Shown in pieces: positions 1 through 45,918 of a stretch of DNA of 45,918 nt. The notes beneath the pieces were generated by a model, which was given only the letters and a program-made list of their open reading frames with translations, did no database searches and was not told where the DNA came from. The stretch spans positions 2,804,130-2,850,047 of the forward strand of contig CP070651.1 in NCBI GenBank assembly GCA_020354625.1. The letters run 5' to 3'. The first letter of the stretch is position 1. The number at the start of each line of letters is the position of its first letter. Origin of the DNA: Trueperaceae bacterium (GTDB taxonomy: Bacteria; Deinococcota; Deinococci; Deinococcales; Trueperaceae). A program made the position numbers and the translations under genes.

Positions 1-1
1 T

Positions 2-1693
2 TACCAGTCGATCATCCGGGGAGGACATATCTTCCTCACCATCCGGCTGGGTGACGGGGCACTCGAAAGCCACGGAGACAAGCTCGACCTCTTGGTCTGC
101 CTGAACCAAGACACCATGAACCGGCACCTCGAGCACATGGGCCCCGGTAGCCGCGTCATCTACAACAGCAACACCATCAAGCCGGGCGAAACCCAAGATG
201 GGGCCTCGCTCTGCCCGATGCCCGTGGTGGAGTTGACGGATGGTAGCAAGAATAAACTCGTCCAGAACACGGTGGCCTTGGGCGTCATCATGTCGCTCCT
301 CGGGCTCGAGTTCGAGGTGCTCGAGGAGGCCTTGACCCTGCAGCTATCGCGCAAGGGCCAAGCGGTGGTCGATGAGAACGTAAGCGTCGCCCGGGCCGGC
401 TATCAGTTCGCCGGTGACAACTTCGAACCGTACCCCTTCTCGGTACCCAGAGGCCCCAAGCCGCTGGCCGTGTGGACCGGCAACGATGCGCTCGCCATGG
501 GCGGCGCGGCCTCTGGGGTGAAGTTCTACTGCGCCTACCCGATGAGCCCCTCTTCTGGGGTCTTGCACTGGATGGCCAAAAACGGCCGCGACCTCGACAT
601 CATGGTGCGCCAGGGCGAGAGCGAGATCGCGGTGGCCAACATGGTGGTCGGGGCGGCGCACACCGGTGTGCGCGCCATGTGTGCGACCTCCGGGGGAGGC
701 TTTGCGCTGATGACCGAGGCGCTGGGGATGGCCGGCATGCTCGAGGTACCCGCCGTATTCATCAACGTGATGCGCGCCGGTCCTTCGACCGGAGTGCCGA
801 CCAAGACCGAGCAGGGGGATCTCTGGCAGGTGCTGGGGGCGAGCCAAGGCGATTTCGAGCGCTTCATCGTGGCTCCCAAGAACCCGCTCGACGCTTTCAA
901 TACCCTGCCCGAGCTGTTCAATTTGACCGATAAGGCCCAATGTCCCGGCATCCTCATCTCGGACCTGCTCATCTCCGAAGGGACCTTCAGCGTCGACCCG
1001 GACGCGATCGACATGCACCCTGCCATCGACCGCGGAGAGCTGATCAACGAACCAGCTCCCGGCAAGAACGGTGGCCTAGCCGACCCCGGCACGCGCGAAG
1101 GGGGCGGCTACAAACGCTATGAGATCACCGAGAGCGGCATCTCCCCACGGGCCATTCCAGGGCTCGCGGGCTACGTCCACGTGGTCGCCACCGACGAGCA
1201 AGACGAGGACGGGGTGCTGATCAGCGACGAGTTCACCAACCCGCACAAGCGGCGCAGCATGGTCGAGAAACGCGCCCGTAAGTTCGTAGGGGTGGCAAGC
1301 GAAGTCGCTCCGCCGGTCCTGGAAGGTCCTGAAGACGCCGAGATCACGCTGGTCGGCTGGGGTTCGACCCACGGTGTCATCAAGGAAGCCGCCGAACAAC
1401 TAGGTGCCAGGGGCATCACCGTCAATCGACTGGCGATCAAGTGGATCGTACCCTTCCATGGAGACGTGGTCGGCGACATCCTCGAAAAAGCTGAGAAGGT
1501 GATCATCGTCGAGAACAACCATTCGGGGCAGTTCGCTCGCTATCTGCGCAGCGAGACCGGCTTCAAGGCGGATGGTCACATCCGAAAGTACGATGGCGAA
1601 CCGTTTATGCCGCACCACATCGTCGACGGCGTCTTGGAACAGGTGGCTGGTAAGACCGACGTGTTCGTCCCTTACCAGGAGTATGTGGTGTGA
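2..1693 (+). CDS. 2-oxoacid:ferredoxin oxidoreductase, fused gamma-alpha subunit (5' partial)
   Basis: Oxidative decarboxylation of a 2-oxoacid (2-oxoglutarate or a related acid) to acyl-CoA with reduction of ferredoxin, together with the beta subunit that follows. The frame is open from base 2. The first residues (YQSIIRGGHIFLTIRLGD, then LDLLVCLNQDTMNRHL) are the gamma-type domain, so the gene starts left of the window and only the N-terminal nucleotide-loop part of that domain is missing. A TTG at 92 is not a credible start because homology runs upstream of it. The alpha pyrimidine-binding domain follows (YPMSPSSG near residue 180, then VRQGESEIAVANMVVGAAHTG and MRAGPSTGVPTKTEQGD), and a transketolase-C-like domain ends the protein. 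It is 66 bp upstream of the beta gene. Family is clear; the exact substrate is not. Confidence 0.93.
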   Translation, partial: YQSIIRGGHIFLTIRLGDGALESHGDKLDLLVCLNQDTMNRHLEHMGPGSRVIYNSNTIKPGETQDGASLCPMPVVELTDGSKNKLVQNTVALGVIMSLLGLEFEVLEEALTLQLSRKGQAVVDENVSVARAGYQFAGDNFEPYPFSVPRGPKPLAVWTGNDALAMGGAASGVKFYCAYPMSPSSGVLHWMAKNGRDLDIMVRQGESEIAVANMVVGAAHTGVRAMCATSGGGFALMTEALGMAGMLEVPAVFINVMRAGPSTGVPTKTEQGDLWQVLGASQGDFERFIVAPKNPLDAFNTLPELFNLTDKAQCPGILISDLLISEGTFSVDPDAIDMHPAIDRGELINEPAPGKNGGLADPGTREGGGYKRYEITESGISPRAIPGLAGYVHVVATDEQDEDGVLISDEFTNPHKRRSMVEKRARKFVGVASEVAPPVLEGPEDAEITLVGWGSTHGVIKEAAEQLGARGITVNRLAIKWIVPFHGDVVGDILEKAEKVIIVENNHSGQFARYLRSETGFKADGHIRKYDGEPFMPHHIVDGVLEQVAGKTDVFVPYQEYVV

Positions 1694-1759
1694 GAAGGCA
1701 CTGTCAAAGCGACGGCACAAGTTTCGATCGGATCAGAATGTTCCCAGGGAGATGGTGAC

Positions 1760-2656
1760 ATGGCGGTATCGACAAACACCGACGCGAGCGCGTTAAAGGC
1801 AAGAGACTTCCAGGGCAAGGTGCGCCCCGACTGGTGCCCGGGCTGCGGGGATTTCGGCGTTCTCAACGCCCTGCAGCGGGCCTGTGCCGAGCTCGGCATT
1901 CTGCCGCACGAACTCTTGGTGGTAAGCGGCATCGGTTGTTCCTCGAACTTCCCCGGCTTTTTCAACGCCTACGGGGTACACAGCCTGCACGGGCGCGCTC
2001 TGGCGGTAGCGACGGGAGCCAAGATGGCCAACCATGAACTGAACGTGGTGGTCACCGGCGGTGACGGGGACGGCTACGGCATCGGCGGCAACCACTTCAC
2101 CCACACGGCGCGCCGCAATGTCGACCTGACCTACCTCGTCATGAACAACCAGATCTACGGCCTGACCACCGGACAACTCTCCCCGACCAGCACCGAGGGG
2201 ATGCAGACCAAGAGCAGTCCCTTCGGCAGCGTCGAGCGCCCTGTGAACCCCACCACGGCGGCGATCATGAACGGCGCCACCTTCGTTGCGCGGGGCTTCA
2301 GCGGTCACGGGCCGCACCTGGTCGAGTTGATGAAACAGGCGATCCAACACAGGGGCTTCGCCCACATCGACATCTTCAGCCCCTGCGTGACCTTCAACCA
2401 CGACAACGACTACCCGTTTTTCAGGGAGCGGGTCAAGGCGCTCGAGGACGAAGGCCACGACCCGAGCGACTGGAAGGCCGCCTGCGAAAAGGCTATGGTC
2501 TGGGACGACACCATCTACACCGGGCTCTTTTTCAAGGCTGAAGGTGTACCGACTCTGGGTAGGAAGGAACCGGTCTTGGCAGGCGGGCCGCTGGCCCACC
2601 ACCCGCTCGGCTTGAGCGAAGAACAGGCGCAAAAGATCCTGAAGCGGATGTTGTAG
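1760..2656 (+). CDS. 2-oxoacid:ferredoxin oxidoreductase, beta subunit
   Basis: Thiamine-diphosphate subunit that pairs with the fused gamma-alpha subunit upstream. The 298 aa length is normal for two-subunit KorB/PorB-type enzymes. WCPGCGDFG (C26, C29), the IGCSS cysteine (C60) and a late SPCVTF cysteine fit the four ligands of the single [4Fe-4S] cluster of this family. GGDGDGYGIGGNH followed by MNNQIYGLTTGQ is the TPP/Mg motif. The ATG at 1760 follows a GGGAGATG ribosome site. Both subunits were probably made from one message. The enzyme is cytoplasmic and would feed CoA esters and reduced ferredoxin to central metabolism. 2-oxoglutarate is a common substrate for this architecture, but pyruvate or branched-chain acids cannot be excluded. 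Confidence 0.93.
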   Translation: MAVSTNTDASALKARDFQGKVRPDWCPGCGDFGVLNALQRACAELGILPHELLVVSGIGCSSNFPGFFNAYGVHSLHGRALAVATGAKMANHELNVVVTGGDGDGYGIGGNHFTHTARRNVDLTYLVMNNQIYGLTTGQLSPTSTEGMQTKSSPFGSVERPVNPTTAAIMNGATFVARGFSGHGPHLVELMKQAIQHRGFAHIDIFSPCVTFNHDNDYPFFRERVKALEDEGHDPSDWKAACEKAMVWDDTIYTGLFFKAEGVPTLGRKEPVLAGGPLAHHPLGLSEEQAQKILKRML

Positions 2657-2697
2657 CCTTACCTCTGTTCAAACCGTAGAAGTCACCCGTACCAGGT

Positions 2698-2714
2698 GTG
2701 AGCGGGACGCTCAC
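2698..2714 (+). terminator. Small hairpin after the oxidoreductase pair
   Basis: A perfect 7-bp stem (GTGAGCG / CGCTCAC) with a GGA loop lies 41 bp after the beta-subunit stop and 60 bp before the SDR start. No T tract follows. It could be a weak terminator or attenuator between the two units; the evidence is only the palindrome. Confidence 0.3.
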
Positions 2715-2773
2715 TCACTCGTTGGAGACGTCGGCAAATAGCTACAGAACGTCCGACTTCATGAAGGGAGATC

Positions 2774-3574
2774 GTGAAGCAAACAGAAGTGGAGTTTCAG
2801 AACAAGGTCGCGCTCGTCACCGGCGGCGCCATGGGTATCGGTGAGGGGGTGGCCAGGCTCTTGGCCGAGCGCGGCGCCAACGTGGCTATCGTCGACAGGG
2901 CAGCAGAGGCCGCTCATAGCGTGGCGCGCGAGATCATCGAGCAGGGAGGCGTAGCCCAGGTCATCACCGCCGACCTGGCCAAGGCCGAGGAGTGCCAACG
3001 CGCGGTTTCAGAAACCGTGAGGGCTTTCGGCAGGCTCGATATCGTGTCCAACAACGCAGGCATCCAACGCTACGGTACCGTCGAATCGACCCCGGAATCA
3101 GTCTGGGACGAGGTGATGGATGTCAACCTGAAAAGCGTCTACCTCGTTTGCCACTACGCCATGAAGCACCTGAAAGCCACTCGAGGGGCAGTCGTCAATA
3201 TGGCGTCGGTGCAGGCTTTTGGGACCCAGCAAAATGTGGTGGCCTACGCCACCTCCAAAAACGCTCTGGTGGGCCTTACCAAAAGCATGGCACTCGATCA
3301 TGCTCGAGACGGCGTCCGCGTCAACTGCGTGGCACCGGGCTCGGTCGACACTCCGATGCTGCGTTGGGCCCTGTCGCTCGACCCGGACCCGGAAGGGCTG
3401 CAACAAGTGGTGAACGACATGCACCCACTCGGTCGCATCGCCACCCCCCGCGAGGTCGCGGAAGTGGTCGCTTTCCTGGCCTCAGAGCGTGCCTCGTTCG
3501 TCACAGGAGCGACCTACCTCGTCGACGGTGGGCTGCTGCTGCCGCTCGGGGGCGCACCAAAGGCAGAGAAATGA
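2774..3574 (+). CDS. Short-chain dehydrogenase/reductase (SDR)
   Basis: Classical SDR oxidoreductase of 266 aa acting on an unidentified alcohol or sugar. Visible motifs in order: cofactor loop TGGAMGIG (residues 16-23), D41 after beta-2 (IVDRAAEA), which favours NAD(H), NNAG (93-96), catalytic S145, Y158 and K162 (YATSK), and the C-terminal VDGG. The start is GTG at 2774 behind AAGGGAG; an ATG at 2761 is out of frame. The stop overlaps the start of the next gene (ATGA), so the two are translationally coupled and the downstream protein probably works on the same substrate. Confidence 0.9.
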   Translation: MKQTEVEFQNKVALVTGGAMGIGEGVARLLAERGANVAIVDRAAEAAHSVAREIIEQGGVAQVITADLAKAEECQRAVSETVRAFGRLDIVSNNAGIQRYGTVESTPESVWDEVMDVNLKSVYLVCHYAMKHLKATRGAVVNMASVQAFGTQQNVVAYATSKNALVGLTKSMALDHARDGVRVNCVAPGSVDTPMLRWALSLDPDPEGLQQVVNDMHPLGRIATPREVAEVVAFLASERASFVTGATYLVDGGLLLPLGGAPKAEK

Positions 3575-4662
3575 AAAGGGATATGAAGCGCTGGCTCCTC
3601 GAAAACGACAAGGTACGGGTGGGTGTCACCGAGGAGGGCGGTCACTTGGGCCCTGTGGCCTTCCGAACCGAACGAGGCGAGATCGCACCGATGCACGTCG
3701 CCCCCTGGGCCGGAGAAACCCTTAGCCCAGACATCCCTCCGATCTTGCAGATCCTACAGGGCGACTTCTTTTGCGCCCCCTTCAGCGACAGCGATCTCAT
3801 CCCGGATGAAGATCGCCCCCACGGCACCACCGCCAACGACCGCTGGCGAGAGGTCGCCATTCGCGACGACCGGCTCACGCTCGAGCTCGCCAAACGGGTA
3901 ATGGGCGCGATGGTGCAAAAACACCTCCACATTCGCCCCGGCGAGTGCATGGTCTACCAGCAGCACGACTTTATCGGGGGCGACGGGGCATTGCCCGTGG
4001 GGCACCACGCCATGTTGCGCGTGCCGGAGACCGTCACTCTCAGCTTTTCGAAGTGGCTTTTTGGCGCGACTCCACCGGCACCGGTCGAAACCCCCCCGGC
4101 AGGCCGCTCCCTTCTGGGCTACCCGCAACGGTTCGAAGATCTCGCCCACGTCGAGTTGGCTGACGGTTCCGTGGCGGACATGAGCCGCTATCCGACCCTA
4201 GAGCGGCACGAAGACCTCTTGATGGTCATCGCTGACCCCTCTCTCCCCTTCGCCTGGTCGGCCGTCACCGCGCCCGAGCACGGCTGGGTCTGGTTTAGCC
4301 TCAAATCCCCCCGAACGCTGCGCGGAACCATGCTCTGGCTAAGCCACGGTGGGCGCGACTATCCACCCTTCTCGGGGAGGCACACCCATGTACTCGGCGT
4401 CGAGGAGGTCACGAGCTACTTCCACCTCGGTCACCGGGCCTCGGTCGAAGCCAATGCGTTTTCGGATCGAGGCGTTCCCACGGCGCTTACCCTCTCTCCA
4501 GACCAGACACTCAGCATCCGCTACGCTTTTGGGCTCGTCACCATCCCACCCCAATTCGAATCCGTGAAGGCGATCGAAGCCCACCCAGGTGGTGTCTTAT
4601 TGAGAGGAAACCAGGGTCTGGAGGTCTTCACCCCTTGCGATCTCGGCTTCATTACAGGGTGA
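3571..4662 (+). CDS. Unrecognised protein coupled to the SDR; possibly mutarotase-like
   Basis: A 363-aa protein I do not recognise with certainty. It starts at ATG 3571, overlapping the SDR stop by 4 nt, which fixes the start and implies coupled translation. There is no signal peptide or membrane segment. The opening (WLLENDKVRVGVTEEGGHLG), the many beta-strand-like stretches and scattered His/Glu residues resemble galactose-mutarotase-type sugar-binding beta-sandwich proteins; that is inference from pattern, not a domain match. Its TGA stop lies in the first heptamer of the H7 repeat that begins here. A role in sugar or sugar-acid handling beside the SDR is the simplest guess. Confidence 0.6.
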   Translation: MKRDMKRWLLENDKVRVGVTEEGGHLGPVAFRTERGEIAPMHVAPWAGETLSPDIPPILQILQGDFFCAPFSDSDLIPDEDRPHGTTANDRWREVAIRDDRLTLELAKRVMGAMVQKHLHIRPGECMVYQQHDFIGGDGALPVGHHAMLRVPETVTLSFSKWLFGATPPAPVETPPAGRSLLGYPQRFEDLAHVELADGSVADMSRYPTLERHEDLLMVIADPSLPFAWSAVTAPEHGWVWFSLKSPRTLRGTMLWLSHGGRDYPPFSGRHTHVLGVEEVTSYFHLGHRASVEANAFSDRGVPTALTLSPDQTLSIRYAFGLVTIPPQFESVKAIEAHPGGVLLRGNQGLEVFTPCDLGFITG

Positions 4663-4873
4663 TGAGTGATGAGAGATGAGAGATGAGTAGGGTAACGAAT
4701 CGAGTAATGGGAAATGGGTGATGGGGAATGGGTAAAAGGCCTGCGAATGGCGCGGTTCAGCCGCATGTGTTCGCAACACCCATCACTCATTACTCATTAC
4801 CCATCACCTCTCTTTCAGACGCTGTAACCAGAGCAGACTAGCTCGAGCACGACCTTTCGCAGCTCTTATCACC
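4660..4873 (+). repeat. H7 composite heptamer repeat, copy A
   Basis: Fills the gap between two convergent genes. The left part is a run of RATGRGT-like 7-mers on the + strand (gatgagt, gatgaga, then aatggga, aatgggt, gatgggg, aatgggt). A core at about 4740-4776 contains CGCGGTTCAGCCGCATGTG and ends in TTCGCAACACCC. A block of reverse-orientation 7-mers (acccatcactcattactc) ends at 4808. A second core contains AGAGCAGACTAGCTCGAG and ACCTTTCGCAGC, then a decayed last array. Module order matches copies C and E. The gene upstream ends in the first 7-mer; the AI-2E-type gene ends 2 bp beyond. Confidence 0.85.
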
Positions 4874-4874
4874 G

Positions 4875-5954
4875 TCAGGTTTGCTGCTGGTACCAATCGC
4901 TTGTCTTGTAGTAGTCCCGGTAGAGGAGCTGCAAGAAGGCCACCGTGGGGATCGACAGCAAGACGCCCCAAAATCCGAGCAGACCTCCACCGATGATCAC
5001 AGCCGAAAGGATCGCCACGGGGTGGACATCCACTCCTTTCGACAACAACATCGGCCCCAACAAGTTCCCATCGAGCTGTTCGATCACGCTCATCACCACC
5101 AACACCACGAGCGCCAGCTGCCAACTCACGGTCAGGGCCATCAGCGTCTCGATCAAGGTTGAAATCAACGGTCCGACATAGGGAACGGGATTGAGAAGGG
5201 CGTTGATCAGACCGAGCGCGGCGGCGTTGGGAACACCGAGTAGCGAGAGCACCAGCCAGGCGACAAAAAACATGATCGTCGCTTCGAGCAACTTGGCGCG
5301 ACAGTAGCCGCCCACAGCGCTGTCGAGCTTCCCGGCGAGTTCTCTGACCACGCCTTGGTGGCGCTTCGGGAAGAGTTCGTAGAGGCTCTGGCGAATCACC
5401 GGGAACCCTGCAACGGTAAAGCCGATGAACACGAACAGGATGAAGAGGTTGAAAAGGTTCTGCAAGAAACCCTGGGTGCCCTGCAGGAGCGAGTTGACGA
5501 GGCCGTTGGCATTCGCCTCGAGCCAGGTCACCAGATTCTGCTGTGCCCGGTCCCAGAAAGCGATCAGGTCCTGCTGGTTGCGGGTGATCAGGTTCTGGAG
5601 CCAGGCAGGGGCGTCGGTCTGCAACCAGTCTGGAATCTGCGTCAGCATCTGACCCAAGGTCACCGGCAACTGAGCCAGGTCGATCAGGATGCGGCTGAGC
5701 AGAAACATGGCGACCACTACCAGAACCACCAAGATGCTCATAGCGAGGGCGACGCCTAGGCTGCGCCGGACTTTCCTGCGCTCGAGCCAGAGCAGGAATG
5801 GATCGACCAGGTAGGCGACCAAGAATGCGATGAGAAAACTCCGCCAGGCCAGCTGCGTCCGGCTCAGCACCACAAAGAGCAAGACCAGGCCGAGAGCGAT
5901 CAAGAGGGTACGCAGGTAGACGTTCTGCCAGATTCGTAAAAAGCCGTCTACCAT
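4875..5954 (-). CDS. AI-2E family transporter (PerM/TqsA-like permease)
   Basis: Integral membrane protein of 359 aa, the usual size for the UPF0118/AI-2E exporter family. Hydrophobic segments are visible near residues 14-30, 37-55, 67-92, then after a roughly 100-residue extracytoplasmic amphipathic stretch (LPDW/W-rich) at about 165-190, 215-245, 250-285 and 300-335. Family members export diverse small solutes or exchange ions; autoinducer-2 export is established for only some, so the substrate is unknown. ATG 5954 has no Shine-Dalgarno sequence but a strong promoter directly upstream, indicating a leaderless message. The stop lies 2 bp from H7 copy A. Confidence 0.88.
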   Translation of the reverse strand: MVDGFLRIWQNVYLRTLLIALGLVLLFVVLSRTQLAWRSFLIAFLVAYLVDPFLLWLERRKVRRSLGVALAMSILVVLVVVAMFLLSRILIDLAQLPVTLGQMLTQIPDWLQTDAPAWLQNLITRNQQDLIAFWDRAQQNLVTWLEANANGLVNSLLQGTQGFLQNLFNLFILFVFIGFTVAGFPVIRQSLYELFPKRHQGVVRELAGKLDSAVGGYCRAKLLEATIMFFVAWLVLSLLGVPNAAALGLINALLNPVPYVGPLISTLIETLMALTVSWQLALVVLVVMSVIEQLDGNLLGPMLLSKGVDVHPVAILSAVIIGGGLLGFWGVLLSIPTVAFLQLLYRDYYKTSDWYQQQT

Positions 5955-5989
5955 CCGCCCATTATAGGGGATCGCTTCATCTCTGTCCT
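5955..5989 (-). promoter_or_regulatory. Leaderless promoter of the AI-2E-type gene
   Basis: Read on the minus strand: AGGACA (-35 at 5984-5989), a 17-nt spacer, a perfect TATAAT (-10 at 5961-5966), 6 nt (GGGCGG), then the ATG. Transcription should begin at or next to the A of the start codon, so the mRNA has no 5' leader and no ribosome site. Confidence 0.6.
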
Positions 5990-6053
5990 ACAGTAGTTCG
6001 GCTCGGTTTCGCCAACCCACCTCGTAGGAGATGACCTATGGCTACCTCGTCTC

Positions 6054-6166
6054 TAAGGACCTCAAACTTAAGGCGAGCGGAGCGAGGTTGGACCGCGGCC
6101 GCCCGCAGGGCGCAGGCTCGGCGCTTCGCTGACCCAATTCTGCAAACATAACTTGATGTGCTTAAA
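6054..6166 (-). mobile_element. M element copy 1 (MITE-like, inverted)
   Basis: A 113-bp non-coding element. Read on the minus strand it starts TTTAAGCACATCAAGTTATG, continues through TTTGCAGAATTGG and AACCTCGCTCCGCTCG, and ends CTTAAGTTTGAGGTCCTTA. The two ends are imperfect inverted repeats (TAAGCACATCAA against TAAGGACCTCAA). The same ends and internal blocks occur in copies 2 (8593) and 3 (12600). It holds no ORF, so mobility would need a transposase elsewhere. It sits between the AI-2E-type start and the carbamoylase stop. Confidence 0.65.
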
Positions 6167-6178
6167 GACCACTCGGGG

Positions 6179-7420
6179 TCAACGCTTCGAGATCCAATCC
6201 ATCGTCTTCGAGGCGAGCCTGTCCATGGCCGCCACCGAGAGCTCGATATGCTCTTCTTTGCTGTCCTCGATCTTGTTGTGCGAGATCCCGTGGAGGCTCT
6301 GCAGAAACATCATCACCGTGGGCACGCCGGCGCGGGCCACTTCAGCGGCATCGTGCAGCGGTCCGCTCGGAAGCCGGTGGCTCACGCCGCAGGTCTCACG
6401 GATGGCCGCGTCGCAGAGATCGATGAGGCCGGGATCGAAGAGCACCGGATCGATCTGCCAGAGGCGATTCCAAGCGACGCCGACGTTGCCCTCTTCGGCA
6501 AAACGCTCGCTCGCCTCTTTCGCCTCCTTGAGCATCTGGGCCAAGGCGGCACCGTCGAGGTGTCTTTGATCCAAGGTGATCTGGCACTCCTCGACCACGC
6601 TGGTGACGATACCTGGCTTGGTCACGCAACTGCCGATGGTACAGACCCCACCGTTGCGGTCGGTGATGCGGTAGATCTCCTGGGACATCTTGCCGGCGGC
6701 CAGAAACGCGTCACGCCGCCGGTCCATCGGTGTAGAGCCCGAGTGAGCCGCCTGACCACTGAAGGCCATGGCGTGGCGTTCGACACCGAAGGTGCCGAGC
6801 ACTACACCGAGCGGGAGGTCGAGGTCGAGCAACACAGGGCCCTGTTCGATGTGGAGCTCGAGATAGGCCGCGGCGTTGGTAAACTCCTTCCCCGACTCGA
6901 GTACTCGCTCGAAGTCGACGCCGTACTCCCTTACGGCATCGGGGAGGGCGATGCCGTCTCTATCCACCAGCCCACGCGCCTCGTCCATATCCAAAAAACC
7001 CGAGGCGGCACTCGAACCGAACAGGCTCTTGCCGAAACGGGCTCCTTCTTCATCGGCCCAATCGACCAGCCTCACGGTCACCGGCGGCCTGCCGCCGTAT
7101 TCATCGGTAAGCCGCCGCAAGATCTCGACGCCCGCCAGGGTGTTGAGACAACCGTCGAGCCAACCTCCGTTGGGAACAGAATCCATGTGTCCACCGATCA
7201 ACAGCGCCCGGTCGGATTCTCCCTCCATGGTGGCCCAGAGGTTGGCGGCTTCATCCTGGTGAATCTCGAGCGGGAGCGCCTCGAGCTTGCTACGCAGCCA
7301 CTTACGGGACTCGGCCCAGGTCGGGGTAAAGGCGACGCGCTGGGCGCCGTCCGCATCAGCTGTGAACGACCGCAAGTCCTTGAGTTCTTCGACGGTGCGT
7401 TTGGGTTGGACGCTGGCCAT
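6179..7420 (-). CDS. Zn-dependent hydantoinase/carbamoylase family amidase (HyuC/AllC-like)
   Basis: M20-type binuclear metallohydrolase of 413 aa that removes a carbamoyl or amide group from N-carbamoyl-amino acids, beta-ureidopropionate or allantoate, releasing ammonia and CO2. Metal-site motifs: GGHMDSVPNGGWLDG (H78, D89), DWADEEGARFG (E124/E125), a central LELHIEQGP with the dimerisation segment after it (GQAAHSGSTPMDRR) and the C-terminal SLHGISHNKIED histidines. ATG 7420 is preceded by GAGGAGGACATC. It stands alone on the minus strand. Which family substrate is used cannot be read from the sequence; several amide hydrolases elsewhere in the window suggest nitrogen scavenging from ureido or amide compounds. 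Confidence 0.88.
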   Translation of the reverse strand: MASVQPKRTVEELKDLRSFTADADGAQRVAFTPTWAESRKWLRSKLEALPLEIHQDEAANLWATMEGESDRALLIGGHMDSVPNGGWLDGCLNTLAGVEILRRLTDEYGGRPPVTVRLVDWADEEGARFGKSLFGSSAASGFLDMDEARGLVDRDGIALPDAVREYGVDFERVLESGKEFTNAAAYLELHIEQGPVLLDLDLPLGVVLGTFGVERHAMAFSGQAAHSGSTPMDRRRDAFLAAGKMSQEIYRITDRNGGVCTIGSCVTKPGIVTSVVEECQITLDQRHLDGAALAQMLKEAKEASERFAEEGNVGVAWNRLWQIDPVLFDPGLIDLCDAAIRETCGVSHRLPSGPLHDAAEVARAGVPTVMMFLQSLHGISHNKIEDSKEEHIELSVAAMDRLASKTMDWISKR

Positions 7421-7496
7421 GATGTCCTCCTCATCTAGCGCGGTGATAGTAGGTCAAGTGTACCGTCGTAACGAGTGTGTGCGAAAGTGCCCGGGT

Positions 7497-7707
7497 TGAG
7501 AACTGCAAAAGGTCGTGCTCGAGCTAGCCTGCTCTGGTTGTGGTGTCTGAAAAAGAGGTGATGGGTGATGAGTAATGCGTGATGGGTACCTCAAAGGGTA
7601 GGGGTCCAGCCGTTCCCGAGCACGTCACCCACGCATTCCCCATTTCCCATTACCCATTACCCGATTCATCGCCCTACTCATCACTCATGACTGCTCACTC
7701 ATCACCG
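7497..7707 (-). repeat. H7 composite heptamer repeat, copy B
   Basis: Minus-oriented copy lying 3' of the VapC-like gene. On the + strand it begins with the second core (AAGGTCGTGCTCGAGCTAGC, CTGCTCTGG), then GGTGATGGGTGATGAG 7-mers, a core of different sequence at about 7590-7635, then reverse 7-mers (attccccatttcccattacc) and a last array ending at 7705. The VapC-like stop is 2 bp further on. The 50-bp second core is nearly identical to that of copy A. Confidence 0.8.
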
Positions 7708-7708
7708 C

Positions 7709-8143
7709 TTAGTTGAGACCGCCATCGCTCGCCGGAATACCTAGGGCGTGCGCGGCCTGGATCAACTTCCGGTCGAGCGAGTAGATCTCGGCACCGTGCC
7801 TCTTGGCCACAGCGAGGTGCAAGGCATCCGAGGTGCGAAGCTCGAGCGAGGGATGAGCGAGGAGGAGCCGTGAAGCGAGTTCGAACTCGTAGGCTCCCAG
7901 CGGAAGCAGCGTGAACGCCTTTTCGATATCCATCTCCAGGGCTTCTACCAGCGCGCTCACAGCTTGCTCAGAGAGGAGTTTCAACCTCAGGGCCCGGGCC
8001 AGTGTGCTGGCGAACTCGGTTTGGGTCCACACGCTAAGGCAGAGCCGGCCCACCGGAGCATTTTTCAGCGCGGTCTCGACGGCTCGGCTACTCGGCTCCT
8101 CGAGATAGTAGGGGATCAAAAAGCTGGTATCGAGGTAGATCAA
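7709..8143 (-). CDS. PIN-domain toxin (VapC-like)
   Basis: Toxin of a type II toxin-antitoxin pair; PIN proteins are Mg-dependent endoribonucleases that usually cleave tRNA or rRNA. The 144 aa protein has the family's acidic residues: D4 in MIYLDTSFLIPYYL, E43 in QTEFASTLAR, D105 in LRTSDALHLAVA and D119 in IYSLDRKL. The start is TTG at 8143, directly abutting the antitoxin stop, so the two are one transcript with coupled translation. No transmembrane part. Assignment to VapC is by fold motifs and context with a Phd-like partner. Confidence 0.88.
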   Translation of the reverse strand: MIYLDTSFLIPYYLEEPSSRAVETALKNAPVGRLCLSVWTQTEFASTLARALRLKLLSEQAVSALVEALEMDIEKAFTLLPLGAYEFELASRLLLAHPSLELRTSDALHLAVAKRHGAEIYSLDRKLIQAAHALGIPASDGGLN

Positions 8144-8371
8144 TCAATACCTGGCCTCACTGCGCATCGTCAAAAGCCCCTCGAAGAGGCTGGCCTCGAG
8201 CCGGCCATGCTCTCGCCTGAAATCGGCGCGCGAGGGCAGGGGCTGCTTGAGTCTGGACATGACGATCACCGGTTTCCCCCGGCGGGTAATGGTCACGTCC
8301 TCCCCCGCTTCTACACGCCTGATGATCTCGCTCAGCTTGGCTTTGGCTTCTGCAACGCTTACCTCTACCAC
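8144..8371 (-). CDS. Phd/YefM-type antitoxin of the PIN toxin
   Basis: A 75-aa antitoxin. The N-terminal 45 residues (SVAEAKAKLSEIIRRVEAGE, then VTITRRGKPVIVMSR) are a typical Phd/YefM DNA-binding fold; the C-terminal part (SRADFRREHGRLEASLFEGL) should wrap the toxin. Start GTG 8371 lies behind TAGGAGACCCG. It comes first in the pair, as usual for autoregulated modules, and its stop touches the toxin start. Confidence 0.88.
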   Translation of the reverse strand: MVEVSVAEAKAKLSEIIRRVEAGEDVTITRRGKPVIVMSRLKQPLPSRADFRREHGRLEASLFEGLLTMRSEARY

Positions 8372-8592
8372 CGGGTCTCCTAGCTCACGTATCGCTGGAA
8401 CAGATGTCGAAGACGGTTTGGTCTAGCTTAGCACGCGCCTACCGGAACATCTGCCTATCTCACCCTGCTTCGCCAAATCTGGTCGCAAATACTAAACCAG
8501 CTTTCAGTGCACTTGTCACGCAAACTGAATGCATTTGCTTAACCTCGCTCTACTCGGGTGATCTTGGCAGTGCCAAGATCACCGAAAGGCGG
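8372..8592. other. Gene-free stretch with palindrome and partial M-like module
   Basis: No supported gene between the antitoxin start and the BrnT-like gene. The right half (about 8538-8592) holds AACCTCGCTCTACTCG followed by a 27-bp perfect palindrome, the same order of parts as inside M copy 2, so it looks like the remnant of another M-type element. Nothing else is recognisable in 8400-8535 beyond the likely promoter region of the antitoxin. Confidence 0.5.
8557..8583. repeat. 27-bp perfect palindrome
   Basis: Arms of 13 bp (GGTGATCTTGGCA / TGCCAAGATCACC) around a single G. It lies 9 bp before M copy 2 and after AACCTCGCTCTACTCG, the same block that precedes the internal hairpin of M copy 2. 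It would form a strong hairpin in RNA of either strand; a terminator for upstream reading or an element end are the likeliest roles. Confidence 0.6.
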
Positions 8593-8711
8593 TTTAAGCA
8601 CGTCCAAGTTACGTTTGCAGCAACGGACCTGAGACCGGCCGCGATTCCAACCTCGCTCCGCTCGCCCCCCGTTTGGGGCAATGCCCCAAACTCAAGTTGG
8701 AGGTTCTTAAA
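8593..8711 (+). mobile_element. M element copy 2 (MITE-like)
   Basis: A 119-bp element. Left end TTTAAGCACGTCCAAGTTAC, right end AAGTTGGAGGTTCTTAAA; the left end and the reverse complement of the right match at 16-17 of 21 positions. Inside, AACCTCGCTCCGCTCG precedes a hairpin with 10-bp arms (GTTTGGGGCA / TGCCCCAAAC, 8671-8691). The outer bases extend the palindrome (CGGTTTAAG and CTTAAACCG). Its right end contains GGAGG, which serves as ribosome site for the gene starting at 8714. Confidence 0.7.
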
Positions 8712-8713
8712 CC

Positions 8714-9004
8714 GTGACATCGCAACGTCCGACGCACTTTATCTGGGATGAAATCAACTTGCGAAAGGTGGAAAGACATCGACTTACACCAGAGGAAATC
8801 GAGGAAGTCTTTACGGATCCAACTGGTGACGTGAGGCGTACCCGAAAATCAGTGGGGGGACAGGTTCGTTATCAGATTATCGGCCGCACCGAAAGTGGTC
8901 GGTTGCTAAAGGTGCCTTTTGAGATCAGCAAGCGAGGGATTCGACCCATTACAGCGTTTGATGCCGGCAAGCGAGATTATCATCTATACTGGAGAAAGCG
9001 ATGA
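8714..9004 (+). CDS. BrnT-like toxin
   Basis: A 96-aa protein of the BrnT family (RelE-like fold ribonuclease toxins). The N-terminal signature FIWDEINLRKVERHRLTPEE is the usual F-W-D-x-x-K-x-x-x-x-x-x-H pattern followed by a V-F helix, and the end (ITAFDAGKRDYHLYWRKR) matches the R/Y-rich terminus. Start is GTG 8714; the ribosome site GGAGG at 8699-8703 belongs to the end of M copy 2. The stop overlaps the next start (ATGA), so toxin and antitoxin are coupled with the toxin first, the usual BrnTA order. Confidence 0.75.
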   Translation: MTSQRPTHFIWDEINLRKVERHRLTPEEIEEVFTDPTGDVRRTRKSVGGQVRYQIIGRTESGRLLKVPFEISKRGIRPITAFDAGKRDYHLYWRKR

Positions 9005-9216
9005 ATAAGAACACGGTTATAATAAGGGATACCGAACGCACCCTCATTACGCAGCCGGAGGATCTCCCTGACTTTTCAACCATGACGGCTGAGCAAGAAG
9101 CCGACTGGTGGGAGAAACACGACATCGCGCCTGATCTCCTGGTGAGCAGCCCAAGCGTTCGCGCTGAAGTATACCAGGCGCTGGGTAGGAGTGATCCGGC
9201 AAAAAAACGTGCCTGA
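9001..9216 (+). CDS. Probable antitoxin of the BrnT-like toxin
   Basis: A 71-aa acidic protein overlapping the toxin gene by 4 nt. The segment FSTMTAEQEADWWEKHD resembles the S-E-E-E-x-x-x-W-x-x-H-D stretch of BrnA/CopG antitoxins. A clear ribbon-helix-helix is not visible, so it may neutralise without the usual DNA-binding end or be a shorter variant. Position, size and coupling support the antitoxin call more than sequence does. Confidence 0.6.
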   Translation: MNKNTVIIRDTERTLITQPEDLPDFSTMTAEQEADWWEKHDIAPDLLVSSPSVRAEVYQALGRSDPAKKRA

Positions 9217-9234
9217 GAGAGAAACAACAGGGTC

Positions 9235-9657
9235 TTACAGGGACACAGCACCTGTCTCTGCCGCGGCCTCTTGGCGGCGTCTCGACATCTCTCCCGCTAC
9301 GTTTTGGAGCACCTCGTCCGGGTCACGCTGCTCGGGAAAGTGTCGGTAGTAGTTGCAGTGATCGCACACCAGAACCGGGTAGGGGGTCTCATCAGAAAAT
9401 TGTTGCCATTTTAGGGTCGTTGCACAAGCAGGGCACAGGGGCGCGTAGCTGTGATGAAAAACGTCATCGGAGGACCACTCCAGCTTCCAATTTACGCCAT
9501 CGATGCCGTTTTCTTCGCCCTTCCCCAGACCGATCGACTGCAGCGTGCGAACGATCCAGAAAATGCCTCTACCCCAGAAGTGGGTCTTGAGCACTACAAA
9601 CGACCACGTTGCAAATCTGAATACGACCATCTTCGACCCAGCAAGTGCCGGGGACAC
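9235..9657 (-). CDS. Zinc-ribbon protein of unknown function
   Basis: I do not recognise this 140-aa protein. Two cysteine pairs, CPAC and CDHC, about 25 residues apart (residues 74-105), form a zinc ribbon. They are preceded by an aromatic-rich region (FATWSFVVLKTHFWGRGIFW) that could be membrane-associated or a packed hydrophobic core, and followed by a charged helix (MSRRRQEAAAE). The longest frame starts at GTG 9657; ATG 9630 is the alternative and neither has a convincing ribosome site. It ends 18 bp from the antitoxin stop, in convergent orientation. Confidence 0.6.
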   Translation of the reverse strand: MSPALAGSKMVVFRFATWSFVVLKTHFWGRGIFWIVRTLQSIGLGKGEENGIDGVNWKLEWSSDDVFHHSYAPLCPACATTLKWQQFSDETPYPVLVCDHCNYYRHFPEQRDPDEVLQNVAGEMSRRRQEAAAETGAVSL

Positions 9658-9729
9658 CTCCGCTTCCTACAGTCTTAGGCCGGGAGTCATCTTAGCTCTA
9701 GCCTATACGCTCACCGTCGCATAGAGCCC

Positions 9730-10446
9730 TCAACGGTCACACTCTGCGTTGGCTACTGCACGACCTGGCACCGTAGGATGGGGATCGAACCGCTGCTGGG
9801 CCTGGAGCACCCGCAACGCCGCACAGGCAGCCCCATAACCGTTATCGATGTTGACGGCCAGAACACCCGGGCTACAGCTGCCGAGAGCGGCCTCTAGTGC
9901 CGTCTTTCCCCCTGCCGACACGCCGTAACCGACAGAGGTAGGAACTGCGATTAGGACACTGGGAATGAGGCCACCGAGAACGCTAAAGAGCGCTCCCTCC
10001 ATACCGGCAAGCGCGATGACGACCGGGTGCGAAGCGATCGCATCCCGCCGCTCAAGAAGCCGCCAGAGACCGGCCACCCCGACATCGGTAAACGCCGTGC
10101 TCGCCTCACCGAAGTAGGCGAGGGTCCTTGAAGCCTCGCCGGCAACCTGCACGTCCGAGGTTCCGGCCGACACAACAGCCACCCGTGCCGGAACGAGCGG
10201 CTCGACACCCTCCCCTATGATCCCCGTACGTGACACGGGATCGTAATCGAGCTTCGCCAGCAGTTCCTCCGGAATCCGGGCTGCCTTTTCGGGATCCAAG
10301 CGGGTCAAGAGCATGCGCACGCCCTTACGTTGCGCGTAAGCGATCGCATCAGCAACCTGCTCGGGTGTCTTCGACAGGCAGAAGACGGCCTCTTCTAGTC
10401 CGGTCCGGTCTTTGCGAAAGGTGTCGAATAGGTAGTTATCGGGCAT
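9730..10446 (-). CDS. larB: LarB, nickel-pincer cofactor biosynthesis (NaAD carboxylase/hydrolase)
   Basis: First enzyme of nickel-pincer nucleotide (NPN) synthesis: it carboxylates the pyridinium ring of nicotinic acid adenine dinucleotide and cleaves the phosphoanhydride, giving pyridinium-3,5-biscarboxylate mononucleotide. The 238 aa carry an N-terminal helical region and a PurE-like domain from about residue 87 (VARVAVVSAGTSD-type start, YFGEAS, DVGVAGLWRLL, ALAGMEGALFSVLGGL, VPTSVGYGVSAGG). SCSPGV with C191 probably corresponds to the catalytic cysteine of characterised LarB, and VNIDNGYGAA follows. ATG 10446 lies inside the end of larE (11-nt overlap). Last gene of larC-larE-larB. Confidence 0.93.
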   Translation of the reverse strand: MPDNYLFDTFRKDRTGLEEAVFCLSKTPEQVADAIAYAQRKGVRMLLTRLDPEKAARIPEELLAKLDYDPVSRTGIIGEGVEPLVPARVAVVSAGTSDVQVAGEASRTLAYFGEASTAFTDVGVAGLWRLLERRDAIASHPVVIALAGMEGALFSVLGGLIPSVLIAVPTSVGYGVSAGGKTALEAALGSCSPGVLAVNIDNGYGAACAALRVLQAQQRFDPHPTVPGRAVANAECDR

Positions 10447-11269
10447 CGGAATAGTCTCTCAGGAAAGCACTCCCCATCTTGTACGGCCCAAACTGCACAT
10501 CCCCGTAGCCATCACACAGGTCGCCGATCTCCACCCGTAACTTCAGATACTCGTCCCTGCCGAGCTCCTCGAGCGAGACGTCATCGAGCTGGACCTCGAT
10601 GCCTCTCGCCTTGACGCGGCAGCGTACGATCCGGTCAGGGCCCAGATGAGCTTTCAAAAGTTTTTCGACCCGGTGAACGAGGGTGAGACGCTCGACGGTC
10701 ACTGGCACACCGGTGACGAGGCGGCTCGAGAGACAAGGCGAGGCCGGGAGTTCCGCCACGTCATCGAGACCGGCCTCCCGCGCCAACTCCCGTACCGCCT
10801 CTTTTCCGAGGCCCGCCTCGATGAGTGGATGCCGCACCCCATAGGACTCGGCCGCCTTGAGTCCGGGCCGGTAGTCGCCGAGATCGTCGGCGTTGGCTCC
10901 AGAGATCATCGCCGCGTCTGTGCGCCTAGAGATCGCCTCATAGAGGTTCATCTTGCAGAAGAAACAGCGGTTCACGGGGTTTTGTAGATAGTTCGGATCG
11001 CTGAACTCGTTCGCTCGCAAGACCTCGAACCTCCAGCCGTAACGCCCGGCCAAACGCTCGATACGCTCGGTCGCCTCGGGCGGTACCGCGGGGGAAACCG
11101 CGTGGTACATCGCAGCCGCCGGGCCGAGTACCTGATGGCACTGATAGGCGAGCACGGTGCTATCCACTCCCCCACTGACAGCTACCGCCACCCGCGAGAA
11201 TCCCCTTAGTACACGGGCGAGCCGCTCACGACTCGGCACGTTCGATCCCTCACACTCACTCATCCGCAC
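10436..11269 (-). CDS. larE: LarE, sulfur transferase of nickel-pincer cofactor synthesis
   Basis: Activates the two carboxylates of the LarB product with ATP and converts them to thiocarboxylates. The PP-loop SGGVDST is at residues 32-38. Three cysteines sit where the family places its sulfur site: C102 and C105 in NRCFFCK and C179 in SPCLSSR. The single-cysteine LarE of Lactiplantibacillus sacrifices its own sulfur, whereas three-cysteine forms such as that of Thermotoga hold a [4Fe-4S] cluster; this protein belongs to the latter by inspection. Starts possible at GTG 11269 or ATG 11263, both overlapping larC; ends overlapping larB. Confidence 0.93.
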   Translation of the reverse strand: MRMSECEGSNVPSRERLARVLRGFSRVAVAVSGGVDSTVLAYQCHQVLGPAAAMYHAVSPAVPPEATERIERLAGRYGWRFEVLRANEFSDPNYLQNPVNRCFFCKMNLYEAISRRTDAAMISGANADDLGDYRPGLKAAESYGVRHPLIEAGLGKEAVRELAREAGLDDVAELPASPCLSSRLVTGVPVTVERLTLVHRVEKLLKAHLGPDRIVRCRVKARGIEVQLDDVSLEELGRDEYLKLRVEIGDLCDGYGDVQFGPYKMGSAFLRDYSDAR

Positions 11270-12548
11270 CCTCCAAAGCCGCCGCCTCGATTCGCCGGCG
11301 CAGCGCCGCCCGCTCGGACTCGTTCAGATCGAGCTGGGCGATATCATCCGATTCGGCTTTCGCCGTACGTATACCGTGAGGACGCACGACCCGTTTGACC
11401 CCCATGGCCTTCCCAGCCACCGTTACCTCGCGGGCGTCTCTGGTGAGCACGGCGCGATGCTCGACATGCCACCTGAGACCGATGGTGGTGGTCTCCTCGA
11501 AACAGGCCTCTGCCACGAGGTCGACGGCGACCGGATCACACAGGATCTGCACGCTGAATAGCACCCGGCCCTTCTTACCGTATACAGGCCACTGGCAAAT
11601 GTCGCGCACGGCCGGCAAACCGGCGATTCTGGCGAGGCCGATAGAGAGGTCCTCAGGTGTCTGATCGTCGACCTCGAAGCGCAGCACGGCGATCTGCTCG
11701 CGTGAGAACCGGTCATCGCGTGAGAAGCGGTCGCCAGCAGCGCCAAAGGCCAGAAGCCGCAAGGTGTTGGCCAGGCCCGGTAAGCGCCGGGTGCCAAAAC
11801 CGTACCCCGAGGCCGTAATCTGCAGGGTCCCTTCGGGCGGGCGTCGGCCGGGCTCGAGCGAACGGAGAATCGCAGCGCCTGTCGGGGTCACCCGTTCTCC
11901 GGCAATGCCGTCATCGCTGACCGGAAACCCTTCGAGGAGGTGCACGGTGGCCGGAGCAGGGACCGGCAGAGGTCCGTGGGAGGTCACGACCCTGCCGCTG
12001 CCGAGCGGTAAGACCCCAACCGACCAGGTGGCTCGTTCGAACAGCTCGATCATATAGGCGGCACCCACGATATCCGCCACCGAATCCCAATCGGCGATCT
12101 CATGAAAATGAACCTCGTCGGGTTGCCCGCCATGTACCCGCGCTTCGGCCTCAGCGAGGAGGGTAAAGATCGCAAGAGCCCGGCGCAACACCTTCGGCGC
12201 CAACGGCGAGGCTTCGAGCCGTGCACGAATATCGCGAAAGGTACCGGTCGGCCGCTCGGGCCCTCCCTCGGGCGCTGCGATCGCCAATCTCGAACCTGTC
12301 AGACCGTGATCGCGCGCCGGCCGATGCACAACCGACCACTCCTCCGGCAGACCGGCCGCTCGCATCGCCTCGACCATACCGCCGTAGAGATTGGGCCAGG
12401 CATCGAGCACGGCGGCCAAGAACATATCCCCGGCGAGGCCTCCTAGCGGATCGAGGTGCAGGTGCACCACCTCTCGCACGGAAACCGTGCCCTGTCTGGT
12501 GGTCGGCCCAGTCGTTACCGAGCCGTGGTCAGTTTGCTCTGGCGACAC
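11256..12548 (-). CDS. larC: LarC, nickel insertase of nickel-pincer cofactor synthesis
   Basis: CTP-dependent cyclometallase that inserts Ni into the pincer nucleotide. The 430-aa protein opens with HLHLDPLGGLAGDMFLAA, the LarC signature, followed by HFHEIADWDSVADIVGAA and the C-terminal domain (VLRFEVDDQTPEDLSIGLAR onwards). In some bacteria the gene is split in two by a programmed frameshift; here it is one continuous frame. The longest start is GTG 12548 behind AAAGGGAG; a GTG about 23 codons later is possible. First gene of the tight larC-larE-larB operon, which sits just downstream of M copy 3. Confidence 0.93.
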   Translation of the reverse strand: MSPEQTDHGSVTTGPTTRQGTVSVREVVHLHLDPLGGLAGDMFLAAVLDAWPNLYGGMVEAMRAAGLPEEWSVVHRPARDHGLTGSRLAIAAPEGGPERPTGTFRDIRARLEASPLAPKVLRRALAIFTLLAEAEARVHGGQPDEVHFHEIADWDSVADIVGAAYMIELFERATWSVGVLPLGSGRVVTSHGPLPVPAPATVHLLEGFPVSDDGIAGERVTPTGAAILRSLEPGRRPPEGTLQITASGYGFGTRRLPGLANTLRLLAFGAAGDRFSRDDRFSREQIAVLRFEVDDQTPEDLSIGLARIAGLPAVRDICQWPVYGKKGRVLFSVQILCDPVAVDLVAEACFEETTTIGLRWHVEHRAVLTRDAREVTVAGKAMGVKRVVRPHGIRTAKAESDDIAQLDLNESERAALRRRIEAAALEGADE

Positions 12549-12599
12549 AACTCCCTTTCACACAGAGCGAATACACCTGCCGGGTCTGCTCGCATTCGC

Positions 12600-12738
12600 T
12601 TTAAGCACGTCCAAGTTATGTTTGCAGAATTGGACCGCAGACGGCCGCGGGACGCAAGCTCGGCGCTCCGCTGACCCACACTCGCTTCTGTAGCCTTAAG
12701 TTTGAGATACCATCTCAAACTTAAGTTGGAGGTTCTTA
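12600..12738 (+). mobile_element. M element copy 3 (MITE-like)
   Basis: A 139-bp element with left end TTTAAGCACGTCCAAGTTAT and right end AACTTAAGTTGGAGGTTCTT. Left end against reverse-complemented right end: 17 of 21 bases match (TAAGCACGTCC against TAAGAACCTCC at the tips). GCTCGGCGCTCCGCTGACCC inside it is shared with copy 1. A perfect internal hairpin with 14-bp arms (CTTAAGTTTGAGAT / ATCTCAAACTTAAG) and a 3-nt loop lies at 12695-12725. It lies between the start of larC and the stop of the aldo/keto reductase gene. Confidence 0.7.
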
Positions 12739-12758
12739 GGTGGGCGATGAGACACCCC

Positions 12759-13619
12759 TCAGGAGGTAAAGAGGGGTTCCATGTGCCGGACCCCGACGAC
12801 CGCCTCCATCTCCGCATCCGAAACCGGACCCTCGAAGCGCTCCGCCGCTGACAAGACCTTCGGGAGCACGTAAATGTCTCCTACGGTGTTCAAAAACACC
12901 TCCGGACGACCGAGTACCCAGTGGACCGCCTTGTCGATATCGCGCTGGTCTTCGAGCGGTTGGTACCAGGTTGCACGGTTCTGGGCAATGTCCCCCCACG
13001 GTCGCCGCGTGATCGATTTGATCGTCTGCACCGCAACCTTGCGCTCGCGGCAAACGGCCATTAGCGCTTCGAAATCGGCAGCGTACTGCTCGTTTTGCAT
13101 CAGGACGTAGCTGTAGGGGAGCAAGACCGCATCGAAGTCGAAACGCTCCAAGCTCTGCTTGTGCCTCGCAGCGACTCCGAGGCCGTGACCGGTCACGCCG
13201 ATGTAGCGAACCAAGCCCTCTTCCCGCGCCTCGATGGCGGCATCGAGCGCGCCACCGGCGTTCATCGCTACCTCCCACTCCTCAGCATCGACGAGGTTGT
13301 GAAGCTGAATCAGATCGACCTGGTCGACGCGGAGCCGCTCGAGCGAACGTCGAATCTCATCACGAGCCCCTTCGAAGGTTCGCTCTCCCGTCTTGGTAGC
13401 CAGGAAGAAATCCTCACGGTGCCGCGCCATCCACGGGCCGATTCGCAGTTCGGCCTCACCGTAGCTCGCAGCGGTGTCGATATGGTTGATCCCGTGCTCG
13501 AGGATGAGTTCCAGGGTGCGGTCGGCCTCTCCTTGGGTCACCTGACCCAGGGCCGCCGCACCGAAGATGGTGCGCGTACTACTATGATCGGTGCGACCAA
13601 AAGCCTGTTTCGCGATCAC
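12759..13619 (-). CDS. Aldo/keto reductase
   Basis: NAD(P)H-dependent carbonyl reductase of 286 aa, a TIM-barrel cytoplasmic enzyme with unknown substrate. The catalytic tetrad is visible as D48 and Y53 ([12 protein letters not shown]), K76 (ATKTGER) and H107 (DLIQLHNLV). The C-terminus is shorter than in full-length members, as in the YajO/YccK-like group, and several cysteines near the end are absent, so it is not a ferredoxin-fused form. Start GTG 13619 follows GAGAGGAGGCAGGTC. A strong palindrome lies 90 bp upstream, separating it from the sirtuin gene. Confidence 0.88.
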
Positions 13620-13708
13620 GACCTGCCTCCTCTCGGTAGTCGAGGTTGCTATGGTTTTAGTGTACCAGGGAAACGAGAGCCACTCGCATCGATGGGGAGG
13701 TAATGAGT

Positions 13709-13743
13709 TGAACGACTGCCGGCTGAGAGCCGGCAGTCGTTCA
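13709..13743. terminator. Palindromic terminator after the sirtuin gene
   Basis: Perfect 15-bp arms (GAACGACTGCCGGCT / AGCCGGCAGTCGTTC), one more pair outside, and a GAG loop, 9 bp beyond the sirtuin stop. There is no long T run. The same stem with compensating G-C to A-T changes occurs at 33996-34032, also directly behind a gene, which supports a 3'-end function. Confidence 0.6.
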
Positions 13744-13751
13744 CTCCCTTA

Positions 13752-14585
13752 TCACTCTATCTGCTCTGCCAGCGCCGGCAAGACCTCTCCCAACTTGCCG
13801 TCGATACGAACCGAAGCGTCGGCGTCTCCCCGGGTCGGCCCCCGGTTGACGATCGCCACCGGCTTTCCTTGCTGACTGGCCCTGGCTACGAAACGATATC
13901 CCGAATAGACCGTCAGCGACGAACCGACGACCAATAACGCCTCGGCTCGCTCGAGCATCTTCCAGGCTCGTTCAAGGCGGTCTTTGGGGACGTTCTCACC
14001 GAAGAACACCACATCGGGCTTGAGCAGACCCCGGCAACGGAGGCAGACCGGCACCCGAAAGCCGTCCTCCTGGGCTCGTGGGAGATCGGCATCTCCATCG
14101 GGAGCCAGCTCGATACGCCCGGGCCGGAAGTCGGGGTTGAGCTCGAGCAACCGGCGCTGAAAAGCCGACCTCGCCTCCGGTACGCGACAATGAAGGCAGC
14201 GAACCACAGCTAGCGTTCCGTGTAGCTCGAGGACATTGCGGCTGCCGGCTCGCTGGTGGAGGCCGTCGACGTTCTGGGTAATGATTCCATCTAGATCTAC
14301 CTTCACCTGCATGTGCACGAGCGCGCGGTGTCCGAGGTTGGGCTCCGCCTGGTCGATGCGCGGCCAACCGACCAGGCTGCGTACCCAGTAACGCCGCCTC
14401 GCTTCCGGGCTCCGGACGAACTGTTGGTAACGCATGGGCCGGCGCGACCGCTGCGAACGCTCCGGACTCCGGTAGTCGGGAATGCCGGACTCGGTACTGA
14501 TCCCCGCACCACTCAAGACGAGGAGTCGCCGGCCTCGCAGCATCTCCACGAGGTGCTCAAGACGCGTTTCGCCCTCGAGGATCAC
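13752..14585 (-). CDS. Sirtuin, NAD-dependent protein deacylase
   Basis: SIR2-family enzyme that removes acyl groups from lysine using NAD. Motifs: GAGISTESGIPDYRS (26-40), TQNVDGLHQRAGS (104-115), catalytic H122 in ELHGTL, zinc cysteines C130/C133 and C181/C184, and VVGSSLTVYSGYR. The long insert between the cysteine pairs (47 residues) and the overall pattern are like the SIRT4-type class II sirtuins. The 277 aa protein has no signal. Start GTG 14585 has only a weak ribosome site and is 21 bp after the lactonase stop, so the two are probably co-transcribed. Confidence 0.92.
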   Translation of the reverse strand: MILEGETRLEHLVEMLRGRRLLVLSGAGISTESGIPDYRSPERSQRSRRPMRYQQFVRSPEARRRYWVRSLVGWPRIDQAEPNLGHRALVHMQVKVDLDGIITQNVDGLHQRAGSRNVLELHGTLAVVRCLHCRVPEARSAFQRRLLELNPDFRPGRIELAPDGDADLPRAQEDGFRVPVCLRCRGLLKPDVVFFGENVPKDRLERAWKMLERAEALLVVGSSLTVYSGYRFVARASQQGKPVAIVNRGPTRGDADASVRIDGKLGEVLPALAEQIE

Positions 14586-14606
14586 CGGCTCTACATCCCA
14601 ACCCGG

Positions 14607-15698
14607 TTACGGGAAAAAGGTAAGGCAGACCGGGCTCGGCACCTCGGCCACATGACCGGTAGGCTGCAGCCGTCCCGTGTTCTCATCGATACGGAAGGTC
14701 ACGACCGTGTCCGAATCCTGGTTGGCAGCCAGCAGAAACGTGCCGGTAGGGTCGATGGCGAAGTCACGCGGGGTCTGCCCCAGGGTGGGCTCGTGACCGA
14801 CCGGGGCTAAAGAGGCTGTGGCCTCGTCGAAAGAGAAGATGGCGACGCTATCGTGGCCGCGGTTCGACCCGTACACGAAGCGGCCGGATGGGCTTACGCG
14901 GATCGCGGCACAGGAAGATCCCGGGTATGAGCCCGGCGGCAGGGTCGAAAGCGTCTGTAGAGACGTGAACACTCCACGGTCGTAGGCGAAGAGCGTGAGA
15001 GTGGTATCGAGCTCGTTGATCACAAAACAGAACCTCCCGCTCGGATGAAAGGCCAGGTGCCGGGGGCCTGCGCCGGGGTGGAGCGGCGCCGAGGGGGGAT
15101 CGTGCGGGGACAGCGCGCCCTTCTCCGGATCGAACGCGTAGACCATGACCTTGTCGAGTCCCAAGTCCGCAACAAACACATAGCGGTTTTCCTGGTCGAA
15201 CACGGCCGCGTGCGCATGTGGTCCTTCCTGCCGTTCACGATCGACGCTAGAGCCCTGGTGCTGAAGAATTTGGCTGGCAGGACCGAGGCTGCCGTCCTCG
15301 AGCACCGGATAGACCGGCACGCTCCCCGAACCGTAGTTGGCCACCACCACGAAGCGCCCGGTCTGATCCGTCGCCACGTGACAAGGGAGGCTCCCATGGG
15401 CAGGCTGGTGGTTCAAATACTGCAAGCCGTGGGAGGCGGGATCGACCCGGTACGCGAAAAGGGCCGGATCCTGAGCATAGTCCGTCTCTTGGGTTGCATA
15501 GAGCGTACGGCATTCGGGGTCGAGCGTGAGGTACGAAGGGTTGACGATCCCCGGCGTGACCTCGACCGAAATCAACTCACCGGTCGAGCTGTCGAACCGG
15601 CAGGTATGGATGCCCCGGCTCTTGCCGTCGACGTGCAGGAGTTGGGAGGTATAGGTGCCGATATAGACGGTTACGGCTTCCGATTCATATCGCTTCAT
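14607..15698 (-). CDS. Beta-propeller lactonase (6-phosphogluconolactonase-like)
   Basis: A 363-aa seven-bladed propeller of the YbhE/Pgl lactonase family, hydrolysing 6-phosphogluconolactone or another sugar lactone. Seen: VYIGTYTSQ opening, NPSYLTLDP, CHVATDQTGRFVVVANYGSG, HAHAAVFDQENRYVFVADLG, GPRHLAFHPSGRFCFVINEL, SPSGRFVYGSNRGHDSVA and the closing TPRDFAIDPTGTFLLAANQD repeats. ATG 15698 has no ribosome site but a -10 box 7 nt upstream, so it is probably a leaderless message. The gene precedes the sirtuin gene by 21 bp. Confidence 0.88.
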   Translation of the reverse strand: MKRYESEAVTVYIGTYTSQLLHVDGKSRGIHTCRFDSSTGELISVEVTPGIVNPSYLTLDPECRTLYATQETDYAQDPALFAYRVDPASHGLQYLNHQPAHGSLPCHVATDQTGRFVVVANYGSGSVPVYPVLEDGSLGPASQILQHQGSSVDRERQEGPHAHAAVFDQENRYVFVADLGLDKVMVYAFDPEKGALSPHDPPSAPLHPGAGPRHLAFHPSGRFCFVINELDTTLTLFAYDRGVFTSLQTLSTLPPGSYPGSSCAAIRVSPSGRFVYGSNRGHDSVAIFSFDEATASLAPVGHEPTLGQTPRDFAIDPTGTFLLAANQDSDTVVTFRIDENTGRLQPTGHVAEVPSPVCLTFFP

Positions 15699-15711
15699 TT
15701 ACACGATTGTA
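15699..15711 (-). promoter_or_regulatory. Leaderless -10 box of the lactonase gene
   Basis: On the minus strand TACAAT (15706-15711) stands 7 nt before the ATG at 15698 and no Shine-Dalgarno sequence is present. The -35 region is not well defined. Same arrangement as at the AI-2E-type gene. Confidence 0.5.
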
Positions 15712-15808
15712 TGGCATCGCCGTCCCGGTTTCGGTAAGGCCGGCAGAATTTCGGCGATCTACCCCAGGAGCGGCTCGATGCCTCTCGAATCGAATCCTGC
15801 GGAGATGG

Positions 15809-15837
15809 CTGGCAATCCCAAGATCGTTTTATATATC
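15809..15837 (+). promoter_or_regulatory. Putative promoter of the RraA-like/creatininase operon
   Basis: CTGGCA (15809-15814), a 17-nt spacer and TATATC (15832-15837), in an AT-rich patch unusual for this sequence. TATCATATT at 15834-15842 overlaps the -10 and recurs near the promoter of the amidohydrolase at 17500; it may be an operator. Confidence 0.4.
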
Positions 15838-15910
15838 ATATTTCAACACCGAATACCGGTGCCGCGACGTCCCGGGCCACGGTATCGAGAACGAGAAAGG
15901 AGTACCATCT

Positions 15911-16657
15911 GTGGCACTACCAGACTGGTCATCGAACGAAGAGACGATATCCGCCCTCAAACGCGTCAGTACAGCCACGCTCACCACCCAGCTCTTCAGA
16001 CGAGGGTTTCGAACCCGCTTCATGCAAGGCGTGGCGCCGGTCAAGCCGGGTAGGCGTATGGTCGGCTCAGCACGGACGCTGCGCTACATCCCCATGCGTG
16101 AGGATCTCGATACTCTAGCGACGCTGGGCTCGCGAAGCAACGCCCAGCGGGCGGTCATCGAGGACATCAGAAGAGGCGAAGTGTTGGTAATCGACGGCAT
16201 GAGAAAGGCTCAGGCCGGATCGCTGGGAAATATCCTCGCCTTACGACTACAGGTCCGTGGCGCTGCCGGCATCGTCACCGACGGAGCCTTCAGGGACACC
16301 CCTTCGATTCGCGCCCTCGACATCCCTACCTATGCCGCCGGGCAGAATGCCAACACCAATCTGACCACCTACCATCCCGCCGATTACGACCTACCGATCG
16401 GCTGTGGCGGCGTCCTGGTCGAGCCGGGCGACGCCGTGGTGGGAGATGACGAGGGGGTAGTGATCATTCCGGCCTCGCTCGCCGAGGAGGTCGCGCACGA
16501 TGCGCTCGAACAAGAGATTCGCGAGCATTTCATCTACCAGCAGGTGCGAGGGGGCGAGAGCGTCTTCGACGTCTACCCCATGAACGAGCAGACGGCCCGA
16601 GCGTACGAGCGCTGGCGCCAGGAGCTCACAGACGAGCAGTTGGATCTGTTGGACTAA
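15911..16657 (+). CDS. RraA/HMG-aldolase-like protein
   Basis: A 248-aa member of the RraA family, which includes the RNase E inhibitor RraA and the metal-dependent 4-hydroxy-4-methyl-2-oxoglutarate/oxaloacetate-type aldolases. TLTTQLFRRGF, GSARTLRY, VLVIDGMRKAQAGSLGNILA and GAAGIVTDGAFRD cover the usual G-G-x(18-20)-R-D active-site area (GAFRD). GTG 15911 was chosen because GAAAGGAG lies 8 nt before it and the longer upstream frame crosses the promoter. It forms an operon with the creatininase homologue 36 bp downstream. Given the neighbours, a catabolic aldolase or decarboxylase is likelier than an RNA-decay regulator. Confidence 0.8.
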   Translation: MALPDWSSNEETISALKRVSTATLTTQLFRRGFRTRFMQGVAPVKPGRRMVGSARTLRYIPMREDLDTLATLGSRSNAQRAVIEDIRRGEVLVIDGMRKAQAGSLGNILALRLQVRGAAGIVTDGAFRDTPSIRALDIPTYAAGQNANTNLTTYHPADYDLPIGCGGVLVEPGDAVVGDDEGVVIIPASLAEEVAHDALEQEIREHFIYQQVRGGESVFDVYPMNEQTARAYERWRQELTDEQLDLLD

Positions 16658-16693
16658 CGTACAGGCAACATCTTTGGAGAGTGAGGAAACGAG

Positions 16694-17476
16694 ATGCCGG
16701 AACAGACAACACCATACCTATGGGCACAGATGCGCCGAGAGCAGTTCGAGCGCGTGCTCAAAGAGCGCCCAGTAGTGGTCCTACCGATCGGTTCGATCGA
16801 GCAACACGGACCCCACTGCCCCGTCGATGTAGACTTGAGTATCCCGCTTCACATCGCTCTCGAGGCCTCTCGAACGGCCGACGACTTTCCGCTGGTGGTC
16901 GCCCCCCCGGTGCCCTTCGGTTTCACCCACTACAACCAGGGGTTTGTCGGCACCATCACCCTGCAACTCGAAACCTTCATCGCCCTGGTGAGCGATGTCT
17001 GCCTCAGCATCTACCGCAACGGCTTCGAACGGCTGGTCTTGTTGAACGGACACGGCGGCAACCATCACCCGATCCGGGCCATTTCGGTCAAACTTGCCGA
17101 GCATAACCTCTTCTCGCTCGCCTTCAGTCATTGGGACCTGGTCGCCGAGGAGATGAAGAGTTGGGGCGACAAGGAAGGCCGCATCGGCCACGGTGGAGAG
17201 TGGGAAACGTCGCTTCAGCTGTACCTGAGACCCGAACTCGTCGATAGAGAGAAACAGGTAGCCGAAACCTGGGTATCTTCGGTAAGTCCAGAGTATTCCG
17301 GTTTTGCCGTCTTCCCCGAACGCCAAAGAGAGACGCCATACGGTGTGATGGGGGACCCCTTTGTGGCCTCGGCAGAAAAGGGGCGACGCTATGTCGAACT
17401 CGCGGTCCAACGGCTGCAGGAGCTGTCTCGTGCCTACCGCGAGCAACCCGTCCGGCAGTACCGGCACGGGTCCTAG
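16694..17476 (+). CDS. Creatininase family amidohydrolase (first)
   Basis: Binuclear metal-dependent cyclic-amide or amide hydrolase of 260 aa. GSIEQHGPHCPVDVDLSIP gives ligands E36, H38 and D47 with the same spacing as creatininase (E34, H36, D45); LLNGHGGNHHPIR and GHGGEWETSLQLYLRP follow. The family also contains deformylases and peptide-processing members (ArfB, MftE), so creatinine is not assured. ATG 16694 follows GAGTGAGGAAACGAG. It is co-transcribed with the RraA-like gene, and a second family member lies at 18805 in the next transcription unit. Confidence 0.85.
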   Translation: MPEQTTPYLWAQMRREQFERVLKERPVVVLPIGSIEQHGPHCPVDVDLSIPLHIALEASRTADDFPLVVAPPVPFGFTHYNQGFVGTITLQLETFIALVSDVCLSIYRNGFERLVLLNGHGGNHHPIRAISVKLAEHNLFSLAFSHWDLVAEEMKSWGDKEGRIGHGGEWETSLQLYLRPELVDREKQVAETWVSSVSPEYSGFAVFPERQRETPYGVMGDPFVASAEKGRRYVELAVQRLQELSRAYREQPVRQYRHGS

Positions 17477-17499
17477 ACCGATCGGCCTCCTCGAAATCG

Positions 17500-17544
17500 T
17501 ATCATATTGAAAACTTGAAATATCATAGCTCTGAAAGCTATACT
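17500..17544 (+). promoter_or_regulatory. Promoter and possible operator of the amidohydrolase unit
   Basis: TTGAAA (17515-17520), 18 nt, TATACT (17539-17544). TATCATATT at 17500-17508 and TATCATA at 17521-17527 flank the -35 box as two direct copies 21 bp apart. The first copy matches a 9-mer in the RraA-like promoter. They are candidate sites for the GntR regulator encoded 2.1 kb downstream. Confidence 0.5.
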
Positions 17545-17600
17545 CTCTTCAGTCGATCCCGGCTCGTAGCAAACATCTCTTTTGAGTGGAGGTTCCACTT

Positions 17601-18491
17601 ATGATTGTCGATTGTCATACGCACGTGATGTGGTACCCCGATCACTTGGCCGATCAGTACGTCGACGAAGCGCTGCAATCCAAGTTGGTCAAGCTCAAAC
17701 GCTCAGGTGGAGAGGCCTACGCCGCGAGGCTCGACCGGCACTCGTACGATTCCAAGCCGGAAGATCATTGGAAGGCGTCCGAAACCGCTGACAAGGTGGT
17801 GGTGTTCGGCCTGCAAGCCAAAGCTTCTGGCATCTGGGTCCCCAACGAACTGATCGCCGACTACGTCAAAGAGCACCCAGAAAAGCTCGAGGGTTGGGCC
17901 AGCGTGGATCCGACCGAACCCGATTGTGTCGAGCAGCTCGAGCACTGCGTCAACGATTTGGGCCTACGAGGCCTCAAGCTCGGCCCGGTCTACCAGCACT
18001 TCGACCCGCAAGACCGCAAACACTGGCCGCTTTTCAAAAAGGCCGAGGAACTCGGCCTCCCCATCATGTGGCACCAGGGCACCACCTTCCCTTCCAAGTC
18101 GAGACTCAAATGGAGCCTGCCATTGCAACTTGAAGACATCGCCATGGACTTCCCCGACCTGAAGATGATCATCGCCCACCTCGGACACCCTTGGGAGATC
18201 GACACCATCGTATTGATCCGCAAATGCCCCAACCTCTACACCGATCTGAGCGCGGTGCACTACCGCCCCTGGCGCTACTGGCAATCGATGATTTCGGCTA
18301 TGGAATACGGGGTGGAACACAAGATCCTGCTCGCATCCGACTTCCCCTCCGGCACCATCGACAACGTCATCAACGGGCTTCGCAATGTCAACAAAGTCGT
18401 CGAGGGGACCGGTCTGCCCCAGGTACCCAAAGACGTACAAGACATGATTATTTATGAAAACTGGAAGGCGTTTTTCCCGTACTGGGCTTGA
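17601..18491 (+). CDS. Metal-dependent amidohydrolase (amidohydrolase_2 family)
   Basis: A 296-aa TIM-barrel hydrolase/decarboxylase. IVDCHTHVMWYPDHL at the N-terminus holds the HxH metal pair, MWHQGTTF the third histidine, MIIAHLGHPW the fourth, and LLASDFPSG the aspartate. Start ATG 17601 lies 8 nt after GGAGG; a GTG 5 codons earlier would place the ribosome site inside the gene. Family members hydrolyse lactones and amides or decarboxylate aromatic acids (ACMSD-like), so the exact reaction is open. It leads the unit that includes the second creatininase-type enzyme. Confidence 0.85.
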   Translation: MIVDCHTHVMWYPDHLADQYVDEALQSKLVKLKRSGGEAYAARLDRHSYDSKPEDHWKASETADKVVVFGLQAKASGIWVPNELIADYVKEHPEKLEGWASVDPTEPDCVEQLEHCVNDLGLRGLKLGPVYQHFDPQDRKHWPLFKKAEELGLPIMWHQGTTFPSKSRLKWSLPLQLEDIAMDFPDLKMIIAHLGHPWEIDTIVLIRKCPNLYTDLSAVHYRPWRYWQSMISAMEYGVEHKILLASDFPSGTIDNVINGLRNVNKVVEGTGLPQVPKDVQDMIIYENWKAFFPYWA

Positions 18492-18509
18492 TGGAAAAGA
18501 TCGATAGGT

Positions 18510-18745
18510 TAATGAGTAAACAGTAAACCTTGATGAGTGTGGAGTAGCAAGAGGGGAATGGGCGATGGGGAATGGGGAATGGGTAAAAGACCGGTAAACA
18601 GCTCGGTTCAGGCGCGTGTGTTCGCAGCACCCATCACTCATTACTCATCACCCATCACCTTTTTTGCAGACGCCACCATCAGAGCAGACTGGCTCGACCA
18701 CAACCTTTCGCAGCACCCATCACTCATTACTCATTACCCATTACC
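18510..18745 (+). repeat. H7 composite heptamer repeat, copy C
   Basis: The most complete copy; it fills most of the 313-bp gap between the amidohydrolase and the second creatininase-type gene. In order: array with GAGTAAACAGTAAAC, GGGAATGGG-type array ending GGGTAAAAGACCGG, first core (AGCTCGGTTCAGGCGCGTG, TTCGCAGC), array of acccatc/actcatt units, TTTTTTGCAGACGCC, second core (AGAGCAGACTGGCTCG, CAACCTTTCGCAGC) and last array to 18744. The first core is almost identical to that of copy E 4.3 kb away in the opposite orientation. Confidence 0.88.
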
Positions 18746-18804
18746 AAAAGGGTTTTCACGAGGCTCGCTCTAAAAGGGAATGGGCCTGGGAAGGGACGGA
18801 CTCG

Positions 18805-19578
18805 ATGGCCAACACCAGCTACCAATCCCTGAGCCGCGAAGAGATCGGAGAGCTTGCGCCCCATGCCACGGTGGTGCTTCCGGTGGCAGCCATCGAACAG
18901 CACGGGCCCCATCTGCCGGTTTGGGTCGACAGCCTGCTCGGTGAAACCATCGCCACGGCTGCGGCAGAGGCGATCAGCGATGAGGTTCCGGTTCTGGTCT
19001 GCCCGGTCGTAAGTTGTGGCGCCTCACACCACCACCTCGATTACCCCGGAGCGCTTTCGCTCTCTCAAGACACGCTCCTCAAGGTGCTCATCGACCTGAC
19101 CGAGTCGCTCGTCAAGAGCGGATTCCGCCGCATCTATCTCCTCAATAGCCATGGAGGCAACGAAGAGTTGGTGCGACTGGCAGTCCGGGAACTCGTCTTA
19201 CGGCACGATGTCCTCGCCGGTGCCGCTTCGTACTGGATGCTCGCCTGGCAGGCGCTGATGACCGAAGGTCGGGCGCTCGAGCTCGGTAGGGTACCAGGCC
19301 ACGCCGGAGGCTTTGAAACGTCGCTGATGCTGGCCGTAAGACCGGATTTGGTACGGCGCGACCTCTTGCCCTTACCACTGCGGCAGCAAGCGGAGCTGTC
19401 AAATGCCAACCCCGCCGGTTCCCCTCTCATTCAACGGCACGGCAGCTGGCGGGACTCGGGTGGCTACAGTGATGACGCGGCACAGGCCTCTGCCGAACGC
19501 GGGAAAGAGCTCTTGGATCTGATCGTGCGCGAGGTCGCGCAGGCGCTATCGAGTTTTCATCGGCAGCTGAGCAACTGA
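18805..19578 (+). CDS. Creatininase family amidohydrolase (second)
   Basis: A 257-aa paralogue of the protein encoded at 16694, clearly diverged. AAIEQHGPHLPVWVDSL gives E31, H33 and D42 with creatininase spacing; LLNSHGGNEELVRLAVRE and GHAGGFETSLMLAVRP follow. ATG 18805 is used because AAGGGACGG lies upstream and the longer frame runs back into the repeat. Two different family members in one locus suggest two successive amide-bond cleavages or two related substrates. The GntR gene starts 105 bp downstream from its own promoter. Confidence 0.83.
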   Translation: MANTSYQSLSREEIGELAPHATVVLPVAAIEQHGPHLPVWVDSLLGETIATAAAEAISDEVPVLVCPVVSCGASHHHLDYPGALSLSQDTLLKVLIDLTESLVKSGFRRIYLLNSHGGNEELVRLAVRELVLRHDVLAGAASYWMLAWQALMTEGRALELGRVPGHAGGFETSLMLAVRPDLVRRDLLPLPLRQQAELSNANPAGSPLIQRHGSWRDSGGYSDDAAQASAERGKELLDLIVREVAQALSSFHRQLSN

Positions 19579-19619
19579 AGCCGGTCCGGTAAGTTCGCAG
19601 CCAGCGACTCCATCTAAAA

Positions 19620-19649
19620 TTGGATGTATCAGATTCGACGTGCTATACT
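19620..19649 (+). promoter_or_regulatory. Promoter of the GntR gene
   Basis: TTGGAT (19620-19625), 18-nt spacer, TATACT (19644-19649). The GCTATACTC around the -10 is identical to that in the amidohydrolase promoter, and GTATCAGATT lies between the boxes at 19626-19635, similar to the TATCATATT motif of the other two promoters; autoregulation is plausible. Confidence 0.5.
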
Positions 19650-19683
19650 CCAACGTTGCCCATACATATTGAGGAATATGCCG

Positions 19684-20376
19684 ATGAACCGACCTTCGAA
19701 AAACCGAGAACTGGAAAGCCTGAAAACCAACTATAAGTCGATCGCCGATGTAACCTGCGAGAAATTGCGAAAAGCGATCCTTGAGGGTGTTTTCAGCCCG
19801 GGTGAACAGCTCAAAGAACGAGAACTCGCCACCCTCATGGGTGTCAGCACCACCCCGATCAAAGCGGCGCTGCAACGCCTGGGAATGGAAGGATTGGTCA
19901 CCAGCCTGCCCATGCGTGGGAGTTTCGTCGCGGAAAACATCTCCGCCATCCTGACCGAAGTAGGGCTCATCCGGGCTGCTCTCGAAGGGACCGCAGCGTA
20001 TCTCGCCGCCATGAAAGCGACCGATGAAGAGATCACCACACTTCAGGGGCAGATCGAAAAGATGGAACGGTGCACAGCGGATCGAGACATCGGTCGAGCG
20101 ATCGAGGCCAACACGAACTTCCACGAGATCATCCACCAGATCAGCGGCAACCACTCGCTCCAACAGATGACCGGCATCGTGCGCCAGTACGACGACATCA
20201 CACGTCCCCAAGCGCTTTCCGACGAATCTCAGATGGTGCAGGGTCTCCAAGAGCACAAAGCGATCTTCGAGGCTATTAAAGCCGGAGATCCCGAGGGGGC
20301 GGACGCGAGTATGCGCGCCCACGTCCTAAGGAACACGCGCTTTTTGAAGCAACAGGGTCTCGGCGTAGGGAAGTGA
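19684..20376 (+). CDS. GntR family regulator, FCD (FadR-type) domain
   Basis: A 230-aa transcription factor. Winged helix at residues about 15-80 (VTCEKLRKAILEGVFSPGEQ, ERELATLMGVSTTPIKAALQ, RLGMEGLV), then an all-helical FCD effector domain with its metal-site histidines (NFHEIIHQISGNHSL, EHKAIFEAI, MRAHVL). Start ATG 19684 sits 8 nt after GAGGA; in-frame codons further upstream overlap the promoter. It probably controls the flanking hydrolase genes in response to a carboxylic acid, the usual FCD ligand class. Its TGA stop is the first part of H7 copy D. Confidence 0.88.
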   Translation: MNRPSKNRELESLKTNYKSIADVTCEKLRKAILEGVFSPGEQLKERELATLMGVSTTPIKAALQRLGMEGLVTSLPMRGSFVAENISAILTEVGLIRAALEGTAAYLAAMKATDEEITTLQGQIEKMERCTADRDIGRAIEANTNFHEIIHQISGNHSLQQMTGIVRQYDDITRPQALSDESQMVQGLQEHKAIFEAIKAGDPEGADASMRAHVLRNTRFLKQQGLGVGK

Positions 20377-20602
20377 TGAGTGAACAGTAATGAGTTATGA
20401 GTAGCAGGAGGGTAATGGGTCATGGGGAATGGGGAATGCGTGGTTGAACCACCAAGGATAGGCTGCACCCGTGCCTTTCGCAGCACCCATCACCCATTAC
20501 TCATCACCCATCACCAAATGGATTCTGGACAACAGAAAACACGGACTCAGCCGTTGCCTTTCGCAGCACCCATCACCCATTACTCATCACCCATCACCAA
20601 AT
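20374..20602 (+). repeat. H7 composite heptamer repeat, copy D, with internal 48-bp duplication
   Basis: Lies between convergent genes. It begins with GTGATGAGTGAACAGTAATG (overlapping the GntR stop), then GGGTAATGGGTCATGGGG-type units and a changed first core. Then comes a module of TGCCTTTCGCAGC plus reverse 7-mers that occurs twice as a perfect 48-bp direct repeat (20472-20519 and 20555-20602), separated by 35 unrelated bases. The perfect identity shows recent duplication of a module. Confidence 0.85.
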
Positions 20603-20633
20603 AGGTTTTGGACCGAATTGCGAAAACTCGCTT

Positions 20634-21749
20634 TTAGGCTCGCAACCCCTCCAGCGCCTCCAGATCCGGTTCTACGCCGAGGCCGGGGCCCTCGGGTACC
20701 TTGATCCAGCCGACTTCGCTCTCGAGCGGCTCGAGGATCGCCCGTTCGGTGTGGAAGTTCGGTCCCATCACATCGGCGGCGTAGCGCTCGACGTGGATGT
20801 TGGGGAGCGCCACCGCCACATGGGCCATGGCAGCCGAAGCGATATCCCACTCGAGGTTGCTGCCGATGGCGCAGTGAACTCCCGCCGCTTCGGCCAGGGC
20901 GGCGATCGCCACCACCTGGTGAATGCCGCCGTTCTTACCCGGGTAGACGCTGATGATGTCGGCTGCACCCTTCTCGATACAAGCGAGCGCATCCTGGACC
21001 GTGAAGATCGCTTCATCGGCCATCACGGGCAAGCGAACGTTCGCACGGACGCGGGCCAAACCGTCGAGATCCAAGCGGTGTACGGGTTGCTCCATAAAGG
21101 CGACCCCCAACTCCTCGAGCGCCGGCGCGATACGGATGGCGTCGTTCACCGTCCAACCGCCGTTGGCATCGACCGTAAGGCGCACGTCAGAACCGATGGC
21201 CTCTCGAACCGCCCCGACGCGCTCGATATCCGCCGCGAGCTCATCGCGGCCGACCTTGACTTTGACGGTGCGGCAGCCTTCGGCGACTACTTGGGCCGCC
21301 ACGCTACCGGCCTCGATGGGGTCGACCGGCATGAGGGGAAACCGCAGCGGGATGGTGGTCGAGCGAACCGTCCCGCCGAGCAGGCGGAATAGCGGGGCAC
21401 CGAGCGACTTGCCGAGCACGTCGAACAGAGCCATTTCGACTGCGGCCTTGGCAAAGGGGTTGGCATGAATTCGCTCGAGCTTCTTCATGCAGCGGCGGAT
21501 CTCACGGGGATCCTCTCCGACCAAGAGAGGCGTCATGTGGTGATCGATCAACTGCTTGGCACCCACATGCGTCTCACCGCTCCAATCAGCCGAACCGTTC
21601 GCCTCACCGACACCGTAAAGACCTTCGTCCGTCTTGACGACCACCACGACCAGATGGGAGGTGAAGCGAAACCCCTTGGTCTCTTTTACCGTCACCCGTC
21701 GGTCGACACCGACGCGAACAGCAATGGTCTCGATACCCGTGATCTTCAT
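20634..21749 (-). CDS. Mandelate racemase/muconate lactonizing enzyme family protein
   Basis: Enolase-superfamily enzyme (371 aa) that abstracts a proton alpha to a carboxylate. It has the MLE-subgroup residues: K163 and K165 (TVKVKVG), metal ligands D194 (VDANGGW), E220 (FMEQP) and D245 (MADEAI), and K272 (YPGKNGG). Possible activities include cycloisomerase, amino-acid racemase/epimerase, dehydratase and N-succinylamino-acid racemase. ATG 21749 lies behind GAGGGGCTCGTT. It is transcribed away from the acetamidase gene, with a 115-bp shared promoter region. Confidence 0.88.
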   Translation of the reverse strand: MKITGIETIAVRVGVDRRVTVKETKGFRFTSHLVVVVVKTDEGLYGVGEANGSADWSGETHVGAKQLIDHHMTPLLVGEDPREIRRCMKKLERIHANPFAKAAVEMALFDVLGKSLGAPLFRLLGGTVRSTTIPLRFPLMPVDPIEAGSVAAQVVAEGCRTVKVKVGRDELAADIERVGAVREAIGSDVRLTVDANGGWTVNDAIRIAPALEELGVAFMEQPVHRLDLDGLARVRANVRLPVMADEAIFTVQDALACIEKGAADIISVYPGKNGGIHQVVAIAALAEAAGVHCAIGSNLEWDIASAAMAHVAVALPNIHVERYAADVMGPNFHTERAILEPLESEVGWIKVPEGPGLGVEPDLEALEGLRA

Positions 21750-21813
21750 AACGAGCCCCTCTCTTTCGCAAGGCTGAAACACCGAATCATACCTCTTGCA
21801 CGCCCAACCGAAC

Positions 21814-21842
21814 TTGATCCCACGCTCTACCCTCATTACTCT
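21814..21842 (+). promoter_or_regulatory. Possible promoter of the acetamidase gene
   Basis: TTGATC (21814-21819), 17-nt spacer, TACTCT (21837-21842), 22 bp before ATG 21865. The -35 box is good and the -10 weak. The opposite promoter for the enolase-superfamily gene must lie in the same 115 bp; TATGAT on the minus strand near 21786-21791 is a candidate -10. Confidence 0.35.
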
Positions 21843-21864
21843 ATGGACAAACCAGGAGGACACC

Positions 21865-22785
21865 ATGGCCACCCACCGTTTTACGCCCCGTCACTACCAC
21901 ATCACCCTAGGCCCGCACGAACCCGTGCTAGAGATCGCCGACGGAGACACCGTGATCACCACCACCGTAGACGCCAGCGGCCACGACGCTGCCCGGGAAC
22001 AGGTAGCGCCAAGAGGTAATCCCCAGACCGGTCCCTTCTTCATCACGGGGGCCGAGCCGGGCGACATGCTCAAAGTCCGGCTCGACCGGCTCACCCCCAA
22101 CCGCACCTTCGGCTACTCCGACCAGATGATCGCCCCCAACGTGGTCGAACCCGAGTTCATCCCGCGATTACCCTGGCCCGAAGAAGGACAGACAGGCCGT
22201 ACCGAGTGGTATGTCGACGTGGCGGCAGGAACCGCCACGCTCACAAGACCCGAGAGCAAACTGGGCAACCTATGCCTGCCGCTCGAACCGATGCTCGGCT
22301 GTTTCGGAGTGGCTCCTCCCCGTACGCAAGCGATCTCCACGGCCACCTCCGGCCAGCACGGCGGCAACATGGACTACCGCGGCTTCATCAGCGGGACGAC
22401 CGTCTACCTCCCCGTGTTCGAACCGGGTGCTCTCTTTTTCGTCGGCGACGGCCACGCCTTGCAAGGAGATGGGGAGATCGTCGGATCGGGCATCGAGATC
22501 TCGTTCGACGTCACGTTTACCGTCTCACTTATCAAGAACAAACCGAGCCACTGGCCGCGCGGCGAAAACGAGACGAGCATCTTTACGGTCGGCAACGCTC
22601 GCCCCCTAGACCAAGCGGTGCAACACGCCACCACCGAGATGCTGCGCTGGCTCGAGCAGGATTACCGGCTCGATCCCGTAAGCGCCAACGTGCTCATGAG
22701 TCAGTGCGTCCGTTACGACCTCGGCAACATCTACGATCCGGCCTACACCATGGTGTGCAAGCTGCCCAAAGCGCTACTGCCGTAG
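21865..22785 (+). CDS. Acetamidase/formamidase family protein
   Basis: A 306-aa beta-rich amidase of the FmdA/AmdA family that hydrolyses short aliphatic amides to ammonia and the acid. Recognised by the N-terminal HYHITLGPHEPVLEIADGDT, the TGAEPGDMLKVRLDRL block, LPLEPMLGCFGVAP, the GGNMDYRGFISGTTVYLPVF metal-site segment and FVGDGHALQGDGEIVGSGIE. ATG 21865 follows AGGAGGACACC. Its place next to two creatininase-type hydrolases and a GntR regulator suggests the last nitrogen-releasing step of a pathway. The stop is 31 bp from H7 copy E. Confidence 0.9.
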   Translation: MATHRFTPRHYHITLGPHEPVLEIADGDTVITTTVDASGHDAAREQVAPRGNPQTGPFFITGAEPGDMLKVRLDRLTPNRTFGYSDQMIAPNVVEPEFIPRLPWPEEGQTGRTEWYVDVAAGTATLTRPESKLGNLCLPLEPMLGCFGVAPPRTQAISTATSGQHGGNMDYRGFISGTTVYLPVFEPGALFFVGDGHALQGDGEIVGSGIEISFDVTFTVSLIKNKPSHWPRGENETSIFTVGNARPLDQAVQHATTEMLRWLEQDYRLDPVSANVLMSQCVRYDLGNIYDPAYTMVCKLPKALLP

Positions 22786-22816
22786 GAGTCTACTCTTACT
22801 GTCTCGTCTGAGAGAA

Positions 22817-23058
22817 GGGTGATGGGTGATGAGTAATGAGTGATGGGTGCTGCGAAGTTCGAGACGGAGCCCGTCTGCTCTTGCGGCTTTGTCTGAAAAA
22901 AGAGGTGATGGGTGATGAGTAATGAGGGATGGGTGCTGCGAACACACGCGCCTGAACCGAGCCGTTCGCTGGTCTTTTACCCATTCCCCATCACCCATTT
23001 CCCATTACCTTGTATCGTTGCCCTACTCATTACTCATCACTGTTTACTCATCACTCAT
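22817..23058 (-). repeat. H7 composite heptamer repeat, copy E
   Basis: Minus-oriented full copy between convergent genes. Read on the minus strand: ATGAGTGATGAGTAAACAGT array, GGGAAATGGGTGATGGGG array, first core (CGGCTCGGTTCAGGCGCGTG), acccatc/actcatt array, TCTTTTTTCAGAC, second core (AAGAGCAGACGGGCTC, ACTTCGCAGC), last array. The first array overlaps the end of the aminotransferase gene and encodes its last residues and stop. Confidence 0.88.
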
Positions 23059-24423
23059 AACTTTAAGCGCATTCGTGAGCACCTCGACGATGCGGTCGGC
23101 TTCAGCTTCAGAAAGGACCAGCGGCGGCGCCAACACGATGCAGTTGCCCAGGCCCGCCCCCGTGCCGGTAGAGCGGCCGACGATCACGCCGCCTTCCGAA
23201 CAAGCACCGACCACCGCGGCCACTCGCGCTCCACTCAGCGGGGTCCGAGCCTCTTTTTCTTCCACCAGCTCGACGGCCAGGAGCAAGCCGAGACCCCTTA
23301 CGTCTCCGACGATCGGCAGCTCCAGCAATTCGCGCAGTTGCTCGAGTAGGTAGGTGCCGGTATAGGCGGCGCGCTTCGGCAGCTCCTCCGCCGTCATGAT
23401 CTCCAGATTGGCCAGCGCCCCGGCACAGGCGGCGGCGTGCCCACCCCAGGTGTTGACCTGCAACGCCTCCTTATGCTCCCCGGGTTCCCCTAAAAAGGCG
23501 TCGAACACTCCTGTGGTGGCCATCACCGCACCGAGTGGCTGGTAGCCGCTGGTAAGCCCCTTGGCGATACAGAGCAGGTCGGGCGTCACGCCGAAATGCT
23601 GGTGGGCGAACCACGCGCCGGTGCGACCGAAGCCGTTGATGACCTCGTCGACGATCAAGAGCACACCGTGCCGCTCACACGCCGCCGCTACCTCGGACAA
23701 GTATTCGGGTGGTGGCACCAGCACCCCCACCGCACTCGACACAGGTTCGACCACCACGGCACCGACCGTCTCCGGCCCTTCAGCCTGGATGGCGTACTCC
23801 ACTTGTTTGGCACAGGCCAGGTCACACGAGGGATAGGACAGGCCGAACGGACAACGGTAGCAGTAGACCGGCGGCACGTGCACAACATCGCCGGGCAGCG
23901 GTTCGAACTTGCTCTTCCGCTCGGGGAAAGCACCAGCTGCCAAGGTCGACAGGCTGGTGCCGTGATAGGAGAGGTAGCGGCTCACCACTTTATGCCGTGG
24001 TTCGGTCGGATGCACCTGACGCTGGTATTGCCGGGCCAGTTTGAAGGCCGCCTCGTTCGCTTCGGTACCGCTATTGACGAAATAACTACGGCTGGGCTCA
24101 CCGCCGGTGAGTTCGGAGAGGCGTTCCGCCAACCGTGACGCAGGTGGGTTGGCCTGTGTGTGTGGGTAGTAGGGCAGCTCGAGCAGTTGCTGGTAGACCG
24201 CTTCAGCGATCTCGCTGCGGCCGTAACCGACGTTGACGCACCAGAGGCCCGCCATACCGTCGAGATAGTCGTTTCCTTTCGCATCGGTGATGGTCGCTCC
24301 CTCACCCCGTACCATCATTTTGGGCGGGCGATCGGCCAGCTTCTTGTGCTGTGTCAGTGGGTGCCAGACGTGATCGAGATCGGCCTTTAGAACGGAACTC
24401 GTCTCTTCTCGCGGGTGTGACAT
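23044..24423 (-). CDS. Class III aminotransferase (omega-amino acid:pyruvate type)
   Basis: PLP-dependent transaminase of 459 aa. HVWHPLTQHKKLADRPP at the N-terminus is typical of the aspartate aminotransferase family (omega-APT, beta-alanine/putrescine types). YFVNSGTEANEAAFKLAR, LIVDEVINGFGRTG and CIAKGLTSGYQPLGAV (PLP lysine) mark the active site. Start ATG 24423 follows AGGAGG. The last residues KVMSDE and the TAA are encoded by the first 7-mers of H7 copy E, so the repeat has replaced the original 3' end. It could take beta-alanine or another omega-amino acid released by the amidases upstream. Confidence 0.9.
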   Translation of the reverse strand: MSHPREETSSVLKADLDHVWHPLTQHKKLADRPPKMMVRGEGATITDAKGNDYLDGMAGLWCVNVGYGRSEIAEAVYQQLLELPYYPHTQANPPASRLAERLSELTGGEPSRSYFVNSGTEANEAAFKLARQYQRQVHPTEPRHKVVSRYLSYHGTSLSTLAAGAFPERKSKFEPLPGDVVHVPPVYCYRCPFGLSYPSCDLACAKQVEYAIQAEGPETVGAVVVEPVSSAVGVLVPPPEYLSEVAAACERHGVLLIVDEVINGFGRTGAWFAHQHFGVTPDLLCIAKGLTSGYQPLGAVMATTGVFDAFLGEPGEHKEALQVNTWGGHAAACAGALANLEIMTAEELPKRAAYTGTYLLEQLRELLELPIVGDVRGLGLLLAVELVEEKEARTPLSGARVAAVVGACSEGGVIVGRSTGTGAGLGNCIVLAPPLVLSEAEADRIVEVLTNALKVMSDE

Positions 24424-24514
24424 GGGGTGGCGCCTCCTAAGGGGGTGTGGCGTCGCCGGCTTGCCGAACGCGTAGTCCAAGCGTACCGCAACCAGATTCG
24501 TGAGGAGGCTTGGG

Positions 24515-26746
24515 TCAGGGCCTGGCGACGTAGAACGGGCTCGTCCAAGCCCTCCCTTCATCGAGTTGCGTGACCCTCAAGAAGTAGGGCATCTCTTCGA
24601 TGTGGTCGATCTCGAGCTCAAAGGCCGTCTCGAGCTCGAGTGGCAAGCCCTTACGCTCAAGCACCAGCGCCTCGACCCGCTGGTCCAGGGGGGCTTCGAA
24701 CAACGTGGTGGGCTGTCGGCCGAGCGAGTCGAGCTCGAACTCGAGGTCAGTAACGTTGCTGACGAACTCCAGACGCCCAAACAGGCCATCTCGAAAGGCG
24801 AGCTCGAGGTTGACCAGATTGCCGGTGGTCACGCAGGAAAAGCCTAGATCACGCTCATTCTGGCCGGTGATTCCGTACATGGGGCTATAGATCCCATGCA
24901 TCGCAGCATCTGCGATGACGGTACCAGAAACGGTTATGCGCCCCTCCCAAGGCACCATCCGAGCCCGGCCCTTCACTCTGGCGCCGCCGAAGCGCAGTAA
25001 AAGCGTATCGGGGGAACTCTCTGCTCCCGGATAGACCCCACGGATCACCTCGGTCCCCCGTAAGAGCTCGACGGCCACCAGCGGAGAGGTGCCGACCACC
25101 CGAACCCCGATCCTGGCTTGTGCTGCTCTGACCTCGGCTCCCGGCGGGCACCCGTTCAACTCCGTCTCGACCACGATGCGCTGGCCGGTGGTCCCGTAAG
25201 TACGACGCCGTCTCAAGGCCTCCCAGAAGCCATCCCGGTCCCGGGTTTTCGAGAGGACGCAGGTCAGTCCGCCGAGGGTGCCGAACACTCCCGCACCCGG
25301 GTAAGATGCCCCGGGCCTGCCCTTGTGACCATCGCTACCGCAGACGAAACCGATCTTGAACCCCCGTTTAAACACCTCCTGGTAGACCCATTCGAAGGTG
25401 CCCCAGGCACTGTGGATCTCCACCAGAGGTTCCACCTCGGGATCGGACTCGGTCAGCGCGGCCGGGCGACCACCGATATGCGCGATCGTCATGGCGTTAT
25501 GGCTCTTAAGCACCCGGTAGAGTTCTGTGAGCGGGGCGGTCTCCTCGAAGGGGTGGCTGTCCAACCAGCCGCTACTGCGGTAGATGGGTGGATCGTCTTC
25601 GAAGTAGATCACGTTGTGATCCCCACCCATGGCGGTGGTCCCCGACCACTCATAACCGGGAAAGGTGACAAACACGCCAGGCTGGTAGGCTTCGTTCGAC
25701 GCCTGCTTGATCTCTTCCCATAGCGGCAGGGTGATCTGGAAGTCGTTGCCCTGGTGAACGCTGCCGTCCAAAAAACCGAAGTGGCGACCGAAGGAGAAGT
25801 AGTCTTGGATGGTACCGGCACCGACCGTCTCACCACTCTGACCGTGCAGATCGCACCAGTGGAAACCGAACTCGGGGAGCTCGGCAGCCGTGGCGACGAC
25901 CCGCACGCCATTGCTCATCGAAGGGGTCTCACCGGTGGCCTCAAAAAAATAACTGCCCGGCTCATCGAAGTCGAGCCGGTAGGACCAGACACCGCGGTCG
26001 TGTCGGCCCGGGGCCTCGAGCGGACGGCGCGTGCCATCTTTGATGAGCGTAAGTCCCGGCACGCCGTCTGAAGTGTCGCGCAAGGGATTTCCCCAGGCGT
26101 CCTCGGCTTTGAGCCTCAGCGTAACGGTCTCCCCCACCACTGCGTGCGACGGTACGTTCAGAACGTACCGGGCGACGGGTCCGGCCACGATGTTCCAGCC
26201 GAGATCCCGCGGTAACCCCTGATAAAGATGCGTCCCAAATGGATCGACCGCCACCCGGATGGGAAAGGGCGTCTCCACGAAGGTCTGCTGCCGCCAGCCG
26301 CGGCTGCCGGCCGCTGTATCTCCGAGCACCAGCGTGATCTCATCGCCTTCGGTGAACCCCGCGTTTCTGACGTTCACCCGCAAGGTTCGCTGGAACGGCC
26401 GACGGCTCCCCTTGCGCTCAAAGCGTAGTTCGATGTCGGCAGACCCAGACGTGCTTGCACTCACGTAGTTGTCCGCCTGCGGGTCGGTCGTCTGCAAGGG
26501 ACTCACGTCGCTCACGAACCGAAACGACAACGCGAGACCGCCGTCCTCATCGAGGCCGAGGCTGCCCACACGGTAGCGGAGCCGCACCGTCTGGTAGGAA
26601 CCGGCGATCACGCCCCCAGCCGGAAGCTCGCTTATGACCTCCAGCAAGCCCCACTGACGGGCGAGCTCGCTATCGCTCCGGCCACCCCGGTTGAGGTCGT
26701 CGCGGTGGTAGCGGGAAAGTGGATGCGTTTTGTCGATCAGACTCAT
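24515..26746 (-). CDS. DUF3604-like PHP-type metallohydrolase
   Basis: A 743-aa protein with no signal peptide. The N-terminal 280 residues are beta-rich (immunoglobulin-like segments, e.g. VVGETVTLRLKAEDAWGNPL). A PHP-like catalytic part follows from about residue 292 with FHWCDLHGQSGETVGAGT, FLDGSVHQGNDFQIT, FVTFPGYEWSGT, GGDHNVIYF, MTIAHIGG, VEIHSAWG and GSDGHKGRPG. These match the DUF3604 family of presumed metal-dependent hydrolases, whose substrate is unknown. No Shine-Dalgarno is visible before ATG 26746. It is the first of two large PHP-like enzymes within 8 kb; the second lies at 29980. Confidence 0.78.
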   Translation of the reverse strand: MSLIDKTHPLSRYHRDDLNRGGRSDSELARQWGLLEVISELPAGGVIAGSYQTVRLRYRVGSLGLDEDGGLALSFRFVSDVSPLQTTDPQADNYVSASTSGSADIELRFERKGSRRPFQRTLRVNVRNAGFTEGDEITLVLGDTAAGSRGWRQQTFVETPFPIRVAVDPFGTHLYQGLPRDLGWNIVAGPVARYVLNVPSHAVVGETVTLRLKAEDAWGNPLRDTSDGVPGLTLIKDGTRRPLEAPGRHDRGVWSYRLDFDEPGSYFFEATGETPSMSNGVRVVATAAELPEFGFHWCDLHGQSGETVGAGTIQDYFSFGRHFGFLDGSVHQGNDFQITLPLWEEIKQASNEAYQPGVFVTFPGYEWSGTTAMGGDHNVIYFEDDPPIYRSSGWLDSHPFEETAPLTELYRVLKSHNAMTIAHIGGRPAALTESDPEVEPLVEIHSAWGTFEWVYQEVFKRGFKIGFVCGSDGHKGRPGASYPGAGVFGTLGGLTCVLSKTRDRDGFWEALRRRRTYGTTGQRIVVETELNGCPPGAEVRAAQARIGVRVVGTSPLVAVELLRGTEVIRGVYPGAESSPDTLLLRFGGARVKGRARMVPWEGRITVSGTVIADAAMHGIYSPMYGITGQNERDLGFSCVTTGNLVNLELAFRDGLFGRLEFVSNVTDLEFELDSLGRQPTTLFEAPLDQRVEALVLERKGLPLELETAFELEIDHIEEMPYFLRVTQLDEGRAWTSPFYVARP

Positions 26747-26897
26747 ACGTATGATTGCCGCTGGCCGATGGGCACTTCGGACCGGCTAGACCCAGCTAAA
26801 GCCAGCACAAAGACCCAGAGGAGCGATACTCGGATATCCCGATCAGTGAACAGGAAGTCTTATCCACAAAATCTCCCTCGGGTAGTGAGACTCCGCT

Positions 26898-27596
26898 TTA
26901 GTTACCGGAGTTCCGACGCGTGACCGGATGGGTGCTGGGCAGGTTGGTGGCGATCTCGGTAGCACCGTCGGCACACGCAGGGTGTCCCCAGCCCGAGGCG
27001 CTGACGCCGTCGGTGATGTCGTAGACGATATTGTCATCGCCGGTGGGGCTGACACCGCCAGGGAGGTTGTCGAGACCGAGGGCGCTGCGCACTTTCCAGG
27101 CGATGATATGATCTGCACACGAGCTGTCCCCACTCACCCCGATCGCCCCGACGAGCGTACCGTCCGCTGCGTAGAGGGCGAGACCACCTCCAAACACGTT
27201 GACGCCGCCGATCTTGCCACCGGCCATCGGGTCGTTGACGGTACCGATGTGGTCAGAAGGCCCGCGGTAGGCGACCTCGGTATTGACCGGATTGCTGTGC
27301 TGGAGGCCGTAGAGGCTCCCTCCCGGCTGGACGGCCGTAAACAGGTTGGCTGTCGACAGGGCCAGGCCTGGCAGGCTGAAGGCGTTGGCCGTGTTCGCTT
27401 TCTGGGCCGAGACCACCCGGCTTCCCGGCCACTGGTCGCCCCGATTTTCACCCGAGAACGCCACGGCCACGACGACACCATCCCGATCGACCACCGTGGC
27501 CCACATGTGTAAGCCGAAACCGCCGTTTTCTTCAGCCACCACAGCTCTTAAAGCAGCGCGCAACTCGTCGAAACTTGGGTATCCTGAAACGCTCAT
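26898..27596 (-). CDS. GlcG/HbpS-like protein, cytoplasmic paralogue
   Basis: A 232-aa member of the GlcG/HbpS (DUF336) family, known for haem binding or cofactor-linked roles beside oxidoreductases. Visible: FDELRAALRAVVAEENGG, AVAFSGENRGDQWPGSR, ANAFSLPGLALSTANLF, GGKIGGVNVFGGGLALY and VGAIGVSGDSSCADHIIAW. ATG 27596 is preceded by GAGGAGGACAT and the protein begins without a signal peptide. It is very similar over its length to the protein encoded at 28035, the second copy of a tandem duplication. It has 10 extra C-terminal residues after THP. Confidence 0.8.
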   Translation of the reverse strand: MSVSGYPSFDELRAALRAVVAEENGGFGLHMWATVVDRDGVVVAVAFSGENRGDQWPGSRVVSAQKANTANAFSLPGLALSTANLFTAVQPGGSLYGLQHSNPVNTEVAYRGPSDHIGTVNDPMAGGKIGGVNVFGGGLALYAADGTLVGAIGVSGDSSCADHIIAWKVRSALGLDNLPGGVSPTGDDNIVYDITDGVSASGWGHPACADGATEIATNLPSTHPVTRRNSGN

Positions 27597-28034
27597 ATGT
27601 CCTCCTCAATCGACCTTTAGAGTAGATCACACAACGTAATCAATAAAGAGCGAATCTACTCGCTGACGGTCGACCTTTTGATGGATGCTATCACTCCTAG
27701 GCTCAACATTGAAACCATGCCTGCACCAAAAACGGGGTTCATCACGCCCGCAGGCATCCCCCACTCCAAACCGCCTAGCGATACACCAAGACGGCTTTAG
27801 TTATCGTCTTGATGATCGTGCTACGGAGGGCACTTCAGCTATGACCGGGGCATAAGACAGCGGCTGCTCGAGGACGGAGTACGAACTCGGATGGCACACA
27901 ACCCATCTTGCAAGGCTGGCGCTACACCCTGTATGAAGGAATTGCGTGGAGAACATCCGACTCAACACCCTGCCGGAACAAAAACTCCGGCAACTTCTAC
28001 ACTGCATTCGCAGCTGAGCCAGGGAGCATCAAAA
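27597..28034. other. Gene-free gap between the HbpS-like paralogues
   Basis: 438 bp without a supported gene. I see no repeat family, no tRNA and no strong terminator. The composition is a little richer in AT than the flanking genes. The upstream part must hold the promoter of the 27596 gene, and it shows no sequence copy of the upstream region of the 28766 gene. Confidence 0.5.
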
Positions 28035-28766
28035 TCACGGGTGCGTGGTGGGCAGATTGTTCGCAATCTCTGTCGCACCCGTGGCACACTCGGGATGCCC
28101 CCACCCAGACGCGCTGACACCGTCGGTAATGTCGTAGACGATATTGTCATCGCCTGTTGGGCTGACGCCACCAGGAACGTTATCGAGATCGAGTGCACTG
28201 CGAACCTTCCAGGCGATGTTGTGATCCGCACAAGAGCTGTCCCCGCTCACCCCGATCGCCCCGACGAGCGTACCGTCCGTAGCATAGAGGGCGAGACCTC
28301 CTCCAAACACGTTGACGCCACCGATCTTGCCACCGACCATCGGATCGTTGACGATACCGATGTTGTGTGATGGCCCGCGGTAGGCGACCTCGGTGTCGAC
28401 TGGATTGCTGTGCTGCAGGCCAAAGAGGCTTCCTCCTGGCTGGACGGCCGTAAAAAGGTTGGCCGTCGACAAGGCCAGGCCCGGCAAGCTAAAGGCGTTG
28501 GCTGTGTTCGCTTTCTGGGCCGAGATCACGCGGCTACCCGGCCACTGATCACCCCGGTGTTCACCCGAGAACGCCACCGCCGTGACCACGCCGTCCCGAT
28601 CGATTACCGTAGCCCACATGTATAAGCCAAAACCGCCGTTTTCTTCTGCCACTACAGTGCTAAGTGCAGCTCGCAAGTCCTCAAAACTCGGCAGGTCTTG
28701 AGCCAAGCCTGACGTCTGAAAAAGGATGGCCGCCAAAATCATGAAGGCTACGGCTCTGAAACGCAT
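28035..28766 (-). CDS. GlcG/HbpS-like protein, exported paralogue
   Basis: A 243-aa paralogue of the preceding protein with an N-terminal signal peptide (MRFRAVAFMILAAILFQTSG, cleavage likely after LAQ). The mature part matches the 27596 protein almost residue by residue: EENGGFGLYMWATVIDRDG, SGEHRGDQWPGSRVISAQKA, VSGDSSCADHNIAWKVRS and YDITDGVSASGWGHPECA. Start ATG 28766 lies behind GGGGAG and makes a normal signal peptide; an ATG 4 codons earlier is possible. Export of one copy and retention of the other implies the same binding activity on both sides of the membrane. Confidence 0.83.
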   Translation of the reverse strand: MRFRAVAFMILAAILFQTSGLAQDLPSFEDLRAALSTVVAEENGGFGLYMWATVIDRDGVVTAVAFSGEHRGDQWPGSRVISAQKANTANAFSLPGLALSTANLFTAVQPGGSLFGLQHSNPVDTEVAYRGPSHNIGIVNDPMVGGKIGGVNVFGGGLALYATDGTLVGAIGVSGDSSCADHNIAWKVRSALDLDNVPGGVSPTGDDNIVYDITDGVSASGWGHPECATGATEIANNLPTTHP

Positions 28767-28995
28767 GACACTCCCCATCTCCTCCTTGGAACATACTTTC
28801 AAGTTCGCCTGGCCATACAAGTCGAGGTAGGAAAAAATCAGTCACCAGCCGATCCACCGATCTTCATGTCTCGTACAATCACCCCCCAACACAAAGCATT
28901 GGATTCAAAACCATAACTGTATCGACGATGTTATTAGGAGACAGGAGTCATGTAGCTGGTTTCGACAATCCTAACACAGCGGCCGCTGTTCTCGA

Positions 28996-29322
28996 TCAAG
29001 CCACGAGGTGAGCGACACGGTCTGCAATGACCGAAGCCAACAGTTCGTCAAAGGACAGGTGTTCGGTAGACTCGATGAGTACCCCAGCGTGCTGTCTTTG
29101 AGCTTGCCCGATGAGGTTCGGCAAGTCCTCGGCAACGTGCCCACCGAGCTGCACGAAGTAGGGTAGCGCCAAGACTCGAGACAGCTCTTCGGTTACCTGG
29201 TAACGGCTTCGGGTCCGGTCGAACGACCGCACCCATTCAGCAGCGTCGCCGCAGCTTCGGCCTAACGACAAGGCCCGCGCAGATCCTAATAAGGGGGATC
29301 CGCAGGCCCCTCGTAGCCGCAC
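28996..29322 (-). pseudogene. CbiX-like chelatase C-terminal fragment or small ORF
   Basis: The last 70 residues (LALPYFVQLGGHVAEDLPNL, then QHAGVLIES and LLASVIADRVAHL) resemble the second half of a CbiX/sirohydrochlorin chelatase domain (P-x-F-L-x-x-G-x-H-x-x-x-D-I-P). The first half, with its catalytic GHGS motif, is absent; the N-terminal 40 residues look random and overlap the previous gene by 37 nt. It is probably a remnant, though a short start at TTG 29271 could give an 91-aa product. There is no clear ribosome site. Confidence 0.4.
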
Positions 29323-29969
29323 ATGCCCACTCGCGGCGAGTTCACGAGCGGGAAAAGCCCACCGTAATCGTCGTGCGGGTGGCGTTTGGCATGCCGGTCA
29401 CAGAGCGTCCCGTCACGTTCGTACTCATAGACGCATTCCAGGCACAACCACGTAGCCGGTTGGTCGCACTTCATGCAGGGCACCTCCGGCCGGTGATTGC
29501 GAGCCATCAAGAAGATGGGGGGTTTCGTCAGCGGCATTCCCTCACGCTCCCCTACAGCTCTGATCAACGTTTCCGAGGAGGTTCCGAAGTCATAGATGTG
29601 GGTGAGCTCGACATCTAGGTCGAAAACTTCTTCCACCCTCGTCTCCTTCGAGATCTCCTCCCCACTCCAGCCACCTATCGAAAAGCGGCTGAGGTGGCCA
29701 CAACACTCGAGCCAGATGGCACGCAAGTAGGCGTCTAAATCCGCCAGCGTGGCTGAGCCCTTCATTTCGAGATGCAACCAAAAATCGGGGAGGTCGGCAT
29801 CGCGAACCTGCAGTTGAAAGATGGGCTGCGCCTTACCCTGTTTCTGATCGGCTGCATCGATCATCCGTTGGCGCTCCGGACAGCTAGAAAGATGCCTCAA
29901 CACACCACTTTTCGCCATCTCTTTACCGCAAAAGACGCAAGTTCCTCGAGACTGCTTTCTTCTCGCCAT
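29286..29969 (-). CDS. pRiA4b ORF-3-like protein with N- and C-terminal zinc motifs
   Basis: A 227-aa protein. Residues 10-35 form a C-x2-C-x(n)-H-x-x-x-C finger (CVFCGKEM, LRHLSSC). The middle part (FQLQVRDADLPDFWLHLEMK, ATLADLDAYLRAIWLECCGHLSRF, ELTHIYDFGTSSE) matches the plasmid pRiA4b ORF-3 domain, often found with mobile DNA but also alone. The end has a B-box-like cluster (CMKCDQPATWLCLEC, LCDRHAKRHPHDD). Start ATG 29969 follows GAGGAGAGCACC. It is 10 bp behind the CehA-like gene and so probably in its operon. Function unknown. Confidence 0.75.
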   Translation of the reverse strand: MARRKQSRGTCVFCGKEMAKSGVLRHLSSCPERQRMIDAADQKQGKAQPIFQLQVRDADLPDFWLHLEMKGSATLADLDAYLRAIWLECCGHLSRFSIGGWSGEEISKETRVEEVFDLDVELTHIYDFGTSSETLIRAVGEREGMPLTKPPIFLMARNHRPEVPCMKCDQPATWLCLECVYEYERDGTLCDRHAKRHPHDDYGGLFPLVNSPRVGMCGYEGPADPPY

Positions 29970-29979
29970 GGTGCTCTCC

Positions 29980-32556
29980 TCAGTGCTCGTGGTGATGATC
30001 GTGCAGCGGCACGTGCTCGTGGTAGATGCCGCGCCGGTGCATCCGCTGATGAAGCCGGTTGTAGGCCGACTCGAGGGTGGCGCGGAGCTGTTTGTATCGC
30101 TCTGCTTCGGGCCGCGGAGCGATGGTGTCGACGTAGGCGATGGCCCCTTCGATCTGGTCCAACACCAGACCGGCATCGCGCGGCGAGAAGAGCGGCTTTT
30201 CCGCCACCAAAACCTGGACAGCGCTTGTATGGGCCGCGATCTCACCGTGCGTTCCCCGGTAGCTACCGCGCACCCGCAGGGCAATCCAACTGGAATCGGT
30301 GATCTTCAGCTCGACGCTACCTGCAGCGCTCAGTTTCTTGTCCACGTTGACCTGCTCGACGACCAGACCGCCTTGGACGACCTCCACCTGGTCGATCGGC
30401 AGGCTGACGGATTCCACCCGCCAAGAGACGTCGACGGGACCGCCGGTCGAAGGGAGTTCAAACCGGTCCCCGGGTGAATGCCCCTCTACCGTCAGCTCAG
30501 CCAGCGGCCCGACCGTGACAAAGGTATTGCCGCTGCGAACGGCGGCCATCCAGTTCTCATAGCTGAACGCTGCCTCGCCAAGGTGGGCGTAGGTCCTGAT
30601 GCCTCCTAAGAGGGACGAGGCCGACATCTTGTCCGAGCCACCCACCACCGGGAGCTGGTAGCCGAGGTTCAGGTAGCGGTACCAGTCGGCCAAGCCGTAG
30701 GGATTGATCTGAGCATCGAAAGGGTTGAAGGTCATCATCTCTACCGCGTTGATAACACCGAGGACGATGTCTGCGGCCCGCTCGCACTGCGGGTTGGGCG
30801 CGTGCGGCATCACTACCAGGCCACCCTGATCGATGCAGCGCCTGGCCCACTCGGCCATGGTGACTTCCAGCGGGTCGCCCAGCGCCGACTCCGAAGGACC
30901 GCCGCTGCAAAGGGGGTGGATCATAGAACCGGAATAGCCCAGCAGCGAGACGTGTCCGAGAACCTGCATGCGGTTCTCAGTGCCCACGCGCACCAGAAAC
31001 TCGCCATCTCCACCGAACTCTTTGGCGCCGACGGTAGTCTTGCCGTCGAAATCGCTAACGTTGCTGAACATCTCGCCCCACTGGCTGGCGAGCAAGTTGA
31101 CGACGTTCACGCCTTCGGCCTGCCCTTCGAGGTGGGCGGTCTGGGGGCTCAGAAAGTGCACGTGCGTGTCGGCGCTGACCCAGCCTTTTTCACGCCAGTT
31201 TAAAACACGCTCGAGCTCGAAGGTCTGCTCGCTCATCTCCGGAGTGACGGTGAAACTGGTACGCAAGGGTTTGATCTCGTAACCGCGGGTGACCTCGATG
31301 AACACCTCACCGAGCGGTAGGTCGGCGACGCACTCGCCTGGGACGTAGGCGTATTGGTTGCGGCCGTTGACAAACTCCCCGTAGTTGTCCTCGAACCAGT
31401 AGGGATTCACCTGCCGGTGATTCCCCTTGGGGGGGAGGTACTCACCGGCTTGACCGTGGAGGTGGAGCCGGACCGCCACGGGCCGCCCCGATCCCTTTTC
31501 GACGATCCGCAGGCGAACCGGCCGCGTGGCCGGCGCGATACGCTCCACCCGATCTCCTCCCTTACCCACGGGCTCTGCAGCCAGTTGCGACAGGTCGAAC
31601 ACCTCGAACGCGCCTGGGTTGGTCCCGACATATAGCTTCGCCTGGGGGTGAGCAGCGTACTCAACGATCACGGCACGGTCTTCGCGCAGCGGTTGGACGT
31701 TTGGCGCTGTCCCCTGCCAGCTTCCAGGGTCGTATCGTAGAGCGGCTCGGGCCGAGATGACCTCGCCGAGATCGATGCCGATCTCCTCGAGCTCCCCTAG
31801 ATAGTTGAGCGCAGCACCGTCCGGTAGCTCGAGTCGAAGCTTCTCGCGGGTTCCGGGACGCAAGGGATGAGAGTCGAGGCTCGTCCAAGAGACCGCGTAG
31901 ATAAGAGAACGCTCCTGGCCGGGAGCGCAGACGATGCGGCGGATGGGTTGGTCTGGCCGAGGGTTGGGCAGGGCGTAGAGCCATAAGATTTCGCTCGAGC
32001 GTTCCCGGCCCGACTCGGTGCGGGTCTCCCCCCTGCCGTAACTCCCTTGCGATAGACGCCCGAGCTCCTGCAATTCGCTAAATGAGGGGAAGACCGCTGG
32101 GGTCGCGGCGGGCACGGCAGCAAACGGGCTCGCGCCCCACCCGATCCGGCTCTGCTGGATAGCGAAACGCCGCAAGATCGGCTTGCTGACCGAGCTGCCA
32201 TCGGCGTACTCGAGTCGGTACTCCGAAACGCGTTGCCCCAGTTCGTTGCCATCAATTGCGTGATCCGCCAGCTCCTCGAGGTAGTTGCTGGCGCGGTCCT
32301 CGACCGCGTGCACGAAGAGGAGGTAGTTGGCCTTGATACCGCCGAGTTCGATGCCGACCTCCGTATCGTCCAGCAAGATGACGTTCGGCTTCCCGGGCAC
32401 GCCCAGTTCGAATGGAAGCCCTCGAAAAGTTTGGCTCCCGAAGGTGGTAGTCGCATCCGCCACAGGGCGCAGACCTCCCGTCAGCTCGCTCCTATCCGTG
32501 TTGAAGACGCCGGTGAGCGAAAGCGTCGTCGCGTGGGCAGTGGGTGGAACCTTCAT
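29980..32556 (-). CDS. CehA/McbA-family metallohydrolase (PHP-like), His-rich tail
   Basis: An 858-aa protein. About 450 N-terminal residues form beta-rich accessory domains; the PHP-like catalytic domain starts at KGWVSADTHVHFLSP (near residue 463), with LLASQWGEMFSN, LLGYSGSMIHPL, GGLVVMPHAPNP, VNAVEMMTFNPF and LPVVGGSDKMS. CehA/McbA, the carbaryl hydrolase, gives its name to this large and mostly uncharacterised group. The extreme C-terminus is histidine-rich (HEHVPLHDHHHEH), a likely metal-capture tail. No signal peptide. ATG 32556 follows GGAGGTTCGATC. It is divergent from the SelA-like gene. Confidence 0.8.
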   Translation of the reverse strand: MKVPPTAHATTLSLTGVFNTDRSELTGGLRPVADATTTFGSQTFRGLPFELGVPGKPNVILLDDTEVGIELGGIKANYLLFVHAVEDRASNYLEELADHAIDGNELGQRVSEYRLEYADGSSVSKPILRRFAIQQSRIGWGASPFAAVPAATPAVFPSFSELQELGRLSQGSYGRGETRTESGRERSSEILWLYALPNPRPDQPIRRIVCAPGQERSLIYAVSWTSLDSHPLRPGTREKLRLELPDGAALNYLGELEEIGIDLGEVISARAALRYDPGSWQGTAPNVQPLREDRAVIVEYAAHPQAKLYVGTNPGAFEVFDLSQLAAEPVGKGGDRVERIAPATRPVRLRIVEKGSGRPVAVRLHLHGQAGEYLPPKGNHRQVNPYWFEDNYGEFVNGRNQYAYVPGECVADLPLGEVFIEVTRGYEIKPLRTSFTVTPEMSEQTFELERVLNWREKGWVSADTHVHFLSPQTAHLEGQAEGVNVVNLLASQWGEMFSNVSDFDGKTTVGAKEFGGDGEFLVRVGTENRMQVLGHVSLLGYSGSMIHPLCSGGPSESALGDPLEVTMAEWARRCIDQGGLVVMPHAPNPQCERAADIVLGVINAVEMMTFNPFDAQINPYGLADWYRYLNLGYQLPVVGGSDKMSASSLLGGIRTYAHLGEAAFSYENWMAAVRSGNTFVTVGPLAELTVEGHSPGDRFELPSTGGPVDVSWRVESVSLPIDQVEVVQGGLVVEQVNVDKKLSAAGSVELKITDSSWIALRVRGSYRGTHGEIAAHTSAVQVLVAEKPLFSPRDAGLVLDQIEGAIAYVDTIAPRPEAERYKQLRATLESAYNRLHQRMHRRGIYHEHVPLHDHHHEH

Positions 32557-32658
32557 GATCGAACCTCCAACGGGTGAACATGTGCGCGCTCCTCGAGCAC
32601 AACCCCTATGAGCCTCCTGGCGTAAGACCTGGCGATTTGGCGGCGGTCCATGCGCAGT

Positions 32659-32701
32659 CTATTCGGTTCTAGTCCGTATTGTACTTTGGCCTATTCGGTT
32701 C
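32659..32701. promoter_or_regulatory. Paired 11-bp direct repeats in a divergent promoter region
   Basis: CTATTCGGTTC occurs at 32659-32669 and 32691-32701, start to start 32 bp, about three helical turns, in the 258-bp region between the CehA-like and SelA-like starts. Spacing on one face of the helix suits a dimeric or cooperative regulator. No regulator gene is adjacent. Confidence 0.4.
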
Positions 32702-32814
32702 GGGCTCACTTCTCTCCATCGACGCATCGCAAGCATCAGAACAAGGCTTCAGAACGGAGATACCGCCATCCGTATTGGCCTCAACGGGCTAGAATGACCG
32801 CAGGAGGAAAAGCC

Positions 32815-33999
32815 GTGTCCATCTACCAGCGCTTCGGAGTCAGACCCCTCATCAACGCCGCCGGCACCAAGACCCGCCTCGGTGGAGCCCACATGCCCCC
32901 TGAAGTCCTCGAGGCCATGGCTGAAGCCGCCCAGGAAGCCGTCGACATGGCCGCTCTCCAGGCGGCGGCGAGCCGAGTCATCGCCCGCGTCACCGGCGCC
33001 GAAGCCGGCTACGTCACCAGCGGCGCTGCGGCCGCGCTCACGCTCGGCGCCGCGGCCTGCATCACGGGTCTCGACCCCGCCAAGATCGACCAGCTCCCCA
33101 ACACCGGCGACCTCCCCAACGAAATCCTCATCTTCCGCTCGCACCGGAACTCTTACGACCACGGCTGGCGCGCTGCGGGCGCCCGCCTCGTCGAGATCGG
33201 CATGGACGACCGCACCGCCGGGAGCGGCGTCCGCCTGCTCGAGCCCTGGGAGATCGAGGCTGCGGTGAACGAGCGCACCGTGGCGCTGGCCTACGTGGCC
33301 AACTTACGAAACGAACCGGCGCTCGAACCGCTGATCGAAACAGCCCACGCTTGCGGCATCCCGGTCCTGGTCGACGCCGCCGGGAGGCTCCCGCCCGAGG
33401 AGAATCTCCGCTATTTCATCGAGGCCGGCGCCGATCTGGTCGCTTTCAGCGGCGGCAAGGCGATCGGCGGACCACAGAGCACGGGCATCCTCTGCGGCAA
33501 AAAACACCTCATCCAAGCCGTGCTCCTGAACCACCTCGACATGGATATGGATCTCGATCTCTGGGACCCGCCCGAGGATCTCTTGCCCCGGGCAGCCTTC
33601 AAAGCGCTGCCGCACCACGGGATCGGCCGCGGCTTCAAGGTCAGCCGGGAGAACATCATCGCCTTGCTGGTGGCGCTCGAGCGCTTCGCCAGCGGCGCCT
33701 GGCGCGAGGAGCTCGGTGATCGCCGAGAGATCGCACAGGCCGTATTACGCGTTGTAGAAGACCGACCCGGCATCTCCGGACAGCTCGTCGACAGCGGCGG
33801 CTACCCGCGCGTGAAGTTGACCTTCCCCGACACCGCTACCGCGCGGAGGATCTACCAGCAATTACTCGACGGGGAACCGGGCATCGCCTTCGACCCCAGT
33901 GACGTCTACAGCGGTGTGCTCTTAGTCGACACCACCACGCTTCGTCCCGAAGAAACCCCTGTTATCGTCGCGCGGCTGCAGGCAATTCTGAGCAATTGA
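32815..33999 (+). CDS. SelA-like PLP-dependent enzyme
   Basis: A 394-aa fold-type I PLP protein of the SelA/D-glucosaminate-6-phosphate ammonia-lyase group. FGVRPLINAAGTKTRLGGAH and YVTSGAAAALTLGAAACITG are family hallmarks; the PLP lysine is in VAFSGGKAIGGPQSTG. Many members are catabolic ammonia-lyases or racemase-like enzymes of sugar acids and amino acids rather than selenocysteine synthases, and no selenium genes are seen nearby. Start GTG 32815 lies behind AGGAGGAAAAGCC; a longer frame upstream crosses the promoter. The stop is inside the following palindrome. Confidence 0.83.
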   Translation: MSIYQRFGVRPLINAAGTKTRLGGAHMPPEVLEAMAEAAQEAVDMAALQAAASRVIARVTGAEAGYVTSGAAAALTLGAAACITGLDPAKIDQLPNTGDLPNEILIFRSHRNSYDHGWRAAGARLVEIGMDDRTAGSGVRLLEPWEIEAAVNERTVALAYVANLRNEPALEPLIETAHACGIPVLVDAAGRLPPEENLRYFIEAGADLVAFSGGKAIGGPQSTGILCGKKHLIQAVLLNHLDMDMDLDLWDPPEDLLPRAAFKALPHHGIGRGFKVSRENIIALLVALERFASGAWREELGDRREIAQAVLRVVEDRPGISGQLVDSGGYPRVKLTFPDTATARRIYQQLLDGEPGIAFDPSDVYSGVLLVDTTTLRPEETPVIVARLQAILSN

Positions 34000-34032
34000 A
34001 CAACTACCGGCAGAAAGCCGGTAGTTGTTCAA
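33996..34032. terminator. Palindromic terminator after the SelA-like gene
   Basis: 16-bp arms (TTGAACAACTACCGGC / GCCGGTAGTTGTTCAA) and an AGAAA loop. The TGA stop of the gene is within the left arm. It is the same stem as at 13709-13743 with paired base changes that keep it perfect. A following T run is absent, but the position and symmetry suit termination. Confidence 0.6.
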
Positions 34033-34077
34033 TCATCACCCAATACCCCTCGATCCGTTTGGTCTTCACAGGAAAAG

Positions 34078-34109
34078 CTCATACAGTTGAAATCTCATAC
34101 AGTTGAAAT
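34078..34109. repeat. Two tandem 16-bp repeats upstream of the cupin gene
   Basis: CTCATACAGTTGAAAT is repeated exactly head to tail (34078-34093, 34094-34109), ending 27 bp before the cupin start. Position next to the expected promoter suggests operator half-sites or a recent slip duplication. Confidence 0.55.
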
Positions 34110-34136
34110 AAGGTGGTAGGCAAGGGAGGAGCCGCG

Positions 34137-34610
34137 ATGGAACGAGTCACACCTGACTGGAGAACGCAAGGGGTTCGCATCGTCCGGGGAGACCAGTTGG
34201 ACCTAAACACCCCACAGACCATGGGCATGACCCGGGCCGCGGCCATCACCCACGCCAGGGCCGGGGCCGAGAAGCTCTGGGCCGGCACCGTCAGCATCAA
34301 ACCCGATGTGAAGACCGGTGCCCACCATCACGGCGAGCTAGAGAGCATCATCTACGTCGTCAAGGGGCGCGCCCGGATGCGTTGGGGGGAGCAGCTCGAG
34401 TTCACGGCCGAGGCCGGTCCCGGCGACTTTATCTTCGTCCCCCCCTATGTTCCCCACCAGGAGATCAACGCCAGCCCCGACGAGGTGCTGGAGTGTGTAC
34501 TCGTCCGGAGCGGACAGGAGCCGATCGTGGTGAACCTCGACATTCCAGTGGTGGATGACCCCGAGACGGTCGCCTGGGAAGAGGACGACCGCTTTCACCA
34601 GAAGCCTTGA
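34137..34610 (+). CDS. Cupin-domain protein
   Basis: A 157-aa single-domain cupin. Motif 1 GAHHHGELESIIYVVKG (H63, H65, E67/E69) and motif 2 GDFIFVPPYVPHQEI (H107) make a complete metal site. Cupins of this size act as dioxygenases, isomerases or ligand sensors; nothing here decides which. ATG 34137 lies after AAGGGAGGAGCC; the longer frame would start inside the ribosome site. It follows the SelA-like gene and its terminator, so it is probably a separate unit. Confidence 0.82.
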   Translation: MERVTPDWRTQGVRIVRGDQLDLNTPQTMGMTRAAAITHARAGAEKLWAGTVSIKPDVKTGAHHHGELESIIYVVKGRARMRWGEQLEFTAEAGPGDFIFVPPYVPHQEINASPDEVLECVLVRSGQEPIVVNLDIPVVDDPETVAWEEDDRFHQKP

Positions 34611-35052
34611 GCTAGCGCATCTCGCTTGCCGTTCGGTCGCACCACCTGCCCCTTCCTAAAGTTTTGCCGCCGCTTGGAAAGGGTGCTCTTATATGACATC
34701 CTGCTGATCGACCCGTTTCCACATCATCGTTTCTCTTAATATGCCACGCTTTCTGTTGTTTGACCCTGCTACGCCGGGCCAAACGAAAGGACCTCATAGT
34801 ACAAGGGTACACCCACATATCGTCCGTAACCAGACGAACCCGAACGTACATCCGGACATAGCCAAAATCTGCGTAACCTAGGTTCGGCACCGTGTGATTC
34901 ATCCTCAATACTCCTACAACACACGTCAGAAATTTACCGATGATATCTTCTGCCCTGTGGCATAAATAGAGTGATACGGTCTAAGCTCGCTCATCAATTT
35001 TCTACTCGTTCAATCAAATACGTACGGTTTCATCAAAGGGAGGAGTGACAGA
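34611..35052. other. 442-bp gap before the icfG-like cluster
   Basis: I see no repeat family here. The right half must contain the promoter of the long operon; no convincing -35/-10 pair stands out, although 34925-35040 is AT-rich for this genome. On the minus strand an 96-codon frame begins at ATG 34902 behind GGAG with YVRVRLVTDD-like text, but it has no recognisable relatives to my eye and unusual composition, so I do not call it a gene. Confidence 0.4.
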
Positions 35053-35874
35053 TTGAAAAGGATCCTGACCGTGCTGTCCGAGTGGGGCTTTTGGGGTGAG
35101 GAGCTGATCGGTCCACTCGATATCTTCGACGATAAGGGCTACGAAACCGTGCTGATGACGCCCACCGGTAAGCGCCCTCCGGCTCTCCCACCCAGCATGG
35201 ATGAGACCTTTCTCGACCCGCCTCTGAACCGCCTCGTCACCGACGAATACTACGCGGCAAAGACACGTGAAATCAACATCTCCCCGCGCTTGGACAACCC
35301 ACTCGACTTGTCCGCTTGGTTCCCTGAACGACCTTACTTCAGCGCTGAGAACTATCTTCGCGAGCTCGAAGTCTACAACGATGCCGTCGATGAGGCACAA
35401 GCCTCGTTGGCAACGTACGACGCCCTGCTGATCGTGGGCGGCAGCGGGCCAATCATAGACATGGTCAACAACCAACGCTTGCACGACGTCATCCTCGGTT
35501 TCCACAAACTGGACAAGCCGATCGCCGCCCAGTGTTACGGCGTGACCTGTTTGGCGTTCGCCCGTGACTGGTACGAACGCAAGAGCATCATCTGGGGCAA
35601 ACACGTCACCGGCCACCCGCTCGAATACGACTACAAAGACGGTACCGGCTTTGTGGGCACGGACTTCAACATGGGTCCCCCACCCTATCCGCTCGAATAC
35701 ATCCTCCGGGACGCAACCGGGCCAGATGGCGGCTACCACAGCGGGGTGGGCCGCAAGATCTCCTGTTTGGTCGACTACCCGTTCATCACCAGTCGCTCGA
35801 CCGCGTCCTCACGCACCTGTGCGGAGAAGCTCGTCGAGGTACTCGAAGAAGACCTCAGGCGGTTCGGCTGGTAA
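35053..35874 (+). CDS. DJ-1/PfpI family protein, long form
   Basis: A 273-aa class I glutamine amidotransferase-like protein. MKRILTVLSEWGFWGEELIG starts the Rossmann-type core; ALLIVGGSGP precedes the nucleophile elbow AAQCYGVT (C161). Residues 45-115 are an insertion compared with short DJ-1 proteins, as in Hsp31/ThiJ types. Members act as glyoxalase/deglycase, chaperone or amidase, so function is open. Start TTG 35053 lies 8 nt after GGGAGGAG. First gene of the nine-gene co-directional run that ends at 44668. Confidence 0.85.
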   Translation: MKRILTVLSEWGFWGEELIGPLDIFDDKGYETVLMTPTGKRPPALPPSMDETFLDPPLNRLVTDEYYAAKTREINISPRLDNPLDLSAWFPERPYFSAENYLRELEVYNDAVDEAQASLATYDALLIVGGSGPIIDMVNNQRLHDVILGFHKLDKPIAAQCYGVTCLAFARDWYERKSIIWGKHVTGHPLEYDYKDGTGFVGTDFNMGPPPYPLEYILRDATGPDGGYHSGVGRKISCLVDYPFITSRSTASSRTCAEKLVEVLEEDLRRFGW

Positions 35875-35911
35875 CCCTACGCGTTCATCTGAATAAAGGG
35901 AGAATCACGAC

Positions 35912-36484
35912 ATGCGCTTAACGGGCAAGAAAATCGGCATTCTCATGGAAAGCGACTTCTATGAGCCGGAGATCTTCTACTATCGTCACCGGTTCGCTGA
36001 GGAAGAGGTGGACCTACACTTTCTGACAAACTTGTGGGGTCAGCCTTCACTCACCTTCAAAGGCCACGAACAGCACTACCCGTTCGACGTACACGAGAGT
36101 TTTGTGGACATGCCAGAGGATGAACTCAAAACCTATGCCGCCATCATCGTCCCAGCGGGCATGGTGTCGGACCGGCTCCGTTATACGCCCGACGTGTCCG
36201 TGTTACCGCCGGCCGTGCAGTTTTTAAAGCGCGCCTTCGCCGACCCAGGTATTCTGAAAGGCATTATCTGCCACGGGCTGTGGATCGTTGCGGCCGCACC
36301 GGAGCTGGTGCGGGGCCGGCGTATTACGACCCACAACAATCTCTACGGTGACGCCAAGAATATGGGAGCGATCTATGTCGATGAGGACGTCGTCATAGAC
36401 GGCGATCTCATTACCGGCCGCACCGGTGGACACTGCCACCTCTTCGCGCGCACCATCATCGAAACATTGGTTGAGAGCCAGTAA
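35912..36484 (+). CDS. DJ-1/PfpI family protein, short form
   Basis: A 190-aa PfpI-type protein. KIGILMESDFYEPEIFYY brings the family glutamate (E18/E20), IIVPAGMVSD follows, and IICHGLWIVAAAPELVRGR contains the nucleophile C120 with H121, the classical Cys-His of PfpI. ATG 35912 follows AAAGGGAGAATCACGAC, 37 bp after the first DJ-1 gene. It differs strongly in sequence from its neighbour, so this is not a recent duplication. Candidate roles are detoxification of reactive carbonyls from sugar metabolism or protein repair. Confidence 0.87.
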   Translation: MRLTGKKIGILMESDFYEPEIFYYRHRFAEEEVDLHFLTNLWGQPSLTFKGHEQHYPFDVHESFVDMPEDELKTYAAIIVPAGMVSDRLRYTPDVSVLPPAVQFLKRAFADPGILKGIICHGLWIVAAAPELVRGRRITTHNNLYGDAKNMGAIYVDEDVVIDGDLITGRTGGHCHLFARTIIETLVESQ

Positions 36485-36521
36485 AAAAGACAGCGTTCGG
36501 GACATTTTGAGGAGATAAGGA

Positions 36522-38345
36522 ATGGACAAGATCGATTTTTCATTCTCGGATCTGATCGCCGGTTACGTGATCCAGTTCGATGAAGAGAAAGACTCCTTCC
36601 AGTTGAAGACGTCGGACGGTCGGGAATTCAGCGTCAAGTTTGCAGCCAACACCTACGCCTGGATCGCAAACAACCTGCTCGAACCGAGGCAGTGGTGCGG
36701 CGAGCAGATGCGGGACATGCTCGTGCCGGGTCGCTACCTGTTCACCTACGGCACCTTCTATCAGGAGCATGACGCCTTCAACTTCGAGGCGCAGTATCTG
36801 GTGTTCCCCGGCCGGAAACCAGGAGAATTTCTCCCTGAAAAGCAGGATTGGTGGGTCCGGCAGATCGAGGCCCTCGGCGAGTTCTACCTCAAAGCCCAAT
36901 TCGGCGACGAGGTCATCAATTATGACAACTACCGGACGACGATCACCCTTACCGGGGAAAAGCCTCTTGATCACTTTCGCCAAGAGACCGACACCATCTC
37001 ACGACTGGTCTACGGCTTCGCATCCGCATACATGTTTACCGGAGAAGAGCGTTTTTTAGAGGCCGCGCAGAAAGGCACCGACTACCTTCGTGAGCACATG
37101 CGCTTTGTGGATCTCGATGAAGACATCGTCTACTGGTACCACGGCATCGACGTGCATGGAGACCGGGAAACGAAGATCTTCGCCTCGGAGTTCGGCGATG
37201 ACTTCGACGCCATCCCTGCCTATGAACAGATCTATGCCCTGGCCGGACCGACCCAGACCTATCGCATCACCGGTGATCCGCGCATTTTGAAAGACGCCGA
37301 ACAGACGGTCGACCTATTCGACCGGTTCTTCCTCGACCAGGAAAAGGGCGGCTATTTCTCACACCTCGACCCCATCACGCTCGATCCCCGCAGCGATGCA
37401 CTCGGTGAGAATCGGGCCAAGAAGAACTGGAACTCCGTCGGCGACCACGCGCCGGCTTATCTCATCAACCTCTACCTGGCGACGGGCGAAGAGCGCTACC
37501 GAAAGATGCTGGAGTACACCTTCGATACCATTACCCACCATTTCCAAGACTACGACAACAGCCCCTTTGTCCAAGAGAAGTTCTACCAGGACTGGTCGCA
37601 CGACACCACGCACATGTGGCAGCAAAACCGTGGGGTCGTCGGCCACAACCTAAAGATCGCCTGGAACTTGATGCGGATGTACGGTCTTGCACCCAAAGAG
37701 GAGTACGAGGCCTTCGCCCGCAAGATCGCCAAGGTCATGCCGGCCGTCGGGGGAGATTCTCAGCGTGGTGGCTGGTTCGATGTCATGGAGCGCAGACTCT
37801 GCCCGGGTCAGGAGCGACACCGCTACGCCTTTCACGACCGGAAGGCCTGGTGGCAGCAAGAACAGGGTATCCTCGCCTACCTGATTCTGCACGGCATTCT
37901 CAAAGACGAGGAGTACCTCAGGATCGCTCGAGAGTCGTCAGCGTTTTACAACGCCTTCTTCCTCGACCACGACGATGGTGCAGTGTATTTCAACGTGCTG
38001 GCGAACGGCGTACCCTACTTGATGGGCACCGAGCGCTTCAAGGGGAGTCACTCGATGAGCGGCTACCACTCCTTCGAGCTGGCCTTTCTGGCCCAGACCT
38101 ACACCAACCTCCTCATCACCGGCAGACCTTTGGAACTCTACTTCAAACCGCTCCCAGATGGTTTCCAAGACCGTTTGCTACGAGTCTCACCCGACATCCT
38201 TCCCCCAGGGCGAGTTCGTATCGAGCAGGTTTGGATCGACGGTGCCCCTTACCATGAGTACGATGCCGAAGGGTTGAGCGTCGCACTGCCGCAATCTGAA
38301 GAGCCCCTGCAGGTCAAGGTGGTAGTGGCACCCACCAAGGACTAG
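36522..38345 (+). CDS. AGE-family epimerase/isomerase with N-terminal beta domain
   Basis: A 607-aa protein. Residues 1-105 form a separate beta-rich domain (FSFSDLIAGYVIQFDEEKDS, VKFAANTYAWI, LVPGRYLFTYGTFY). The rest is an (alpha/alpha)6 barrel like N-acylglucosamine 2-epimerase and cellobiose epimerase, with repeated histidines (WYHGIDVHGD, DWSHDTTHMWQQNRG, AFHDRKAWWQQEQG, GSHSMSGYHSFELAF). It should act on a free sugar, but the substrate is not evident. ATG 36522 follows GAGGAGATAAGG. The stop is 2 bp before the STAS gene. The Synechocystis icfG cluster carries a similar gene in this position (slr1855, from memory). Confidence 0.83.
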   Translation: MDKIDFSFSDLIAGYVIQFDEEKDSFQLKTSDGREFSVKFAANTYAWIANNLLEPRQWCGEQMRDMLVPGRYLFTYGTFYQEHDAFNFEAQYLVFPGRKPGEFLPEKQDWWVRQIEALGEFYLKAQFGDEVINYDNYRTTITLTGEKPLDHFRQETDTISRLVYGFASAYMFTGEERFLEAAQKGTDYLREHMRFVDLDEDIVYWYHGIDVHGDRETKIFASEFGDDFDAIPAYEQIYALAGPTQTYRITGDPRILKDAEQTVDLFDRFFLDQEKGGYFSHLDPITLDPRSDALGENRAKKNWNSVGDHAPAYLINLYLATGEERYRKMLEYTFDTITHHFQDYDNSPFVQEKFYQDWSHDTTHMWQQNRGVVGHNLKIAWNLMRMYGLAPKEEYEAFARKIAKVMPAVGGDSQRGGWFDVMERRLCPGQERHRYAFHDRKAWWQQEQGILAYLILHGILKDEEYLRIARESSAFYNAFFLDHDDGAVYFNVLANGVPYLMGTERFKGSHSMSGYHSFELAFLAQTYTNLLITGRPLELYFKPLPDGFQDRLLRVSPDILPPGRVRIEQVWIDGAPYHEYDAEGLSVALPQSEEPLQVKVVVAPTKD

Positions 38346-38347
38346 TC

Positions 38348-38680
38348 ATGGAACTCAACATCAAAACGGTAGATCAACTGACCGTCGTCGAACCACTCGG
38401 CGATATCGATGGCAAAACGGCTCCCACCTTCCAAGATGGGGTGCTCGCCATCATCGAGCCCGGCAGCCGCATCCTGATCGATATGAGCGGCGTGAGTTTC
38501 ATGTCCAGCGCCGGGCTGCGCGTCATGCTATTGACCCACCGGAAGGCCACGGGAAGCGAAGCCCGCATCGTTCTTGTGGGGCTGAACGAAAACATCCTTA
38601 ACAGCATGACGGCGACCGGATTCATCAACTTCTTTACCGTCAGGAATACCTTGGACGAGGGTAGAGAGGCACTGGGGTAG
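38348..38680 (+). CDS. STAS-domain anti-sigma factor antagonist 1
   Basis: A 110-aa RsbV/SpoIIAA-like phospho-switch protein. The phosphorylation loop is DMSGVSFMSSAGLRVML with the acceptor serine at S54 by alignment with the DSSG/DSTG of SpoIIAA and RsbV; the usual aspartate before it is Ser here. It should be phosphorylated by the kinase encoded at 41218 and dephosphorylated by the phosphatase encoded at 41726. It starts 2 bp after the epimerase and ends 3 bp before glgX, so it lies wholly inside a carbohydrate operon. Serine 54 is the number I recall for Slr1856 of Synechocystis. Confidence 0.92.
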   Translation: MELNIKTVDQLTVVEPLGDIDGKTAPTFQDGVLAIIEPGSRILIDMSGVSFMSSAGLRVMLLTHRKATGSEARIVLVGLNENILNSMTATGFINFFTVRNTLDEGREALG

Positions 38681-38683
38681 CTT

Positions 38684-40855
38684 ATGGAAAGGATCGACGT
38701 CCACCCAACCCACGTATACCAAGGCTTCAGAATCCGTTCCGGAAAGCCTTACCCCTTTGGGGCAACCCTGGTTCCCGGGGGCATCAACTTTTCGATTTTT
38801 TCGCGCCACGCCGACTATTGCGTCCTGGTTCTTTTCAACCGGGGAGCGAAAGAACCGCTCGTCGAGATTCCTTTTAGGGGCATGTTCCAAAAAGCAGATA
38901 ACAAAGAGCCCGTCTGGGGGGAGTTTCGCACCGGCAACGTCTTCAATATGACGGTACTGGAACTCGATCATGAAGATCTTGAGTACGCCTTCCGCATGGA
39001 TAGCAACTACCAGAGCACACCTCGTGGCAAGCCTGGGATCCACCGGTTCGATCCCTCGCGCTACCTGATGGACCCTTACGCTCGGGCGATCGGCGGCAGA
39101 GACGAGTGGGGCAAGCTTGCCGATTGGGCCGACCCGTACCAGCACCGGGCGCGCATCGTCTTCGACGACTTCGACTGGGAGGGCGACCGCCAGCTCGAGA
39201 TCCCCATGGAGGACCTCATCATCTACGAGATGCACGTTCGCGGCTTTACCCGACACCCCTCGTCGGGTGTGCCCTCCGGGCAGGCCGGTACCTTTTCTGC
39301 GATCCGAGAAAAGATCCCCTATCTCAAAGATCTCGGCGTCAACTGCATCGAGCTCATGCCCATCTTCGAATTCGACGAACTCGAGCACAGCGCCCGAGAC
39401 GAGTTGAGTGAAGGCTGGGCTCGCATGAATTACTGGGGCTACAGTACCGTCGGTTTCTTCGCGCCAAAGGCTGCTTACGCAGCTACCGGTCCAATGAAGG
39501 ACGGGACCATGGTTGCTGACGAACTCAAGAATCTGGTCAAGGAGCTCCACAAAAACGGCATCGAAGTCATCCTGGATGTGGTCTTCAACCACACGGCCGA
39601 AGGGAACGAACAGGGGCCGACGATCTCCTACCGAGGCATCGACAACGCCACCTACTACATGCTCAACGAAGAAGGGTACTACTACAACTTCAGCGGCACG
39701 GGCAACACCTTGAACTGCAATAACCCCATCGTGCGAGACATGGTGCTCGACGCCTTACGGTACTGGGCGGCGGAGTACCACATCGACGGCTTCCGATTCG
39801 ATCTCGCCTCGATCCTCGGGCGCGATCCCTGGGGAGCTCCCCTGGCCAATCCACCCCTCCTTGAAGCCCTAGCCTACGATCCGATCCTCGGAAAGTGCAA
39901 GCTGATCGCCGAAGCTTGGGACGCCGGCGGCCTCTATCAGGTGGGCTCCTTTCCAGCTTATGGACGCTGGGCCGAGTGGAACGGCAAGTGCCGCGACGCC
40001 ATCCGCCGGTTCTTGAAGGGGGACTCCGCAATGAGTGGCGCTATGAGTATGGTCGTGCAGGGATCCCCCGACCTCTATGCAGGCAGGGGGCCGACGGCAT
40101 CGATCAACTTCGTCACCTGCCACGACGGTTTCACGCTCAACGATCTCGTCTCTTACAACGAAAAGCACAACGAAGCCAACGGTGAGGAAAACCGCGATGG
40201 CGCCAACGACAACAACAGTTGGAACTGTGGCTGGGAAGGGCCAACTTGTGAGCTCGCCATCAACGAGCTCCGCCGGCGGCAGATGAAAAATGCGGTGGCC
40301 ATGCTGATGCTCAGCCAAGGCGTGCCGATGATCCTGATGGGAGACGAAATCGCCAGGTCGAAGCTGGGAAACAACAACACCTACTGCCACGACAACGAAT
40401 TGAACTGGCTGGATTGGGACCTGCAAGAGAAGAACGCCGACCTCTACCGTTTCTTCAAGAACACCATCGCCTTCAGGATAGCCCATCCGGTCCTGCGAAA
40501 TAGGGATCATTTCCAGCAGCAAGACAGCCGGAACGGGTTTGCAAGCATCTCCTGGCACGGTACCCAAGCGTGGAGACCTGACTGGAACGGTAACGCGCTG
40601 GCCTTCATGCTCTCTTCGCGTGCAAACGGAAAGGCGGACGGCGACAACCCCATCTACGTGGCGATGAATATGCACTGGGACGCCTTGCCCTTTGAACTCC
40701 CCAGCCCACCCGACAACTTGAGCTGGCACCTCTCCACCAACACCAGCATGCCGGCACCACAAGATATCTACGAACCGGGCACAGAACCCCCCTTTGAGAA
40801 CAGCTCGTCCTTTTTGGTCGGCGGAAGATCGGTCGCGATCTTGGTGGCGAAATAG
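38684..40855 (+). CDS. glgX: Glycogen debranching enzyme GlgX (isoamylase-type, GH13)
   Basis: Hydrolyses alpha-1,6 branch points of glycogen. The 723-aa protein has an N-terminal CBM48-like domain (FGATLVPGGINFSIFSRHAD) and a GH13 barrel with YEMHVRGFTRHPSSGV, DVVFNHTAEGNEQG, DGFRFDLAS (nucleophile D), LIAEAWDAGGLYQVG (acid E) and FVTCHDGFTLNDLVSYNEKH (third acid D). Size and motifs fit GlgX/TreX. ATG 38684 is 3 bp behind the first STAS gene. No other glycogen genes (glgA, glgB, glgP) are in the window, so the enzyme was placed here with the regulators rather than with its pathway. Confidence 0.95.
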   Translation: MERIDVHPTHVYQGFRIRSGKPYPFGATLVPGGINFSIFSRHADYCVLVLFNRGAKEPLVEIPFRGMFQKADNKEPVWGEFRTGNVFNMTVLELDHEDLEYAFRMDSNYQSTPRGKPGIHRFDPSRYLMDPYARAIGGRDEWGKLADWADPYQHRARIVFDDFDWEGDRQLEIPMEDLIIYEMHVRGFTRHPSSGVPSGQAGTFSAIREKIPYLKDLGVNCIELMPIFEFDELEHSARDELSEGWARMNYWGYSTVGFFAPKAAYAATGPMKDGTMVADELKNLVKELHKNGIEVILDVVFNHTAEGNEQGPTISYRGIDNATYYMLNEEGYYYNFSGTGNTLNCNNPIVRDMVLDALRYWAAEYHIDGFRFDLASILGRDPWGAPLANPPLLEALAYDPILGKCKLIAEAWDAGGLYQVGSFPAYGRWAEWNGKCRDAIRRFLKGDSAMSGAMSMVVQGSPDLYAGRGPTASINFVTCHDGFTLNDLVSYNEKHNEANGEENRDGANDNNSWNCGWEGPTCELAINELRRRQMKNAVAMLMLSQGVPMILMGDEIARSKLGNNNTYCHDNELNWLDWDLQEKNADLYRFFKNTIAFRIAHPVLRNRDHFQQQDSRNGFASISWHGTQAWRPDWNGNALAFMLSSRANGKADGDNPIYVAMNMHWDALPFELPSPPDNLSWHLSTNTSMPAPQDIYEPGTEPPFENSSSFLVGGRSVAILVAK

Positions 40856-40884
40856 GGCGAACCAACCATACCCAGGAGGATCAC

Positions 40885-41202
40885 ATGTCTTTTCAGCTAT
40901 CGATAGATGAACGTCAAAACGAAGCGCGGATCACCCTTAGCGGTGAACTCGATGCCGCCGCTGCACCTCAGTTCAAAGACACGATCGAGAAGGTGGCTTC
41001 CGCATCGCCTAAGAGGTTGGTTCTCTTCATGGATGAACTCGCTTTCCTGGCAAGTGCTGGACTGCGGGTACTCATCTTCGCCCGCCAGAAGATGGGAGAT
41101 GTCGATATCTATGTGGTCGGCAGCAAAGGGCCTGTCTTGAACACGCTCAAGATGAGCGGTTTCCACCAGAGCGTCTACTTGCAAGACAGCTATGCGACGT
41201 AG
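40885..41202 (+). CDS. STAS-domain anti-sigma factor antagonist 2
   Basis: A 105-aa second RsbV-like protein, diverged from the first. ARITLSGELDAAAAPQFKD is the N-terminal STAS strand-helix and MDELAFLASAGLRVLIFA the switch loop, with acceptor S57 (the number I recall for Slr1859). ATG 40885 follows CAGGAGGATCAC. It is 29 bp after glgX and 15 bp before the kinase gene. Having two antagonists for one kinase and one phosphatase allows two outputs or competition. Confidence 0.92.
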   Translation: MSFQLSIDERQNEARITLSGELDAAAAPQFKDTIEKVASASPKRLVLFMDELAFLASAGLRVLIFARQKMGDVDIYVVGSKGPVLNTLKMSGFHQSVYLQDSYAT

Positions 41203-41217
41203 ATACCCCATGCGATC

Positions 41218-41640
41218 ATGGAAACACTTATCGTACCGGCCTCGATGGACAACTTGACCAGCATCCGAAACTACGTTAAGGAGGCGGCAAGCGCCGCCGG
41301 GGTCTCCGACGAGAAGCTCTACCAACTGCAACTCGCCGCAGACGAAATCGCGACGAACATCATCACCTACGGCTACAGCGGAAAGGGGGGTGAAATCTCG
41401 GTGCGAGGGGAGATCGAAGACGATGCCCTCACCATTACGCTCGAGGACAGCGGCCCTGCCTTCGATCCGCGCGAGAGAGAGTTGCCGAGCGAAGAAGACT
41501 TGTCAAAACCCCTCGAGGAGCGGGCGATCGGTGGGCTTGGCATCTTCTTGGCCGTGCAGGGAGTCGATCGCTTCGATTACCGGCGCGAGGGGGGGAAAAA
41601 CGTGAACGCTTTGACGGTTTTCCGGCACAGCGCCTCGTGA
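41218..41640 (+). CDS. RsbW/SpoIIAB-like serine kinase (anti-sigma factor type)
   Basis: A 140-aa GHKL ATPase. The N box is LAADEIATNIITYGYSG, G1 is LEDSGPAFDPR and G2 is GGLGIFLAVQGV. Such proteins bind and phosphorylate STAS antagonists on serine, and in partner-switching systems sequester a sigma factor or another client when free. No sigma gene lies nearby, so the client is unknown. ATG 41218 has no strong ribosome site, 15 bp after the second STAS gene. Confidence 0.92.
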   Translation: METLIVPASMDNLTSIRNYVKEAASAAGVSDEKLYQLQLAADEIATNIITYGYSGKGGEISVRGEIEDDALTITLEDSGPAFDPRERELPSEEDLSKPLEERAIGGLGIFLAVQGVDRFDYRREGGKNVNALTVFRHSAS

Positions 41641-41725
41641 TCAGCAGGGATAAGGGCGCGGCCAAAGAAGCAACCGTTGCCTTTCTCAGGGATCTTTCCC
41701 GAAGCGCTCGAGGGGAGAAGTGGCA

Positions 41726-43417
41726 ATGAAACTATCCTTACGGGCGAAGATCCTCGGGGTGGTCTTTGCCATCATCACCCTCTGCACCGTCGTCTTTACT
41801 TGGGACACCTACCTCGACGACAGGAATCTGTTCCTCACAGATATCGACAACACGCTGGTGACTGCAGCTCACGCTGTCCCCCAAATTCTTCCCGACGACT
41901 TTCAGGGCGCTATCGAGAGCCCCTCCTCGCTCACGCTTGAAAATCAACTCGCTCTCGGCCGCTTGGCAAGATACATCACCAACGTGGATCAGGATCTCGA
42001 GAACCTCAACACCAGCAAGAATAAGACCGTCACGATAAGCGATATCTATACGATCGTCCGCAAGGGAAAAGACTTCTATATTTTCTACACACACGCCTGC
42101 GAAAAAGATGCGGCTGCCATCGGGCAAGAGGGTGAAGTTGAACAGGAGCAAGAAGTTGCCTGTGCAACCTATGAGGAGTATCCAACATACCCCCAAGGAC
42201 TCGCCGAGGCTTGGGAAACACAAAGCCTCACCTTCGCGTCTTACGAAGACACCTATGGTCGCTGGCGATCCGCTTTCATCCCTAAGCAGACATCGAGTGG
42301 CAGCATGTATCTTGTCGGCGTCGATGCGAATCTCGACCTGGTACAAAACGCTCTCAAGCACCTTTTGATCGAGGCCGCGCAACTGGGTCTCGCCATCCTG
42401 GTCGTCATCTGGCTGTTGAGTTACCTGCTACTGAGGAGGATGCTTTCACCCATCGGTAAGCTGACTACCTACACCGAAAACCTTGCCACCAGCGACTTCG
42501 AACTCTTGGAGTCGCAGCGTTCCGAACTCTCCCGCATCGCCAAAACGCAAACCGACGAAATCGGTACTTTGGCCGGCGAGTTTGTGGAGATGGTCGACAA
42601 GCTAGAGATGTACGTCGAGGACCTGAAGGTGACCACTGCCGCCAAACAGAGGGTCGAAGACGAGCTCAAGATCGCCCACGACATCCAGATGAGCTTCCTC
42701 AAAAAGACCTTCCCCCCCTTCCCCGAGTGTCCAGATTTCGACCTCTTCGCCACGATCGATCCGGCCAAGGAGGTCGGAGGTGATCTCTACGATTTCTCGC
42801 TGATCGATGACGAACATCTCGTCGTCAGCATCGGAGACGTATCCGACAAAGGAGTACCCGCCGCGCTGTTCATGGCCGTAACCATGACGCTGCTCAAGCA
42901 GGCCACTCAGCGCCAAGGACTCGACCCGGCCGACGCCCTGAGGCAGATCAACTCCGCTCTGGTACAAGGCAACGAAAGCTTTATGTTCGTCACCTTTTTC
43001 CTGGGCGTGCTGAATTTACGCACAGGGGAGTTACGCTACTCGAACGCGGGTCACAACCCGCCGGTTGTGATCCGGTCTCGCGGTGAGAGCAGGCAGATCC
43101 CGATGCCGGATGGCCTGGTTCTCGGTGTTATGCCAGACGCGGTCTATCGCACAGAAAAGCTCCATCTCGGGAGCGGAGACTCCATCGTCCTGTACACCGA
43201 CGGCATTACCGAAGCGATGAGCCCGCAGCGAGAGATCTACACCGAAGAGCGGCTCCTACGCGTGACCGAAATGCTGGCCGGAACTCCTCCTGCAGAACTG
43301 GCGCAAAAGATCGTGGATTCCGTCAAGTTGCACGTAGCCCAGGCACCACAATCGGATGACATTACCCTGCTCACCCTGAAGTACAGTCCACCTGCAGCCG
43401 CCAACCCTGAGATGTGA
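41726..43417 (+). CDS. Membrane-anchored SpoIIE/IcfG-type serine phosphatase with HAMP
   Basis: A 563-aa sensor phosphatase. TM1 near residues 9-27 (ILGVVFAIITLCTVVF), an extracytoplasmic domain of about 185 residues with two cysteines (HACEKD, EVACATYEEY) that may pair, TM2 near 215-238 (AAQLGLAILVVIWLLSYLLL), then HAMP (RRMLSPIGKLTTYTENLATS), a coiled linker and the PP2C-like SpoIIE domain: IDPAKEVGGDLYDF, SIGDVSDKGVPAALFMA, YSNAGHNPPVV, LYTDGITEA and SDDITLL. ATG 41726 fits GAGGGGAG; GTG 41720 is an alternative. It should dephosphorylate the two STAS proteins in response to an external signal. Confidence 0.92.
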   Translation: MKLSLRAKILGVVFAIITLCTVVFTWDTYLDDRNLFLTDIDNTLVTAAHAVPQILPDDFQGAIESPSSLTLENQLALGRLARYITNVDQDLENLNTSKNKTVTISDIYTIVRKGKDFYIFYTHACEKDAAAIGQEGEVEQEQEVACATYEEYPTYPQGLAEAWETQSLTFASYEDTYGRWRSAFIPKQTSSGSMYLVGVDANLDLVQNALKHLLIEAAQLGLAILVVIWLLSYLLLRRMLSPIGKLTTYTENLATSDFELLESQRSELSRIAKTQTDEIGTLAGEFVEMVDKLEMYVEDLKVTTAAKQRVEDELKIAHDIQMSFLKKTFPPFPECPDFDLFATIDPAKEVGGDLYDFSLIDDEHLVVSIGDVSDKGVPAALFMAVTMTLLKQATQRQGLDPADALRQINSALVQGNESFMFVTFFLGVLNLRTGELRYSNAGHNPPVVIRSRGESRQIPMPDGLVLGVMPDAVYRTEKLHLGSGDSIVLYTDGITEAMSPQREIYTEERLLRVTEMLAGTPPAELAQKIVDSVKLHVAQAPQSDDITLLTLKYSPPAAANPEM

Positions 43418-43441
43418 AAGCTACCGAGGAAGGATGGAGAC

Positions 43442-44668
43442 ATGAACCAAACGGAGACGATGTCACCGATATCGCTGGGCATAGATTTTGCCAAATCCGG
43501 GGACCCTTCGAAGGTCCACACCTGGCTGGAAGAAGGCAACAGCCCGAACCAGTACGATTCCGATGGCTGGACTCCGCTCCTGTGGGCTTCCGCCCGCGGC
43601 CACGATGCAGTGGTGCGGTTACTGGTGGAAAACCCCTTCGAACAGGCCGATCTCGCGATGGCGCACCGCGAATCGGGAGCTCTGGCCGTCCACATGGCCG
43701 GACAATCGGGCGACGTCGAGACGGCCGAGATCCTTCTCAGCCATAGGCCGGAGCACTTGAACGCCATATTGAATCTCAACGGCCACACCGTCTTGTTGCA
43801 AGCCGTGTTTTACGGTCACCTCGAGCTCACCGAGATGCTTCTGGAAAGTGGTGCGGACACCTCTATCACCACCGCTCGAGGGTTGGGGCCTATGGAACTC
43901 GCCACCCAATTCCAGAATCAGGCCATGATGGACCTTCTCCGACCTTTCGATAGCCCGGCAGAAGCCAAGGCCGCGTACTACCAAACCTATCTTGAGAGGA
44001 TTGTGCCGGTAATCCCGGAGGGAGAGCAGGAGGCGCAAGCACTGGCAGACGAGCTGGTATCCACTATCGAAGAGGGCATCAAGGAGGCCGCTCAGAATCC
44101 CGATGCGGTGGCCGCCACCCTGGCAAAGGTTGCAGCGTTGGTCGAGAACCGTCAGGCCGATGTCAACCGCCTCGGCGGCCCGCTCCAGCAACCGGCGCTG
44201 ATCGTCACCGCCACCGGAAACAACGGCTGGCCCGCCATTCCCGCCGTGGCAGAGCTGCGCAACCGACTCGCACGCTACCTCCTCGATCACGGGGCCGATC
44301 CAACTTTGCATGAAAAGCACCCCATGGCCGTTCAGACTGTGATTCGCGCCGCGGTCTTCAACCACCTCGACATCCTCAAGATGTGTGCGGAGGTGTTGAG
44401 CCCCCAGGAGATGGCTGACGCCATCAACGAATACCCTGCCGTGAACGGCCTGACGGCCATGCACGACACCGTGCTGCGGGCCAGCATGGCCGGCCCGGAC
44501 CGCTTCGACGGTTATGTAGAGCAGATCCGCTTCTTTTTGGCTCACGGCGGGCGAACCGACATCGAGGATTTCGCCGGTGTGACGCAGCGGAACATCGCCG
44601 AGAGCACTGCCAATCTGACAGTGAGAAAGCGTCTTCTCGATGTCATAGATAGTGTGCATCGATCCTAA
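43442..44668 (+). CDS. Ankyrin-repeat protein
   Basis: A 408-aa protein with at least four ankyrin repeats in residues 5-165 (DGWTPLLWASARGHDAVVRL, LAVHMAGQSGDVETAEILL, NGHTVLLQAVFYGHLELTEM, TTARGLGPMELATQFQNQAM), a helical middle part and a second group from about 260 (YLLDHGADPTLHEKHPMAVQ, AAVFNHLDILKMC). There is no signal peptide. It starts 24 bp after the phosphatase (GAGGAAGGATGGAGAC before ATG), so it belongs to the same transcript. It is not part of the cyanobacterial icfG set as I remember it. A protein-binding adaptor for the switch is a reasonable guess. Confidence 0.85.
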   Translation: MNQTETMSPISLGIDFAKSGDPSKVHTWLEEGNSPNQYDSDGWTPLLWASARGHDAVVRLLVENPFEQADLAMAHRESGALAVHMAGQSGDVETAEILLSHRPEHLNAILNLNGHTVLLQAVFYGHLELTEMLLESGADTSITTARGLGPMELATQFQNQAMMDLLRPFDSPAEAKAAYYQTYLERIVPVIPEGEQEAQALADELVSTIEEGIKEAAQNPDAVAATLAKVAALVENRQADVNRLGGPLQQPALIVTATGNNGWPAIPAVAELRNRLARYLLDHGADPTLHEKHPMAVQTVIRAAVFNHLDILKMCAEVLSPQEMADAINEYPAVNGLTAMHDTVLRASMAGPDRFDGYVEQIRFFLAHGGRTDIEDFAGVTQRNIAESTANLTVRKRLLDVIDSVHRS

Positions 44669-44704
44669 TACGCGTTTTGGTAGTCTTGTCGCTGCAATTT
44701 CTTT

Positions 44705-44809
44705 GGTAATAGGTGATGAGTGATGAGTAATGGGTGCTGCAAAAGGTTGAGCTCGAACCAGTCCACTTTGCCGTTACCCCGCTCACCACTGTTTACTCAT
44801 CTCATCACC
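44705..44809 (-). repeat. H7 composite heptamer repeat, copy F (short)
   Basis: A reduced, minus-oriented copy in the 201-bp gap after the ankyrin gene. It has gatgagt/aatgggt units, GTGCTGCAAAAGGTTGAGC and a shortened second core, then CACTGTTTACTCATCTCATC, the GAGTAAACAGTG block of array 1 in reverse. The first core and one array are missing. Confidence 0.75.
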
Positions 44810-44869
44810 ATATTGGCCTTATTTAAGATAACTTCCCTGTACAGCCACCCACATTAAGGAGGATCAACT

Positions 44870-45652
44870 ATGAACGCACAAGGACTGCGGGAACCGAACC
44901 GGCTCAAGCGCGATCTCGCCGCAGGTAAGGTATGCATCGGGGCAACCATCACCATGAACAGCCCTGTGGTCGCCGAGATCATGTCGCACGTTGGGCTCGA
45001 CTGGCTCTGGTTCGAGATGGAGCATACCTCCCTCGACTTCGAGGCCGTTCTCACCATGCTCCAGGTCACCAACGGCGCCGAGGTGAGCACCGTGGTTCGA
45101 GTTCCCTGGAACGACAAAACCATGATCAAACGGGCCTTGGAAACTGGCCCCGACGGGATCATCATCCCCCTGATCACCACCAAGGAAGAAGCCGAATACG
45201 CGGTCCGTGCCATGAAGTATCCGCCCTTGGGCGAACGCGGTGGCGGCCTGTCACGAGCGCAGGCCTACGGCCTGCACATGGGCGAGTACATGGAGAGTGC
45301 CAACGACGAAGTGATGACGATCCTCATGATCGAACACATCACGGCGGTAGAGAACATCGATGAAATCTTGCAGGTGCAAGGCGTCGACTCGGTGATGGTC
45401 GGTGCACTCGATCTATCGGGGAGCATGGGCATGCTCGGGCAAACCGCAGACCCGGCAGTCGAAGGGGCGATCCAGAAGGTCTTGGCGGCCTCCAAGCGTG
45501 CTGGCGTGCCCTGTGGCATCATCACGGTGGCACCCGAACAAGCCAATGAGAGGATCGCGCAGGGCTTCACCAACCTCATCATCGGCATCGACGTGCTCTA
45601 CCTTCACGGCGCCATCACCCAGGCGCTGGGGCAGATCGAACGGCCAGGGTGA
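44870..45652 (+). CDS. HpcH/HpaI family aldolase
   Basis: Class II divalent-metal aldolase (260 aa) cleaving 2-keto-3-deoxy acids or 4-hydroxy-2-oxoheptanedioate to pyruvate and an aldehyde. Seen: IGATITMNSPVVAEIMSHVG, WLWFEMEHTSLDFEAVL, VVRVPWNDKTMIKRALETG, IIIPLITTKEEAEYAVRAMK, YPPLGERGGGLSRAQAYG, MIEHITAVENIDEI (metal Glu) and VGALDLSGSMG (metal Asp). ATG 44870 follows TAAGGAGGATCAACT. It stands alone between two H7 copies. With the ferredoxin oxidoreductase and the RraA-like protein it fits a cell using many oxoacids. Confidence 0.9.
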   Translation: MNAQGLREPNRLKRDLAAGKVCIGATITMNSPVVAEIMSHVGLDWLWFEMEHTSLDFEAVLTMLQVTNGAEVSTVVRVPWNDKTMIKRALETGPDGIIIPLITTKEEAEYAVRAMKYPPLGERGGGLSRAQAYGLHMGEYMESANDEVMTILMIEHITAVENIDEILQVQGVDSVMVGALDLSGSMGMLGQTADPAVEGAIQKVLAASKRAGVPCGIITVAPEQANERIAQGFTNLIIGIDVLYLHGAITQALGQIERPG

Positions 45653-45690
45653 TCTAAGGCGAGATCAGAACTTTGACCGCCGAAACCTTA

Positions 45691-45806
45691 TTGGTGATGA
45701 GTGATGAGTGATGGGTAATGAGTGATGAGTGCTGCAAAGGTCACGGCTGAGCCATAATCGATCATCTGTCGCCCACTCATTCCTCATTACTGTTTACTCA
45801 TCACCC
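45691..45806 (-). repeat. H7 composite heptamer repeat, copy G (short)
   Basis: A minus-oriented short copy between convergent genes: a long clean run of 7-mers (gatgagt, gatgagt, gatgggt, aatgagt, gatgagt), GCTGCAAAGGTCACGGCTG, a divergent core, then CTCATTACTGTTTACTCATC, the reverse of the GAGTAAACAGTAATGAG block. Confidence 0.78.
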
Positions 45807-45843
45807 TTGCGATCATATCGAGAAAACCACTCCGAAAACCGCT

Positions 45844-45918
45844 TTAGAACAACTTCTCCCCTACCGCCTTGGCCTCCATGAAGTTCATCAGATAGTCTGG
45901 GCCACCACCCTTGGTGTT
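45844..45918 (-). CDS. Probable 1-pyrroline-5-carboxylate dehydrogenase, C-terminal end (3' partial fragment)
   Basis: Only the last 24 codons and the TAA lie in the window. The text GGGPDYLMNFMEAKAVGE matches the characteristic C-terminus of RocA/PruA-type P5C dehydrogenases (G-G-P-D-Y-L then K-T/A-V-x-E), which oxidise glutamate semialdehyde to glutamate in proline and arginine catabolism. The rest of the gene continues beyond the right edge. The short match makes this a family-level call. Confidence 0.6.
   Translation of the reverse strand, partial: NTKGGGPDYLMNFMEAKAVGEKLF

Follow-up and report, generated by a model that had tools for sequence, protein, structure and literature searches.

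A TA-bounded family of miniature elements with IS630-like ends and reversed internal segments in a Trueperaceae genome

Three elements in the window and their neighbours

The window is a stretch of 45,918 nucleotides, positions 2804130-2850047 of the 4.29-Mb genome of a Trueperaceae bacterium (contig CP070651.1, assembly GCA_020354625.1), which is assembled as one contig with many 100-N joins in the fetched stretches. It contains three short elements belonging to a dispersed family with the working name M. The features at these places are listed below, and the bounds of the M copies count one TA at each end.

6054-6164, minus strand: M copy 1, with an inverted core and without the right hairpin
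6088-6137, minus strand: core of M copy 1, 50 bp, TTGG...CCAA, reversed compared with the majority of long copies
8493-8596, plus strand: N-family copy, from a second short family bounded by TA, immediately adjoining M copy 2
8595-8709, plus strand: M copy 2, form with a short core, sharing the TA on the left with the N element
8671-8691, plus strand: right hairpin of M copy 2, GTTTGGG-GCAATGC-CCCAAAC, loop in the minority orientation
8714-9004, plus strand: brnT-like gene (PF04365, 7.4e-10), with a GTG start 10 nt past the GGAGG of the right end of M copy 2
12602-12738, plus strand: M copy 3, full-length form with the majority core orientation
12695-12725, plus strand: right hairpin of M copy 3, CTTAAGTTTGAG-ATACCAT-CTCAAACTTAAG

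The first-pass annotation described these elements as a non-coding, MITE-like family with imperfect terminal inverted repeats. The elements are real: a left end of 19 bases is exact in copies 2 and 3 (0.01 expected), and copy 1, which is in minus orientation, lacks one base of this end. The earlier statement that the two ends of copy 3 match at 17 of 21 positions holds if the reading of both starts at TAAG. The intergenic position of all three copies was borne out by the gene neighbours. Copy 1 has an AI-2E-type transporter gene on one side and an M20 peptidase gene on the other, copy 3 is flanked by genes of the aldo/keto reductase and LarC-type nickel insertion kinds, and copy 2 has the N element before it and the brnT-like toxin gene after it.

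The right end of M was considered as a general ribosome-binding site and rejected. A start within 12 nt followed by an open frame of at least 70 codons was found past the right end in 5 and past the left end in 4 of 39 copies, which is no excess. The GGAGG of copy 2 before brnT is thus the only standing candidate for ribosome binding, as judged from its spacing, and does not represent a general property.

Units of seven bases (ATGAGTG/ATGGGTA type), both direct and inverted, fill long stretches of the window at 4658-4905, 7503-7706, 18512-18756, 20372-20609, 22787-23075, 44701-44803 and 45682-45828.

Size and copy number of the family

A search for further copies in the genome, which the first-pass annotation had proposed, was productive. 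Copy 3 as a query of 144 bases gave 59 matches, the best of the others reaching 97% and 95% identity across some 140 bases; among the matches are copies that were hit twice through their palindromes. A 17-base end pattern had 67 matches compared with 0 for the reversed control pattern. The sites of M in the genome amount to about 59, with 42 elements listed with both ends and 17 partial ones. Three of the 42 (1255835, 1555587 and 1999340) have an end that is damaged, changed or fused and are left out of the flank count, giving 39 complete copies. These measure 107-144 bp in 38 cases, and the remaining one is a remnant of 32 bp at 1231237 that consists of the two ends only.

There are two size forms, one short (about 113 bp) and one long (about 137 bp). 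The short length, the lack of coding capacity and the many scattered copies are those of a MITE. The core is G+C-rich, as judged by eye, and M thus does not share the A+T-richness that is given for most, but not all, bacterial elements of this kind in a survey (PMC2229807).

At 440526-440675 of the genome there is an inverted dimer of the left half of M that ends at an assembly gap. It could be a true fold-back copy or an effect of the assembly.

Ends and target sites

The terminal inverted repeats are imperfect and about 22-26 bp long, and the consensus of the left end agrees with that of the right end at 18 of 22 positions. The pattern Y-TA-[AG...CT]-TA-R was found in 37 of the 39 complete copies. 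In sampled DNA, YTAR constitutes 12.7% of the TA sites (NTAN), which gives a binomial P of about 4e-31 for M, and the flanking positions beyond YTAR follow no comparable rule. Judged by their pattern, these flanks are the trace that would be expected from insertion into YTAR with duplication of TA. No convincing target duplication had been seen in the first pass, where the TA was counted into the ends; it is easily overlooked because it looks like a part of them. The duplicated TA, together with the many further copies and the IS630-like terminal repeats described below, supports the original reading of M as a MITE.

Traces of empty sites were also looked for. The relatives, none of them listed in the same genus, offered no orthologous one. 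Joining the flanks of M copies, as a test for gene disruption, restored no clear gene, and no clean paralogous empty site was found in 275 kb of sampled DNA. The joined flanks of copy 2 had two spanning matches, to a copy of family N and to an M-like sequence.

Relation to IS630 elements

The ends of M resemble those of IS630 elements in Deinococcota. An IS630 end from Deinococcus sp. QL22 agrees with the M consensus at 18 of 22 positions on the left and 17 of 22 on the right, while the best of 608 control 22-mers starting with TAAG in the Trueperaceae genome reached 14 of 22. The strength of this match is somewhat inflated, as it was selected as the highest among 16 IS630 ends, the others reaching 10-16.

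In a wider set of 198 genomes, 68 have IS630, ten of them in the same family as the source genome. Of the 30 IS630 loci fetched from relatives, 9 have an end with TAAGT at a distance of 59-71 bp beyond the DDE_3 domain. The ISTth6-related group, with its best match on plasmid unnamed3 of Deinococcus sp. QL22, has ends beginning with TAAGT. Like M, these elements have TA|AGT ends with TA on both sides, TRC..TCC in several ends and mostly a YTAR target: among the copies with both flanks readable, 8 of 11 are in YTAR sites and three (L148, L156 and L157) are outside. They differ from M in being 1.06-1.1 kb long with one or two transposase frames, whereas M has none.

Insertion into TA with duplication of TA is described for ISY100, a bacterial element of the IS630 family, in PMC2170065, and the reference list of the same paper names a preference of IS630 for CTAG.

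A transposase gene bounded by the terminal repeats of M, which the first-pass annotation had proposed to look for, was not found in the assembled genome. There were 0 hits for the IS630 DDE domain PF13358 in the Trueperaceae genome, and in the fetched DNA none of the 67 end matches pair around a gene. The DDE_Tnp_1 genes (PF01609), found in four places, were considered as mobiliser and rejected, since no M ends surround any of them. The absence of a transposase is weak evidence because the assembly is interrupted by gaps of 100 N, several of which fall at repeats, and the link between IS630 and M is also weak. Bacterial MITEs need not have an autonomous partner with matching ends, as the survey reports that such a partner was unsought or unfound except for RUP (PMC2229807).

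Taken together, M is in our estimate, with a probability of about 0.87, a non-autonomous MITE of IS630/Tc1-mariner type that owes its spread to an IS630 mobiliser and its internal rearrangements to hairpin flipping. From ends and target sites we conclude that its mobility would be of IS630 type; the transposase itself we infer. The mobiliser would belong to the ISTth6-like group of IS630 transposases, which is common in Deinococcota, and M would have moved by cut-and-paste into TA. The element supplying the transposase may have been lost by the genome or may be missing from the gapped assembly.

Two known families resemble M. According to the description of RUP from Streptococcus pneumoniae in PMC2229807, it is short and non-coding with TA ends and terminal inverted repeats, and it is attributed to an IS630 transposase acting in trans. 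The proposed mobiliser of RUP is IS630-Spn1, whereas the searches of the genome with M gave no IS630, and the two families are compared by description. The Correia/NEMIS elements of Neisseria are described there as having forms of about 107 and 155 bp with an internal difference of 50 bp, TA ends and terminal inverted repeats of 24 bp. The short and long forms of M can be likened to these, again by description, but in M the internal piece occurs in both directions.

IS982 insertions in M

Another candidate source of mobility was an element of the IS982 family with ends of 34 bp (TAAGCACATCCAAGTTACGTCGTTTGCTACYTGA). If the ends of M were the outer part of that element, its transposase could move M, and an M tip (TAAGCACATCCAAGTT, once TAAGCACAACCAACTT) does stand before three of the genome's four exact IS982 ends. 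All four abut AAGTT (once AACTT) of the M left end. In relatives, elements of this IS982 group terminate in ACGTCG or something close to it, with different DNA outside. At 1255960, moreover, an IS982 end joins AAGTTATGTTTGCAG, which is the inside of M and not its tip, and the contig at 1834595 starts exactly at AAGTTATGTTTGCAG. The IS982 ends ACGTCGTTTGCTAC lie inside the M tip and are distinct from it, and M lacks the ends expected of an IS982-derived element.

The ends in relatives and the junctions with the inside of M at 1255960 and 1834595 show that IS982 inserted in M. IS982 as M's own transposase was dropped since the ends in relatives are at ACGTCG, and movement of M by IS982 is highly improbable compared with the IS630-type mobility proposed above. 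M is instead a repeated landing site for IS982. The junctions are consistent with duplication of AAGTT by the IS982 insertion, the two junctions coming from different copies.

Searches of Pfam and NCBIfam with the two IS982 protein ends gave nothing. An IS982 match was found at C3:18549-18626 in a relative of the same order, and at the same coordinates in the Allomeiothermus silvanus plasmid NC_014214.1, which would put Thermaceae in that order and the lineage in Deinococcota.

Distribution

M was not found in any of 60 relatives at E 0.001 (36 from the same family and 24 from the same order, none listed as the same genus). The two-end pattern rendered nothing in 84,980 species genomes, among which the source genome itself may be absent, nor did it match viral contigs. 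The right-end pattern was found in one place, the Gemmatimonadota chromosome record CP070815.1. There, positions 409-3370 (L091) are 99.3% identical to the Trueperaceae genome over 2,962 bp, including an M copy with its flanks, and no further M copies were found in the record at E 0.01. The high identity with flanks and the single copy suggest a stray contig of this species, and the piece is probably misplaced. M is thereby shown to be present in one lineage only. It is a new lineage-restricted family, although the kind of element is already known; no paper on it was found in a limited search of the literature on MITEs, IS630, IS982, loop inversion and Deinococcus/Truepera repeats.

The Gemmatimonadota piece and the gapped assembly might suggest that the family is an artefact of assembly or binning. 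This is hardly credible, as about 40 copies are found in distinct flanks, most of them well inside contigs, and the lone copy in CP070815.1 points to a stray contig and not to a family there.

It is also very unlikely that M represents a regulatory repeat, of DNA or RNA type, that is inherited vertically and does not transpose. The hairpins with some paired changes and the intergenic position of the three window copies would fit such a repeat, but the YTAR rule, the IS630-like ends and the absence from all relatives tested speak for a mobile element. In addition, Rfam gave 0 matches in the window at the gathering score, and gene starts are not enriched past the right end.

Reversed cores and hairpin loops

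The reversed cores are the one feature of the IS630-type MITE that specialists might not expect. Among the 39 complete copies, about a dozen of the long form agree in the direction of the core (TTGGACC...GACCCAA). In six, the 50-bp core is reverse-complemented: 837626, 1072771, 2138282, 2810183 (copy 1 in the window), 3835000 and 3864200. The remaining complete copies have a short or diverged core. The core of window copy 1 scores 33 as reverse complement and 0 as direct. The comparison of 1072771 with 3798044 is the clearest, with 87 of 88 positions identical outside the core and 45 of 50 inside it, the latter only as reverse complement. An assembly gap is found 49 bp from 1072771, while the other five reversed copies have no close gap in the fetched loci.

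Smaller segments also vary in direction. The loop of 4 bp between CCGCGG-type arms, scored in 29 copies, is mostly GCGG or ACGG, with CCGC in three copies and GCGC in one. In the right hairpin the loops GTATCAC and GTGATAC, found in one copy each, are reverse complements. GCATTGC (17 copies) and GCAATGC (4 copies) differ in one base, so a point mutation could explain this pair. In the arms of the right hairpin some changes are paired, but many pairs are broken near the foot of the stem. Among 32 copies of family N, the palindrome is centred on C and on G in 15 copies each and on A and on T in 1 copy each, and the balance between C and G is as expected from flipping.

The internal hairpins may then have been turned round in some copies. 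Template switching across the hairpin arms at DNA replication, which would also keep the arms matched, is the likeliest cause of the loop flips and, less surely, of the flip of the 50-bp core. A flipped element might then be copied onward in either form. Template switching that inverts loops and repairs stems is described in PMC8794818, where bacterial rRNA is among the examples and loop inversions are reported as rare. The rRNA hairpins resemble M in having loops in both directions between intact stems, but in M the flips are found in a dispersed transposable element and the core flip spans 50 bp. The edges of the core are only TTGG/CCAA, and template switching would have little arm to work with there. 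Inside the reversed cores the inner GCGG loop is not turned round, so the core flip needs more than one step.

For the reversed core alone, inversion by a site-specific recombinase, as in a phase-variable switch, is unlikely. Reversed cores do have clean TTGG/CCAA ends, with the right edge drifted to TCCAT in two of the six, but the inverted repeat at the edges is of 4 exact bases only and the unflipped inner loop does not suit inversion of the whole segment. Four of the six reversed copies have one common layout without the right hairpin, which suggests a single flip event that was later copied.

The flipping might instead be a part of the life of the element. A folded or hairpin-ended intermediate would then allow stem-bounded segments to rejoin either way and give flip and flop isomers, as known for the ends of parvoviruses. 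This is distinctly unlikely; if true, such a life cycle might affect neighbouring genes.

With M as an IS630-type MITE, a Deinococcota-related lineage gains a family of its own with a clear TA/YTAR rule and a candidate transposase group. The many copies in both internal orientations constitute a natural record of hairpin flipping and of the upkeep of pairing in bacterial DNA.

Other short families

Family N is about 104 bp long with the ends TAAACCGGCTTTC / GAAAGRCGGTTTA and has 32 loci in the genome. It is found in YTAR wherever the ends are intact, and some M and N copies abut with one TA in common. The internal module AACCTCGCTCTGCTCG is common to M and N, and in other copies of both the module begins with TACTCGC instead. 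A third TA-bounded short family, P, is about 103 bp long with the ends TAAAGCAGGTATC / GGCAACCGCTTTA and abuts N or adjoins M at some sites. Its copies in the genome are:

69597-69699
747449-747556
1834746-1834851
3817437-3817552
4014800-4014916

M hosts IS982 and abuts two other TA-bounded families, which suggests that short repeats shape the sites of later insertions.

A transposase gene near 300 kb in the genome (L110, 977-2690), at one of the four DDE_Tnp_1 places, is IS1634-like by reading. Its left end is CCGTCTTTCCGACCCC, and its right end shares CCGTCTTTCC, similar to the N tip. The sequence CCGTCTTTC, common to the ends of this gene and family N, is a weak lead to a possible link between them.
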